The position numbers and the translations under genes were made by a program. A stretch of DNA of 47,966 bases from assembly GCA_002773845.1 (NCBI GenBank), contig PEZZ01000029.1, positions 1 through 47,966 on the forward strand. The letters are read 5' to 3'. The stretch is from Candidatus Buchananbacteria bacterium CG10_big_fil_rev_8_21_14_0_10_42_9. Lineage in GTDB: Bacteria > Patescibacteriota > Patescibacteriia > Buchananbacterales > 21-14-0-10-42-9. Shown here piece by piece: positions 1 to 47,966 of the stretch (positions are counted from its first letter, which is position 1; every line of letters begins with the position of its first letter). The notes beneath the pieces are model-generated. The model searched no databases, had not been told where the DNA came from, and saw only the letters and a program-made list of their open reading frames with translations.

Positions 1-725
1 CGGCACAGCTTAAAAAAAATGGAGAAGTGCTGGAAGTCGGACCGGGCATAGGCACGTTAACAGCCCAATTGGCCGAAAAAGTAAAAAAAGTAGTCGCAAT
101 TGAACTTGATAAAAATTTACTCGCCGAACTTCAAAAAAACTTAGGTAACCGAAACAACGTAGAAATAATTCAAGGTGATATTTTGAAAATTAATCGTCAA
201 GCGTTGCCACTTTCAAAAAGTTACAAAATCGTAGCCAATTTGCCATACAACATTACATCAAATTTTTTACGTTTATTTTTATCTCAAGAACCAAAGCCAA
301 GTGCAATGACATTAATGCTACAAAAAGAAGTAGCCCAACGCGTATGCGCTAAACCTCCCCAAATGAGCATATTAAGTTTGTCAGTCCAAGCTTATTGTTA
401 CCCAACCATAAAGTTTTATGTTGATAAAAAAAATTTTTATCCCCAACCTAACGTGGATTCAGCTGTTGTGGCATTGGATCAAGTGTCGCATACATGGAAT
501 TTTAAAACTCCTGAACAGGATTTTTTTCGCTATTTGAAGATCGGCTTTTCGGCTAAACGTAAATATTTGGCCAACAATTTACACAATGGCACTAAGATAA
601 AAATTGGCTTAATTAAGCAAATTTTTAATGACTTGGAGCTATCTCAACGCTCACGGGCACAAGAATTATATTTAGAGCAATGGGATAAAATTGGGCAAAA
701 GCTAAATCAGCACAAGGCAAAATAA
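1..725 (+). CDS. rsmA: 16S rRNA dimethyladenosine transferase RsmA/KsgA, 5' end cut by window
   Basis: This enzyme dimethylates two adjacent adenines in the 3' helix of 16S rRNA, using S-adenosylmethionine, late in small-subunit assembly. The reading frame is already open at base 3 and enters directly in the SAM-binding motif (LEVGPGIGTLT), followed by the acidic ribose-binding strand (AIELDKNL) and the catalytic NLPYNITSNFL motif. A C-terminal helical part follows. The GTG at 27 lies inside motif I, so it is not the start; about 20-40 N-terminal residues are missing upstream. The stop is TAA at 723-725. No terminator-like hairpin with a T-run follows before the next promoter. Confidence 0.95.
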   Translation, partial: AQLKKNGEVLEVGPGIGTLTAQLAEKVKKVVAIELDKNLLAELQKNLGNRNNVEIIQGDILKINRQALPLSKSYKIVANLPYNITSNFLRLFLSQEPKPSAMTLMLQKEVAQRVCAKPPQMSILSLSVQAYCYPTIKFYVDKKNFYPQPNVDSAVVALDQVSHTWNFKTPEQDFFRYLKIGFSAKRKYLANNLHNGTKIKIGLIKQIFNDLELSQRSRAQELYLEQWDKIGQKLNQHKAK

Positions 726-803
726 TAATTTTCTTAAGCATTTATTTATTGACAAATTAAGTAAAATATATCCTAAAATCTTCTTCAATTGGTTAGAATT
801 TTG

Positions 804-812
804 TGCTATAAT
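804..812 (+). promoter_or_regulatory. Extended -10 promoter for the surface-protein/secretion run
   Basis: TGcTATAAT is a perfect -10 hexamer (807-812) with an upstream TG one base away. No good -35 is seen at 17 bases, as is common for extended -10 promoters. Transcription would start near 819 and leave a leader of about 125 bases before the GTG at 944. A second, weaker candidate is TTGACA at 749-754 with TAAAAT at 774-779, but its 19-base spacer is long. Confidence 0.6.
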
Positions 813-896
813 TTATCTAAAGTTAGATGATTTTTAGATTTTCATAGTAAAGGCTAGGAGCTCAAAATAAAAATAAAAATACAACCTAAAAAATTT

Positions 897-911
897 CCCG
901 CTAAGTGCGGG
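897..911. other. Perfect 5-bp G+C hairpin in the leader
   Basis: CCCGC (897-901), a five-base loop and GCGGG (907-911) form a short stem in otherwise AT-rich leader DNA, 32 bases before the start codon. No T-run follows on the + strand, so it does not look like a terminator for rsmA. On the - strand it is followed by a short T-rich tract, but no gene ends into it. It could be a leader structure that affects translation or RNA stability. Confidence 0.4.
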
Positions 912-943
912 ATGATGTTATCCATCACTTTTAATTTTATCTT

Positions 944-1822
944 GTGGCGGGCCCTCAAACAAAACAACAAAATAGAAATTCAAATTTTGGCGGCAGTTCA
1001 TATAGTTTAGACACACTTTACGGTTCACCGATTGGCGAAGTTGAAGAATCGATTTTAAAGGAAAGAATAACTGCCGGCAAAAAGTACTTTTTAAAAAACG
1101 CAGATTCAATTTTACCTAAAACGTTAGTCGTGGTTACCGCGCTGACGTTTTTTGTTGCTGTTTGGCAGGTAAGTGCCAATTTCAATATTTCTCCAATTTT
1201 TCCCGAGGGCGAACCTAACTCGACTCAAAATTTATCCGCCGCGCTCCAGGCCAACTTAATTGCTGATGGCTCAGGTGATACCGACGGTGACGGCGTTAGT
1301 GACGCTGATGAACTAGGGATTTACGGCACCAGTATTTATTTAGCCGATTCTGATTCGGACGGCATTTCTGATTATGATGAAATTCAAAATGGCACTGATC
1401 CCAATTGTTTAGCCGGCGAAGACTGTGAAAATAAATTACGGCAAGAAGCTAATAGTGTTTTATCGGGAGGCAATTTGCCTGCTAATTATACTGCGACCGG
1501 GGCCGCTATTTCGGCAGATGATTTAAGAAATATTTTAGCTGACGAAGGAGTGCCGCAGGCTGATTTAGATTTGTTGAGTGATAATGATTTAGCACAAATT
1601 TATAATCAAGCCGCAAGCGCGACGCAATCTGAGATAGAATTTGACGATAGTTTTTTAAACTTAGATTCAAGCTCAACTGATGTCAAATCTATAATCTCAC
1701 AAATGTCTGCATCTCAGTTACGCCAAGCTTTGTTAGAAGCAGGTTTAACTGAAACGCAGTTAAATCAAGTGAGCGATGAGGAAATTATTAACCTAGCCGA
1801 TGAGGTTTTAAAGACATTTTAG
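944..1822 (+). CDS. Membrane-anchored protein with two calcium-binding-type Asp loops
   Basis: I do not recognise a named family. The 292-residue protein has a polar N-terminus, one membrane segment (about residues 59-78), and then an outside part. Residues 112-123 (DTDGDGVSDADE) and 135-146 (DSDSDGISDYDE) are DxDxDG loops of the thrombospondin type 3 or EF-hand kind that bind calcium. Two C-terminal stretches of about 30 residues (about 192-222 and 258-288) resemble each other (LR..L...G....L...SD), suggesting a tandem helical repeat. GTG at 944 is the first start after an in-frame stop at 932-934. Its stop directly abuts the ATG of the giant gene, so the two are probably cotranscribed and the proteins may act together at the cell surface. 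Confidence 0.75.
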   Translation: MAGPQTKQQNRNSNFGGSSYSLDTLYGSPIGEVEESILKERITAGKKYFLKNADSILPKTLVVVTALTFFVAVWQVSANFNISPIFPEGEPNSTQNLSAALQANLIADGSGDTDGDGVSDADELGIYGTSIYLADSDSDGISDYDEIQNGTDPNCLAGEDCENKLRQEANSVLSGGNLPANYTATGAAISADDLRNILADEGVPQADLDLLSDNDLAQIYNQAASATQSEIEFDDSFLNLDSSSTDVKSIISQMSASQLRQALLEAGLTETQLNQVSDEEIINLADEVLKTF

Positions 1823-4800
1823 ATGAAATCTTTCTTGGTTAAAAACTTTTTTATCTGCCTGGCTACTTTTCTCTTGCTGAGTTCATTGATTGCTCCCTTA
1901 AACCAGTCTTTAGCAGCCGATGTGCCTGGCGCTGATGGCAGTGGCGTCGCTTCGGTTTCAGACCCAGCTGTTAACACAGTTTCCCCTGACGTCACTACTA
2001 GAGATGCCGGAGAGGAAGCTAGAAGAGTAGCAGCCGAAGAGAAAAAAGAGCAGTTAAAAAGAGCAGCCGCCATCGCATTTAAACAAGCACTTAATTTCTT
2101 TTTGCAAAATCTTGCCCATGATTCAGCGGTGGCGATTGTATCTGGGGGGGAAGGCCAAACATCTTTATTTTATGAACAAAGTTTTGGTGATTATGTTTTA
2201 GGCCAACTTGACAGAAGTGCCGGTATTTTTGCGGAAACATTGTTGGGCGATGGCTTTGGCATTAATTATGCAGGTCTATGTGACCCAGGCATTCCTTTTA
2301 GATTAAGTTTAACGCTTGGCTTACCAGGCTTTGAGCCGCCGTCTCCACCATCTTGCACTTTAACTGAATTAGCCGGGAATTGGCGGTCAAGATTAGGCAG
2401 CGCGGACTTTGCAGATTTTTTTGTCGCTTCCTTAGATCCGCGTGCTAATCAGTTGGGGATAGGGGGGGAAATTCAAAAAAATTATTTAGGCGAGTTAATT
2501 GCCAAAGCATTTGTGAGTAGCGGAGAGCGTTCCGATGGCGATTTTGAAGATATAGTTGATAAAATTACTGGTGAAATTTTAACTCCTGGAGATTTGTTAA
2601 GAAGGCAAGCCGAAGAAGGTTTAATCGTTAGGCCGGCTAATATTCAGGAGGCTCGCACCGGAGATATTGTGGCTGACGCCATTGACACGTTTGTGCAAAC
2701 TTTAGCCGGCGAGATGTTTAAAAAATTATTTGAAGGCTTGCGCTCGTTCAGCGGCAGTCGTGGCAGTCGGCCAGCCGTCAATGTTAGATTGCCCGGATCT
2801 TCTGTTTCTTCTCAAATCAGCGGATTACAAGCCGCCCGCGACAGGTTTGCGAGTATTTTTGAGGTTGGCCGACGGGTTGGCGGGCCCCAAGAAATTTTGG
2901 TGGAACTTTCTCAATGTAACAACATTAATAATCCAGGCCCAAATAATTGCGTGATTGATCAAAAATTTCGCCAAGCTGTTGAAAATGAATTAACTGTGCA
3001 ACAAGCCATTAATCAGGATTTACTTGACCCTAATGCTCCGTTCGGATTTATTTCAGGCGGTTTTGAGCCTCCTTACAATCAGGGGTTACCCTATCGCAGT
3101 ATTCTTGTATTAAGAACTCATCGCATTGTTCCAGCATCATGGGAGTTAGCCGCGCAATATATTGGTGTTAATGGGGACGAACAAAAGTTGGGAGACTTAG
3201 TAGACGCTTTTAACGATGTTAATTCCCCATACTTTGGTTTAGTTGATCCAAATTGGGTATTAAAAGCTCCAGAAGCTTTTTGTGCCTTGGAAGGTTTTAG
3301 TAATTATTTGAATGACGATAAAGTTACCGGCAGCGGTTCAAGCTCCCAGCGTGTTGTCACCCGGGCTGAATACTGTGCCGATCAGCAAAGCTGTTTAGAG
3401 GAAGATATTGACGGCAGTTGTAAAACCTATGGTTACTGCACCAAAGAAAAACCAACTTGGGATTTTCAAGCTAACAGATGTAGTGAGGACTTTGCTACCT
3501 GCGAAACTTTTCGCGGCACAAGCGGCAACGTCACTACCGCAAGTTACCTTAAAAACACTTTAGATTTTGAAGGTTGCAGTGTTGATTCGGTTGGTTGCCA
3601 ATGGTATTGCACTGAATACAATCCGTTTAATGGAGTTTGGACTTGTACTGAAGAGCAAGAAAAAGTATTACGAGAATGTAATAACCCTAACGGTTGTAGC
3701 GCGTCGGTGTCTTGTTTTGTGCCGCAAGGCGAACAAGCTTGCCAATCTGACGAAGGTGCCTTTTTATTCTTGCGCAATCCGTGCAGCGCTACTTCGCCTG
3801 GATGGGATGCGGCATCGCAAAGTTGTTTCCGTTCGGAGTCTTGTACGATTGAGCCAGGCGGAGTGCAATGTATTGTGCCGTCATGCTCTGACTTGCCAAA
3901 CCAAGTCGCTAACGGCAGTTTTGAAACTTCTCACCCAACACCGCTAATTAATAACGATCCAGCCGCTAGCTGGGTGCGGGTTGGTAATAATCTGCCTTTT
4001 TCATTAACTCGCGTCACAGGCTCAAATGAAAAAGTATTTTCTGGTAATTTCTCACTTCGTTTCTTCACTAATGGTGGTGTCACGCAAGCCGGTAATTCAC
4101 AGCTCATTTTACAAAATGAAGCTAACACTTTAACCGGTCTGACTGCCGGCAACACCTACACGGCTTCAATTTGGGTCTACAACAGTTTGCAGTTGGGCAA
4201 TGTGTTTTTGCAAGTGAGTTCCGGGTCAGCTGGTTGTAACACACAAGGCTTTGTGCCCCAAAAAGGCACTTGGCAACAAATCGCATGTAATTTTGATGCT
4301 GGCGCGAATACCGCCACAATTCAAATTTATGCAACTGATAATCCGGTGGGTACGTTTTGGCTGGATGAAGCAACTATCACTCAAGAATGTTTGAATGAAC
4401 AAGCCACGGTAACCTTAATTGGGCAGTCGGATTTAGATGGCAGTAAAATTTACTTTGACGATGACGTTCAAACTTGCTCCGCCTCGGAAGCTGGATGTTC
4501 TAACCTGCTTCGCCTCAACCAGAATTTTGGCCGGAACTTAATCGCCATAAATTCAAGCTTTGAAGAGGTTGGTACCGGCTGGCCAATAGCTGGTAGCACT
4601 AACCAGTCTCATATTGGTAATCAATCAGTTGAGCTTGCGCCAGGGCAAAGCGTAACTTATGCCGGACCACCATCCCGCCAGGCCATAACTCCTGGCGTGC
4701 CTTACATTTATTCAGCGTGGGGCTTGGGTGAAAATAGCAGCGGCCAAACCGGTCAATTAACTATTACTGAATTTGCCGGTGGCAGCCAAATTAACTCTCA

Positions 4801-7800
4801 AAGCCAAAATCTCAATTTACCATCTTCATGGCGGCAGTTTAATATGCTATACACCCCATCGCAAAATTTCTGTCAAAATGGAGTTTGTAGCGTGGGGGGG
4901 AACGCTTGCCCCGGCGGCGATAATGATTGTCCGCTGGTGAGCGAAGTGGAGTTAAGCCTAGGCAATAATTCGACTAATGGCCAGGTATGGTATGACGACG
5001 TTACCTTTGGTGATATTTCCGATTTTACTGTCAATGGTTCAATTCAAAACGCCCAAGTAGCTAACGCCGGCGGGGATTTTGGTATCGTTTTAGATAATTT
5101 GCATATTAAACAGCCGCCTTCATATTTGGGCTGCACTGGCGATCCTGAAAGCGATCCGCTTGAATGTGGCTCATACGCGGGGGTATGTAGTGCCGACGAG
5201 GTTGGATGTGATTTATTCTCTCCGACTAACGGCGATATTCCTATCCCTGGCATCCCGGCTGAAGGAGATTATTGCCCATCAGAATGTGTCGGCTACGCTG
5301 CCTTTAAACAATCGGCCACTAATTATGAAAATGAACAATTTCCGGTTTATTTAATTCCCGACCGGGGCGACCAATGTAACGCGGCGGCAGTTGGCTGCCA
5401 AGAGTTTACTAATTTGGATGAAGTCGCACGCGGCGGGGAAGGTTTAGAGTATTACACATTCTTGCGCCAATGCGTAAAACCGGAAAACGCGGTATCCGCT
5501 GGCAATTCATGTGGCACTTTCTTTACTTGGGTTGGCTCGGATGTCACCGGTTTCCAATTACAAGTTCACAATTTGCAACTATCTAATGATCCGGCTACTG
5601 AATGCGACCCTACAGTTTCGGTTTGCCCGGCACAGGTTAATTTAGCCTCTAACTTTGGCCGTTGCGAGAATTTGCAAGACGCGATTAATAATCCTTTCTG
5701 TAAAGAATTTATCGCGCCTAATGGCGATAAGTCTTACATCATTATCGAACAAACAATTTCGTGTACCGACAACTGCGTTCCGTACCGAGCAACTGATGTT
5801 GACTTAGGCATAAACGATTGCCAAGCTTTCGGCGGCGTTGAAGAAGATATAGATAATGATGGAACCGTTGACGCTTGTGTCTTTAACGCGGTGCCGGGAG
5901 AGGGCCAATCTTGTGGCGTGGCGGAAGCCGGTTGCCGGGAATACCGCGGTAATGCGGCGCCAAATGTCTTCAATGTCTTTACCGACACTTTTGAGTTTAA
6001 CGCCGCTAATCAGTGGCATGTGGGCGATATATCTTCAGAATCAACCAACGTTGGCGGCCACTCGCTTGCCTCAGCTTCTGAATTAGACCCAACGATTACT
6101 TCCGCGCAAACATTATCCGGCAGTACCAATAGTGCCGGGTATGTTGATGCCGATGGGAGCGGCACCTGTACTGAGGCGGATGGTTCATACAATGATGCTA
6201 CTCGCACCTGCCTAGCTCAAATGAGAAACGGTGAAACTTGTGAGATATTACTTGGAGATACGTTTTGTGGCATTTTAGATGATCGGTTAGTTAATAATGG
6301 CAATTATCTTTTAAGTTTTTGGGCCAAGAATGCCTCGCAGAACCCAAGCAATGCAAATTTTGATGTGGCAATTTTTAACCAAATTCAAATTGCTACAGAT
6401 ATTGGCGTGGGGCCAAACTGGCAAAATTATTTGCTTGGTCCGTTTACCATAGGGGACGTGTCCCCAGAAGCGATTTTGTCTTTCAGAAGGGATTGCGGTG
6501 CAAACTGTACGGCCGCCGACACATTCTATATTGATAATGTCGTTTTAAAACAAGTTCAAGACTTTGAATACCTTATTAAAGATTCTTGGGATATTCCGTT
6601 AAGCTGTGATTCTAACCCGGCCTTAGATCCGAATACCTATCCTCAACCAAACGCCCCGCAATTTATGCTTGGTTGCCAAGAATACACTGATCGTTTCGGC
6701 CAGTTGCAATATCTAAAATCGTTCGATCAATTATGCCGAGCTTCAGCGGCCGGATGCGAAGCCTTTATTGATACCCATAATTCCAATTCTTCGCTTGCCG
6801 AACAATTTAACCTTGGCGACCCATTGGCACAAGTTAATGTGCCGTCAGACAACCTTACTTATTTGGTTAATGATCCAAATTTTTACTGTCCGTCAACGTC
6901 TCAAGGATGTACGGAGCTTGGCTTACCTGAAATTAATGGCCAAACCGGCAAGGTGTCAGATTATGAAACAGTGTATTTGATTCAGGATCCTGAAACTTTC
7001 GGTACCACCCTTTGCGAAAGTGAAGCTTTGGGTTGTGAGGCGTGGCAAAGTGGTAATGGCTTATCTTATTTTAAAGCTCCGGGCGATAGAACTTGTGAGT
7101 TTGCGGCTAAAGGCGCAGACTCGATTCCCCGTTGGTATAAGTCTGGCACTAACGAAGCGTGCCCAGTTGGCAACACGCCACTTGGCGTTTTGCGCCCTGA
7201 CCGGGCTTGCATTGGCGGGTTTAACGATGGACAACAGTGCCGCACTGACGAAGATTGTTTGGGGCCAAATGACAACAGCTCTAACGATGATGGGAATTGC
7301 CAGAATTGGGCCGGTCTATGTAGCGCGCGTGATAATAGCTGTACTGAATTCGTGGATCCAGGGTCTTCAAATAGGGAAAATCAAATATTTAACGGCGGCT
7401 TCGACCAAGATGTGTTGGGGGATTTAACTAATGGAGTGGATAATTGGTCGGGTCCGGTGAGCTTGCCGTCGGGCCAGCCGGTCTTTACTAATGACGGCAA
7501 ATTCGGCCTTGTCGGCGCTAAAAGCATTTTGAGCCAAATTGGCAATCCGGCGTTTCAATATAATAGTGGCCAAGCTATTCATCAAGATTTAATTTTAGGC
7601 CGCAGTACTTTGTATACCGTTGGTTTTGAAGCGGCAGTACCACCGGGCAGTTCCGTCCCAACGTCTGGTAATTTACGCGCCACCCTAGCTTGCGCTGACC
7701 CGACCGGCGACCAAAAATTACAGTCGTTTGACAACAGTATGTTGGTTAGTGATAATGTGACTTTCAACGGTTCGTTGTATGACGTGGCTGAACTCTCTGT

Positions 7801-10800
7801 GCCGGCTAATGTTATAACCAAAAGCGATCTGTTCAATATTGAAACAGGAGGTTTCACAACCTTTAGCGGACGGGTGTTTATTGACGAACAAAATAACGGT
7901 TGTCGCGTGTACTTTGGCTCAGACGAATCTATTAATTTGTCTTCCGTGCCGATTATTTTTGAGGACGTTTTTGTCAAAGAAACGGGAGTTTATTACCATC
8001 TTAAAAACGATGCTGATTATCAGTCTTGTAATGGTATTGTTAATGCCGAAGAGGGGTGTGTGTTATTCAATGACCGTAGCGAAGTCAATTATTCAATCGG
8101 CGAAAGCGACAGCAGCTATTTAATTTTTAACTCCCACCAAACAGATAACGGCGAAACGGCGAGTTCGAGTTGCGCCGCCGGTAATTGTAATAGCAACTCA
8201 ATTGTCAAAGTTAAGCCGGATCGTGAATGTGCTGAGTGGTTAGATTGCAGCAGCCGTACTAAAGTTGTTGGCTTAGACGGCATTGAACAAGATGTGTGCG
8301 TTGATTTAGTGACTTGCCGTTCATTTGATGCCAATGGTGAATGTGACGATTTTGTTACGCCTTCGTCTGAATTAGTCGCAAACAATTTAACACCGCTTAA
8401 TCAAACCTTCGCTTATCGCGATGTTAGCCGCCTGCGAAATCTGTCCGGTTATTCAACGCCCGGGTATCGCTTTGATAGCACCGGGTCCTTTGCGATTGAA
8501 GGCCAATACCAATACAGCTTAATGCCGCAAGTTGGGGAAGTGGCCGAAGTGCCAAATCCGAGTTTTGAAATCTTTACCGCCGATTCTGAACCGCTGGGTT
8601 GGAGCTTCCCTGATTTTAGTCGAGTGTGGACGTCTAACTTATTTAATGTCATTGCTGATCCAGTCACAGCCGAAACTGAAGGGATTACCCAGCAAGACGG
8701 CAATGCAATTTTACGGTTTGGTTCAAATTTTGGAGTTATTTCAGATTCCTTTGATGTCTTTGCTAATACCGAATATGTCTTGTCGGCGTTAATTAATACT
8801 CGTCAGTTAGATGTTGGTGAAGCAAGCGGAAATAGCAACATTGCTACTAGGATAGAAGTTGTAATTGATGACGGTGGTCGCACTAATGTAATTAGCGGTT
8901 CAACCATTGAGCAGCCGGCCGGGCTTGGCTGGCGCCAGCGTTTGGTAAGCTTCTCAACTCCAAGCAATGTTACCAAGGTTAGAATTAGAATGTATAACAC
9001 TGACGGCTCGGCCGAGTGCGAAGGCGGTTTTGACGATCCGGATTGTTTTATAGAAGGTAAAACTTTTGTGGATTTAGTTAAGTTGCGCCCAGCCTTGGAA
9101 GTTCAATCAATTAATCAATCGCCCGTGCTGGTAGGAAATTCTTGTCGAGTATATCCTGAAAGCGATTCGCTGTCTTGCGAATACACCGGCGATGAAGGTA
9201 TCACTTATCAAGGCATCAACGGTTATTGCTTACTTGAGGATCCGCGAAACCCTAACTTGTGTTTGCAGTGGTGGCCGGTAAATATGATTAAAGGCGATCA
9301 ACGCGACTTAGTGGCAGGTTACAACGACCGCTTTCCGCTGTATCAATGTTTAGCCAATGATTTGACTTTAACTGAAAAAATCGAAGACACAGGCATCATC
9401 ACTGTGGCCGAAGCCTGTGTTGGCGGCTACTTCCCGACCTTTACGCCAGATTGCGTGTTGTTTAGACATGAAGATGCCCAGCCGTTGAACAGCAAAGGTA
9501 ATGGCGCACCGAGGACTTTGGACGCGGCCGGTATATCCGAGAGCGAAAAAGATTTTGCTTCGCTGGGTTTATTGGAGCGGGTTCGTTTAGACGTCACTTT
9601 CCCGGGCGGTTTAACCGCTTGCGCTGGAAACTTCGTAGGTAATCTTATTCCATTTTCTGAACAATCTCCCACCGGGCGAACAGTACGCACATTTGATGTA
9701 ATGAATTCTTCATATGAATATACTGACCCAGCCTTTGTTTGGGGCTTATCTGTCGGCGGTGATACTTACTGTTCGGCTTACGTTGGATTTTTTGAAGAAA
9801 CAGCCCAAAATCACTCGCGCGGAGATTTAGCTTTTATCCAGGCTTGCGCTATTGACCAAGGTAGTTGTTCCACCCGCGACAGTCACCGGTTTAACTTGCA
9901 GTTTGATGGTTTTACAGGTTTTGACAATTTAGAATGTCGCGCCTTTAGTCAAACCGTAACTCGGGCCGGGTCAAACAAAGCTTGGAATGCGCGGGTGGAT
10001 AAAGGTTCAGACTTTGAGCTACACGATACGCTCACTATCTACAGCAGTGATTCAGCACCGTTTGGCGCGGCTCAACCTCCAGATCCGATCAATCGGCCAG
10101 AGCTTTGGGATAACAGTACGGCTGATGGTTTGCAACCATTGGGAGTAGAGAACCCAGATGCTTCATTTGCCCCTCCATATCAAGCGCGTTCAGGTTCGGT
10201 TTTTGCCTGTATTGGCTCAACGCCTGAAACAGACCAAAAAACTTTTACCGATGACTTTATTAGCCAATTACCTAGCGGCGGGGCAGTTTATACGTGTAAT
10301 GGCGGAATTAATGACGGGATTACCTGCGATCCGTCGTTATCGCTAGCTTGTACGGCTTCAGAATGCACTGGCGATCCAGATTTTAATGGCAATGCCTGCC
10401 ATAATGATAGTGAGTGCGGCCTAGGAACATGTGTTGATCCAAATCCATCAGACAATGGCACTTGTGTGCAAACTAGCGGTAGCTCCGGTGGTTCAACTTG
10501 TGGATTAGTCGGCCGATGTTCAGTTTCAGGATCAGTTTGTGTTCAATACCCGTACTTCAATCGTCCAACAATTGGTTTTTGCAGCAGTGATGACCCGCAA
10601 ACCAGCGGTTTAGAGTGCCAAAGTGATGCTGACTGCGGTTTTGGCGTATGTCAAACTAATGTGCGCGGAGCAGGGCTTTATTTGTCTGGCGGGTGTCCGG
10701 TTGAAGGGGAAGTTTGTGACTTGTTAAATTACACTGACGATGGCGGCCCAGAAGATGATCCTTCAGGCAATCCAATCCCGTTTGATATTCGCCAAGATAA

Positions 10801-11644
10801 TGCCATTGCTAAAGGTGCTGATCGGGTCAAACGCTTATTTGCCCGCGCTTTTGGTATATGGGAATTAAATACTGTTGGCTACGAGAGACAAAATCCAATA
10901 AGCCGAGTCGCCGATGATTTTAACGGTGACGGAATTTCTGACCTTTGGGATCCGCCGGTGTCAGGGCAAGAGTGCCCCGATAATATCCGCCCCTTAGCGG
11001 TTTGCAGTAATAGCGGAGTGCCTTGCACCACTAATGCTATTTGCGGACCGGGTGGATCTTGCCAAAATATTAGCGTTGATTACTGCGCGGTCGCCCCAAT
11101 TGTTAGCCGCATTAGCATTGCCGGAGAAATTGATTTTGGCGCGAGCAAACAAGTGCAAATTAGTGAAGCTGGTTCAGTGAGTTTAGAATTTAATACCCAA
11201 GTTGACGCTAACCAAGAGCCAATTGCCGCTTACCGTATTGATTGGGGGGACGGGCGTACAATTTCAGTTTCCGGTTTAAAGAGTATCCAAGACCGATCCA
11301 ATCAAGATGAGCCGATTAAACTTTCGCACTCATACAATTACTTTGACATTTTAGCTCGTTCAGCGAGCAGCCAATCAATCTATTGCGCCGGCGACTCACA
11401 CCCGACACTAGGCACCGTGCCGGCAAACACTTGCTATATTCAACCGCGGATTCAAGTGATTGATAATTGGGGTTGGTGTAACGCTAATATTGATCATCGG
11501 GAAAACGTACCGACGAGCGGCCAGCCGATTGATGTTCAAACCGGGGGACTTACAAATACTTGGGGCTACTACGGTACCGCGTGCCAAGGCGGATTGAACT
11601 CCTTCCAATCCTACAACGGCACAATAATTGTAACGCGTAATTAA
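1823..11644 (+). CDS. Giant secreted modular Cys-rich surface protein (3273 aa)
   Basis: A signal peptide (about 1-31, ending in SLAA) marks this as exported. Residues about 33-330 are helix-rich. Residues about 428-493 carry a segment (LVDPNWVLKAP) that I recall from large uncharacterised Patescibacteria proteins. Then Cys-rich linkers alternate with five jelly-roll-like modules resembling CBM4/9 carbohydrate-binding domains, at about 692-855, 903-1063, 1380-1580, 1851-2056 and 2242-2426. Each opens with an N.SFE-like motif and closes with a W/Y-x-D-D/E-like strand. The linkers hold nine C-x5-G/S-C motifs (first Cys at 585, 885, 1122, 1185, 1364, 1638, 1689, 1731, 1833). Residues about 2820-2960 hold DxDC..G.C motifs, about 3031-3046 a DFNGDGISD calcium loop, and about 3095-3240 a PKD-like domain (WGDG). 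No C-terminal anchor is visible. Role in adhesion or a surface layer is inferred from the modules and from its place at the head of the secretion-like operon. Confidence 0.85.
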   Translation: MKSFLVKNFFICLATFLLLSSLIAPLNQSLAADVPGADGSGVASVSDPAVNTVSPDVTTRDAGEEARRVAAEEKKEQLKRAAAIAFKQALNFFLQNLAHDSAVAIVSGGEGQTSLFYEQSFGDYVLGQLDRSAGIFAETLLGDGFGINYAGLCDPGIPFRLSLTLGLPGFEPPSPPSCTLTELAGNWRSRLGSADFADFFVASLDPRANQLGIGGEIQKNYLGELIAKAFVSSGERSDGDFEDIVDKITGEILTPGDLLRRQAEEGLIVRPANIQEARTGDIVADAIDTFVQTLAGEMFKKLFEGLRSFSGSRGSRPAVNVRLPGSSVSSQISGLQAARDRFASIFEVGRRVGGPQEILVELSQCNNINNPGPNNCVIDQKFRQAVENELTVQQAINQDLLDPNAPFGFISGGFEPPYNQGLPYRSILVLRTHRIVPASWELAAQYIGVNGDEQKLGDLVDAFNDVNSPYFGLVDPNWVLKAPEAFCALEGFSNYLNDDKVTGSGSSSQRVVTRAEYCADQQSCLEEDIDGSCKTYGYCTKEKPTWDFQANRCSEDFATCETFRGTSGNVTTASYLKNTLDFEGCSVDSVGCQWYCTEYNPFNGVWTCTEEQEKVLRECNNPNGCSASVSCFVPQGEQACQSDEGAFLFLRNPCSATSPGWDAASQSCFRSESCTIEPGGVQCIVPSCSDLPNQVANGSFETSHPTPLINNDPAASWVRVGNNLPFSLTRVTGSNEKVFSGNFSLRFFTNGGVTQAGNSQLILQNEANTLTGLTAGNTYTASIWVYNSLQLGNVFLQVSSGSAGCNTQGFVPQKGTWQQIACNFDAGANTATIQIYATDNPVGTFWLDEATITQECLNEQATVTLIGQSDLDGSKIYFDDDVQTCSASEAGCSNLLRLNQNFGRNLIAINSSFEEVGTGWPIAGSTNQSHIGNQSVELAPGQSVTYAGPPSRQAITPGVPYIYSAWGLGENSSGQTGQLTITEFAGGSQINSQSQNLNLPSSWRQFNMLYTPSQNFCQNGVCSVGGNACPGGDNDCPLVSEVELSLGNNSTNGQVWYDDVTFGDISDFTVNGSIQNAQVANAGGDFGIVLDNLHIKQPPSYLGCTGDPESDPLECGSYAGVCSADEVGCDLFSPTNGDIPIPGIPAEGDYCPSECVGYAAFKQSATNYENEQFPVYLIPDRGDQCNAAAVGCQEFTNLDEVARGGEGLEYYTFLRQCVKPENAVSAGNSCGTFFTWVGSDVTGFQLQVHNLQLSNDPATECDPTVSVCPAQVNLASNFGRCENLQDAINNPFCKEFIAPNGDKSYIIIEQTISCTDNCVPYRATDVDLGINDCQAFGGVEEDIDNDGTVDACVFNAVPGEGQSCGVAEAGCREYRGNAAPNVFNVFTDTFEFNAANQWHVGDISSESTNVGGHSLASASELDPTITSAQTLSGSTNSAGYVDADGSGTCTEADGSYNDATRTCLAQMRNGETCEILLGDTFCGILDDRLVNNGNYLLSFWAKNASQNPSNANFDVAIFNQIQIATDIGVGPNWQNYLLGPFTIGDVSPEAILSFRRDCGANCTAADTFYIDNVVLKQVQDFEYLIKDSWDIPLSCDSNPALDPNTYPQPNAPQFMLGCQEYTDRFGQLQYLKSFDQLCRASAAGCEAFIDTHNSNSSLAEQFNLGDPLAQVNVPSDNLTYLVNDPNFYCPSTSQGCTELGLPEINGQTGKVSDYETVYLIQDPETFGTTLCESEALGCEAWQSGNGLSYFKAPGDRTCEFAAKGADSIPRWYKSGTNEACPVGNTPLGVLRPDRACIGGFNDGQQCRTDEDCLGPNDNSSNDDGNCQNWAGLCSARDNSCTEFVDPGSSNRENQIFNGGFDQDVLGDLTNGVDNWSGPVSLPSGQPVFTNDGKFGLVGAKSILSQIGNPAFQYNSGQAIHQDLILGRSTLYTVGFEAAVPPGSSVPTSGNLRATLACADPTGDQKLQSFDNSMLVSDNVTFNGSLYDVAELSVPANVITKSDLFNIETGGFTTFSGRVFIDEQNNGCRVYFGSDESINLSSVPIIFEDVFVKETGVYYHLKNDADYQSCNGIVNAEEGCVLFNDRSEVNYSIGESDSSYLIFNSHQTDNGETASSSCAAGNCNSNSIVKVKPDRECAEWLDCSSRTKVVGLDGIEQDVCVDLVTCRSFDANGECDDFVTPSSELVANNLTPLNQTFAYRDVSRLRNLSGYSTPGYRFDSTGSFAIEGQYQYSLMPQVGEVAEVPNPSFEIFTADSEPLGWSFPDFSRVWTSNLFNVIADPVTAETEGITQQDGNAILRFGSNFGVISDSFDVFANTEYVLSALINTRQLDVGEASGNSNIATRIEVVIDDGGRTNVISGSTIEQPAGLGWRQRLVSFSTPSNVTKVRIRMYNTDGSAECEGGFDDPDCFIEGKTFVDLVKLRPALEVQSINQSPVLVGNSCRVYPESDSLSCEYTGDEGITYQGINGYCLLEDPRNPNLCLQWWPVNMIKGDQRDLVAGYNDRFPLYQCLANDLTLTEKIEDTGIITVAEACVGGYFPTFTPDCVLFRHEDAQPLNSKGNGAPRTLDAAGISESEKDFASLGLLERVRLDVTFPGGLTACAGNFVGNLIPFSEQSPTGRTVRTFDVMNSSYEYTDPAFVWGLSVGGDTYCSAYVGFFEETAQNHSRGDLAFIQACAIDQGSCSTRDSHRFNLQFDGFTGFDNLECRAFSQTVTRAGSNKAWNARVDKGSDFELHDTLTIYSSDSAPFGAAQPPDPINRPELWDNSTADGLQPLGVENPDASFAPPYQARSGSVFACIGSTPETDQKTFTDDFISQLPSGGAVYTCNGGINDGITCDPSLSLACTASECTGDPDFNGNACHNDSECGLGTCVDPNPSDNGTCVQTSGSSGGSTCGLVGRCSVSGSVCVQYPYFNRPTIGFCSSDDPQTSGLECQSDADCGFGVCQTNVRGAGLYLSGGCPVEGEVCDLLNYTDDGGPEDDPSGNPIPFDIRQDNAIAKGADRVKRLFARAFGIWELNTVGYERQNPISRVADDFNGDGISDLWDPPVSGQECPDNIRPLAVCSNSGVPCTTNAICGPGGSCQNISVDYCAVAPIVSRISIAGEIDFGASKQVQISEAGSVSLEFNTQVDANQEPIAAYRIDWGDGRTISVSGLKSIQDRSNQDEPIKLSHSYNYFDILARSASSQSIYCAGDSHPTLGTVPANTCYIQPRIQVIDNWGWCNANIDHRENVPTSGQPIDVQTGGLTNTWGYYGTACQGGLNSFQSYNGTIIVTRN

Positions 11645-11655
11645 CCCCGTTAGAG
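11644..11655 (+). repeat. Left inverted repeat of the GIY-YIG unit
   Basis: ACCCCGTTAGAG, the partner of 11915-11926 with one mismatch. It overlaps the stop codon (11642-11644) of the giant gene by one base. Confidence 0.6.
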
Positions 11656-11667
11656 ATAACATTATTT

Positions 11668-11928
11668 ATGTATTATACATACGTTCTACAAAGCAAAGGA
11701 GATCAAGCATGGTACACCGGCGCCACTAATAATTTAAAAAAGCGTTTCAAGGAACATAATGGCAATCAAGTGGCATCAACTAAAGGCCGCCGCCTTTTTA
11801 TGTTGATTTACTATGAGTCATGTCTTGATTGTGGAGATGCTTTTGCAAGAGAAAAATATCTTAAGACTGGCATGGGAAAACGATACTTAAAAAACAGATT
11901 AAAACGCTTTTTAGCTCTAATGGGGTAA
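11668..11928 (+). CDS. Small GIY-YIG nuclease domain protein
   Basis: The 86-residue protein is a stand-alone GIY-YIG domain of the UvrC-N/YhbQ type: YTYVLQS gives the GIY-equivalent strand, WYTGATNNLKKRFKEHN the YIG-equivalent strand with the conserved Arg, and EKYLKTGMGKRYLKNRLK the C-terminal helix with the catalytic-type Glu. Family members cut DNA, but the small stand-alone versions have no settled cellular role. The C-terminus (ALMG) and the start of its stop codon are encoded by the right inverted repeat. It sits 23 bases after the giant gene and 2 bases before the next operon gene. Confidence 0.85.
   Translation: MYYTYVLQSKGDQAWYTGATNNLKKRFKEHNGNQVASTKGRRLFMLIYYESCLDCGDAFAREKYLKTGMGKRYLKNRLKRFLALMG
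11915..11926 (+). repeat. Right inverted repeat of the GIY-YIG unit
   Basis: CTCTAATGGGGT; its reverse complement matches the left repeat at 11 of 12 bases. It ends on the first base of the nuclease's TAA stop, four bases before the next start codon. Confidence 0.6.
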
Positions 11929-11930
11929 AT

Positions 11931-12761
11931 ATGGCAGACGAAAAGCAAAATCAAAGGTTGACTGGACCGCAATTCTCATTGCACAAGCCAGGCGATTACT
12001 CTCAGCTTTGGCGCCGAGAATTGGTAAAGGCTAATCGTCAAAGACAGCAGCCAGAAGCCGAGCAGGCTGATGAATTGGAAGAGCAAGCTGAAAATGAAAT
12101 TTCTTCTGCTGCTTTATCTTTAGGCCAAGCTGCAGTGGCGGCCCAATCAATATCTTATGCCGAACCAATTATTAAAACCGACAGACAAGCCGCTAGGGCA
12201 AGAAATATTCTAAAGGCTGAAAAGGTTAGCTTTCAAAATCTTCAAGATGAAAAGAAATTGCACAAAACAATCACTGAAAGGGCAGTCATTTTAGGCCAAA
12301 AGTTATCCGAACAAGCTGCTAAAGGTGCCAATTGGCCGCTATTTGTTTTGGTGTTTGTGGCAGTGTTATATGATATTTTAGACCCAATTGCCAGCTACAG
12401 TACAGCATGGATTGCGAAGATTTTTATTTGGGCAATGACTTTTTTCATAAATAGTTTCTTGATTCATTGGGCTTCAAGGTATCAAGGCCGTACGTCTATT
12501 AAGGCTCGGCGCCTAATGTACAGGGCGATGTTTAGAATATACATCAGAATGCTTGGCGGGATGTCGGCAGAACTTATACCTTTTATTGATTTCTTACCGA
12601 TGATGACATTTACTTCTTTATTGACTGTTCGATGGTTGATTTTAGAAAGACGAAAGTTTAGACAACAAGCCGAAAATGAATTACAAAAAGCTATAAAAGA
12701 AGATAAACAGATAGCCAATTTAGTTATAGAGCCGCCAAGACGATTAGCCAAAGCCGCATGA
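11931..12761 (+). CDS. Three-TM membrane protein of the secretion-like operon, unknown function
   Basis: I do not recognise a named family. The 276-residue protein has a charged, Gln/Glu-rich cytoplasmic first half (1-130), then membrane segments at about 134-152, 162-181 and 212-235, and a charged tail. The middle loop is rich in Arg, Lys and Tyr (180-206). Its stop overlaps the start of the VirB6-like gene by four bases, which implies coupled translation and a shared membrane complex. A scaffold or channel-associated role in the type IV secretion-like apparatus is inferred only from that position. Confidence 0.7.
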   Translation: MADEKQNQRLTGPQFSLHKPGDYSQLWRRELVKANRQRQQPEAEQADELEEQAENEISSAALSLGQAAVAAQSISYAEPIIKTDRQAARARNILKAEKVSFQNLQDEKKLHKTITERAVILGQKLSEQAAKGANWPLFVLVFVAVLYDILDPIASYSTAWIAKIFIWAMTFFINSFLIHWASRYQGRTSIKARRLMYRAMFRIYIRMLGGMSAELIPFIDFLPMMTFTSLLTVRWLILERRKFRQQAENELQKAIKEDKQIANLVIEPPRRLAKAA

Positions 12762-15592
12762 ATATAATTGTTACATTTCTTAAAAGCAAAGTCGCAATTG
12801 GCGGCATTCTTATGGCATGGTTATTTTTAACAATTTCATTTTTGCTTATCCCTATTTTTTCAGGACCAGTTTTTGCCCAAGAAGAAGATTCTCAGCCAAT
12901 TGTAGTAGTGAATGTTAACGACAAAGAACATACAGGTGGGTTTTTTAGGAAGGTAGGAACATATGTTTCAGATGGATTGACGGGGTTAGCATTTACTATA
13001 ATTGGTATACCTGCGAATGCAATATTATATTTGGTAAATCTGTTGAGATTTGTGCTTTATGGTGTTTTGGGAATATTGACCGAATACTCGAACTATGTAA
13101 ACGCACAGCCCGTGCTGGTTGGCTGGCCATTTGTTCGAGATATATCAAATATGTTTTTTATACTGATATTGCTTCTGATTTCCGTGGCCACTATTTTAAA
13201 AATTGAAAGATACAACTACAAAAAAGCTCTTCCTCGATTACTTTTGATGGCAGTTCTGATAAATTTTTCTCGCACTATCACGGGATTGGTAATTGATTTT
13301 GGGCAAGTGGCTATGAACGCCTTATACGGCCAAATTAAAGGCATAGGATATGAAAGCTTACTAGAAACTGTTTTTAGTACCCCGGAATTATATTCTTTTG
13401 AACACTATTTAGAAGGGCTAAAAGGGGTGGTTAGCATTGAAACAGAATCGGGTGTTACATTTAGTTCATTATTAATTTCTACTATTTTAGGTTTAATTCT
13501 TTCGTCCATTACACTAATCGTGGTCGCTGTTTATGTTGTTATGTTCGCCGCACGTATTATTGCGTTGTGGGTGTTAATTATTTTATCACCAATAGCATTT
13601 TTGGCCGCAGCGATACCTGGGGGAGAGAGTTATTTTAGACAATGGTGGAGCGAGCTAGTTAAATATGTTCTTATCGGTCCCATTTTACTCTTTTTCCTTT
13701 TGTTAAGCACGCGCGTAGGGTCAGAGTTAAATTTTTCATCCAACCAGAATGCAGACAGAATCCAAGAAGCCTTAAACACAATAGGCATTTCAAATGCCGG
13801 ATCAGTTGATTATATTTTAAGCTTAGTAGTGGCAGTAGTATTCTTAATGGTTGGTTTGGCGGTTGCTTCAAGGGCCGGTACTGCCGGTGCAGGACTAGCT
13901 AGTGCGGCGTCGAATAAGATTAAATCAACCGGTATGAGAGGGTTGTCTTTCACTGCTGGGGCACTGGGTAGAAAAGTTGATCGTCAATTAGCCAGGGGTA
14001 GATTCACCAAGTTTTTATCGCCAACGGTTATCCGCGAGGGGTACAAGAAGAATCACGCGCGTTTAGATCGCCAAGCTTTTACTAAACCGATTGGAGAGGC
14101 AGCTGATTTTTTTAGGAATTTAAGGCCAATTGAAGCTACCAAGGGGTTAATACAGAAAGCAAGAATATTCCCAGGGACAAAGTTAGAAGACTATGAAAAG
14201 GCTAAAGCTAAAGTTAACGAGCTAGCCGCAAATACGACAGGCGGGCTAAGCGCTTTAACGGCAGATCAGATTGATTCTTATGACGCCGGAACGAAAAAGT
14301 TGATTGAGCAAGGCATAGCCAAAGAAAAAATAAGAGAAAGCGAAAAAGAGAAATCCATTGTCCAAAAAGACATTGTCAAGTTAGATACGATGATGCATGA
14401 CAGTAATGGGAATGAAATTTCATCAACCAAATTTCAAGAAGCAATTGAAGCTGTTCTAAGAAAACTTGATACTGAAATAACAGACGATCAAGCAATAATA
14501 GCCCAGCTAGCTATTCAAAGAGGAAGAGCGGAGCGGGGGGGCGATATTAATCAGGTTAAAGCATTAGAGGACGAAATTAAGCAAAAGGAAGAAAAGATAG
14601 CCCAAACCAAAGGTGAAGCCAATAAGCTAGATAAATACAATAACCACAACGGCAAGGCATTGGCTGCCGTTGACATTAGTAGTAATCGGTCTAAATTAAG
14701 AAGTATTAACGACGAGATAGAAACTTATGTCCAGGAAAATAAAACCTACCGGGATGAGGCTCAGCAGAAATTTTTTAAAGGTAAAACAGAGTCAGAGTTA
14801 AAAGCCATGACCATAAGAACACATCGGCCAGAAACAGAAAGAGCAGAGCGGGCAGCCATCAATGAAGAGTTAGCAGAATTGCCGAGAAATGCCATGGATG
14901 CTTCTGATCTTTTGGCTCAAGCTCGCGACGCTTTAAACAAAGGTGAGAAAGAACGTTTTAGCGCTTTGATGATAAAGGCTGCTCAAGATTATAATGGTAA
15001 TGAGATTTTACCTGAGTTTAATTTGGATGGCGATATGCCTGGGTATGAAAAATTTGTCAATAATATACTTGTTAAACAGCTCGGCATGGGGGAGCAAAGC
15101 GCCTTGAGATTACTCGATGATATTGCTTATATTAATGAGGATAACAATCAACGGTCTGGGTCGAGATTAGTCGGTACGGATAAAACGGGGGCTAAACGTT
15201 TACTGACTCAGGAAGAGCATAATATGCTAGTGGAAATTGAGATAAATAAAGCTAACCCGAGAGCTTTTCAACAAAACGCCAACCGTCTGTCATATGGATA
15301 TCATAATGCCGACGGTTCGTACGTGATTGATAAGTTTGGATTAAATTACATAGCTTCTAATATCAATGATATTGTCTATAGGATTGGTAGAGGGGAATTG
15401 AACCCTAATGCTTTAGCTCATTTTGCATTACGAAAAGATCAAATAGAAGAGGCTATCAAAACCGGGCTAATTGACGCCCTAAGCGGTAAGAAGTTAATAA
15501 ATGCTATTAATTCAAAATTGGGTCAATCGGTTAGATCCGATGCCCAAAGTATTGAGGAAAGCATTAAAGCTGCCCAGGGGCATGTAGTTTAA
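12758..15592 (+). CDS. VirB6/TrbL-like polytopic membrane protein with long cytoplasmic tail
   Basis: The 944-residue protein begins with a signal-like hydrophobic stretch (about 15-40, ending VFAQE) and has further membrane segments near 75-110, 128-147, 155-175, 233-290, 300-318 and 352-375. The block LSPIAFLAAAIPGGESYFRQWW and the next KYVLIGPILLFFLLL resemble the core of VirB6/TrbL inner-membrane channel proteins of type IV secretion systems. Residues after about 380 form a long soluble tail rich in Lys, Glu and Gln, with likely coiled coils (about 520-700). Such tails are longer than in classical VirB6. It overlaps the previous gene by four bases and lies two bases before the next. VirB6-type identity is from topology and local motifs, not a full alignment. 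Confidence 0.7.
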   Translation: MNIIVTFLKSKVAIGGILMAWLFLTISFLLIPIFSGPVFAQEEDSQPIVVVNVNDKEHTGGFFRKVGTYVSDGLTGLAFTIIGIPANAILYLVNLLRFVLYGVLGILTEYSNYVNAQPVLVGWPFVRDISNMFFILILLLISVATILKIERYNYKKALPRLLLMAVLINFSRTITGLVIDFGQVAMNALYGQIKGIGYESLLETVFSTPELYSFEHYLEGLKGVVSIETESGVTFSSLLISTILGLILSSITLIVVAVYVVMFAARIIALWVLIILSPIAFLAAAIPGGESYFRQWWSELVKYVLIGPILLFFLLLSTRVGSELNFSSNQNADRIQEALNTIGISNAGSVDYILSLVVAVVFLMVGLAVASRAGTAGAGLASAASNKIKSTGMRGLSFTAGALGRKVDRQLARGRFTKFLSPTVIREGYKKNHARLDRQAFTKPIGEAADFFRNLRPIEATKGLIQKARIFPGTKLEDYEKAKAKVNELAANTTGGLSALTADQIDSYDAGTKKLIEQGIAKEKIRESEKEKSIVQKDIVKLDTMMHDSNGNEISSTKFQEAIEAVLRKLDTEITDDQAIIAQLAIQRGRAERGGDINQVKALEDEIKQKEEKIAQTKGEANKLDKYNNHNGKALAAVDISSNRSKLRSINDEIETYVQENKTYRDEAQQKFFKGKTESELKAMTIRTHRPETERAERAAINEELAELPRNAMDASDLLAQARDALNKGEKERFSALMIKAAQDYNGNEILPEFNLDGDMPGYEKFVNNILVKQLGMGEQSALRLLDDIAYINEDNNQRSGSRLVGTDKTGAKRLLTQEEHNMLVEIEINKANPRAFQQNANRLSYGYHNADGSYVIDKFGLNYIASNINDIVYRIGRGELNPNALAHFALRKDQIEEAIKTGLIDALSGKKLINAINSKLGQSVRSDAQSIEESIKAAQGHVV

Positions 15593-15594
15593 AT

Positions 15595-16902
15595 ATGAAA
15601 GAAATAGAATTGAACAACCAAGAAACATTGGAGCGATACGAAGTTATTTTTAATGAGGAAGTTTTGAGGTTTGATGAAGTTGAATCTGCCAAAAAATTTA
15701 TCCGAGACTTTAATAAAATATTGTCAAATCAAAAGTTGTCTAAACAAATTAGTCCAGGTTTGTTACCACGTTATGAAGATTTACTCGCAAAATATCAGTT
15801 TGTGTCACTATCTGCCTTACCTCAAGAAACTGTTTTAGAGCTATTAAGAACCAAGCTAACTATTGCGCTAGACTTTGGGGAATTGTTTGACTTAGAGCGG
15901 AAAATTAATGGCCGGATGGTATCTATTCTAGTATATGAGGATAGGGATGTGTTCAAAAGGCAAATTCGCCAAGCCATACAGAACAACGAAGAACTTATAA
16001 CTATTGATCTTGGGCCGGACGGCAAGCAAAGAATAAATGATTGGGTTAATGACTATTTGAATAAAGTTGGTGCTGATCCGGTTGGTAATCTTAGGATGAA
16101 TGAATATTTTTCTAATGATTCAGATTTTCAAAAGTTATCCGCTGATAAAAAGCAAAAAATCAGGAGATTGATTGGTCTATTTGAGTCGATGAAACTATCT
16201 TCATTAACACCGGAAGGACTTGAGCATTCTATCCCAATCATAATGGATAGCGGCGAAGTTAAAGTGTATCACAAAGGAGTGATTGAAGATATTGACAAGG
16301 AAATTTTAAAGAAGTATGGCATTAAGCCAACCAGCGAAGAAAAAAGTCAAGGGTCTTTAGACGTCAATCCAGATAATGAAACATTAGTGAAAGAAAAAAT
16401 AGCCACAAAAGACCCGCACGCCAATGCTAAGGCCGCCTATACAGGCGATCCGGCTAGGCAACAAAAAGTTATGGCTCAAGCTGAAAAATACGCTAAGAAA
16501 TTTGATGGTAATTTAGAAGGTTTGCGGCGTGAATTTTATAAAGCCGTGCAAGACCAAAATGAAATTAAAACTATTGCCGCTTTTAGAGTGCTAGCTGACT
16601 TAAATGACTTAGGTAACTTTTTAGCTGAAGATGAACAGCTGCATAAATTCTTGGCCTCCGTTTGGCAAAAGAAATACGGTGATGATTTAGTTGCTGAATT
16701 TCACAATAACGCCAACCAGCCAAAATTTGTGAAACTATTTTTACGCTATATTTTAATGGAGCGATTAAATATGTCTGAGCACGACGCTGCCAGAGTGGGC
16801 ATTAATATATCCAATATCTATAAAAAAAATGAAGTTAGCGGCTTTGAGCGAATTGCTTATTTTAATGCCGCGGAAAGCGAATTCAAATTTTTTAATGATT
16901 AA
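15595..16902 (+). CDS. Cytoplasmic protein of the secretion-like operon, unknown function
   Basis: The 435-residue protein has no signal peptide or membrane segment. It is acidic and helix-rich, with no catalytic motif I can identify. Its C-terminal part (VKLFLRYILMERLNMSEHDA) resembles in style the C-terminal segment of the VirB6-like tail just upstream (FVNNILVKQLGMGEQSALRL), so the two may share a small helical domain. The start follows the previous stop by two bases (TAA AT ATG), and metK begins ten bases after its stop. Confidence 0.65.
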   Translation: MKEIELNNQETLERYEVIFNEEVLRFDEVESAKKFIRDFNKILSNQKLSKQISPGLLPRYEDLLAKYQFVSLSALPQETVLELLRTKLTIALDFGELFDLERKINGRMVSILVYEDRDVFKRQIRQAIQNNEELITIDLGPDGKQRINDWVNDYLNKVGADPVGNLRMNEYFSNDSDFQKLSADKKQKIRRLIGLFESMKLSSLTPEGLEHSIPIIMDSGEVKVYHKGVIEDIDKEILKKYGIKPTSEEKSQGSLDVNPDNETLVKEKIATKDPHANAKAAYTGDPARQQKVMAQAEKYAKKFDGNLEGLRREFYKAVQDQNEIKTIAAFRVLADLNDLGNFLAEDEQLHKFLASVWQKKYGDDLVAEFHNNANQPKFVKLFLRYILMERLNMSEHDAARVGINISNIYKKNEVSGFERIAYFNAAESEFKFFND

Positions 16903-16912
16903 GTAAAGTTAT

Positions 16913-18085
16913 ATGGCTAAACACAATCGTCGTTATTTTTTTACTTCTGAATCAGTCACTGAGGGCCACCCTGATAAAGTTGCTGATCGAATTTCAGATT
17001 CAATTTTAGATGAGCTAATTAAGCAAGATAAGCACTCTCGCGCCGGCATTGAGACTTTAGTCACTACTGGGCTTGTGGTTGTAGCTGGAGAAATTAGAAC
17101 CAAGGGTTATGTCGATATCGCAAAAATTGCACGCGAAACTATTCGTGATATTGGGTACGTGCACCATGACGGCGGTTTTCATTGGGAAGATTGTGGCGTG
17201 ATGGTCGCAATTGATGAACAAAGTCCAGAAATTGCGCAAGGCGTTGACGCTGGACGTGGTAAATTTAGAAAACAAGGCGCTGGCGACCAAGGCTTAATGT
17301 TTGGTTTTGCAACTAACGAAACGCCTGAACTTATGCCGCTGTCATTAATGATGGCCCATAAAATGGCGCGTCGTCTATCACAAGTTAGAAAAAATAAAAC
17401 TTTGCCGTATCTACGGCCTGACGGTAAAACGGAAGTCGCTATTGAATACGAAAAGGGTAAGCCTAAGCGTTTAGATACGGTGGTTGTAGCCGCCCAACAT
17501 GACAGCAAAGTGAGTGAGGAGAGAGTGGAGCGAGATGTTATTTCTAAAGTAATTAAACCAGTGGCGGGAAAATATTGGGATCGCAAAACCAGGGTGTTTG
17601 TTAACGCGACTGGCAAATTTGTCAAAGGCGGCCCGCCAGCTGATGCTGGATTAACTGGCCGTAAAATTATTGTTGACACTTACGGCGGCCATGGAAGCCA
17701 CGGCGGCGGCGCGTTTTCCGGTAAAGATCCGTCAAAAGTTGACCGGTCAGCAAGTTACGCCGCGAGGCACGTGGCTAAAAATGTCGTCGCTTCTGGCATC
17801 GCCAAGCAATGCGAAGTGCAGTTGGCCTACGTTATTGGCGTGGCCGAACCAATTAGCATTTTAGTTGACACTTTTGGCACTGCAAAAATTGAGGATCATA
17901 AAATTGAGCGATTGATAAAAAAGCATTTTGATTTAACCCCGACCGGGATTATTAAAGAGTTAAATTTATTAAGACCAATTTACAAACAAACCTCGGCTTA
18001 TGGACATTTTGGCAGGAAAGAACCGGAGTTTAGTTGGGAGAAAATTAATAAAGCTAAAATTTTTCGCCGTGAAGCAAAGATTTAG
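16913..18085 (+). CDS. metK: S-adenosylmethionine synthase MetK
   Basis: MetK makes S-adenosylmethionine from methionine and ATP, the methyl donor for RsmA and other methylases. The 390-residue length is normal. Visible family motifs include [10 protein letters not shown] at the N-terminus, [12 protein letters not shown] (family usually ends GY), [16 protein letters not shown] and [17 protein letters not shown] with the phosphate-binding Lys and Asp residues, then a conserved C-terminus (YGHFGR). The usual GGPxGD reads GGPPAD (239-244), replacing a strongly conserved Gly with Ala. Housekeeping metK lies inside the secretion-like operon, ten bases after one gene and two before the next, so it is probably cotranscribed. 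The leader is too short for a SAM riboswitch. Confidence 0.97.
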
Positions 18086-18087
18086 CC

Positions 18088-19455
18088 ATGACTGACGAAA
18101 TAATAATTTTAGACGACCAAGGTCAAGAGCAAGTAATTACCTCTGACCATAAGCCAGCGCTGCCGACACAGCCAAGTTCGCCACAATCAAAACCGGCGGG
18201 CAAGTTGCGTTTACCTAAGGCGCCAGAAGAAAAAGTTGAGCCAGCACCTTTAGACACTTTGGCGGATTTTCCAATTGGTCCACGCGATACTGATAAGAAA
18301 AAACCGTCAGCGCCAGCTGATTTTGTGCTTTTCCCAGATGATGAAAAAGACGTTCAAGCTAAAGAAAAGTTTGTTGAAGATAACCGGCAAAACCAACTTA
18401 ATTTAACCGAGGTGGTTGATAAAATTAAATCTCAGTCAGGCGTGAGTTTTGACGATCCGGTATTGGATAACCGCTTTAGTAATATTATATTTTCCCATTT
18501 GCGCGGCGTGAGAGAGAAACTAGAAACGCGTGAAACATTACAGCGTAGCCAAAAAGTTGGCGGGGTGGAGCTGGACGACCCAAAAACCCAAAAAATCTTG
18601 TCTTTATTAGACGTTGCTTATGATAAGTTACATAGCACAATTGTAGAAGTGAAACCCCGCCTTGATACTTCTAAGATTGAATTGGCGCAAGAGCAGAAAA
18701 AAAGATGGGACGCGCCACCGGCAGCTTTGGTTGAAAAGTTTAATCAATCGCGTGCGGTTAGCGATAGCAAGGGAGCGGTTGTGAACCCAAAGATGACAGC
18801 GCCCTCCCCGCAACCAACAACCGAACCGAAATTGACTGCTCCGGCATCAATCGCGCCGGAATCAGAAAAAATTCAGCCTCAATCAACCGAAAAGCAAGCA
18901 ATGCCAAAAAAGCCGGTTACTCAAAAAACGGAAGAAAGTGAAGCGCCAAAGCTAGAAGCCAAGCCAGATGAAAGTTTTCCCGCGTCATCGGTTACGCCGG
19001 AATCCAAAACCAGTGAAGCCCCGCAAGTTTCGCCTGAAATTCAACAGATGAAAAACGACGTTTTACAAGAATTATCAAAAAATGAGGCTAAAAAATCTAA
19101 GCCCTCAATATTTAAAAAGAAAGCTAAACTTACCGGGCCGGTAGAAGAGTTGCAAAGTTTTGATTTGGTTGAATTTCGTCGATTATCTCCAAATCCCAAC
19201 GATGCAGTACAAAAAATTCAAGATAAGATTGAAACCTTAGGCAAGGAATCGTTTACTCAAAAACTCAATGGCATTAAAGCTTGGAAATCAAGCCCTATAA
19301 ATCAAATGTATGTCAATTTGGGGCATGAAAGCATTAGTCAGAAACGGTCAATTACTGATATAATAAATACTCGTGAATCAAAATCAATTCCGACTTTATC
19401 AGAAGATGAGTTTAAAGCGATTATGGATTTAAATATGAAATTACGCAACCATTAA
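18088..19455 (+). CDS. Pro/Lys-rich cytoplasmic protein of the secretion-like operon, unknown function
   Basis: The 455-residue protein has no membrane segment. Its ends are more ordered than the middle: residues about 95-225 and the C-terminal 90 (ELQSFDLVEFRRLSPNPNDA) look helical, while 12-70 and about 230-330 are low-complexity, rich in Pro, Lys, Glu, Ser and Gln. This suggests a tether between two binding domains. It lies two bases after metK and two before the PrgI gene. A cytoplasmic adaptor of the secretion ATPases is possible but not shown. Confidence 0.65.
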   Translation: MTDEIIILDDQGQEQVITSDHKPALPTQPSSPQSKPAGKLRLPKAPEEKVEPAPLDTLADFPIGPRDTDKKKPSAPADFVLFPDDEKDVQAKEKFVEDNRQNQLNLTEVVDKIKSQSGVSFDDPVLDNRFSNIIFSHLRGVREKLETRETLQRSQKVGGVELDDPKTQKILSLLDVAYDKLHSTIVEVKPRLDTSKIELAQEQKKRWDAPPAALVEKFNQSRAVSDSKGAVVNPKMTAPSPQPTTEPKLTAPASIAPESEKIQPQSTEKQAMPKKPVTQKTEESEAPKLEAKPDESFPASSVTPESKTSEAPQVSPEIQQMKNDVLQELSKNEAKKSKPSIFKKKAKLTGPVEELQSFDLVEFRRLSPNPNDAVQKIQDKIETLGKESFTQKLNGIKAWKSSPINQMYVNLGHESISQKRSITDIINTRESKSIPTLSEDEFKAIMDLNMKLRNH

Positions 19456-19457
19456 TT

Positions 19458-19895
19458 ATGCATCAATTTACTGTTCCGCAATATATTGACGTAGAAGATA
19501 AAATCATTGGGCCAATTACCGTTCGCCAGTTTATTATTTTATTAGTGGGCGTTGGTTTTGGCTTTGTCGCTTATAAAACAGCAAGTTTTGTAGTGTTTAT
19601 TTTTATCGCTTTATTTATTTTAATTGTAACGGTACTATTAGCTTTTGCCAAAATCAACGGCCGACCCATTCATTACTTTTTTTTAAATGTGATTCAAACT
19701 TTTAAAAAACCAAGATTGCGCATTTGGAATAAGATTTTAAATAACGCCGATTTAAAGGAGGCCTTAAGGCCTATTAAAGAGGTTGAAGCTAAAACAATCA
19801 GAACCAAAAAGCCGGTCGCTAGTACGCGCTTAGCGGAGCTTTCGCTTTTAGTCGATACCGGCGGTGTTTATCAAGGTGAAGTGATTAAAAAGTAG
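19458..19895 (+). CDS. PrgI family membrane protein
   Basis: PrgI proteins are small membrane parts of Gram-positive-type conjugation systems, usually encoded just before the VirB4 ATPase, as here. The 145-residue protein opens with the typical VPQYIDVEDKIIGPIT segment, then two membrane segments (about 23-41 and 43-64), then the NGRPIHYFFLNVIQ.F.KP.L..W motif. The rest is a basic cytoplasmic tail. It stands two bases after the previous gene and one base before the TraC-like gene, which fits a fixed complex. Confidence 0.85.
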   Translation: MHQFTVPQYIDVEDKIIGPITVRQFIILLVGVGFGFVAYKTASFVVFIFIALFILIVTVLLAFAKINGRPIHYFFLNVIQTFKKPRLRIWNKILNNADLKEALRPIKEVEAKTIRTKKPVASTRLAELSLLVDTGGVYQGEVIKK

Positions 19896-19896
19896 T

Positions 19897-20622
19897 ATGG
19901 CCAAAAAAGAAAAAGCCAAAAAGTCGACACAAGCAAGGAGTGATTTAACGACCAAGCCTAAAAAACGCCCCAAAGCTCCAGCCAGCCAGCGTTATATTGA
20001 TATTGCTGAAATTCGGGACAACGTGGTTGTTATGCGCGACGGCACTTTGCGCACTGTGTTGCTAGTGTCCAGCATTAATTTTGCCTTGAAGTCAGAAGAC
20101 GAACAAAACGCTATTATTTCTGGATATGTCACCTTTTTAAACGCGGTTGATTTTCCGGTTCAAATAGTGATCCAGTCGCGCAAGTTAGACATTGACGGAT
20201 ATTTAGGACGTTTGGAAAAATCAGAAAAAGAACAAACTAATGAATTATTGCGTATGCAAATAGCCGATTATCGCCAATATGTTTCGGAACTCGTTGAACT
20301 AGGCGATATCATGACCAAGCGATTTTATTTGGTTATCCCATACGATCCAGTGTCTGATAAGAGTAAGGGTTTTTTCAAGCGTTTTATTGAACTTTTCCGA
20401 GCGCCAAAAAGTTTAAAATTAAACCAAAAAACTTTTAATCGCCGCAAGCATGAATTAGATCAGCGAGTGGCCCACGTTTCTACTAACTTACAAAGTATGG
20501 GTTTGCAAACAGTTGTTTTAGACACCCAATCTTTAATTGAACTTTATTATAATACTTACAATCCTGATGTTTCGAGCCGACAAAAATTATCAAATTTAAG
20601 CGAAATTGATATAGTAACTTAA
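19897..20622 (+). CDS. TraC/VirB4 N-terminal-like domain protein
   Basis: The 241-residue protein has a basic disordered start (1-30) and then a domain like the N-terminal part of TraC/VirB4-type conjugation ATPases: SSINFALKSEDEQNAIISGY followed by FLNAVDFPVQIVIQSRKLDI. It has no Walker motif. It ends in YYNTYNP, a segment typical of the N-terminal half of these ATPases. One base separates it from the PrgI gene and one from the VirB4 gene. It probably works with the VirB4 ATPase at the membrane base of the secretion-like system. Confidence 0.75.
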   Translation: MAKKEKAKKSTQARSDLTTKPKKRPKAPASQRYIDIAEIRDNVVVMRDGTLRTVLLVSSINFALKSEDEQNAIISGYVTFLNAVDFPVQIVIQSRKLDIDGYLGRLEKSEKEQTNELLRMQIADYRQYVSELVELGDIMTKRFYLVIPYDPVSDKSKGFFKRFIELFRAPKSLKLNQKTFNRRKHELDQRVAHVSTNLQSMGLQTVVLDTQSLIELYYNTYNPDVSSRQKLSNLSEIDIVT

Positions 20623-20623
20623 T

Positions 20624-22516
20624 ATGGCATTTGAACCAGGTAAAATTAAACGCCAAGAAAGGGAGCAACAACGCTCAGAAGCTGAGAAGTTGACTTTAGC
20701 CGAGCGCCGAGAAAGAGAAAAGCAAGAAATTGAGGCCGCTAAAATTACGCTGGAAGAAGAGCGTATTTACCGGGAGGGCACAGTTTCGATTAAAGACATT
20801 ATTTCTCCGGCGGCTTTTGAAATTAAGCCAACTTATTTGAAGTTAGGCACAAAATTTGTGCGGACGTTATTTATAGTCGCTTACCCGCGTTACATTGCCG
20901 TTGGTTGGTTTGCGCCAATTATAAATTTAAACGTGCCGCTTGATATTTCAATGTACTTTTATCCGGTGCGTTCTGACATTATTTTAAAACAACTAAGAAA
21001 CAAGGTTGGAGCTTTAGAAGCGCAGTTAACCGCTGACCGTGAACGCGGTATGCCGCGTGACCCGATTCGTGAAGCCGCTTTGCGCGATATTGAAGCTTTA
21101 CGAGATGATTTAACTCAAGGCACCGAGCATTTTTTTCAGTTTGGTTTGTATGTGACGTTGTATTCTGATAGCCAAGAAAAACTTGACCAAATTTCTGACG
21201 ACGTGGAGGCGATGTTTGGTTCACGGTTGGTTTTTTCTAAAAAAGTTTTGTACCAAGCCGAACAAGGGTTTAACTCAACTATTCCAATGGGCAATGATGA
21301 GTTATTGATTTCTTTTAACATGAACTCTTCGCCGATCGCGGCTTCTTTTCCGTTCGTATCTTCTGAACTTACTTCAGATGAGGGTATCTTGTATGGCATT
21401 AATCGGCATAATAATAGCTTAATTTTGTTTGACCGATTTTCCTTGCAAAACGCAAACTTTGTTGTTTTCGCCACTTCCGGTGCCGGCAAAAGCTACGCTA
21501 TTAAATTAGAAGTGTTGCGCAGCATGATGCTTGGCACTGATGTTATTGTGATTGATCCGGAACGTGAATATAAACATTTGTGTGATGCGGTTGGCGGCAC
21601 CTATATTAACATCTCGCTTAGCTCTGAGGCTAAAATTAATCCGTTTGATTTACCTAAGCCAGTAGGTGAGATGTCAACCGAAGATGTTATTCGCGGTTCG
21701 GTTATTACCATTAAAGGTTTATTGCGTTTAATGCTTGGCAAATTAACACACCAAGAAGACTCAATTATTGACCGGGCCTTAATTGAAACTTTTGCCAAAA
21801 AAGATATTACACCGGATGCCGATCTATCCAAAGTTGAGCCACCAATTATGCAAGATTTCCAAGAAGTTTTAGAAGGCATGGAAGGCACTTCAGATTTGGC
21901 CGTGCGTTTGAAAAAGTATACGGAAGGCACATTTGCTGGATTGTTTAACAGTCCGACAACCGTGAATATGGATAACCAGCTAATTGTTTTTTCAGTACGA
22001 GATTTGGAGGACGAACTAAGACCAATCGCCATTTATTCAATCATTAATTATATTTGGAATATTGTCCGTTCTGAATTAAAACGCCGATTACTGGTCGTTG
22101 ACGAAGGTTGGTGGCTTATGCAAAACGAAGATTCCGCGAAATTTATCTACGCCTTGGTAAAACGCGCCAGAAAATACTATCTCGGTGTAACTACAATCAC
22201 TCAAGACGTCAACGACTTTTTGCTTTCACCTTACGGCCAAGCAATTGTGACTAATTCCGCCTTACAACTATTGATGAAACAATCCTCTTCGTCAATTGAT
22301 TTAATTCAAAAGACCTTTAACCTAACTGAAGGTGAAAAGTATTTATTGCTTGAATCTGGCGTTGGCGAAGGAATATTTTTTGCTGGACAAAAACACGTGG
22401 CGATTAAGGTAGTCGCTTCCTATACTGAAGACCAATTAATTACTTCTGACCCGCGCCAAATTTTAGAGATTGCCGAATCCAAAAAAGAATTTGCTAAGGA
22501 ATTAGAAGATAACTAA
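20624..22516 (+). CDS. virB4: VirB4-type secretion ATPase
   Basis: VirB4 ATPases power type IV secretion and pilus assembly at the inner membrane. After a charged N-terminal helix (1-50) and a membrane-proximal domain (about 60-250), the 630-residue protein shows Walker A ATSGAGKS (283-290), DPEREY (311-316) and Walker B LLVVDEGWWLM (about 489-499). The TTITQDVNDFL segment that follows is typical of the family. Length is shorter than the 800 or so of classical VirB4, in line with part of the N-terminal region being in the separate gene upstream. Seven bases separate it from the VirB8-like gene. No VirB11, VirD4 coupling protein or relaxase is visible in the window. Confidence 0.9.
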   Translation: MAFEPGKIKRQEREQQRSEAEKLTLAERREREKQEIEAAKITLEEERIYREGTVSIKDIISPAAFEIKPTYLKLGTKFVRTLFIVAYPRYIAVGWFAPIINLNVPLDISMYFYPVRSDIILKQLRNKVGALEAQLTADRERGMPRDPIREAALRDIEALRDDLTQGTEHFFQFGLYVTLYSDSQEKLDQISDDVEAMFGSRLVFSKKVLYQAEQGFNSTIPMGNDELLISFNMNSSPIAASFPFVSSELTSDEGILYGINRHNNSLILFDRFSLQNANFVVFATSGAGKSYAIKLEVLRSMMLGTDVIVIDPEREYKHLCDAVGGTYINISLSSEAKINPFDLPKPVGEMSTEDVIRGSVITIKGLLRLMLGKLTHQEDSIIDRALIETFAKKDITPDADLSKVEPPIMQDFQEVLEGMEGTSDLAVRLKKYTEGTFAGLFNSPTTVNMDNQLIVFSVRDLEDELRPIAIYSIINYIWNIVRSELKRRLLVVDEGWWLMQNEDSAKFIYALVKRARKYYLGVTTITQDVNDFLLSPYGQAIVTNSALQLLMKQSSSSIDLIQKTFNLTEGEKYLLLESGVGEGIFFAGQKHVAIKVVASYTEDQLITSDPRQILEIAESKKEFAKELEDN

Positions 22517-22523
22517 TAAACAT

Positions 22524-23111
22524 ATGGAAATTTCCAGACGAAATAAAATCATCATCGCAATTCTTGTAGTTATAGTAATTTTAGTAATTGCAATTATTTT
22601 TTTAACCCGCAGCGATGATGGTCCGGCGGTTAACACTAATCAATCTGAACAATCGCAAACCTTCCAACGCTTAACCCCAAATAATGATTTTGGGGTAGAG
22701 CTTGGCAGCGGCGCGGTGGTCCAACCCGAACAAGTTGAAACTGGTTCGGCATTACTGGCTGTGGCTAGAACTTTTGCGGAACGTTATGGCAGTTATTCTA
22801 ACCAGTCAGATTTTGAGAACTTAAAAGACGTGCAAGCTTTAATGACCGAAGATTTTGTGCGTCAAACGCAAGCTTTAATTAATCAGTCCGCGCTAGGGCA
22901 AAATACAGAAGTTTATCAAGGCGTTACTACCAAAGTAGTTTCAGCTAAAATTATTTCACTCTCAGACGCTAATGCCCAAGTCATGGCTTCAGTTCAGCGT
23001 AAAGACGCTCGGGAGAGTACGGTGAATTATCAGTTAAAGTATCAAAATTTACTTTTAGATATGGTTAAAATAGGGGATGGTTGGTTAGTTAATCAAGCGA
23101 CTTGGCAATAA
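22524..23111 (+). CDS. Single-TM protein with VirB8/TcpC-like outer domain
   Basis: The 195-residue protein has a membrane segment at about 8-28, a Gln/Asn/Ser-rich linker, and a compact domain (about 75-195) opening with ARTFAERYGSYSN and closing with KIGDGWLVNQATWQ. This pattern, a helix pair then strands ending in a W-containing segment, recalls the NTF2-like fold of VirB8 and TcpC, which join the membrane channel to the ATPase. The assignment rests on topology, that pattern and position right after virB4; a lipoprotein-like or other NTF2 protein is possible. Confidence 0.6.
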   Translation: MEISRRNKIIIAILVVIVILVIAIIFLTRSDDGPAVNTNQSEQSQTFQRLTPNNDFGVELGSGAVVQPEQVETGSALLAVARTFAERYGSYSNQSDFENLKDVQALMTEDFVRQTQALINQSALGQNTEVYQGVTTKVVSAKIISLSDANAQVMASVQRKDARESTVNYQLKYQNLLLDMVKIGDGWLVNQATWQ

Positions 23112-23112
23112 T

Positions 23113-23829
23113 ATGCAACATGAACTTGCCAAAAAGTTATTAGTCCCGGTACTAGATTTGGTTTTTCCAAAATCTTGTATCAGTTGCGGCAGGGGCGGGG
23201 CTTACGCTTGCGATGAATGTTTTGATCTGGTTAGTTTTAACTCACACTTTATCTGCAGTATTTGCCACTCAGAGATTTCTTTACCCGGGCAATGCCCAAA
23301 TTGCCCCTCCGGCTTAATTGATTCATTAGTATATGCCTACTATTATAAACATCCACTCATTGCAGAGACCATTAAGATTTCCAAATACGACTATATAAAG
23401 GAATTGTCAGTTAAATTGGGCCAACGTTTAGCAATGTACATGTCACAGCTTCAAGACCGTAATGTGCTATCCGATAACTACGATTTAATCATTCCTGTAC
23501 CATTACATCCTAAACGTTATCGTCTCAGAGCATTCAATCAAGCCGAAATTATTGCCAAACAAATTGGACAAATTCAAAATGTCCCAATTATTAGCGACGC
23601 AGTAGTTCGCATCCGCCACACTAACCCACAAGCTAGATTATTAGCCAATAAACGGTTTAGCAATATTGATAAAGCGTTTGAAGTGATTGCTCCTCAAAAA
23701 ATCAGCGGCAAATCGATTTTAATAGTTGATGATTTAGTTACTACGGGAGCCACTTTCCAAGCTTTGGCCAAGGCGTTAAGGCAAGCCGGCGCCAAAAGTG
23801 TTTATGCCGCGGCTGTGGCTAAAAATTGA
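23113..23829 (+). CDS. comF: ComF family phosphoribosyltransferase-like protein
   Basis: ComF proteins are needed for natural DNA uptake in several bacteria, probably in handling the incoming strand. The 238-residue protein has an N-terminal zinc-ribbon-like part with four CxxC pairs (CISC, CDEC, CSIC, CPNC), then a type I phosphoribosyltransferase domain with IIPVPLHPKRYRLRAFNQAE and the PRPP loop ILIVDDLVTTGAT. Stop is TGA. It follows the VirB8-like gene by one base, so it is in the secretion-like operon; this suggests, without proving, a link between that apparatus or the pilus and DNA uptake. Confidence 0.92.
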   Translation: MQHELAKKLLVPVLDLVFPKSCISCGRGGAYACDECFDLVSFNSHFICSICHSEISLPGQCPNCPSGLIDSLVYAYYYKHPLIAETIKISKYDYIKELSVKLGQRLAMYMSQLQDRNVLSDNYDLIIPVPLHPKRYRLRAFNQAEIIAKQIGQIQNVPIISDAVVRIRHTNPQARLLANKRFSNIDKAFEVIAPQKISGKSILIVDDLVTTGATFQALAKALRQAGAKSVYAAAVAKN

Positions 23830-23830
23830 C

Positions 23831-23905
23831 ATGACCCGTTATTATTTAATGCAATTAATCATACTGGATACCGCCCTTAGCGCGGTTTGGGCTTTGAATA
23901 AATAG
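23831..23905 (+). CDS. Possible 24-residue membrane peptide
   Basis: An ATG at 23831 follows the comF stop by one base, and a TAG at 23903-23905 precedes the next gene's ATG by three bases, the same spacing as true genes in this operon. The peptide (MTRYYLMQLIILDTALSAV, then WALNK) is mostly hydrophobic, as for a short membrane helix. No other gene fills this 79-base gap, which is wider than most others in the run. A short ACCGC/GCGGT stem lies inside it, so the stretch could instead be a non-coding spacer. Confidence 0.35.
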   Translation: MTRYYLMQLIILDTALSAVWALNK

Positions 23906-23908
23906 TAT

Positions 23909-24415
23909 ATGCCAGAAAGAATTAATCAACCGCATCCTGAAGTTGACCATGGTGAAGTTTTAGCCAACTGGTCATTTCCTGAATATATCAGCCACAACCG
24001 AGGGGCTGTCTGGTTTGTGGCGGCCGGAATTTTGGCTTTATTTTTAATCATTTACGGTATCGCCACATCCAATTTGCTTTTTGCGCTAATTGTGATTTTA
24101 GCCGTATTGTTGTCATACATGCATCAGCGTAATATTCAAATGGTTGACTTTACAATTAACGAAGATGGCATTATAATAGCCCAACACTTTTTCCCGTGGA
24201 ACGAATTAGATAAATTCTATATTATTTACCAACCGCCGGATGTTAAAGCTTTGTACTTTGAGCCCAAAAGCATCTGGCAGCCGCGGATTAGTGTTGATTT
24301 AGTTGATCAAAATCCGGTCGCGATTCGTCGCATTTTGCTTAAGTACTTAACTGAAGATTTTGAGCGGGAAAACGAACCGTTATCTGATCAATTAACTCGT
24401 TTGCTAAAACTATAA
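23909..24415 (+). CDS. Two-TM protein with PH-like domain
   Basis: The 168-residue protein has a polar N-terminus, two close membrane segments (about 33-52 and 54-70) and a C-terminal domain of about 90 residues. That domain begins VDFTINEDGIIIAQHFFPWNELDKFYI, a pattern seen in bacterial PH-like domains of uncharacterised families. The start is ATG three bases after the small peptide's stop. It closes the operon. Function is unknown; a membrane-associated regulator or structural protein is plausible. Confidence 0.7.
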   Translation: MPERINQPHPEVDHGEVLANWSFPEYISHNRGAVWFVAAGILALFLIIYGIATSNLLFALIVILAVLLSYMHQRNIQMVDFTINEDGIIIAQHFFPWNELDKFYIIYQPPDVKALYFEPKSIWQPRISVDLVDQNPVAIRRILLKYLTEDFERENEPLSDQLTRLLKL

Positions 24416-24417
24416 AC

Positions 24418-24477
24418 ACGTCCTCCTAGCTCCCGTCTCCATATTCATTCCGGCGGGCAGGCAGCTGAGCTGGACGT
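24418..24477. repeat. Imperfect inverted repeat between the operon end and tRNA-Arg
   Basis: ACGTCC (418-423 of the 24 kb block), AGCTC (24428-24432) and CCG (24433-24435) can pair with CGG (24451-24453), GAGCT (24467-24471) and GGACGT (24472-24477), with internal bulges. The loop side holds a GC-rich CGGCGGGCAGGCAG stretch unlike the AT-rich surroundings. No long T-run follows, so it is at best a weak terminator; a degenerate dispersed repeat is another option. Confidence 0.4.
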
Positions 24478-24495
24478 AGAGTTATATTTGTATTT

Positions 24496-24567
24496 GTCCC
24501 CATAGTTTAATGGATAGAATGTAGCCTTGCGGAGGCTGAGATCGAGGTTCGACTCCTCGTGGGGACA
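24496..24567 (+). tRNA. tRNA-Arg (anticodon GCG)
   Basis: The 72 bases fold fully: acceptor GTCCCCA/TGGGGAC, a four-pair D stem, anticodon stem TAGCC/GGCTG (one G-T pair), loop TTGCGGA with GCG at 24529-24531, a four-base variable loop, T stem CGAGG/CCTCG with loop TTCGACT, and discriminator A. A20, C35 and G36 agree with Arg identity. It reads CGC and CGT. CCA is not encoded. Bacteria usually read these codons with an A34 (inosine) tRNA, so G34 is unusual. Confidence 0.93.
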
Positions 24568-24591
24568 CATGATAAGTAAGTTTGAATTTTA

Positions 24592-24630
24592 CCCCGTACC
24601 ATGCGACTTAGTCGCATTTGGTGCTTGGGG
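24592..24630. other. Long 16-bp hairpin after tRNA-Arg
   Basis: CCCC, GTACCA and TGCGAC (24592-24607) pair with GTCGCA (24611-24616), TGGTGC (24619-24624) and GGGG (24627-24630), with a TTA loop, two TT bulges on the 3' side and one G-T pair. No T-run follows on the + strand. It lies directly upstream of the promoter of the next gene. It may be a transcript-end or processing signal for the tRNA, or a copy of a dispersed palindromic repeat. Confidence 0.6.
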
Positions 24631-24644
24631 CCTGCTCGTGACGC

Positions 24645-24650
24645 TATAAT
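24645..24650 (+). promoter_or_regulatory. -10 element placing transcription start at or near the ATG
   Basis: A perfect TATAAT ends six bases before the ATG at 24657, so transcription would begin at about the start codon and give a leaderless mRNA. No convincing -35 is seen at the usual distance; TTGGTG at 24618-24623 is too far (21 bases). Confidence 0.5.
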
Positions 24651-24656
24651 TTTATT

Positions 24657-25181
24657 ATGAACGAACTTTTGTTCTTTTTTCTCATTACTTTATTTGTCAC
24701 CTTGCCGGTGGCATTATTTGTGTTAATTTTCTTTTTGATTGTCTTTCGCGGCGCTTATTTTGCCAGTACCAACAAAAAAACATTAAGTCTGATTATTTCA
24801 GAAGTGAAAGCTCTTCAAGGTCAGACAGCTATAAATAAAGCGGCAGATCTTGGATCTGGCGATGGACGCATAGTTTTGGCGTTAGCTAAGAGAGGCATTC
24901 AAACAACCGGCTATGAAATTAATCCATGGCTAGTTTATCGTTCAAGGCAAAAAGTTAAAGACGGAAGCCAGGCTAAAATTTTGAACCAGAATTTTTGGTC
25001 CGTAAGTTTAGCTAATTACGATTTAATTACCGTTTTTGGCATTGGCTACATGATGTTAAATTTAGAAAAAAAATTGCGCCATGAATTAAAGCCTGGCGCG
25101 CACGTGATTTCATACTATTTCACCTTTCCTAATTGGCAGCCCATAAAAAATGGCCATAATATATTTTTATATAAAAGATAA
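24657..25181 (+). CDS. Membrane-anchored class I SAM-dependent methyltransferase-like protein
   Basis: The 174-residue protein has an N-terminal membrane segment (about 4-30) followed by a short methyltransferase domain with SAM motif ADLGSGDGRIVLALAKRG and acidic strand end GYEINPW. This layout, one anchor plus a DLGSGDGR motif, recalls the FAM173-type protein lysine methyltransferases, though the target here is unknown. The domain is small and ends soon after the sixth strand (ISYYFTFPNW). recG starts two bases later and is probably cotranscribed. Confidence 0.75.
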   Translation: MNELLFFFLITLFVTLPVALFVLIFFLIVFRGAYFASTNKKTLSLIISEVKALQGQTAINKAADLGSGDGRIVLALAKRGIQTTGYEINPWLVYRSRQKVKDGSQAKILNQNFWSVSLANYDLITVFGIGYMMLNLEKKLRHELKPGAHVISYYFTFPNWQPIKNGHNIFLYKR

Positions 25182-25183
25182 TT

Positions 25184-27268
25184 ATGGCCGTTGATTTTAA
25201 TACCTCCGTTGAAAAATTAACCTCGGTTGGGCAGGTAACTGCCCGGCGTTTAAAACATTTAGGTATTAGTACGGCTGAAGATTTGCTTTATTATTTCCCT
25301 TTTCGCTACGATGATTATTCCAAAGTTTTTTTGGTAAAAAACTTAACTCCCGGTGAGCAAGCCACGGTAAAAATTAAAATTGAATTATTGGATAGCCGTC
25401 GCAGTTTCCGTAAAAAAACTTTTATTACGGAAAGTTTGGTAAGCGATGAAAGCGGCTCAATCAAAGTTATTTGGTTTAATCAAAAGTATATAAGTAAAGT
25501 TTTGCATATTGGGGATGAAGTTTATTTATCGGGTAAAGTAGCGCTGGATAAAGCCGGTGTATATTTAGCTAATCCAACTTATGAAAATGTCAAAAAAGAA
25601 ATTACCACCCACACCGCCCGCTTAGTTCCAATATATCCAGTTACAAGCAATTTAACCCAAAAGCAAATTCGTTTTTTGGTTAGTTATGTTTTGCCTTTGG
25701 CTGAAAAAGTTGATGAATGGTTGCCGCCTGCAATCATTTCTGATCAAAAGTTTATGAGATTAGATGAGGCTATCGCTGCGATTCATTTCCCAAAGAACTT
25801 AACAGATCAAAAACAAGCTTTGAAAAGGCTTAAATTTAATGAATTGTTTTTGCTGCAATTGCAGGTTTTGCAAACCAAAAATCAAATGCAAGCCGCTTCC
25901 CGCACGCCGATTGAATTTAAAGAAAATCGGATAAAAGAGTTTGTAGGGTCATTGCCTTTTGATTTAACCGATGATCAGCGAAAAGTGAGTTGGCAAATAA
26001 TTCAAGACATGTCTTTACCCAAACCGATGAACCGTTTATTGCAAGGGGATGTTGGTGCTGGTAAAACCGTGGTAGCGGCAATGGTTGCTTTTAATTGTGT
26101 ATTAAATGGCTATCAAGTGGTGCTAATGGCTCCAACCGAAGTTTTAGCAAAGCAACATTTTTTAACCCTGCAGAAAATTTTTGGCACAAAATTACGCATT
26201 GGATTACTTTCTAGATCTCAAAAAGCTTATGCTTCAGAAATTACTGGAGCAATTCAAGTAACTAAAGCTAAGTTATTATCTTTGATTAAAAAAGGAGAGG
26301 TTGATTTAGTCATTGGCACACATGCCTTAATCCAAGATGATGTTTTTTTGCCTAAAATAGGATTAGTTGTAATTGACGAGCAACATCGCTTTGGTGTGGC
26401 CCAGCGAAAAATACTAAAAGAAAAAAGCCAAGATAACGAGTTGCCTCATTTTTTATCCATGACGGCTACCCCAATTCCACGTTCACTTTATTTAACTTTG
26501 TACGGTGATTTAGATATTTCTGTCATCAAGCAAATGCCTAAAGATAGAAAACCGATCGTGACGAAATTAGTGACTGAAGAAAACAGAGGCAAAGCCTATG
26601 AGTTTATTTTAAAAAATATTAAAGCCGGACGGCAGGCATTTGTAATCTGTCCGCTCATTGATCCATCCGATAAATTAGGCGTAAAGGCCGTAACCGAAGA
26701 ATACGAAAAGTTGAATCAAGAAGTATTCCCGACTTTAAAAATTGGATTATTGCACGGTAAATTGCCGGCTAAAGAGAAGGATAAAGTGATGCAGGAATTT
26801 TCTGACGGCAAGTTAGCTATTATTGTGTCAACTTCAGTAGTTGAAGTTGGGGTTGATGTGCCAAACGCTACTGTCATGATGATTGAGGGGGCTGAACGTT
26901 TTGGTTTAGCGCAATTGCATCAATTTCGCGGGCGGGTCGGAAGGTCTCACCACCAATCATTTTGCTTCTTATTTACGGATCAAAAATCGCCCAAAGTAAT
27001 TGAGCGGTTAAAAGTTATGACAAATTCTAACGATGGATTTGTAATTGCGGAAAAGGATTTGGAGTTTCGCGGCGCTGGCCAAGTATATGGCATTCGCCAA
27101 TCTGGCTATTTTGAGCAGTTAAATTTAGCCAGTTTTTACGACGTGGAACTAATTGAGTTAGCTAAAAAACATGCTGATAGAGTATTAAGCAATGATCCAA
27201 ATTTAAAAAATCACTCTAAACTTGCTCAAAAACTACAGTCATTAACCTCAGCTATTCATTTTGAGTAA
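25184..27268 (+). CDS. recG: ATP-dependent DNA helicase RecG
   Basis: RecG remodels stalled replication forks and branch-migrates Holliday junctions. The 694-residue length is typical. The N-terminal wedge/OB domain (about 60-165) is followed by helicase motifs: Walker A GDVGAGKT (288-295), motif II DEQH (398-401), SMTATPIPRSLYLTLYGDLD (motif III and the RecG-type extension), and motifs V-VI (STSVVEVGVDVPNA, QFRGRVGRS). A C-terminal RecG segment (GAGQVYGIRQSG) completes it. Its stop lies one base from the stop of the convergent T4SS pilin gene, with no room for a terminator between them. Confidence 0.97.
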   Translation: MAVDFNTSVEKLTSVGQVTARRLKHLGISTAEDLLYYFPFRYDDYSKVFLVKNLTPGEQATVKIKIELLDSRRSFRKKTFITESLVSDESGSIKVIWFNQKYISKVLHIGDEVYLSGKVALDKAGVYLANPTYENVKKEITTHTARLVPIYPVTSNLTQKQIRFLVSYVLPLAEKVDEWLPPAIISDQKFMRLDEAIAAIHFPKNLTDQKQALKRLKFNELFLLQLQVLQTKNQMQAASRTPIEFKENRIKEFVGSLPFDLTDDQRKVSWQIIQDMSLPKPMNRLLQGDVGAGKTVVAAMVAFNCVLNGYQVVLMAPTEVLAKQHFLTLQKIFGTKLRIGLLSRSQKAYASEITGAIQVTKAKLLSLIKKGEVDLVIGTHALIQDDVFLPKIGLVVIDEQHRFGVAQRKILKEKSQDNELPHFLSMTATPIPRSLYLTLYGDLDISVIKQMPKDRKPIVTKLVTEENRGKAYEFILKNIKAGRQAFVICPLIDPSDKLGVKAVTEEYEKLNQEVFPTLKIGLLHGKLPAKEKDKVMQEFSDGKLAIIVSTSVVEVGVDVPNATVMMIEGAERFGLAQLHQFRGRVGRSHHQSFCFLFTDQKSPKVIERLKVMTNSNDGFVIAEKDLEFRGAGQVYGIRQSGYFEQLNLASFYDVELIELAKKHADRVLSNDPNLKNHSKLAQKLQSLTSAIHFE

Positions 27269-27269
27269 T

Positions 27270-27914
27270 TTAACAACCAGGGGGGTTTGGTACACACTGG
27301 CCAATATTTTGATCCGGCGCTGCTGCTGGGCAGCACGACTCTATGCCTGGTTCGCAAAGATTTATGTTATCAAAACATCCCCGAGGTGCTTCCTGGCTCT
27401 TACAAGAGCAGGTGCCGGTTTGCGTTTTTGTATTGAAATGCCAAATTTCATTTCCATCTCCACATCGTTGTTTGCATTGTTCCCGAGTAATTCCAGTTTC
27501 AATAGTATTATTTATTGGCTCATCGGATTGAATATCAGGCTTTAACTTTCCCAAGTCAGGGCCTTCAAGGCTAGTGAGTTCAGGGTTGACAGCGTATAAA
27601 ATAACAAAAGAGGTTAAAGCTATAACTAACCCTGTAAGAGCGGCGGCAATGTATTCTTTGGCGACTTTTACTCTATCTTGGCTTCCTCCGGCCATAAGCC
27701 ACATCAGTCCAGCAATCATAATCACTATTATTGCCAATATTCCTATAGTTCCAATAGCAAATTGATAAATGGCAATTATATAGTTACGCAATAAAACAAT
27801 ACCTTCCCCGCTAACTGTTTGTCCGGGTATGTTGACTTGCAGTTGATACGCAAAAACTGGCATGGCGACTGCTAATAAAGCAAAAATTGATAAAGTAATT
27901 ACAAGCTTTTTCAT
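27270..27914 (-). CDS. Type IV secretion pilin (VirB2/TrbC type) with Cys-rich C-terminal domain
   Basis: The 214-residue protein has a signal peptide (1-22, ending VFAY) and two membrane helices (about 50-75 and 88-109) joined by a short loop (MAGGSQDRVKVAKEYI), the layout of VirB2/TrbC pilin subunits as found in Patescibacteria. Unlike classical VirB2, it continues for about 100 residues into an outside domain with ten Cys (147, 151, 169, 171, 180, 187, 194, 195, 207, 214), likely disulfide-bonded. It is the last gene of the lemA-htpX-clpC operon, its ATG following the propeller gene's stop directly, and it is separated from the other secretion-like genes only by a - strand inversion. It probably forms the surface filament or channel of that system. 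Confidence 0.85.
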   Translation of the reverse strand: MKKLVITLSIFALLAVAMPVFAYQLQVNIPGQTVSGEGIVLLRNYIIAIYQFAIGTIGILAIIVIMIAGLMWLMAGGSQDRVKVAKEYIAAALTGLVIALTSFVILYAVNPELTSLEGPDLGKLKPDIQSDEPINNTIETGITREQCKQRCGDGNEIWHFNTKTQTGTCSCKSQEAPRGCFDNINLCEPGIESCCPAAAPDQNIGQCVPNPPGC

Positions 27915-29189
27915 TTAACGAAGTTTAATGTTATAAAGTTGGCCGGTAGTGGATTCAGTAAAATAAAGATATCTATCATCATCAGATGTCACAATATTGG
28001 AAATATTAAAAGCCCCGTTGGGAATAGCCACCAGTGATTTTGACCCAGAGTTTAAATTAACTTTTACAATAACATCTGAACCAATTTCCGGTTCATTACC
28101 TTCAATGCCAGAACCAATTTGCTGTTCCGTCGCCACCGCGCAATATAAATCCGTGTTGGATGCAAAATGACATTTATCAGCAGTGGTGGACAAGCCTAAA
28201 TTAGTGCGGTTGGAACCAATGTTGTCACCCACGGCATCAACTATCCATAAGCTTGGTTGGTACAAAGAGGCGGCATTAGAAACGCTGTATAAGATTTGTT
28301 TACCAGTTGGTGACCATTGACCTTTAAAATTGTATCCGTGGATAATTGTTTTTTTGAAATTTTCTCCGTTAAAGCCCAAGAAAAATAAATTTTGGCGTTG
28401 GCCATCTAACGGCTTGGTATAGGTTCCGATCATCTGGTTATTGGGTGACCAATTAACATCAACAATATTTCCATTATTTCCCAGCGCTTGAATTAAGCGG
28501 GTTTGAGTTCCGTCAAGGTTAGAAACCGCAAGCCATCGGTCTTCAGGATCTAAAGCGTTATTTTTAAAGGCGAATCCCCCAGAATTGGCGGCGAAAGAAA
28601 ATTCTTCCCAATGACTTGGCAAGGTAATTTGTTTATTGCTAGAAAAATCATAAAGAACTTTACTATTGTCGGGAAATTCTAAAATTGCCCGGTTGCCACT
28701 TGGCGCCCAGCTAACCTTTTGAACGTTGCTAAATTGCTGGTCAGATAACTCTTGCAAAATTCCATCAGAATTAACTTTGAAAAATTTTTGATTGTTGGGA
28801 TCATAAAAGTTTACGTCCAGTCCATTACTTGATAAAGCAGGGCTTAATGCGGTATTGGCAGTTAAGGCGGTGGTTTGAGTCACGCCACCAGCGGCTACTT
28901 CAGTTGGAGTTGTGGGAATTTCTACCGGGGCATTAACATTGACACCTAAGTTAGCTAAAATTTGACTTGGCAGACCACCCTCTAAATCATCAATGATTGG
29001 AATTTGCCCGCCTGGTCCGGCCACCGGTAAGCCGCCATTAGTCAAAGCCGGTGTTTCATTTACATTAGTTATTGGCGCGGGCGCAATAACTGGCCGGAAA
29101 AAAAATAACCAAAGTACATATCCAATAATTACTACTGCCCCCAAAAAGGCTGAAATTAATCCAATTAGTCGCCAATTTAAATTAGGCAT
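27915..29189 (-). CDS. Membrane-anchored TolB-like beta-propeller protein
   Basis: The 424-residue protein has an N-terminal membrane anchor (about 8-30), a Pro/Thr/Val-rich stalk (about 33-130), and a C-terminal propeller with repeated WSP-type blade starts (VSWAPSGNRAIL, VNWSPNNQMIGTY, GQWSPTGKQILYS) as in TolB or WD40-like PD40 repeats. The propeller would stand outside the membrane. Its position between clpC and the T4SS pilin gene, two bases and zero bases apart, suggests a role in assembly or quality control of that pilus; the function is not known. Confidence 0.75.
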   Translation of the reverse strand: MPNLNWRLIGLISAFLGAVVIIGYVLWLFFFRPVIAPAPITNVNETPALTNGGLPVAGPGGQIPIIDDLEGGLPSQILANLGVNVNAPVEIPTTPTEVAAGGVTQTTALTANTALSPALSSNGLDVNFYDPNNQKFFKVNSDGILQELSDQQFSNVQKVSWAPSGNRAILEFPDNSKVLYDFSSNKQITLPSHWEEFSFAANSGGFAFKNNALDPEDRWLAVSNLDGTQTRLIQALGNNGNIVDVNWSPNNQMIGTYTKPLDGQRQNLFFLGFNGENFKKTIIHGYNFKGQWSPTGKQILYSVSNAASLYQPSLWIVDAVGDNIGSNRTNLGLSTTADKCHFASNTDLYCAVATEQQIGSGIEGNEPEIGSDVIVKVNLNSGSKSLVAIPNGAFNISNIVTSDDDRYLYFTESTTGQLYNIKLR

Positions 29190-29191
29190 AT

Positions 29192-31651
29192 TTATTTTAT
29201 TTTTATCTTATTTTCCTCGGCGGTTAAGGGGATTTTATCCAAATTTTTTTGTTGGAGCATTTTTTCGGCGATTTCTGATTCTATCTCATGAGTGATATAA
29301 CGCCTGACTTCGCGCGCGCCATGCCGGATGGATTGGCACTTTTGGGCTATGTGCTGAATTGCTTTTTTATCCCAATTTAAGTCAACGCGGTGTTCTTCCA
29401 ATCTGTTTTTTAGCTCGCTTAGTTGAATTGCAACTATCTTTTGCAAAGCATTTTTGGATAGGGGATAGAAGATAACTTGCTTATCCACCCGATTTAGAAA
29501 TTCAGGTGAGAAAAAATCTTTGGTTCGTTGGGCAATCTCATGTTCTATCATTTTGGCCTCTTGGAAATTTTCCCGGTCAAAGCCGATACTGCCAGACGTA
29601 ATTTTATCCGAACCTAAATTAGAAGTCATTATAATAATAGTATTTTTAAAATTAATGGCGCGTCCGGTGGCGTCGGTTAATTGTCCGTCTTCTAAAATTT
29701 GTAGCAGTAAATTAAAGATTTCACGATGCGCCTTTTCAATTTCATCAAAAAGTACTAAAGAGTACGGCTTTTGTTTGACCAAATCTGTTAGCTTGGTGCT
29801 GTCTTTGTAGCCGACATATCCCGCCGGAGAGCCAATCAATTTAGAAATATTAAATTCTTGAGAAAATTCTGACATGTCAATTCTAATTAAGTTGTCAGGG
29901 CTACCAAAAACTTGTTCGGCTAAGGCTTTAGCTAAAAATGTTTTGCCAACTCCAGTCGGGCCTAAGAATAAGAATGAACCAATGGGGCGGTTTTGGTTAG
30001 TCACTCCAGCGCGGGATCGTTTGATTAATTCAGACACAGTTTTAATCGCGTGCTCTTGGCCGATAACTTTTTTAGCTAAAATTTTATCTAAGTTCAAGAT
30101 TTGCTTTCTTTCTTCGGCTAAAATTTTATGTAGGGGTATTTTAGTGATGCGAGCAACTACCTCCGCAATATCATTAGCTTCAATGGTGCCAATGTAGTCA
30201 GTCGAAGTTTTTTGTTTGTTTTTCAAAGCGCTAATTTGATTTTTTAATTCCGCCTCTTCTTTTTTAGCTATATGAGCTTCATTGTAATTTTCGCTCAATA
30301 CCGCCTTGCGTTTTTGGTTTTGGATTTTTTCTAATTCTTTTTGTAGTTCCCTTACTTTTTTGGCTGAACCAGTATTGCTTTTACTCACCTTGACTCGGGC
30401 TGCCGCCTCATCAATTAAATCAATCGCTTTATCAGGCAAAGATTTGTCTTGGATATAGCGTTCTGACAGTTTCACCGCGGCGGTGATAGCTTGTTCGGTA
30501 ATTTCAACATTATGAAAAATTTGATAATTATGTTTAATCCCGTTTAAAATCGTAACTGCTTTTTTATGGTCCGGCGGTGCCACCATTACCGGCTGGAACC
30601 TCCGTTCTAGGGCGGGATCAGTTTCAATATATTTTTTAAAGTCTTGTAGCGTGGTTGCTCCAATGCAACGTAAGTGTCCCTTGGCAAGCGCTGGTTTTAA
30701 AATATTAGCCGCGTCCATAGAGCCAGAAGCTGAACCGGTTCCCACAATGGTATGAATTTCATCAATAAAAACGATTAAATTTGGATTTTCTTTCAACTCA
30801 TATATTAATTGTTGCATGCGCCCCTCAAAGTCACCGCGAAAGCTAGTACCGGCAACCAAAGCCGTTAAATCCAAAGCAAATATTTTTTTATTCTCTAGCG
30901 CCTCGGGCACCTCTTGGTTAACAATTTTTTTGGCTAAACCTTCAACAATAGCAGTTTTACCAATTCCGGGATCACCCAATAAAATGGGGTTATTTTTCGT
31001 GCGGCGGCTTAAAATCTGAATTAAACGTTCAATTTCTTCTTCGCGGGAAATTACCGGGTCGATGTCTTTTTGGATGACCGGGTCTGTTAAATCCACTGCG
31101 TACAAATCCAAAATGGATTGGCTGCTTTTTAAGCGCTTATCACCCAGGCTGTCTTCAGTTGGCTGTTGCCAATTATTTAGCGATCGGGCGAAATCTGGAA
31201 ATTTTGAAGTGCTGTTTAAAATTGTATTAACTTGCTCATGCAACTCATAAACACTAGTGGAGTGTTTCTTCAAAAATTGTTTAAGTCTAATGTCGTCGCT
31301 ATCAATTAAAGCGGCGAGTAAATGTTCGGTGCCGACATAAGAGTGTTTTAAGTTTGAGGATTTAAGGACAGCGCGCTCAACTATTTTTTTTGTATTTTTG
31401 CCAAGCGTTGGACGATCGCCTGGTTTTTTACCGGTCGGTTCATGTTTAAACAATAGCGCTTTGATTCTATCAGCCGATAGATTTTGCCGAAATAAAATTT
31501 CACTCGCTAAACTGCCCTTTTGTAAGCTTAAAGAGTAAAGCAAATGCTCTGGCAGAATTTCCTGATGCTTAAGATGCTGGGCTAAAACCCAAGATCGTTT
31601 TAGCACTTGCCGGGAATTAGTTGAGAATTTTTTTATTACTTGTGGAATCAT
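29192..31651 (-). CDS. clpC: Clp protease ATPase subunit, ClpC type
   Basis: Clp ATPases unfold proteins for degradation by ClpP or for refolding. The 819-residue protein has two N-terminal Clp-N repeats (about 1-145), AAA module one with Walker A GDPGIGKT (226-233) and Walker B VFIDE (294-298), a short middle helical part with a UVR-like region (about 433-480), and AAA module two with GPTGVGKT (564-571) and LVLFDE (632-637). The IGF tripeptide near 689-691 resembles the ClpP-docking loop of ClpX/ClpC, against a ClpB identity. No clpP is in the window. It lies in the stress-protease operon behind htpX. Confidence 0.92.
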   Translation of the reverse strand: MIPQVIKKFSTNSRQVLKRSWVLAQHLKHQEILPEHLLYSLSLQKGSLASEILFRQNLSADRIKALLFKHEPTGKKPGDRPTLGKNTKKIVERAVLKSSNLKHSYVGTEHLLAALIDSDDIRLKQFLKKHSTSVYELHEQVNTILNSTSKFPDFARSLNNWQQPTEDSLGDKRLKSSQSILDLYAVDLTDPVIQKDIDPVISREEEIERLIQILSRRTKNNPILLGDPGIGKTAIVEGLAKKIVNQEVPEALENKKIFALDLTALVAGTSFRGDFEGRMQQLIYELKENPNLIVFIDEIHTIVGTGSASGSMDAANILKPALAKGHLRCIGATTLQDFKKYIETDPALERRFQPVMVAPPDHKKAVTILNGIKHNYQIFHNVEITEQAITAAVKLSERYIQDKSLPDKAIDLIDEAAARVKVSKSNTGSAKKVRELQKELEKIQNQKRKAVLSENYNEAHIAKKEEAELKNQISALKNKQKTSTDYIGTIEANDIAEVVARITKIPLHKILAEERKQILNLDKILAKKVIGQEHAIKTVSELIKRSRAGVTNQNRPIGSFLFLGPTGVGKTFLAKALAEQVFGSPDNLIRIDMSEFSQEFNISKLIGSPAGYVGYKDSTKLTDLVKQKPYSLVLFDEIEKAHREIFNLLLQILEDGQLTDATGRAINFKNTIIIMTSNLGSDKITSGSIGFDRENFQEAKMIEHEIAQRTKDFFSPEFLNRVDKQVIFYPLSKNALQKIVAIQLSELKNRLEEHRVDLNWDKKAIQHIAQKCQSIRHGAREVRRYITHEIESEIAEKMLQQKNLDKIPLTAEENKIKIK

Positions 31652-31652
31652 G

Positions 31653-32570
31653 TTAGGCCATGTTTTCTAAAATTTTTATACGTTCATCAAGCGGCGGGTG
31701 AGTGGCAAAGGCGCGATCAAAGAATTTTTGCGCCCCACCAAAGGGATTAGCGAAATATAGGTGAGCGGTAGCGTGGTTGGCGCGCCGCATCTTACTTTTT
31801 TCTTGACCGATTTTTTTTAAAGCGCTGGCTAAGCCTTGCGGATAGCGGGTGATCAACGCGCCCGAGGCATCAGCTAGATATTCTCTTTTCCTAGATATCG
31901 CCAATTGAATTAGCTTTCCAATAATCGGACTTAAAATTGCTAGCACTAAACCGACTAGCAATAAAATAGCGCCGCCTTGATTTGATCGGCTTTTTTTCCC
32001 GCCGCCCCAAAAGAAACTTCTTAACATAATGTCAGAGAAAAGCACGACTATGCCAATTAATACAATTACTATCATCATTAGCCGAATATCATAATTTTTA
32101 ACGTGTGAAAGTTCGTGGGCTAATACTCCCTCCAGCTCTTCGTTTTCTAATTTATCAATTGCTCCGGTAGTAACTGCAACACTTGCATGTTCTGGGTCGC
32201 GGCCGGTGGCAAAAGCGTTTATCGCTGGATCTGAAATAATATAAATTTTTGGCATCGGTACTCCTGTGGTAATGCATAGGTTTTCGACCATCCGGTAAAC
32301 GTAAGCATTATCATTTTTATTAATTGGCCCTTTTGCCCCGGAAGTTGCTAAGGCTACCTTGTCGCCAGAGAAGTAGCTAAAAAAAGACATGATTAAAGAT
32401 ATTGCTAAGGCTAACACAATTATCTCATTGCCATAATCCATAACCTCTCCGAAAAACCAGCCCAAACCAACTATGAATACAATAAATAAGGCAATGAGAA
32501 TCCAAGATTTACGTTTATTGCTGTCAATTTGCGAATACACAAAATCAAAAATTAAACACTTATAAGCCAA
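31653..32570 (-). CDS. htpX: HtpX-like membrane zinc metalloprotease (M48)
   Basis: HtpX is a membrane protease that removes damaged membrane proteins. The protein has four membrane segments (near 22-40, 48-65, 155-175 and 195-215) and the zinc site HELSH (with AHELSHVKNYD) plus the downstream Glu in REYLADASG. The start is uncertain: TTG at 32570 gives 305 residues, while GTG at 32540 gives 295 beginning YSQIDSNKRKSW, closer to the usual HtpX N-terminus. It lies 17 or 47 bases after lemA and one base before clpC. The lemA-htpX pairing is common in bacteria. Confidence 0.9.
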   Translation of the reverse strand: MAYKCLIFDFVYSQIDSNKRKSWILIALFIVFIVGLGWFFGEVMDYGNEIIVLALAISLIMSFFSYFSGDKVALATSGAKGPINKNDNAYVYRMVENLCITTGVPMPKIYIISDPAINAFATGRDPEHASVAVTTGAIDKLENEELEGVLAHELSHVKNYDIRLMMIVIVLIGIVVLFSDIMLRSFFWGGGKKSRSNQGGAILLLVGLVLAILSPIIGKLIQLAISRKREYLADASGALITRYPQGLASALKKIGQEKSKMRRANHATAHLYFANPFGGAQKFFDRAFATHPPLDERIKILENMA

Positions 32571-32587
32571 GCTTTAAATTGTAGAGA

Positions 32588-33139
32588 TCAAAATTTTACT
32601 GATACGTTCTCTTTTTCCCCGGCCTTAGCTTCAAAAAATTCAAATTTATTAAATCCCAAAGAATTTGCGATTAAGTTGTTCGGGAAAACTTGAATTTTTG
32701 TGTTAAAGTCTCGGACGTTGCCGTTATAAAATCGTCTGGCGGCTTGGATTTTATTTTCAGTGTCGGATAATTCGTCTTGGAGTTGCAAGAAATTTTGGGA
32801 CGCTTTTAAATCTGGATAACTCTCCGATAGGGCAAAGATTGACTTTAGTGTTTCGGAGAGCATATTTTCAGCATTGGCTTTGTCGCCCATACCTTGTGCC
32901 TTCATCGCCATATTCCTCGCCTCGATTACCTTGGTCAGAGTTTCCTTTTCGTGCTTGGCATATCCTTTAACAGCTTCAACCAGGTTAGGAATTAAGTCAT
33001 GCCGCCGCTTTAGTTGCACGTCAATATCAGAAGCAGCTTCTTGGGTGCGGTTTTTAAGCTTGATTAAACCGTTAAATAACGCGATTAGCCAAAGAGCAAT
33101 GACTATAACGATAGCGATGATTACAAGTGTTATGTCCAT
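32588..33139 (-). CDS. lemA: LemA family protein
   Basis: LemA proteins are small membrane-anchored helical-bundle proteins of unclear function, often encoded beside htpX as here. The 183-residue protein has an N-terminal membrane segment (4-22), then the typical NRTQEAASDIDVQLKRRHDL and IPNLVEAVKGYAKHEKETL segments, and a C-terminal RRFYNGNVRDFN motif. Stop is TGA. It is the first gene of the operon. Confidence 0.93.
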   Translation of the reverse strand: MDITLVIIAIVIVIALWLIALFNGLIKLKNRTQEAASDIDVQLKRRHDLIPNLVEAVKGYAKHEKETLTKVIEARNMAMKAQGMGDKANAENMLSETLKSIFALSESYPDLKASQNFLQLQDELSDTENKIQAARRFYNGNVRDFNTKIQVFPNNLIANSLGFNKFEFFEAKAGEKENVSVKF

Positions 33140-33177
33140 AGTGTTTGAGAAGAATTATTATTTTATTATTAAGTTAA

Positions 33178-33206
33178 ATTATAGAAAGAAATGGGCTTTT
33201 TGTCAA
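33178..33206 (-). promoter_or_regulatory. Consensus sigma-70-type promoter of the lemA-htpX-clpC operon
   Basis: On the - strand TTGACA (33206-33201), a 17-base spacer and TATAAT (33183-33178) match the consensus at all twelve positions. Transcription would start near 33171, about 32 bases before the lemA ATG. This is the best promoter in the window and suggests strong constitutive expression of the operon, with the T4SS pilin at its end. Confidence 0.85.
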
Positions 33207-33320
33207 AGCAGCTTTAAAGCAACTTAAATAGAATATTGCCTAAACTAGCTTGATGCCATTGCGTCAAAATGTAAAGGAATAGAGACGTGATGAAAGTTGA
33301 CTTATTAACATATTTTAGTT

Positions 33321-33333
33321 CTAACTAAGTTAG
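33321..33333. promoter_or_regulatory. Palindrome upstream of the pilM promoter, possible operator
   Basis: CTAAC-TAA-GTTAG is a perfect 5-bp inverted repeat 21 bases before the pilM -10 element, over the expected -35 area. It could be a regulator site, but no partner copy was found. Confidence 0.3.
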
Positions 33334-33350
33334 TTTTGATGTTATAAATA

Positions 33351-33359
33351 TGTTATAAT
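33351..33359 (+). promoter_or_regulatory. Extended -10 promoter of the type IV pilus operon
   Basis: TGtTATAAT is a perfect -10 hexamer (33354-33359) with upstream TG. There is no strong -35 at 17 bases (TAGTTT). Start near 33366 gives a leader of about 76 bases before the pilM ATG at 33442. Confidence 0.65.
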
Positions 33360-33441
33360 TTAGTAAATTTGTGGCTTTGGCGGCAAACATTGTTTATTGG
33401 TTTTGCTAAGCAGTAAAGTTAATGAAATAAAAAACAAAACT

Positions 33442-34584
33442 ATGGGCTTTTTTTCTTCACCGGTTAGCTACCTGGGCGTTGATTTTGATTCTAAAAGTGT
33501 AAAGATATGCGAGCTTAAAAATGAAAATGGACGCCCCAAGCTTGTAACTTATGGCTATTCTGACCCCTTAGTTGAAGGTGATAAGGAGGTTAATATTGAA
33601 AAAACGGCAGAGTTGATTAAAGCGGTTTGCAAAAAAGCTCAAGTTAGCTCAACCAAAGTTATTTCTTCGCTGCCGGCTTTTTCAGTTTTTAGCTCAATTA
33701 TCAGCCTGCCTCAAATGAACAAAAAGGAGCTTGCCTCGGCCATTCGCTGGGAGGCTAAAAAGGTTGTGCCGCTTCCGGCGGAAGAAATGATTTTAGATTG
33801 GCAGGTTTTAGAAGATGAAAGTTTGCCTGAATCGCCGGCCTTAGCCGCCACGTTAAATGTTGAGCCAGGCAAAAATTCTAACGATACCCAAAACTTTCAA
33901 GAGCGTAAACATTTAAAAATAAAATCAGAATCTCAATCTCAACAGCAAAGAATTTTACTGACTGCCGTATCCCAAAATTTAGTTCAGCGGCATATGCAAA
34001 TTTTTAAACACGCGGGCTTGCAGTTAATCAGTTTAGATACTGAAACGTTTGCTTTGATCCGATCGTTGGTTGGGCGAGACAAGTCATCCATTATGCTAGT
34101 TGATATGGGGTCACTGGCTACCAGCATCACGGTAGTCACTGGCGGCATTCCTTACTTGACCCGCAGTATTGATGTAGGCGGGCTTACTATCACCAAGGCT
34201 ATTGCCAATAGTTTAAATATTAGCCTGCAGCGCTCTGAGCAGTTTAAATATGATATTGGTCTTGAAACCGAAGGGGCGCAAAGCCAATCAGTTCCGGAAA
34301 CCGTAATGTCAGTGCTTACCCCTGTTTTGAATGAAATAAAGTACACTAAAAATTTATATCAAAACAAAAACGCTAAATCACATATTGAAAAAATTATTCT
34401 AACTGGCGGTTCATCGCTTTTAGCCGGCTTGCCGGAATATTTATCTAAAGAGCTGGATATGAAAGCCTATATCGGCGATCCGTGGTCACGGGTTATATAT
34501 CCTCAAGATTTAAAACCAGTGCTAGATGAAATCGGGCCGAGGTTTTCCCCGGCCGTAGGATTGGCGATGAGGAATATTGTATAA
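33442..34584 (+). CDS. pilM: Type IV pilus assembly protein PilM
   Basis: PilM is an actin-like cytoplasmic protein that binds the PilN N-terminus and links the pilus ring to the motor. The sequence shows YLGVDFDSKSVKICEL (phosphate loop 1), IMLVDMGSLATSITVV (phosphate loop 2) and IILTGGSSLLAGLPEYL (adenosine motif). An insert of about 40 polar residues (near 135-165) lies between strands of the first half. I chose ATG at 33442 (380 residues) over the TTG 45 bases upstream, since family members begin just before the YLGVD strand. No Shine-Dalgarno is visible. First gene of the pilus operon. Confidence 0.93.
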   Translation: MGFFSSPVSYLGVDFDSKSVKICELKNENGRPKLVTYGYSDPLVEGDKEVNIEKTAELIKAVCKKAQVSSTKVISSLPAFSVFSSIISLPQMNKKELASAIRWEAKKVVPLPAEEMILDWQVLEDESLPESPALAATLNVEPGKNSNDTQNFQERKHLKIKSESQSQQQRILLTAVSQNLVQRHMQIFKHAGLQLISLDTETFALIRSLVGRDKSSIMLVDMGSLATSITVVTGGIPYLTRSIDVGGLTITKAIANSLNISLQRSEQFKYDIGLETEGAQSQSVPETVMSVLTPVLNEIKYTKNLYQNKNAKSHIEKIILTGGSSLLAGLPEYLSKELDMKAYIGDPWSRVIYPQDLKPVLDEIGPRFSPAVGLAMRNIV

Positions 34585-34614
34585 ATATGAGACTTTGAAT
34601 CTATAAAATTTGCT

Positions 34615-35583
34615 ATGGCAGATAATATCAATTTGCTGCCTGACGATCTACGCGGGCAAGAAGATAAATTTAAAGGCAAGGTCAAAGACCAAATAGGTCC
34701 GCTTAACTTAACCGACCCTAAAAAAGAGGGCTCTGATAAAAAAATTAAACCCAAAGGTAAACCAAACAGCCAAGCTAAAGCGCCGGTTGATATTTTGTCA
34801 GCCGTAGAGGATGTGCCATATGATTTTGAAGGTTTGGCTAAGGGAAATGGCAATAAAAAAAATGGCCCTCCGGCCCCCGCATCGACTGGCGATATAAAAA
34901 TACCGCCTCCACCCCGACCGCCGAAAAAGCTAAAGCCGAGCAAGCCCAAAAAGCCTAAAAAAAATAAGTCTCAGGGGCGAATTAATTTAATCCCCAAAGG
35001 CTTAATTGATTCTAGCGATATTAAATGGAAAGATAAATTTTCTTTATTGGCGCTGGTTGTAATTTTATCTTTGATAACGGTTGGTGTGGCTTACTCGCTG
35101 ATTATATGGTATCAAATTCAAGTCGCCAGCGACTTACAAGCAGTTGAAAAAGAAATTGTGTCGATGAACGAGTTAATTGATAAAGAGCAAGTGGGTTTGT
35201 CTCAAGCCCAAGCGTTGCAAAACAGATTATACGTTTTTGACGATCGCTTCCGCCAGCATATTTATTGGTCGCCATTTTTTGAATTGTTGGAAAACTCTAT
35301 CTCTCATGACGTATTTTATACGAATATGTCGGCGAATGCTCAAGGCAACGTGACCATTGAAGCGATTGGCCGCGGCTTTAAGGCGGCGGCTGAACAGCTA
35401 GTTGCTTTTCAGAGGCAGCCGGACATGTTTAGTAATGTGACAGTAAATCAAGTTAAGCGTAGCCAGGGGGAGATATTTTTAGGCGATGCTGAAATTACCG
35501 AATCAGTTGTTGAAGCGGAAGAACTAGTTAATTTTGTTATTAACTTAAAAGTTAATCCAAGTATTTTTAAGCCCAGCCAATAA
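34615..35583 (+). CDS. pilN: PilN-like pilus alignment protein with doubled INLLP motif
   Basis: PilN has a short cytoplasmic tail that binds PilM, one membrane helix, and an outside coiled coil plus ferredoxin-like fold pairing with PilO. Here the cytoplasmic part is unusually long, about 140 residues. It opens with NINLLPDDL (4-12), runs through a Lys/Pro-rich linker (about 40-120), and repeats the motif as RINLIPKGL (122-130) before the membrane segment (144-165). The outside part (170-322) is of PilN type. Two PilM-binding sites in one chain are possible. It follows pilM by about 30 bases and precedes pilO by three. Confidence 0.85.
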   Translation: MADNINLLPDDLRGQEDKFKGKVKDQIGPLNLTDPKKEGSDKKIKPKGKPNSQAKAPVDILSAVEDVPYDFEGLAKGNGNKKNGPPAPASTGDIKIPPPPRPPKKLKPSKPKKPKKNKSQGRINLIPKGLIDSSDIKWKDKFSLLALVVILSLITVGVAYSLIIWYQIQVASDLQAVEKEIVSMNELIDKEQVGLSQAQALQNRLYVFDDRFRQHIYWSPFFELLENSISHDVFYTNMSANAQGNVTIEAIGRGFKAAAEQLVAFQRQPDMFSNVTVNQVKRSQGEIFLGDAEITESVVEAEELVNFVINLKVNPSIFKPSQ

Positions 35584-35586
35584 TTT

Positions 35587-36285
35587 ATGGGACAGTTTTT
35601 AAGTAAAAAGAATAGCCCCCAAGAAATTATTCATAATTTTTTCAATTGGATTTTACTTTTAATTTTTGTAGCTATCGTGGGCTTAAGTTACATGCTTTTT
35701 TTGCAGCCAGCCTATCAAAAAACCAGAACGACCAATGATTTTAGCTTGAAAGAAAGTCAAGCTTATCTGATAGAACAGCAGGCATATTTGGCTAAATTAA
35801 AAAGTTTCAACAAGGCCATTTCTTCGGTCACTGCCGAGCAAAACCAAAGATTAGATTCGGTTTTACCAAAAGAACCTAAAATTGCTGAACTTTATGTCAT
35901 GTTTGAAGATATTGCCTTAAAAAATAATTTAACGCTTGAAAGCGTGGCAGTCGATACGCCGATAAATTCTCAAGCTCAAGCTGGGAATGCCGTGGGTTCC
36001 AGCCAATCAAATATAGTTGACTTGGGGATATTACTGGGCAACGATTCAGCCAATACTACCGCTAATGGCGCAGGTTTGGCGGCCAATGGCAGCGGCTCAA
36101 GGCAGGTGGTTGAATTGTCAGTTGTTGTCACTATGCAGGGAGACTTAGCCTATGAAAATTATAAGCAACTTTTGCAGACGGTTGAGTCAAGCTTGCGGTT
36201 GTTAGACTTAAGGCAGATCACTTTTACCCCCGGCCAAGATAGCGTAACTTTAAATATGATAACTTATTATTACCCGAGCGCATGA
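35587..36285 (+). CDS. pilO: PilO-like pilus alignment protein
   Basis: PilO forms a dimer with PilN outside the membrane. The 232-residue protein has one membrane segment (about 20-38), a coiled-coil region (45-85), and a ferredoxin-like part closing with ITFTPGQDSVTLNMITYYYP, as in PilO. Its middle holds a low-complexity Ala/Asn/Ser/Gly stretch (about 128-178). The stop overlaps the next start by four bases. Identification rests on order after pilM/pilN plus topology and the PilO-type C-terminus. Confidence 0.82.
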   Translation: MGQFLSKKNSPQEIIHNFFNWILLLIFVAIVGLSYMLFLQPAYQKTRTTNDFSLKESQAYLIEQQAYLAKLKSFNKAISSVTAEQNQRLDSVLPKEPKIAELYVMFEDIALKNNLTLESVAVDTPINSQAQAGNAVGSSQSNIVDLGILLGNDSANTTANGAGLAANGSGSRQVVELSVVVTMQGDLAYENYKQLLQTVESSLRLLDLRQITFTPGQDSVTLNMITYYYPSA

Positions 36286-36590
36286 GCAAAAAAAATGTTA
36301 TCTTAACTTTGATTATTGTTATCAATTTTGTAATTTCAGGGTATTTAATTTATAGAAATTATGATAACGGCTTTACCTTTCCGGGACTAAGTCCGATAAC
36401 CAGCACTTTTTTACGCCCTGACGAAGCGGCTCAGTTTTTTACACCGATTAACGGGGAAGTTAAAAAAGATTTTTTAACGGATGAAGATTATTTAAATTTG
36501 CAGCCTTATGGTTATGAAATTGATTATTTTATACCAACCGGAAGCCGTGAGCCGTTTGCGCCTTTTTCGGAATTAATAGTTGAGCCTTAA
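36282..36590 (+). CDS. Small membrane protein at the PilP position, RDPF-like end
   Basis: The 102-residue protein has one N-terminal membrane segment (6-24) and a short outside part ending GSREPFAPF, similar to the RDPF motif of PilP/GspC proteins, which link the inner alignment complex to the secretin in two-membrane bacteria. It overlaps pilO by four bases and is followed by pilB after three. No secretin gene is in the window, in line with an organism lacking a typical outer membrane. PilP-like is a tentative reading. Confidence 0.6.
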   Translation: MSKKNVILTLIIVINFVISGYLIYRNYDNGFTFPGLSPITSTFLRPDEAAQFFTPINGEVKKDFLTDEDYLNLQPYGYEIDYFIPTGSREPFAPFSELIVEP

Positions 36591-36593
36591 TAT

Positions 36594-38339
36594 ATGGCGG
36601 TAGATCAAAAACAGTTAGTTTCAAAATTAGTCGAGCAACAATTATTGCCAAGCGACAAGCAGCAGCATGTGATTAATGCTGCTCAAAAAAATCAGCAAAG
36701 CTTGGAGGATTATTTACTGGCCAATAAGTTGGTTGATGGCGAAGCCCTGGCTCAAGTTAAAGCCGAGCTACTAAACATTCCGTATGCTGATTTGCGGGAT
36801 AAAAAAATAAGCAACGAAGTTTTAAATACATTCACTCAAGAGATTGCTGAAAATTATAAATTTATCGCCTTTGAACGTGACCAGTCAACCTTGAAAGTAG
36901 GCATGTTGGACCCACAAGATTTTAAAGCGGTAGAGGCGGTCGAGTTTGTGGCTAATGAAAAAAATTTAAACCCTCAATACTACGTGATTTCGCAAGAAAG
37001 TTTTGATCGAGTGTCGCGCATGTATTCCGCTTTGGTAGAAGAGGCCAAAGAAGTTTTGGAAAACGTTGGTGAGCAGGCTCGTTTTACCGAGAGGGTGCCC
37101 GACGTCAAGGTTGACACCAAGGAAGATTTAGAAAAAGTTATCAAATCTGCTCCGGTGGCTAAAATGGTGTTAGTTATTTTAAAACACGCACAGGAAGGCC
37201 GCGCGTCTGATATTCATATTGAACCAGATTTTAACGCCTCTAAGGTGCGCTATCGCATTGACGGGCTGCTGCGTGTTTCATTAGTTTTACCCAAGTACAT
37301 TCATTCAGCGATAGTGTCACGCATTAAAGTTTTGGCCAACCTCAAGCTTGACGAGACCAGAAAGCCGCAAGACGGGCGAATTCGTTTGGCCATTGATGAT
37401 AAGATGGTTGATTTTCGTGTCTCTACTTTGCCGGTAGCTGAGGGCGAAAAGGTAGTGTTGCGCATCCTGGATGCCTCTAAAAAAGTTCCGACTTTAGAGG
37501 AGCTTGGATTTAACGCCGAGTTCCGAAAAATTATTTTAGATCAAATTAAAAAACCACACGGATTAATTTTACTTACCGGCCCGACTGGTTCCGGCAAAAC
37601 TACCACCTTGTACACTATTTTGCAAGAGCTCAATAATGAGGATACCAACATTATTACCTTAGAAGATCCGATTGAATATTATATGGAAGGCGTTAACCAA
37701 TCTCAAGTTCGCCCTGAAATTGGTTATAGTTTCGCTTCCGGCTTGCGGTCAATATTACGTCAAGATCCAAATGTGATTATGCTTGGAGAAATTCGAGATA
37801 ACGAATCGGCTGAGCTGGTAATTCATTCCAGCTTGACCGGGCACATGGTTTTCTCCACCTTGCATACAAATGACGCCGTCGGTGCTATTCCGAGGTTAAT
37901 TGATATGGAAGTAGAGCCATTTTTACTTGGCTCAACCTTACGTTTAGTTATTTCCCAGCGTTTGGCCAGGCGTATTTGTACTCAATGTAAAACCAAGGCC
38001 AAACTTCCGGCCAAAACCGAAAATCAGATGATTGAGGTACTCGGGCAGGTGCCGCCTAAATACCTAGTTGACGCTCAAATAGACAAACCACTTACTTTTT
38101 GGAAGGGGGATGGTTGTAATAAATGCGGCGGGACTGGATATAAGGGTAGAGTTGCGGTGGCCGAAATTGTCGTCGTTACCGACCAAATTAAAGAAGATAT
38201 TAATAAAGAAGACCCCGGGCCTCATGTGCGGGAGCATTTAAAGCAACAAAATTTTTTATCTTTAATGCAAGATGGTGTGATTAAGGCGCTTCGCGGAGAC
38301 ACCACAGTTGATGAAGTTTTACGCATTTCTCAATTATAG
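36594..38339 (+). CDS. pilB: Type IV pilus extension ATPase PilB (GspE family)
   Basis: PilB drives pilus growth by ATP hydrolysis. The 581-residue protein has an N-terminal MshEN-type domain (about 1-150), then Walker A GPTGSGKT (329-336), Asp box LEDPIEY (356-362), Walker B MLGEIRD (396-402) and His box ending STLHTN (421-426), all intact. A zinc tetracysteine site is formed by C462, C465, C508 and C511. This intact motor contrasts with the degenerate PilT-like protein two genes down. It lies three bases after the PilP-like gene. Confidence 0.97.
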   Translation: MAVDQKQLVSKLVEQQLLPSDKQQHVINAAQKNQQSLEDYLLANKLVDGEALAQVKAELLNIPYADLRDKKISNEVLNTFTQEIAENYKFIAFERDQSTLKVGMLDPQDFKAVEAVEFVANEKNLNPQYYVISQESFDRVSRMYSALVEEAKEVLENVGEQARFTERVPDVKVDTKEDLEKVIKSAPVAKMVLVILKHAQEGRASDIHIEPDFNASKVRYRIDGLLRVSLVLPKYIHSAIVSRIKVLANLKLDETRKPQDGRIRLAIDDKMVDFRVSTLPVAEGEKVVLRILDASKKVPTLEELGFNAEFRKIILDQIKKPHGLILLTGPTGSGKTTTLYTILQELNNEDTNIITLEDPIEYYMEGVNQSQVRPEIGYSFASGLRSILRQDPNVIMLGEIRDNESAELVIHSSLTGHMVFSTLHTNDAVGAIPRLIDMEVEPFLLGSTLRLVISQRLARRICTQCKTKAKLPAKTENQMIEVLGQVPPKYLVDAQIDKPLTFWKGDGCNKCGGTGYKGRVAVAEIVVVTDQIKEDINKEDPGPHVREHLKQQNFLSLMQDGVIKALRGDTTVDEVLRISQL

Positions 38340-38346
38340 CTATAAT
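38318..38346 (+). promoter_or_regulatory. Internal promoter before the response regulator
   Basis: TTTACG (38318-38323), a 17-base spacer and a perfect TATAAT (38341-38346) straddle the pilB stop codon. Start near 38353 would give a 14-base leader. It could uncouple the regulator, the PilT-like ATPase and pilC from the upstream genes. Confidence 0.55.
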
Positions 38347-38366
38347 AAGTAAGCACGAACAAAAAA

Positions 38367-38753
38367 ATGGCAAAATCAAAATCTCAATTGATTCTCCTGG
38401 TTGAAGACGACGAATTTTTGGCTGAGCTTTATGCTACAAAATTGGAATTAGAGGGCTATGAAGTGGCCCTAGCTAAAGATGGCGCAAGCGCTTTAAAATT
38501 GGTTAGCGAAAAAACAATTAATTTAGTGTTGTTAGATATTATTTTGCCTAAAATGGACGGGTTTGAAGTTTTAAGTAAGTTGAAATCAAACAGTAAAACT
38601 AAAAATATACCCGTTATTTTGTTGACTAATTTATCGCAAAAAGATGAAGTTAAAAAAGGTTTTGATCTGGGCGCTGATGATTACTTAATTAAGGCTCATT
38701 TTATGCCGTCAGAAGTAATTACCAAGATAAAAAACATTTTAGATAAAAAGTAA
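38367..38753 (+). CDS. Single-domain response regulator (CheY/PilG-like)
   Basis: The 128-residue protein is a lone receiver domain. The acidic pair is EDDE in ILLVEDDEFL, the phospho-accepting Asp lies in LLDIILPKMDG, Thr in ILLTN and Lys in YLIKAH. There is no output domain, so it probably acts by binding a partner, as PilG/PilH do for pilus motors. No histidine kinase is in the window. It stands between the two pilus ATPase genes, two bases before the PilT-like one. Confidence 0.92.
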   Translation: MAKSKSQLILLVEDDEFLAELYATKLELEGYEVALAKDGASALKLVSEKTINLVLLDIILPKMDGFEVLSKLKSNSKTKNIPVILLTNLSQKDEVKKGFDLGADDYLIKAHFMPSEVITKIKNILDKK

Positions 38754-38755
38754 TT

Positions 38756-39832
38756 ATGGCAACAGCTGGCAGTTTGGAAGTAAATAAAATTTTGACCACC
38801 GCGGCTAAAAATCAAGCTTCGGATTTACATTTGTCCGCCGGCAGCCCCCCGGTTATGCGCATTGGCAATGATTTGGTTGAGATGGCAAATTACCCGGCGG
38901 TGAAACAGCAGTTTATTTTAGATATGATCGATAGTGTCTTAACCTCAGGCCAAAAGGAGCAATTAGCCAAGAATAAAGATTTAATTTTTACCTATGAGTT
39001 TGCGCAAAATCTACGTTTTCGAGTTAATATAATTTATCAGCGAGGCAAACCGTCTGTGTCACTGCGCTATATACCAATTTCGGTGCCAGACATACAACGC
39101 CTTGGTTTGCCAATCGGCATTGAAAAAATTTTAGCTAATGATAAAGGTTTAATTGTGGTAACCGGACCATACGGCGCCGGTAGAACTACTACGGTTGCCG
39201 CTATGATTGAGCATATCAACCAAAAGCGCGATCATAATATTGTCACAATTGAACAACCGATAGAATATTTGTTTACAAATAAAAAAAGTATTATTGAACA
39301 GCGTGAAGTTGGGGTTGATGTTAATAGTTTTCATGATGCCTTACTGCATTGCCAGCGTGAAGATGTTAACGTGGTCGCCGTTGGCGAAAACCATGAACCT
39401 GAATTAATCCCTTCAATTTTAGAAGTAGCCAACAATAATGTTTTAGTTTTTTTGGTTCTAAACACGAGCGGTATTCTCCAAACGGTTGAATATTTAATTG
39501 GTAATTTTAGAGTTGAAGAAAAGGAACGAGCCCAAAAATTGCTTTCAGATAGCCTACGCGCGATTTTAGTTCAACGTTTACTGCCCCAAGTTGGCGGCGG
39601 CGGCAAAAAACTAGCCGCCGGGCTTTTAATTAACAATGATGCGGTTAAAACTTCTATCCGGAAGGGGGAATACAAAAACTTAATAAACATTGCTCAAACT
39701 TCTAAAAATGAAGGTATGGTTGATTTAGATCAAGCCTTGGTAGATTTAGTGCGTTCCGGGGAAGTTTTAGTTGAAGATGCTGAGAAAGAATCATTTGATA
39801 AACAAAATTTTAGGTCATTGATTGCCAGATAA
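38756..39832 (+). CDS. PilT-like ATPase with degenerate nucleotide-binding motifs
   Basis: PilT normally retracts the pilus. This 358-residue protein keeps the PilT length and domain order (N-terminal PAS-like part with ASDLHLSAGSPPVMRI, then the RecA-like part with IEQREVGVD), but the motifs are changed. Walker A reads GPYGAGRT (137-144), with Arg in place of Lys. The Asp box reads TIEQPIEY (Gln for Asp). Walker B reads VAVGENHE instead of LVGEMRD. The His box reads VANNNVLVFLVLNTSG, without either His. ATP hydrolysis is therefore doubtful. It may be a non-catalytic partner of PilB or a regulator. Coding potential looks intact, so it is not called a pseudogene. Confidence 0.9.
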   Translation: MATAGSLEVNKILTTAAKNQASDLHLSAGSPPVMRIGNDLVEMANYPAVKQQFILDMIDSVLTSGQKEQLAKNKDLIFTYEFAQNLRFRVNIIYQRGKPSVSLRYIPISVPDIQRLGLPIGIEKILANDKGLIVVTGPYGAGRTTTVAAMIEHINQKRDHNIVTIEQPIEYLFTNKKSIIEQREVGVDVNSFHDALLHCQREDVNVVAVGENHEPELIPSILEVANNNVLVFLVLNTSGILQTVEYLIGNFRVEEKERAQKLLSDSLRAILVQRLLPQVGGGGKKLAAGLLINNDAVKTSIRKGEYKNLINIAQTSKNEGMVDLDQALVDLVRSGEVLVEDAEKESFDKQNFRSLIAR

Positions 39833-39863
39833 ATAAAATCAGTTAATGCCAGTCTAAACTAGT

Positions 39864-41069
39864 ATGGCTATTTTTTCATACATCGCTTTAAATAAAGACA
39901 ATCAAAGAGTTTCCGGCAAGATTCAAGCCCCGAGTGAACTTGTGGCTGGCGATATTTTAATTGATAAGGCTTTAACTATTCTAAAACTTAAAAAAGAATC
40001 AACTTTTAAACTAAAAAATGTTTTTGGTTTTTTAAATCAAGTATCGGATAAGTCGGTAGTGATTTTTTCGCGGCAACTGTCAACTATGACTTCGGCTAAC
40101 CTGCCGCTGGTCCAAGCATTGAGAATTTTAGTTCGGCAAACTAGCGACGAAACTTTTAAAAAAGTTATTGATGATGTTGCCTCTGAAGTTGAGGGTGGGT
40201 CAAAGCTTTCCGCCGCGCTCGCGAGCAACCCTAAAGTCTTTAGCGATTTTTATATCAACTTGGTCAGGTCTGGCGAAACCTCGGGTGGATTGGATGAAGT
40301 ATTGAAGTATTTAGCTGATTACCAGGAGAAAAATTATGATTTGAAAAATCGAATCCGCGGGGCAATGATGTATCCGGCTTTGGTTTTGACTAGCCTTTTC
40401 GCGGTTGGAATTTTAATGATGGTTTTTACAATTCCTCGCCTGACTGCCATTTTAACTGAAAGCGGAGTTGAATTGCCAATCGCAACTAGATTGCTGATTG
40501 GCCTTTCTGATTTTTTTGTCAATTGGTGGATAGTCTTAATTATTGTTATTGTGGCCATTATTGTGGCCATTAGATTTGCTTTACGATACCCTGCATTTAA
40601 ATATTGGTGGGATTTGGGTTTGCTACGCTTGCCAATTTTTGGCCAATTATTTCAAGGTGTCGCAGTAACAAAGATGGCTCAATGTTTATCCACATTACTA
40701 GAAGGGGGAGTACCACTGTCTAAAAGTTTACAAATTACTGCTGACACTGTGGGCAATACCGTTTATCATGATTTGTTATTGCGGGTAGTACGTGAAGTCG
40801 AAGACGGTAATTTAATTTCAAATGTTTTGAGCACTAATAAAAATATGCCTTATATGGTGGCCCAAATGATAGGTATTGGCGAAAAGAGCGGTAAGGTTAG
40901 TAGCGTACTTGAGCGGGTGGGTGATTTTTATAGCCGCGAAGTTGATAATTTAGTAAGTAATTTAGTTAGCCTAATAGAACCGGCAGTTATTATTGCGATG
41001 GGGGTAGCCGTTGGGGCGATGGTCGCGGCTATAATTATTCCAATTTATAATTTAGCGGTAGTTGGTTAG
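39864..41069 (+). CDS. pilC: Type IV pilus inner-membrane platform protein PilC (GspF family)
   Basis: PilC is the membrane platform that couples motor ATPases to pilin insertion. The 401-residue protein has the two GspF-type helical bundle domains (about 65-190 and 270-390) each followed by membrane segments (near 165-190, 212-235 and 372-398). Family stretches include VIFSRQLSTMTSANLPLVQAL, GMMYPA-like RGAMMYPALVL and VAQMIGIGEKSGKVSSVLER. It follows the PilT-like gene by about 31 bases. Two tandem promoters for the pilin gene begin just before and after its stop. Confidence 0.95.
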   Translation: MAIFSYIALNKDNQRVSGKIQAPSELVAGDILIDKALTILKLKKESTFKLKNVFGFLNQVSDKSVVIFSRQLSTMTSANLPLVQALRILVRQTSDETFKKVIDDVASEVEGGSKLSAALASNPKVFSDFYINLVRSGETSGGLDEVLKYLADYQEKNYDLKNRIRGAMMYPALVLTSLFAVGILMMVFTIPRLTAILTESGVELPIATRLLIGLSDFFVNWWIVLIIVIVAIIVAIRFALRYPAFKYWWDLGLLRLPIFGQLFQGVAVTKMAQCLSTLLEGGVPLSKSLQITADTVGNTVYHDLLLRVVREVEDGNLISNVLSTNKNMPYMVAQMIGIGEKSGKVSSVLERVGDFYSREVDNLVSNLVSLIEPAVIIAMGVAVGAMVAAIIIPIYNLAVVG

Positions 41070-41090
41070 TTTATCAAAAAGTGATATAAT
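41062..41090 (+). promoter_or_regulatory. Upstream pilin promoter (extended -10)
   Basis: TTGGTT (41062-41067), a 17-base spacer and TATAAT (41085-41090) with TGa directly before it form a strong extended -10 promoter that overlaps the pilC stop. Confidence 0.65.
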
Positions 41091-41100
41091 ATATTTGCTG

Positions 41101-41130
41101 TTGATAAGTTTTGTAGAATTGCATTATAAT
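41101..41130 (+). promoter_or_regulatory. Downstream pilin promoter
   Basis: TTGATA (41101-41106), an 18-base spacer and TATAAT (41125-41130) match the consensus at eleven of twelve positions. Start near 41137 gives a leader of about 63 bases. Two tandem promoters fit the high output expected of a major pilin. Confidence 0.75.
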
Positions 41131-41147
41131 AACAAACAATAATTAAT

Positions 41148-41178
41148 AAATTTTGCGCTTTGGGCGCGACTAAAATTT
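41148..41178 (+). promoter_or_regulatory. Leader hairpin before the pilin gene
   Basis: AAATTTT-GCGC (41148-41158) can pair with GCGC (41164-41167) and AAAATTT (41172-41178), with a TTTGG loop and a GACT bulge. It ends seven bases before the ribosome binding site. It may stabilise the pilin mRNA or tune translation. Confidence 0.5.
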
Positions 41179-41184
41179 TAAACG

Positions 41185-41195
41185 AAAGGGGGTGG
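41185..41195 (+). promoter_or_regulatory. Strong ribosome binding site of the pilin gene
   Basis: AAAGGGGGTGG lies four to fourteen bases before the ATG at 41200. It stands out because almost all other starts in this window have no purine-rich Shine-Dalgarno. Confidence 0.7.
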
Positions 41196-41199
41196 CAAA

Positions 41200-41724
41200 A
41201 TGAAAAAATTAACCACGAATAAAAAAGGTTTTACCTTAGTTGAATTGCTTGTGGTAATTGCAATTATCGGATTATTGTCAACGATTGCAATTGTTGCCTT
41301 AAACTCAGCGCGTGAAAAAGCGCGAGATGCCAAACGGGTGGCTGACGTGAAACAAATTCAAACTGCCTTGGAGTTGCTATTTAATGACACGCAAGCATAT
41401 CCGGCCGAAGCCGTAGATGGTACGCCTGATCCTTTGGGTATATCAGGCAGTACTGATACCCTAAGTGAAACTAATGGATTTGCTGATACGGCAGCTGGGG
41501 AGGTATATATGGGTTCCGTACCTCGCGATCCAAGCGAGACAGGTGCTGCCTCGGCTTGTACTGGTGCTTCGACAGCTACTTGTGACTATGCTTACGAGCA
41601 ATTAACCGCTACAACTTACAACATTGAAGCCTATCTTGAAGGTACAGTTGGAAACCTAGGTGCATCAAGCGGTAGCTTGATATGTGCAACTCAGGATGGC
41701 ATTGCTAACGGAGCTTGTCCGTAA
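41200..41724 (+). CDS. pilA: Major type IV pilin (PilA-like)
   Basis: The 174-residue prepilin has a short basic leader (MKKLTTNKKG), the cleavage site G10/F11 and the motif FTLVELLVVIAIIGLLSTIA with Glu at mature position 5. The helix continues to about residue 60. The globular part is rich in Ser, Thr, Ala and Gly and has two Cys pairs (CTGASTATC and CATQDGIANGAC). It has its own tandem promoters, leader hairpin, strong ribosome binding site and terminator, all pointing to the major, highly expressed subunit. PilD (42612) would process it. Confidence 0.95.
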   Translation: MKKLTTNKKGFTLVELLVVIAIIGLLSTIAIVALNSAREKARDAKRVADVKQIQTALELLFNDTQAYPAEAVDGTPDPLGISGSTDTLSETNGFADTAAGEVYMGSVPRDPSETGAASACTGASTATCDYAYEQLTATTYNIEAYLEGTVGNLGASSGSLICATQDGIANGACP

Positions 41725-41744
41725 TCTATAAGTATAAAGTTTAA

Positions 41745-41772
41745 AACAAGGGTCGTTTAGGCCCTTGTTTTT
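41745..41772. terminator. Rho-independent terminator, probably bidirectional
   Basis: AACAAGGG (41745-41752), a nine-base loop and CCCTTGTT (41762-41769) form a perfect 8-bp stem followed by TTTATTT. On the - strand the same stem is followed by a TTTTAAA tract, so it can also end the convergent glycosyltransferase transcript, whose stop codon it touches. Confidence 0.85.
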
Positions 41773-42556
41773 ATTTCCTCAGCTTCTTTTGCTTTTTAAA
41801 ATATTGCTTGGCTGATTTTAAAAATTGAGACCTAATTTTACTTTTACGCTCTTTGGCAATGCTCATGCCGCCCAAATGTTTTAACTTAACTTTTGGCAAG
41901 ACATAGTTTTTATAACCCGCCTGCTTTAGGCGGTAAGCCAAATCCACGTCTTCAAAAAACAAGAAAAATTGTTCGTCAAAGCCGCCAATTTTTTTAAATG
42001 TCTCGCGCCGAATCATCATGCACGCTCCAGCCGGCTGGTCGACTTTTTGTTTTTTTAACCCCATATTAATTTTTGGGTAATACCATCTTTTAAGGCCGGG
42101 CATTAGCTCGGCAATAACTTTTAGTTTAGTATCAAATAAAATTGTTTTAAGCGGCGTTGGAAAATTGCGGATGTAAGTGGTTTGAATTTTACCACCTTGG
42201 TCAATCAATAAACCGGAAATGATTCCGGCAGAAGTATCATTTTTGCTAGCTTGCAGTAGTTGATTTAATGCATCTTTAAACAATTCAACGTCAGGGTTTA
42301 AAAAAAGTAAAAAGCCCCCAGAACTATTTTTTACTCCCAAATTATTAGCGGCGGCAAAACCTAAATTTTTTAAATTTTCAATTAACTTAATTTGAGGAAA
42401 TTGTGTTTTGACTTTAGCGGCAGTGCGGTCGTTAGAAGCATTATCTACCATCACCACTTCAATTTCTAAATTTGAAGTATGCTCAAAAATTGACTTTAGG
42501 CAATTTTGAACTTCTGGCCAAGAGTTAAACGTAACAATAATAATGGATACTTTCAT
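41771..42556 (-). CDS. Family 2 glycosyltransferase (rhamnosyltransferase/WbbL-like)
   Basis: GT2 enzymes move a sugar from a nucleotide sugar to an acceptor. The 261-residue protein has the GT-A fold start VSIIIVTFNSWPEVQNCL, the VMVDNASNDRTA strand, the metal-binding stretch LLFLNPDVEL (DxD-like) and the acceptor motif GGFDEQFFLFFEDVDLAYRL typical of WbbL-like enzymes. A basic C-terminus with no membrane segment suggests peripheral binding. It is the only - strand gene inside the pilus locus, between the major pilin and pilD, so pilin or surface glycan modification is a fair guess. Confidence 0.9.
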   Translation of the reverse strand: MKVSIIIVTFNSWPEVQNCLKSIFEHTSNLEIEVVMVDNASNDRTAAKVKTQFPQIKLIENLKNLGFAAANNLGVKNSSGGFLLFLNPDVELFKDALNQLLQASKNDTSAGIISGLLIDQGGKIQTTYIRNFPTPLKTILFDTKLKVIAELMPGLKRWYYPKINMGLKKQKVDQPAGACMMIRRETFKKIGGFDEQFFLFFEDVDLAYRLKQAGYKNYVLPKVKLKHLGGMSIAKERKSKIRSQFLKSAKQYFKKQKKLRK

Positions 42557-42579
42557 GATGATTAGGATATGTTAAAATA

Positions 42580-42588
42580 TGGTATAAT
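42580..42588 (+). promoter_or_regulatory. Extended -10 promoter of pilD and the minor pilins
   Basis: TGgTATAAT with a perfect hexamer at 42583-42588, no clear -35, and a start near 42595, leaving a leader of about 17 bases. It faces away from the glycosyltransferase gene. Confidence 0.65.
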
Positions 42589-42611
42589 TAAACGGTTAAT
42601 ATTGCAACTTA

Positions 42612-43391
42612 ATGCCTGATCTAGAGCCTTTTTTCAGAAATTTTGAACTTCAATTACTTATCCTGTTTGTGCTTGGCACCTTTGTGGGCAGTTTTTTAAA
42701 TGTGGTAATTATTCGTATGCATCAAGGGCGCTCTTTTTTATGGTCGCGCTCAGCCTGCCTCGAGTGTAAGCAGCCGATTAAATGGTACGATAATATACCA
42801 TTATTGAGTTTTATTATTTTACAGGGTAAATGTCGCAGTTGCAGCCAGCCAATTTCAAAACAATATTTTTTAGTTGAGCTAGTCACGGGTTTAATTTTTA
42901 TTATCGGACTTTGGCAACTAGGATTAACTTTAAAACTGTTAGCTTTTTTGCTTTTTGCTTGCTTTTTGGTCGTTATTTTCGTTTATGATCTGCGTTGGTA
43001 TTTGATATTGGATAAAGTTAGCCTGCCTGCCGCGGTGATTGCCCTGTTATTTAACTTGTATTTAGGTCATCCCTGGCAAAGCCTACTGCTTGGCGGGGCA
43101 ATTGGGTCTGGATTTTTTTTAATTCAATTTATTGTGTCCAAGGGCGTTTGGATCGGCGGCGGTGATATCCGCCTGGGATTAGCGGCGGGGTTTATGTTGG
43201 GTTGGAAAAGTTTACTGGTCGCTTTATTTTTAGCTTATTTATCTGGTTCAATTTTTGGCCTGACCTTAATTGCAATTAAGAAAAAATCAATGCAAAGCAA
43301 ACTGCCGTTCGGAACGTTTTTGGCAGCCGCGACCATAGTGGCCCTGCTTTGGGGAGAACAGATAATTAATTGGTATTTGAATATTTTTTAA
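42612..43391 (+). CDS. pilD: Prepilin peptidase/N-methylase PilD
   Basis: PilD cuts the prepilin leader after Gly and methylates the new N-terminus. The 259-residue protein has the N-terminal GTFVGSFLNVVIIRM motif, a zinc-type tetracysteine (C49, C52, C74, C77), seven or eight membrane segments, and the two catalytic Asp: D126 in YDLR and D185 in GGGD. All pilins in the following genes and pilA are its likely substrates. Its TAA shares one base with the next ATG (TAATG). Confidence 0.95.
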   Translation: MPDLEPFFRNFELQLLILFVLGTFVGSFLNVVIIRMHQGRSFLWSRSACLECKQPIKWYDNIPLLSFIILQGKCRSCSQPISKQYFLVELVTGLIFIIGLWQLGLTLKLLAFLLFACFLVVIFVYDLRWYLILDKVSLPAAVIALLFNLYLGHPWQSLLLGGAIGSGFFLIQFIVSKGVWIGGGDIRLGLAAGFMLGWKSLLVALFLAYLSGSIFGLTLIAIKKKSMQSKLPFGTFLAAATIVALLWGEQIINWYLNIF

Positions 43392-44146
43392 TGCGTTTTT
43401 TAGAATTATATTTTAGAGCCGCCCTCAAGAGCCAGAACGGGTATACAATCTTTGAGCTTATTGTAGTAATTAGCATTGTTGTTTTGTTGACTTTTGTGGG
43501 GCTAACAACGGTTGATTATAATAAAAAAAATGTTAGGTTTGATGAAGCGGTCACCCAATTGGTAGGTGATATTCAGAATTTAAAAACGGCATCGCAGTTT
43601 TCATTATCTGCCCCCATATCAGATTCTAGCCCAAGTTGCGGCGGGGCAAATCCGCCATGTGCAACTTGGCGCCTGTATCCAAATGTAGAGGGTCAAAATG
43701 ATTTAGAAAATTATTTAATTATTACCGTTGGCCACCCGACGCTAGATTTAAACGCTCATGAATACGAGGTTTTTTATCGCGGCGCTAGTGGCAGAAATAT
43801 TAAGCCACCAACCGATATGGAGCCAATGGTAATTGTTAATCGTGATAGGGATGGAACCCAGTGTTCTAAAAGCTATTTTAGCTCAGCCACGCTTGACGCT
43901 TTCGGTTTGCCGTCAAATCCTTGCTCCAGCCCAAATGATGAAACTATAATAACTTTTCACCCGCCCGGCATAGAGCAGGGAAGTTTGTATCCTTTAGGCT
44001 TTGCTAATTTAGATTATGAAGCCTCTGATCCGGACGACACTATTAATCCGGGTCCAGAGCAAATTGATATTTACTATGAGTATAAGAGTGAATGGCGCAA
44101 ATTAACTATTGATCGGATTTTGAATATCCAAGTTGAAAAACTGTGA
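43391..44146 (+). CDS. Minor pilin, GspH/FimT-like
   Basis: The 251-residue prepilin starts at the ATG at 43391 that overlaps the pilD stop; a TTG 21 bases upstream is less likely. The leader ends in NG (residue 17/18), then YTIFELIVVISIVVLL with Glu at mature position 5. The outside part is about 210 residues with Cys pairs (CGGANPPC, CSKSYFSSATLDAFG..C) and resembles the FimT/GspH class of tip pseudopilins in layout. It overlaps the next gene by four bases. Confidence 0.85.
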   Translation: MRFLELYFRAALKSQNGYTIFELIVVISIVVLLTFVGLTTVDYNKKNVRFDEAVTQLVGDIQNLKTASQFSLSAPISDSSPSCGGANPPCATWRLYPNVEGQNDLENYLIITVGHPTLDLNAHEYEVFYRGASGRNIKPPTDMEPMVIVNRDRDGTQCSKSYFSSATLDAFGLPSNPCSSPNDETIITFHPPGIEQGSLYPLGFANLDYEASDPDDTINPGPEQIDIYYEYKSEWRKLTIDRILNIQVEKL

Positions 44147-45948
44147 GTAAAAGGTTTAAAAAATTATTAGTTATAAATAAATATGCCGTAGACGAACAGC
44201 GCGGTTTTACTTTGATAGAACTTTTAATTTCAATTGTCATTTTTTCCATCGGCATTTTAGGCCCCATCGCCTTAATTAACCAGAGTATTAAGGTCCAGCG
44301 CGGCAATCGTGAAAAAATTATCGCAACTTATCTTGCGGCTGAAGGGATAGAGTTAGCTAAAATGCAACGGGATGTGGCCTTTTTTGGAAATCGCCATTGG
44401 GATAGGTACTTTAATATGTGCGACGGTGGCGATGACATTTACGGTTTTACTTGCGTCGAGCAAGCTGACTGCGATGAATACGGCACGCCTTATAATTGTG
44501 TGCCAATCAGCCAAGGCAATGGATTTGGTAACGATGTTTGTATCCAATGGAACGGCAACTACAATAGCTTTCCGCCGAATCGAGAGAAAAGATCCTTATT
44601 AGATAATTTTTTATCGGTCACCTGTAGCGACCGTTGGCGCGATGGCTTAGGTGACCCTAATCCAGACGATGACAATTGGCGCGCAATTTGCTTAGGTGCG
44701 GACGGTTATTATGAGCACTGTCCTAAAGATATTGCCAATACGCCATTTGAGCGGCACTTAGAAATTGATCGTAAAAATATTGGCCTATCCAGCGAATATA
44801 TTTTAGTTACCAGCAAGGTCTCATGGAATAACGGCAAGCAAGAAGTTTCTTTGGCAAGCTCTTTATATAATTGGGTAGAGGAGAGCTTGGCTCTGGACAT
44901 GTTTATGACGGGATATAGCTTTCCGCACAATAAATCTGTTCAGGTAATTGATGATCAAATAACTGAATGGGGGGCAGATGGTTTTATCCAGGGCTGGGAG
45001 GGTAATGATAACAGCGCTTCAGGTAAATTTCCGATGTATTGCTATGGCGGAGAACGGGACGGTGAATTTTGTGGTGATGATTATAACTGTGACGATTTAA
45101 ATTCTGTCTGTGCCGGTGGATTTAATAATGGTAATGCCTGCTCTAACGATTCTGATTGCGTGAACGGCATTGATGACGGTTTTTGCGATGATGATGACGG
45201 TGTGTGTGATTACAACCCGGTCCGCGATGAAAATAATTCTGATCCAAATTTACGCGATATTGATTACACTACTTCTGCCAATGCTTACTTTTTAATGCCC
45301 GGGGAGAGCGCGCCTTACCGGGTTGGCGGCTCCGGGTCACTTTCTTTCCCTGGAGTGGATAGTGATTATGTTTTATTGCCAGAAAAAATTGATGAAGACG
45401 CCGGCGATGATTTATTAGATTTAACGACCGAAGGGAGTATTAGTTTATGGATTTTTAATACCCGCAATGACGAGGCTTTCTTTTTAGGCCATGAGGTAAC
45501 AGAAGCGGATTTTGGCGCGGGCACGGCGGATTTTGAAGACAATCCCTACGCTTTTGGCTATGGCTTTGATTCTGGAGTACCCGGCAAGGATGTGTGCGAT
45601 ACTCGCAGACTATCGTTTGTGATAGGTGATGGTAATGATTTTGAAGTTCATTGCGGCCCCCAAATTCCTGACTGGGGCACCCAAACCATTTTTGCACAAA
45701 TTGGCGTGACTTGGGATCTTAATTTACCAAGCAATAATGTTCGTTTTTACATTAACGGCCAATTTGTCAGCGATTCAACTGCCACCATAGCCCCAGTTCA
45801 CAATGTCATTGGACCTCAGGACAGAGTATTGGGTAAAAGTGGTGTTGAGGTTAATGAATTGCCATATTGGGGACGATTATCCTGGGTTCAAATTTATAGG
45901 CGCGCTTTGTCTGACCAAGAGATGTATAAAATTGTTACCGGAGAATAA
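44143..45948 (+). CDS. Large minor pilin (PilV-like) with Cys-rich segment and LamG-like C-terminus
   Basis: The 601-residue prepilin has leader cleavage G21/F22 with FTLIELLISIVIFSIGILG and Glu at mature position 5, so it joins the pilus through a normal pilin helix. Residues about 22-250 are a PilV-like pilin part with several Cys. Residues about 300-356 form a Cys-rich knot with CAGGFNNGNACSNDSDC. Residues about 385-600 resemble a LamG/concanavalin-like lectin sandwich, with SLWIFN, FYINGQFVSD and LSWVQIYRRALSDQE motifs. Such a layout fits a tip adhesin that binds glycans. It overlaps the FimT-like gene by four bases and precedes the PilW-like gene by three. Confidence 0.85.
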   Translation: MSKRFKKLLVINKYAVDEQRGFTLIELLISIVIFSIGILGPIALINQSIKVQRGNREKIIATYLAAEGIELAKMQRDVAFFGNRHWDRYFNMCDGGDDIYGFTCVEQADCDEYGTPYNCVPISQGNGFGNDVCIQWNGNYNSFPPNREKRSLLDNFLSVTCSDRWRDGLGDPNPDDDNWRAICLGADGYYEHCPKDIANTPFERHLEIDRKNIGLSSEYILVTSKVSWNNGKQEVSLASSLYNWVEESLALDMFMTGYSFPHNKSVQVIDDQITEWGADGFIQGWEGNDNSASGKFPMYCYGGERDGEFCGDDYNCDDLNSVCAGGFNNGNACSNDSDCVNGIDDGFCDDDDGVCDYNPVRDENNSDPNLRDIDYTTSANAYFLMPGESAPYRVGGSGSLSFPGVDSDYVLLPEKIDEDAGDDLLDLTTEGSISLWIFNTRNDEAFFLGHEVTEADFGAGTADFEDNPYAFGYGFDSGVPGKDVCDTRRLSFVIGDGNDFEVHCGPQIPDWGTQTIFAQIGVTWDLNLPSNNVRFYINGQFVSDSTATIAPVHNVIGPQDRVLGKSGVEVNELPYWGRLSWVQIYRRALSDQEMYKIVTGE

Positions 45949-45951
45949 AAT

Positions 45952-46593
45952 ATGCTTCTTAAAATCAAAAATAACCAAGGTTTTTCTTTCATTGAGTTAC
46001 TTGTAACGCTCACAGTTTTTTCATTTTTTGCCCTTTTGGTGTTTGGCGGATTTAATTATTATATTGGCATTGTCAAAAGAGTAAAAGGTGAAAGTGAAAC
46101 TATTTATGCCCTACAGCAAGCAACTGAATATTTAGTGAGGGAGATGAAAAATCCCGTTCGAGTTAAAAAACAGGAAGGGCCGCCTGATTTTGGGTACAAT
46201 TTATTTTCTCACCCAACTGACTCGGGGAATGAATGGGTGTTAAAATATTCAACTTTAATTGATCGAATCGAAAATGACTTTAGGGCCCACGCCGTGTTTG
46301 TAGAAGACGGAGTATTACGAACCCGTCAATGCATCAACACTACCGAAGAAGCTAATCCCTTAGCCGGCAGTGATTGCATAAACGGTGGGACTTGGGATTT
46401 AACGCCAAGCAATATAGAAGTGACTAATTTTCGTTGGCAAGTTTCATCCTATCTAGGGGATGATCATTCTCTGATTAGATTTACTTTAAGCGCAAAGCCA
46501 CGCGATGTTAACATTGCACCGATTACTATTCAAAGCACGGTCGCGCCACGTAACTATGACGGAATTTTTACAGAAGCCTTATATGAAATTTAA
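45952..46593 (+). CDS. Minor pilin, PilW/GspJ-like
   Basis: The 213-residue prepilin has leader cleavage after G10, then FSFIELLVTLTVFSFFALL with Glu at mature position 5. The longer helix (YALQQATEYLVREMKNP) and outside part resemble PilW/GspJ. A GGAG Shine-Dalgarno (45940-45943) eight bases before the ATG is one of the few in the window. It would sit at the pilus tip with the neighbouring minor pilins. The next gene's start lies inside its last codons. Confidence 0.85.
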   Translation: MLLKIKNNQGFSFIELLVTLTVFSFFALLVFGGFNYYIGIVKRVKGESETIYALQQATEYLVREMKNPVRVKKQEGPPDFGYNLFSHPTDSGNEWVLKYSTLIDRIENDFRAHAVFVEDGVLRTRQCINTTEEANPLAGSDCINGGTWDLTPSNIEVTNFRWQVSSYLGDDHSLIRFTLSAKPRDVNIAPITIQSTVAPRNYDGIFTEALYEI

Positions 46594-47164
46594 TCGTTTA
46601 TTTAGAAAACAAAAAAAGCCAAAGCCACATCAGCCCGAGCAAGGCTATGTAATTATTTTTGTTTCGCTTATTGTTACCATTATTTTACTGTGGGCACTGA
46701 CGATCAACGATATTGTATTACAAGGTCGATTTATCCCTTATGATGTAGTTGGCGGCGTGGGCGGTTTTTATGATAATGTTTCAAATTCTATACAAGCATC
46801 TTATGTGGTTGATTCCGGAGTTGAGCAATTGTTGCTTGATTATTATATTTTAAATGGAGGGACTGGAACATTTACAGCAGCAGAAAACTGCGGCGATACA
46901 AATTGGTATGCTGATCCGGACATTGGCGGGGGGAGTTTTTGCTATGCTTATGATTCCGCAGGCGGCCAAAAAATAATTTATACCTTTGGTAAATATGATA
47001 CACCTCAAGAAGATGTGATGTTTCACACTTCAAGAATCAATCTTTTACCGCCATTTATTGATTGTTGGGATGACGGCAGTTATCCGTGGCCGCATTGCCA
47101 AAGCATTATAAGTTTTAGTAATTGGCAATGGCAACAAGAACATTGGGATGAGCTTTATCCTTAA
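46583..47164 (+). CDS. PilX/GspK-like minor pilin
   Basis: I start this 193-residue protein at ATG 46583 (MKFNRLFRKQKK), overlapping the PilW-like gene by eleven bases; the longer upstream start would put 26 unlikely residues first. The basic leader ends in EQG, followed by YVIIFVSLIVTIILL. The residue at mature position 5 is Phe, not Glu, as in PilX/GspK-type tip pilins. The outside part has six Cys. It is the last pilus gene. Confidence 0.78.
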   Translation: MKFNRLFRKQKKPKPHQPEQGYVIIFVSLIVTIILLWALTINDIVLQGRFIPYDVVGGVGGFYDNVSNSIQASYVVDSGVEQLLLDYYILNGGTGTFTAAENCGDTNWYADPDIGGGSFCYAYDSAGGQKIIYTFGKYDTPQEDVMFHTSRINLLPPFIDCWDDGSYPWPHCQSIISFSNWQWQQEHWDELYP

Positions 47165-47169
47165 GTTAT

Positions 47170-47966
47170 ATGCAAAAAAGCGAAGCTAAAAAAAGAATAG
47201 AAAAACTGCGCGAGGAAATTAATCATCATCGCTATCTTTATCATGTTTTAGATACGCAAGAAATTTCTGATGCGGCGCTAGATTCACTTAAAAAAGAACT
47301 TGATGATTTAGAGCAACAGTTTCCGGATTTAATTTCGCCGGACTCTCCTACCCAGCGCGTTGGCGGTAAACCGTTAGATAAATTTTCTAAAGTACCTCAT
47401 AAAATTCCAATGTACTCCATGTTTGACGCTTTTTCGCGGGGGGATATGGAAAATTGGCAACAACGTATCTCCAAATTAGTCAAAGACAAATTTACATATT
47501 TTTGCGAGCTAAAAATTGATGGGTTTGCTGTCTCACTGGAATATGAAAAAGGACTTTTTGTGCGTGGTTCAACTCGCGGCGACGGTACGGTTGGCGAGGA
47601 CGTGACTCAAAATTTAAAAACCATTGATGCGATTCCACTTCGTTTGCGCCAAAATTTAACATGCGAGATTCGCGGCGAAGTTTTTTTAAGCAAAAAAGAA
47701 TTTGATCGCATAAACAAACAGAGAGAGATTGCCGGAGAACAACTTTATGCTAATCCGCGTAATTTAGCGGCTGGATCAATTCGTCAGCTTGACCCCAAAC
47801 TAGCCGCTTCGCGTAAATTGGACTTCGCTGCTTATGATGTGGTTGATGGTGCCGCCGCTAAAAGCCATCATCACGAATTGCACGACCTGGCTAGACAATT
47901 AGGTTTTAAAGTGCACCGCCAAGAAAAGGAGTGTAAAAATTTAGATGAAGTTTTTACATTCTTTAA
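47170..47966 (+). CDS. ligA: NAD-dependent DNA ligase LigA, 3' end cut by window
   Basis: LigA seals nicks in replication and repair, using NAD as AMP donor. The 265 visible codons begin at ATG 47170 and hold the Ia domain (EEINHHRYLYHVLDTQEISDA), PDSPTQRVGG, the adenylation motif CELKIDG with the active-site Lys, and TRGDGTVGEDVTQN. The usual LSLDNAF appears as MYSMFDAF. The rest of the gene (nucleotidyltransferase end, OB, zinc, HhH and BRCT parts) lies beyond the window. Five bases separate it from the last pilus gene, so it may share its transcript. Confidence 0.95.
   Translation, partial: MQKSEAKKRIEKLREEINHHRYLYHVLDTQEISDAALDSLKKELDDLEQQFPDLISPDSPTQRVGGKPLDKFSKVPHKIPMYSMFDAFSRGDMENWQQRISKLVKDKFTYFCELKIDGFAVSLEYEKGLFVRGSTRGDGTVGEDVTQNLKTIDAIPLRLRQNLTCEIRGEVFLSKKEFDRINKQREIAGEQLYANPRNLAAGSIRQLDPKLAASRKLDFAAYDVVDGAAAKSHHHELHDLARQLGFKVHRQEKECKNLDEVFTFF

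Follow-up and report, generated by a model that had tools for sequence, protein, structure and literature searches.

Gene and overall organization of the giant protein

A central question about Patescibacteria is how they attach to their hosts and feed on them, and a conserved exported protein tied to a T4SS operon would be a concrete, testable candidate for the host-cell contact part. Such a gene, for a protein of 3273 residues, is found in a contig of Candidatus Buchananbacteria (47,966 nucleotides, hereafter the window, i.e., the whole stretch of DNA that was analysed) from a 1.09 Mb genome that is 96% complete. What does its product do? The preliminary description, made from the sequence alone, had called a single gene encoding a signal peptide and five CBM4/9-like modules. 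The open reading frame from 1823 to 11644 is indeed uninterrupted, and its ATG sits directly after the stop codon of the upstream gene. The parts of the protein are as follows.

1823..11644, + strand: giant protein, predicted to be exported, 3273 aa (ORF call; class-wide family)
1823..1918, + strand: signal-peptide-like N-terminus, residues 1-32 (hydrophobic segment, seen by inspection near the N-terminus in all aligned homologs)
2060..3682, + strand: conserved N-terminal domain, residues ~80-620 (many invariant Cys)
3911..4372, + strand: CBM4/9-like module 1, residues 697-850 (close relatives only)
4541..5047, + strand: CBM4/9-like module 2, residues 907-1075 (in 14/22 homologs)
5105..5950, + strand: Cys-rich core 1, residues 1095-1376 (invariant C-x6-C loops)
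5948..6598, + strand: CBM4/9-like module 3, residues 1376-1592 (in 22/22 homologs; Foldseek matches to CBM16/CBM4 on a low-confidence model)
6584..7372, + strand: Cys-rich core 2, residues 1588-1850 (C-x6-C loops 1638/1645, 1689/1696, 1731/1738 and 1833/1840)
7379..7996, + strand: CBM4/9-like module 4, residues 1853-2058 (close relatives only)
7973..8377, + strand: Cys-rich core 3, residues 2051-2185 (alignment; retained in the short form at L057)
8540..9097, + strand: CBM4/9-like module 5, residues 2240-2425 (close relatives only)
9140..9322, + strand: conserved GYCLxxD..CLxWWPV segment, residues 2440-2500 (alignment)
11075..11641, + strand: PKD-like C-terminal domain, residues 3085-3273 (class-wide motif; weak Pfam PKD_4 match)

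As proposed, the N-terminus looks like a typical export signal by eye, with a single hydrophobic stretch and an Ala-rich site at its end; export and a surface location are predicted from this signal peptide. A scan of 22 aligned homologs with a hydrophobic 19-mer window detected no segment beyond the N-terminus, except one at residue 56 of the L022 protein, and neither a C-terminal hydrophobic segment nor an LPXTG motif near the C-terminus was present in any of the 22. The alignment consists of a constant skeleton with variable inserts. The constant parts are the N-terminal domain of ~520 residues, several Cys-rich core blocks, module 3 and the PKD-like C-terminus. The family is usually encoded by one gene, and complete copies are mostly ~2,300-4,100 aa long. 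When the whole protein was scanned against Pfam, CBM_4_9 was the sole match (4.9e-9); scans of 15 homologs revealed no well-supported catalytic domain and no SLH or other wall-anchoring domain.

Carbohydrate-binding-like modules

The profile search of the modules against Pfam that had been suggested earlier gave a score above the cut-off for the whole protein (CBM_4_9, PF02018; 37.1 bits versus 25.9), with single modules scoring just under it (5.5e-4 for module 1 and 2.9e-5 for module 2). A module 2 profile built from homologs matched solved structures of the CBM4/CBM16/CBM22 type (3.6e-7), and the corresponding module 3 profile matched CBM22, CBM4 and CBM16 structures (1.6e-8). The two profiles also match each other (hhalign, 96.8%). 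Since both of them match modules 1, 4 and 5 but none of four control pieces, the five-module reading is correct. Conservation of module 3 shows that the sugar-contact aromatics are not invariant; the positions that are invariant look structural.

Compared with known CBM4/9/16/22 proteins, to which the five modules are related by profile, the giant protein has no attached glycosidase, its remainder is unrelated, and sugar binding is putative. It supplies modules that can be expressed and assayed for glycan or wall binding.

N-terminal domain, Cys-rich core and C-terminus

The N-terminal domain had no Pfam match and no convincing relative in the PDB in profile searches. Its only PDB match (0.0074) was taken as chance, since no stretch of it passes alone. 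Profiles of the Cys-rich core and of the C-terminus likewise retrieved no convincing PDB relative, and the core had no Pfam match. The N-terminal domain and the Cys-rich core, which define the family, thus appear to match no known family at the level of profile searches.

There are 129 Cys residues in the protein. C-x6-C pairs occur 19 times; 5.0 would be expected, and none of 500 shuffles yielded more than 12. Ten of the pairs are shared without exception by 15 divergent homologs: 553/560, 585/592, 885/892, 1122/1129, 1185/1192 and 1364/1371 and, further on, the four loops of core 2 listed above. The Cys hallmark of the family is therefore C-x6-C and not the DxDC repeats noted previously, copies of which are irregular and not a conserved feature. 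A calcium loop that had been noted as well is present at residue 1342 of the window protein and absent from nearly all homologs. The proposed PKD-like end fared better, as a motif common to the class (QxPI..IDWGDG..FxHxY..PRVQVxDNWGWC) carries the WGDG...H.Y...V.V.DN.G signature of PKD domains. Unlike these domains, it has extra conserved Cys, and its Pfam support is marginal: the best E-value for PKD_4 among 16 C-terminal domains was 0.033, in one member and below the cut-off, and the window protein's own C-terminal domain had no Pfam PKD match.

AlphaFold2 models of the N-terminal domain (four sequences) and of core 1 with module 3 (three sequences) had mean pLDDT values of 33.8 and 34.7, respectively, and no fold is claimed for either. 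The module 3 part reached pLDDT ~50-60 only and contained beta strands; top Foldseek matches included CBM16 and CBM4. Since model confidence is low, we take this result as agreement with the profile evidence and no more; it is the profile matches to solved CBM folds that favour a jelly-roll beta sandwich.

Distribution and rate of change

Within the same class, the N-terminal domain profile matched 338 of 381 genomes, and 293 of the 319 that are of good quality. The latter fraction (~92%) is a lower bound, because some genomes scored as lacking the protein carry fragments or a shortened form; among 20 listed non-matching genomes, G396, G397, G446, G457, G479 and G482 are of this kind, one copy being masked. 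When the phylum was sampled evenly, 33 of 380 genomes were matched, all of them from this class, and an independent core 1 profile (E <= 1e-3) retrieved the identical 33. With these two profiles, the protein was not detected outside the class in the sampled rest of the phylum, and plasmids yielded no match to the N-terminal domain. The relatives that bear a name are Ca. Buchananbacteria, Ca. Kerfeldbacteria and one contig labelled Ca. Microgenomatus auricola, and we take the class to be ABY1 (Patescibacteria) from the placement of these groups. ABY1 is treated as a class in PMC11809585. The giant protein is thus conserved, single-copy, class-wide and near-universal in ABY1, and can serve to mark ABY1 cells in metaproteomic and imaging work. 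The earlier remark that similar large proteins with no assigned role occur in Patescibacteria holds in that such proteins exist, but this family is confined to one class. No description of it was found in searches of open papers, and a cluster identifier for it may exist.

Several unusual copies were encountered. An open frame of 26,141 aa containing the core in G446 (contig 8; L079-L083) was rejected as an artefact with 72 kb of N inside; after the N run, there is real C-terminal sequence of an ordinary giant protein. L057 (G479) carries a shortened form of 1525 aa (12074-16651, - strand), which has lost the N-terminal half, retains later blocks, and lies directly upstream of and adjoining a VirB6-like gene. 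By eye, it starts with a fibronectin-III-like stretch. In Kerfeldbacteria, the protein at L005 (9977-20572) has an inserted von Willebrand A domain, a Pfam match seen in one of 15 homologs.

Within-genus identities in three genera are 70, 58 and 69% for the giant protein, compared to 62, 43 and 46% for the VirB6-like protein; two within-genus pairs of VirB4 are 90 and 93% identical. By these values, the giant protein is under clear constraint and is more conserved than the VirB6-like protein. The same values give no support to a hypervariable adhesin.

Gene neighbourhood

Genes from 944 to 23829 of the window form a head-to-tail array in which no gap exceeds 24 nt. Their order is TSP3 membrane protein, giant protein, GIY-YIG ORF, small membrane protein, VirB6-like protein, 435-aa protein, metK, 455-aa protein, PrgI, TrsD-like protein, VirB4, one-TM protein and ComF. 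Those with assignments are listed below.

944..1822, + strand: partner gene, 292-aa protein with one TM segment and a pair of TSP3-type calcium loops spaced by 23 residues (Pfam TSP3_bac, 1.5e-8)
12758..15592, + strand: VirB6-like polytopic membrane protein, 944 aa (weak NCBIfam CD3337/EF1877 match, 1.3e-4)
16913..18085, + strand: metK, within the operon, not a T4SS gene (NCBIfam, 1.1e-166)
19458..19895, + strand: PrgI (VirB3) (Pfam PrgI, 2.2e-9)
19897..20622, + strand: TrsD-like, resembling the VirB4 N-terminus (weak Pfam TraC_F_IV, 0.0017; position; PMC12102498)
20624..22516, + strand: VirB4 ATPase (Pfam TraG P-loop, 9.2e-29; 66% identity to the L005 homolog)

Judging by the joint presence of VirB4, PrgI/VirB3 and a VirB6-like protein, the neighbouring genes encode a monoderm MPF_FATA-like T4SS. 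VirB6-like homologs occupy the same position in other loci and have 7-10 hydrophobic segments. No promoter above chance was detected upstream of 944.

In 26 of 27 loci, the TSP3 gene immediately precedes the giant gene (in one, with a small ORF between them), and nearly all TSP3 homologs have two calcium loops with the 23-residue spacing. The exception is G161 (L069), where the TSP3 gene directly precedes p455-PrgI-TrsD-VirB4 and the giant gene is on another contig. The usual upstream neighbour at these loci is KsgA. The closest genetic partner of the giant protein is thus the upstream TSP3 protein rather than VirB4/PrgI, and the two genes form a unit that can be tested together with the T4SS.

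That the giant gene heads a secretion operon, as had been proposed, holds in the window, and the link recurs in most families of the class. Among the 33 genomes of the phylum sample that bear it, 18 have VirB4 downstream on the same strand within <=20 kb. The other 15 comprise G183, with a VirB6-like gene downstream before the contig end, G128, with VirB4 at 26 kb, five genomes in which the region is cut by contig ends, and eight that are clearly unlinked (G072, G085, G161, G172, G212, G273, G315 and G348). With the VirB6-only G183 counted, linkage is seen in at least one member of 16 of the 19 families. The operon of the T4SS in family f5, which is unlinked, begins directly at the VirB6-like gene. 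The preliminary description had staked its view on homologs being linked to VirB4/PrgI; this expectation fails in the eight unlinked genomes, although VirB4 is present elsewhere in each. Co-occurrence, the survey it had recommended, is high, with VirB4 in 41 of the 42 good-quality genomes from the class that were screened, and for this very reason presence does not discriminate and gene order is the informative signal.

VirB4 was also found in all 14 non-class genomes checked, and no recognisable part of the giant protein was seen in T4SS neighbourhoods of 12 of them. In other classes, the slot before PrgI is taken by other, unrelated exported proteins, e.g., a lysozyme-like one (L044) or a possible M23 peptidase (L046). 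One locus of another class, L037, has the order KsgA, TSP3 membrane protein, two exported-type proteins, VirB6, PrgI, TrsD and VirB4. Going by this one genome, the KsgA-TSP3-T4SS order may predate ABY1, with the giant gene acquired or grown there.

Comparison with known systems

PrgB is expressed from the conjugation operon of pCF10 and aids mating-pair formation (PMC7726212). The giant protein resembles this aggregation substance in being a large exported surface-type protein encoded in a monoderm-type (MPF_FATA) T4SS operon with a presumed role in contact, an analogy of position and architecture. It differs in having neither the polymer adhesin domain (Pfam, 15 homologs) nor a C-terminal LPXTG (22 homologs), in its Cys richness and CBM4/9-like modules, and in being chromosomal and class-wide. 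TraN is a large, Cys-rich exported protein tied to the F-type T4SS, where it stabilises mating pairs. The giant protein, also large, Cys-rich, of exported type and tied to a T4SS, has no Pfam TraN match and no outer-membrane system, and is about five times longer. Membership in the PrgB or TraN family was rejected in view of the missing polymer adhesin domain, LPXTG and TraN profile match.

Within ABY1, Patescibacterium danicum encodes FhaB/DUF2341 proteins of >4000 aa with a proposed role in adhesion (PMC11809585). These are likewise large and of exported type, but they are full-length in two genomes only and have FhaB domains (PMC11809585), whereas the giant protein has none and occurs in ~92% of good ABY1 genomes.

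Possible function

A role at the surface is the natural reading of a Sec-exported protein with multiple CBMs. That it may be the main surface or host-contact protein of the cell, as the preliminary description proposed, is a hypothesis. The reading we favour, tentatively and at not quite an even chance, is that of a conserved, surface-exposed, disulfide-braced scaffold or adhesin for cell contact where the T4SS works. The protein would be exported by Sec to the ABY1 cell surface, having been produced alongside the one-TM TSP3 protein of the membrane and, in the majority of families, the T4SS as well. The TSP3 protein would tether it; outside the cell it would form a rod, built of Cys loops and jelly-roll modules and braced by disulfides, and the modules would bind and hold the surface of the partner cell at the site of T4SS action, a job comparable to those of PrgB in monoderm conjugation systems and TraN in the F plasmid.

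A signal-peptide-like N-terminus followed by almost no further hydrophobic segment, the five modules, and the 129 Cys and ten invariant C-x6-C loops, a pattern usual for oxidised proteins outside the cell, are all consistent with this contact role. So are the near-universal presence in the class, the TSP3 gene upstream and the T4SS downstream (26/27 loci and 18/33 genomes), the head-to-tail run of 944-23829, and the variable modules 1, 4 and 5 carried by an unchanging core, a pattern shared with binding proteins. According to PMC12102498, monoderm T4SSs need adhesins at the surface to make contact, and none of the PrgB type was detected in Patescibacteria; the adhesin slot is thus otherwise empty. 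Against the contact role stand the missing LPXTG, which leaves anchoring without an explanation, the sugar-contact aromatics of module 3, which are not invariant, and the eight genomes in which the gene is far from the T4SS. Host-range adhesins are often hypervariable, and this protein, 58-70% identical within genera, is not. Its slow change tempers the adhesin reading and keeps alive that of a scaffold and that of a coat. The latter, a structural coat or envelope protein (S-layer-like or a matrix scaffold) whose linkage to the T4SS is inherited gene order with no shared function, agrees with near-universal presence and slow evolution, with a TSP3 partner kept even where the T4SS is far away, and with the fact that multi-CBM and TSP3 proteins can be wall-associated. 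We consider it rather unlikely, given that linkage is kept in 16/19 class families, mostly to VirB4, that even the shortened form adjoins a VirB6 gene, and that the protein does not seem to have the low-Cys, repetitive composition usual for S-layer proteins.

The place of the gene at the operon head, between those for the TSP3 membrane protein and VirB6, would also suit an extracellular structural part of the T4SS itself (a stalk, conduit or cap) that would stand in for the outer parts missing in Patescibacteria. PMC12102498 reports essentially no outer-membrane core components there. The conserved N-terminal domain without a fold match, and the TSP3 gene that stayed with the T4SS in L069 (G161) after the giant gene moved away, point the same way. 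Yet the giant protein is absent outside the class while all 14 non-class genomes checked have the T4SS, and it is unlinked in family f5; we regard such a part as quite unlikely. A version that joins it to contact, in which the giant protein and its TSP3 partner are a dedicated ABY1 T4SS component, i.e., a stalk braced by disulfides, with interchangeable tips for sugar binding, that would bridge the distance to the host and replace both the missing outer parts and adhesins, is likewise unlikely. A PilY1-like adhesin that serves the type IV pilus system rather than the T4SS is suggested by L005, where the gene follows type IV pilus genes and its product carries the von Willebrand A domain; with pilus genes directly adjacent in the L005 lineage only, no PilY1 domain in Pfam scans and KsgA as the usual neighbour, this is highly improbable. 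Operon position is all that speaks for a T4SS substrate or an enzyme delivered to the host; already disfavoured by the Sec-type signal peptide and by the absence, in 15 homologs scanned with Pfam, of any catalytic domain with good support, it is the most improbable of these readings.

Other genes at the T4SS loci

Three further genes of the window deserve mention. metK (S-adenosylmethionine synthetase) lies within the T4SS operon in several class families, being also found there at L003, L004, L052, L053, L054 and L059. The GIY-YIG ORF of 86 aa between the giant gene and the T4SS genes (11668-11928) has no homolog in the other loci compared. Finally, a gene near the operon on the opposite strand (27270-27914, - strand) encodes a T4SS-pilin-like protein (Pfam T4SS_pilin, 0.012, below the cut-off) with two TM helices and an unusual Cys-rich C-terminal tail, which is a candidate VirB2.
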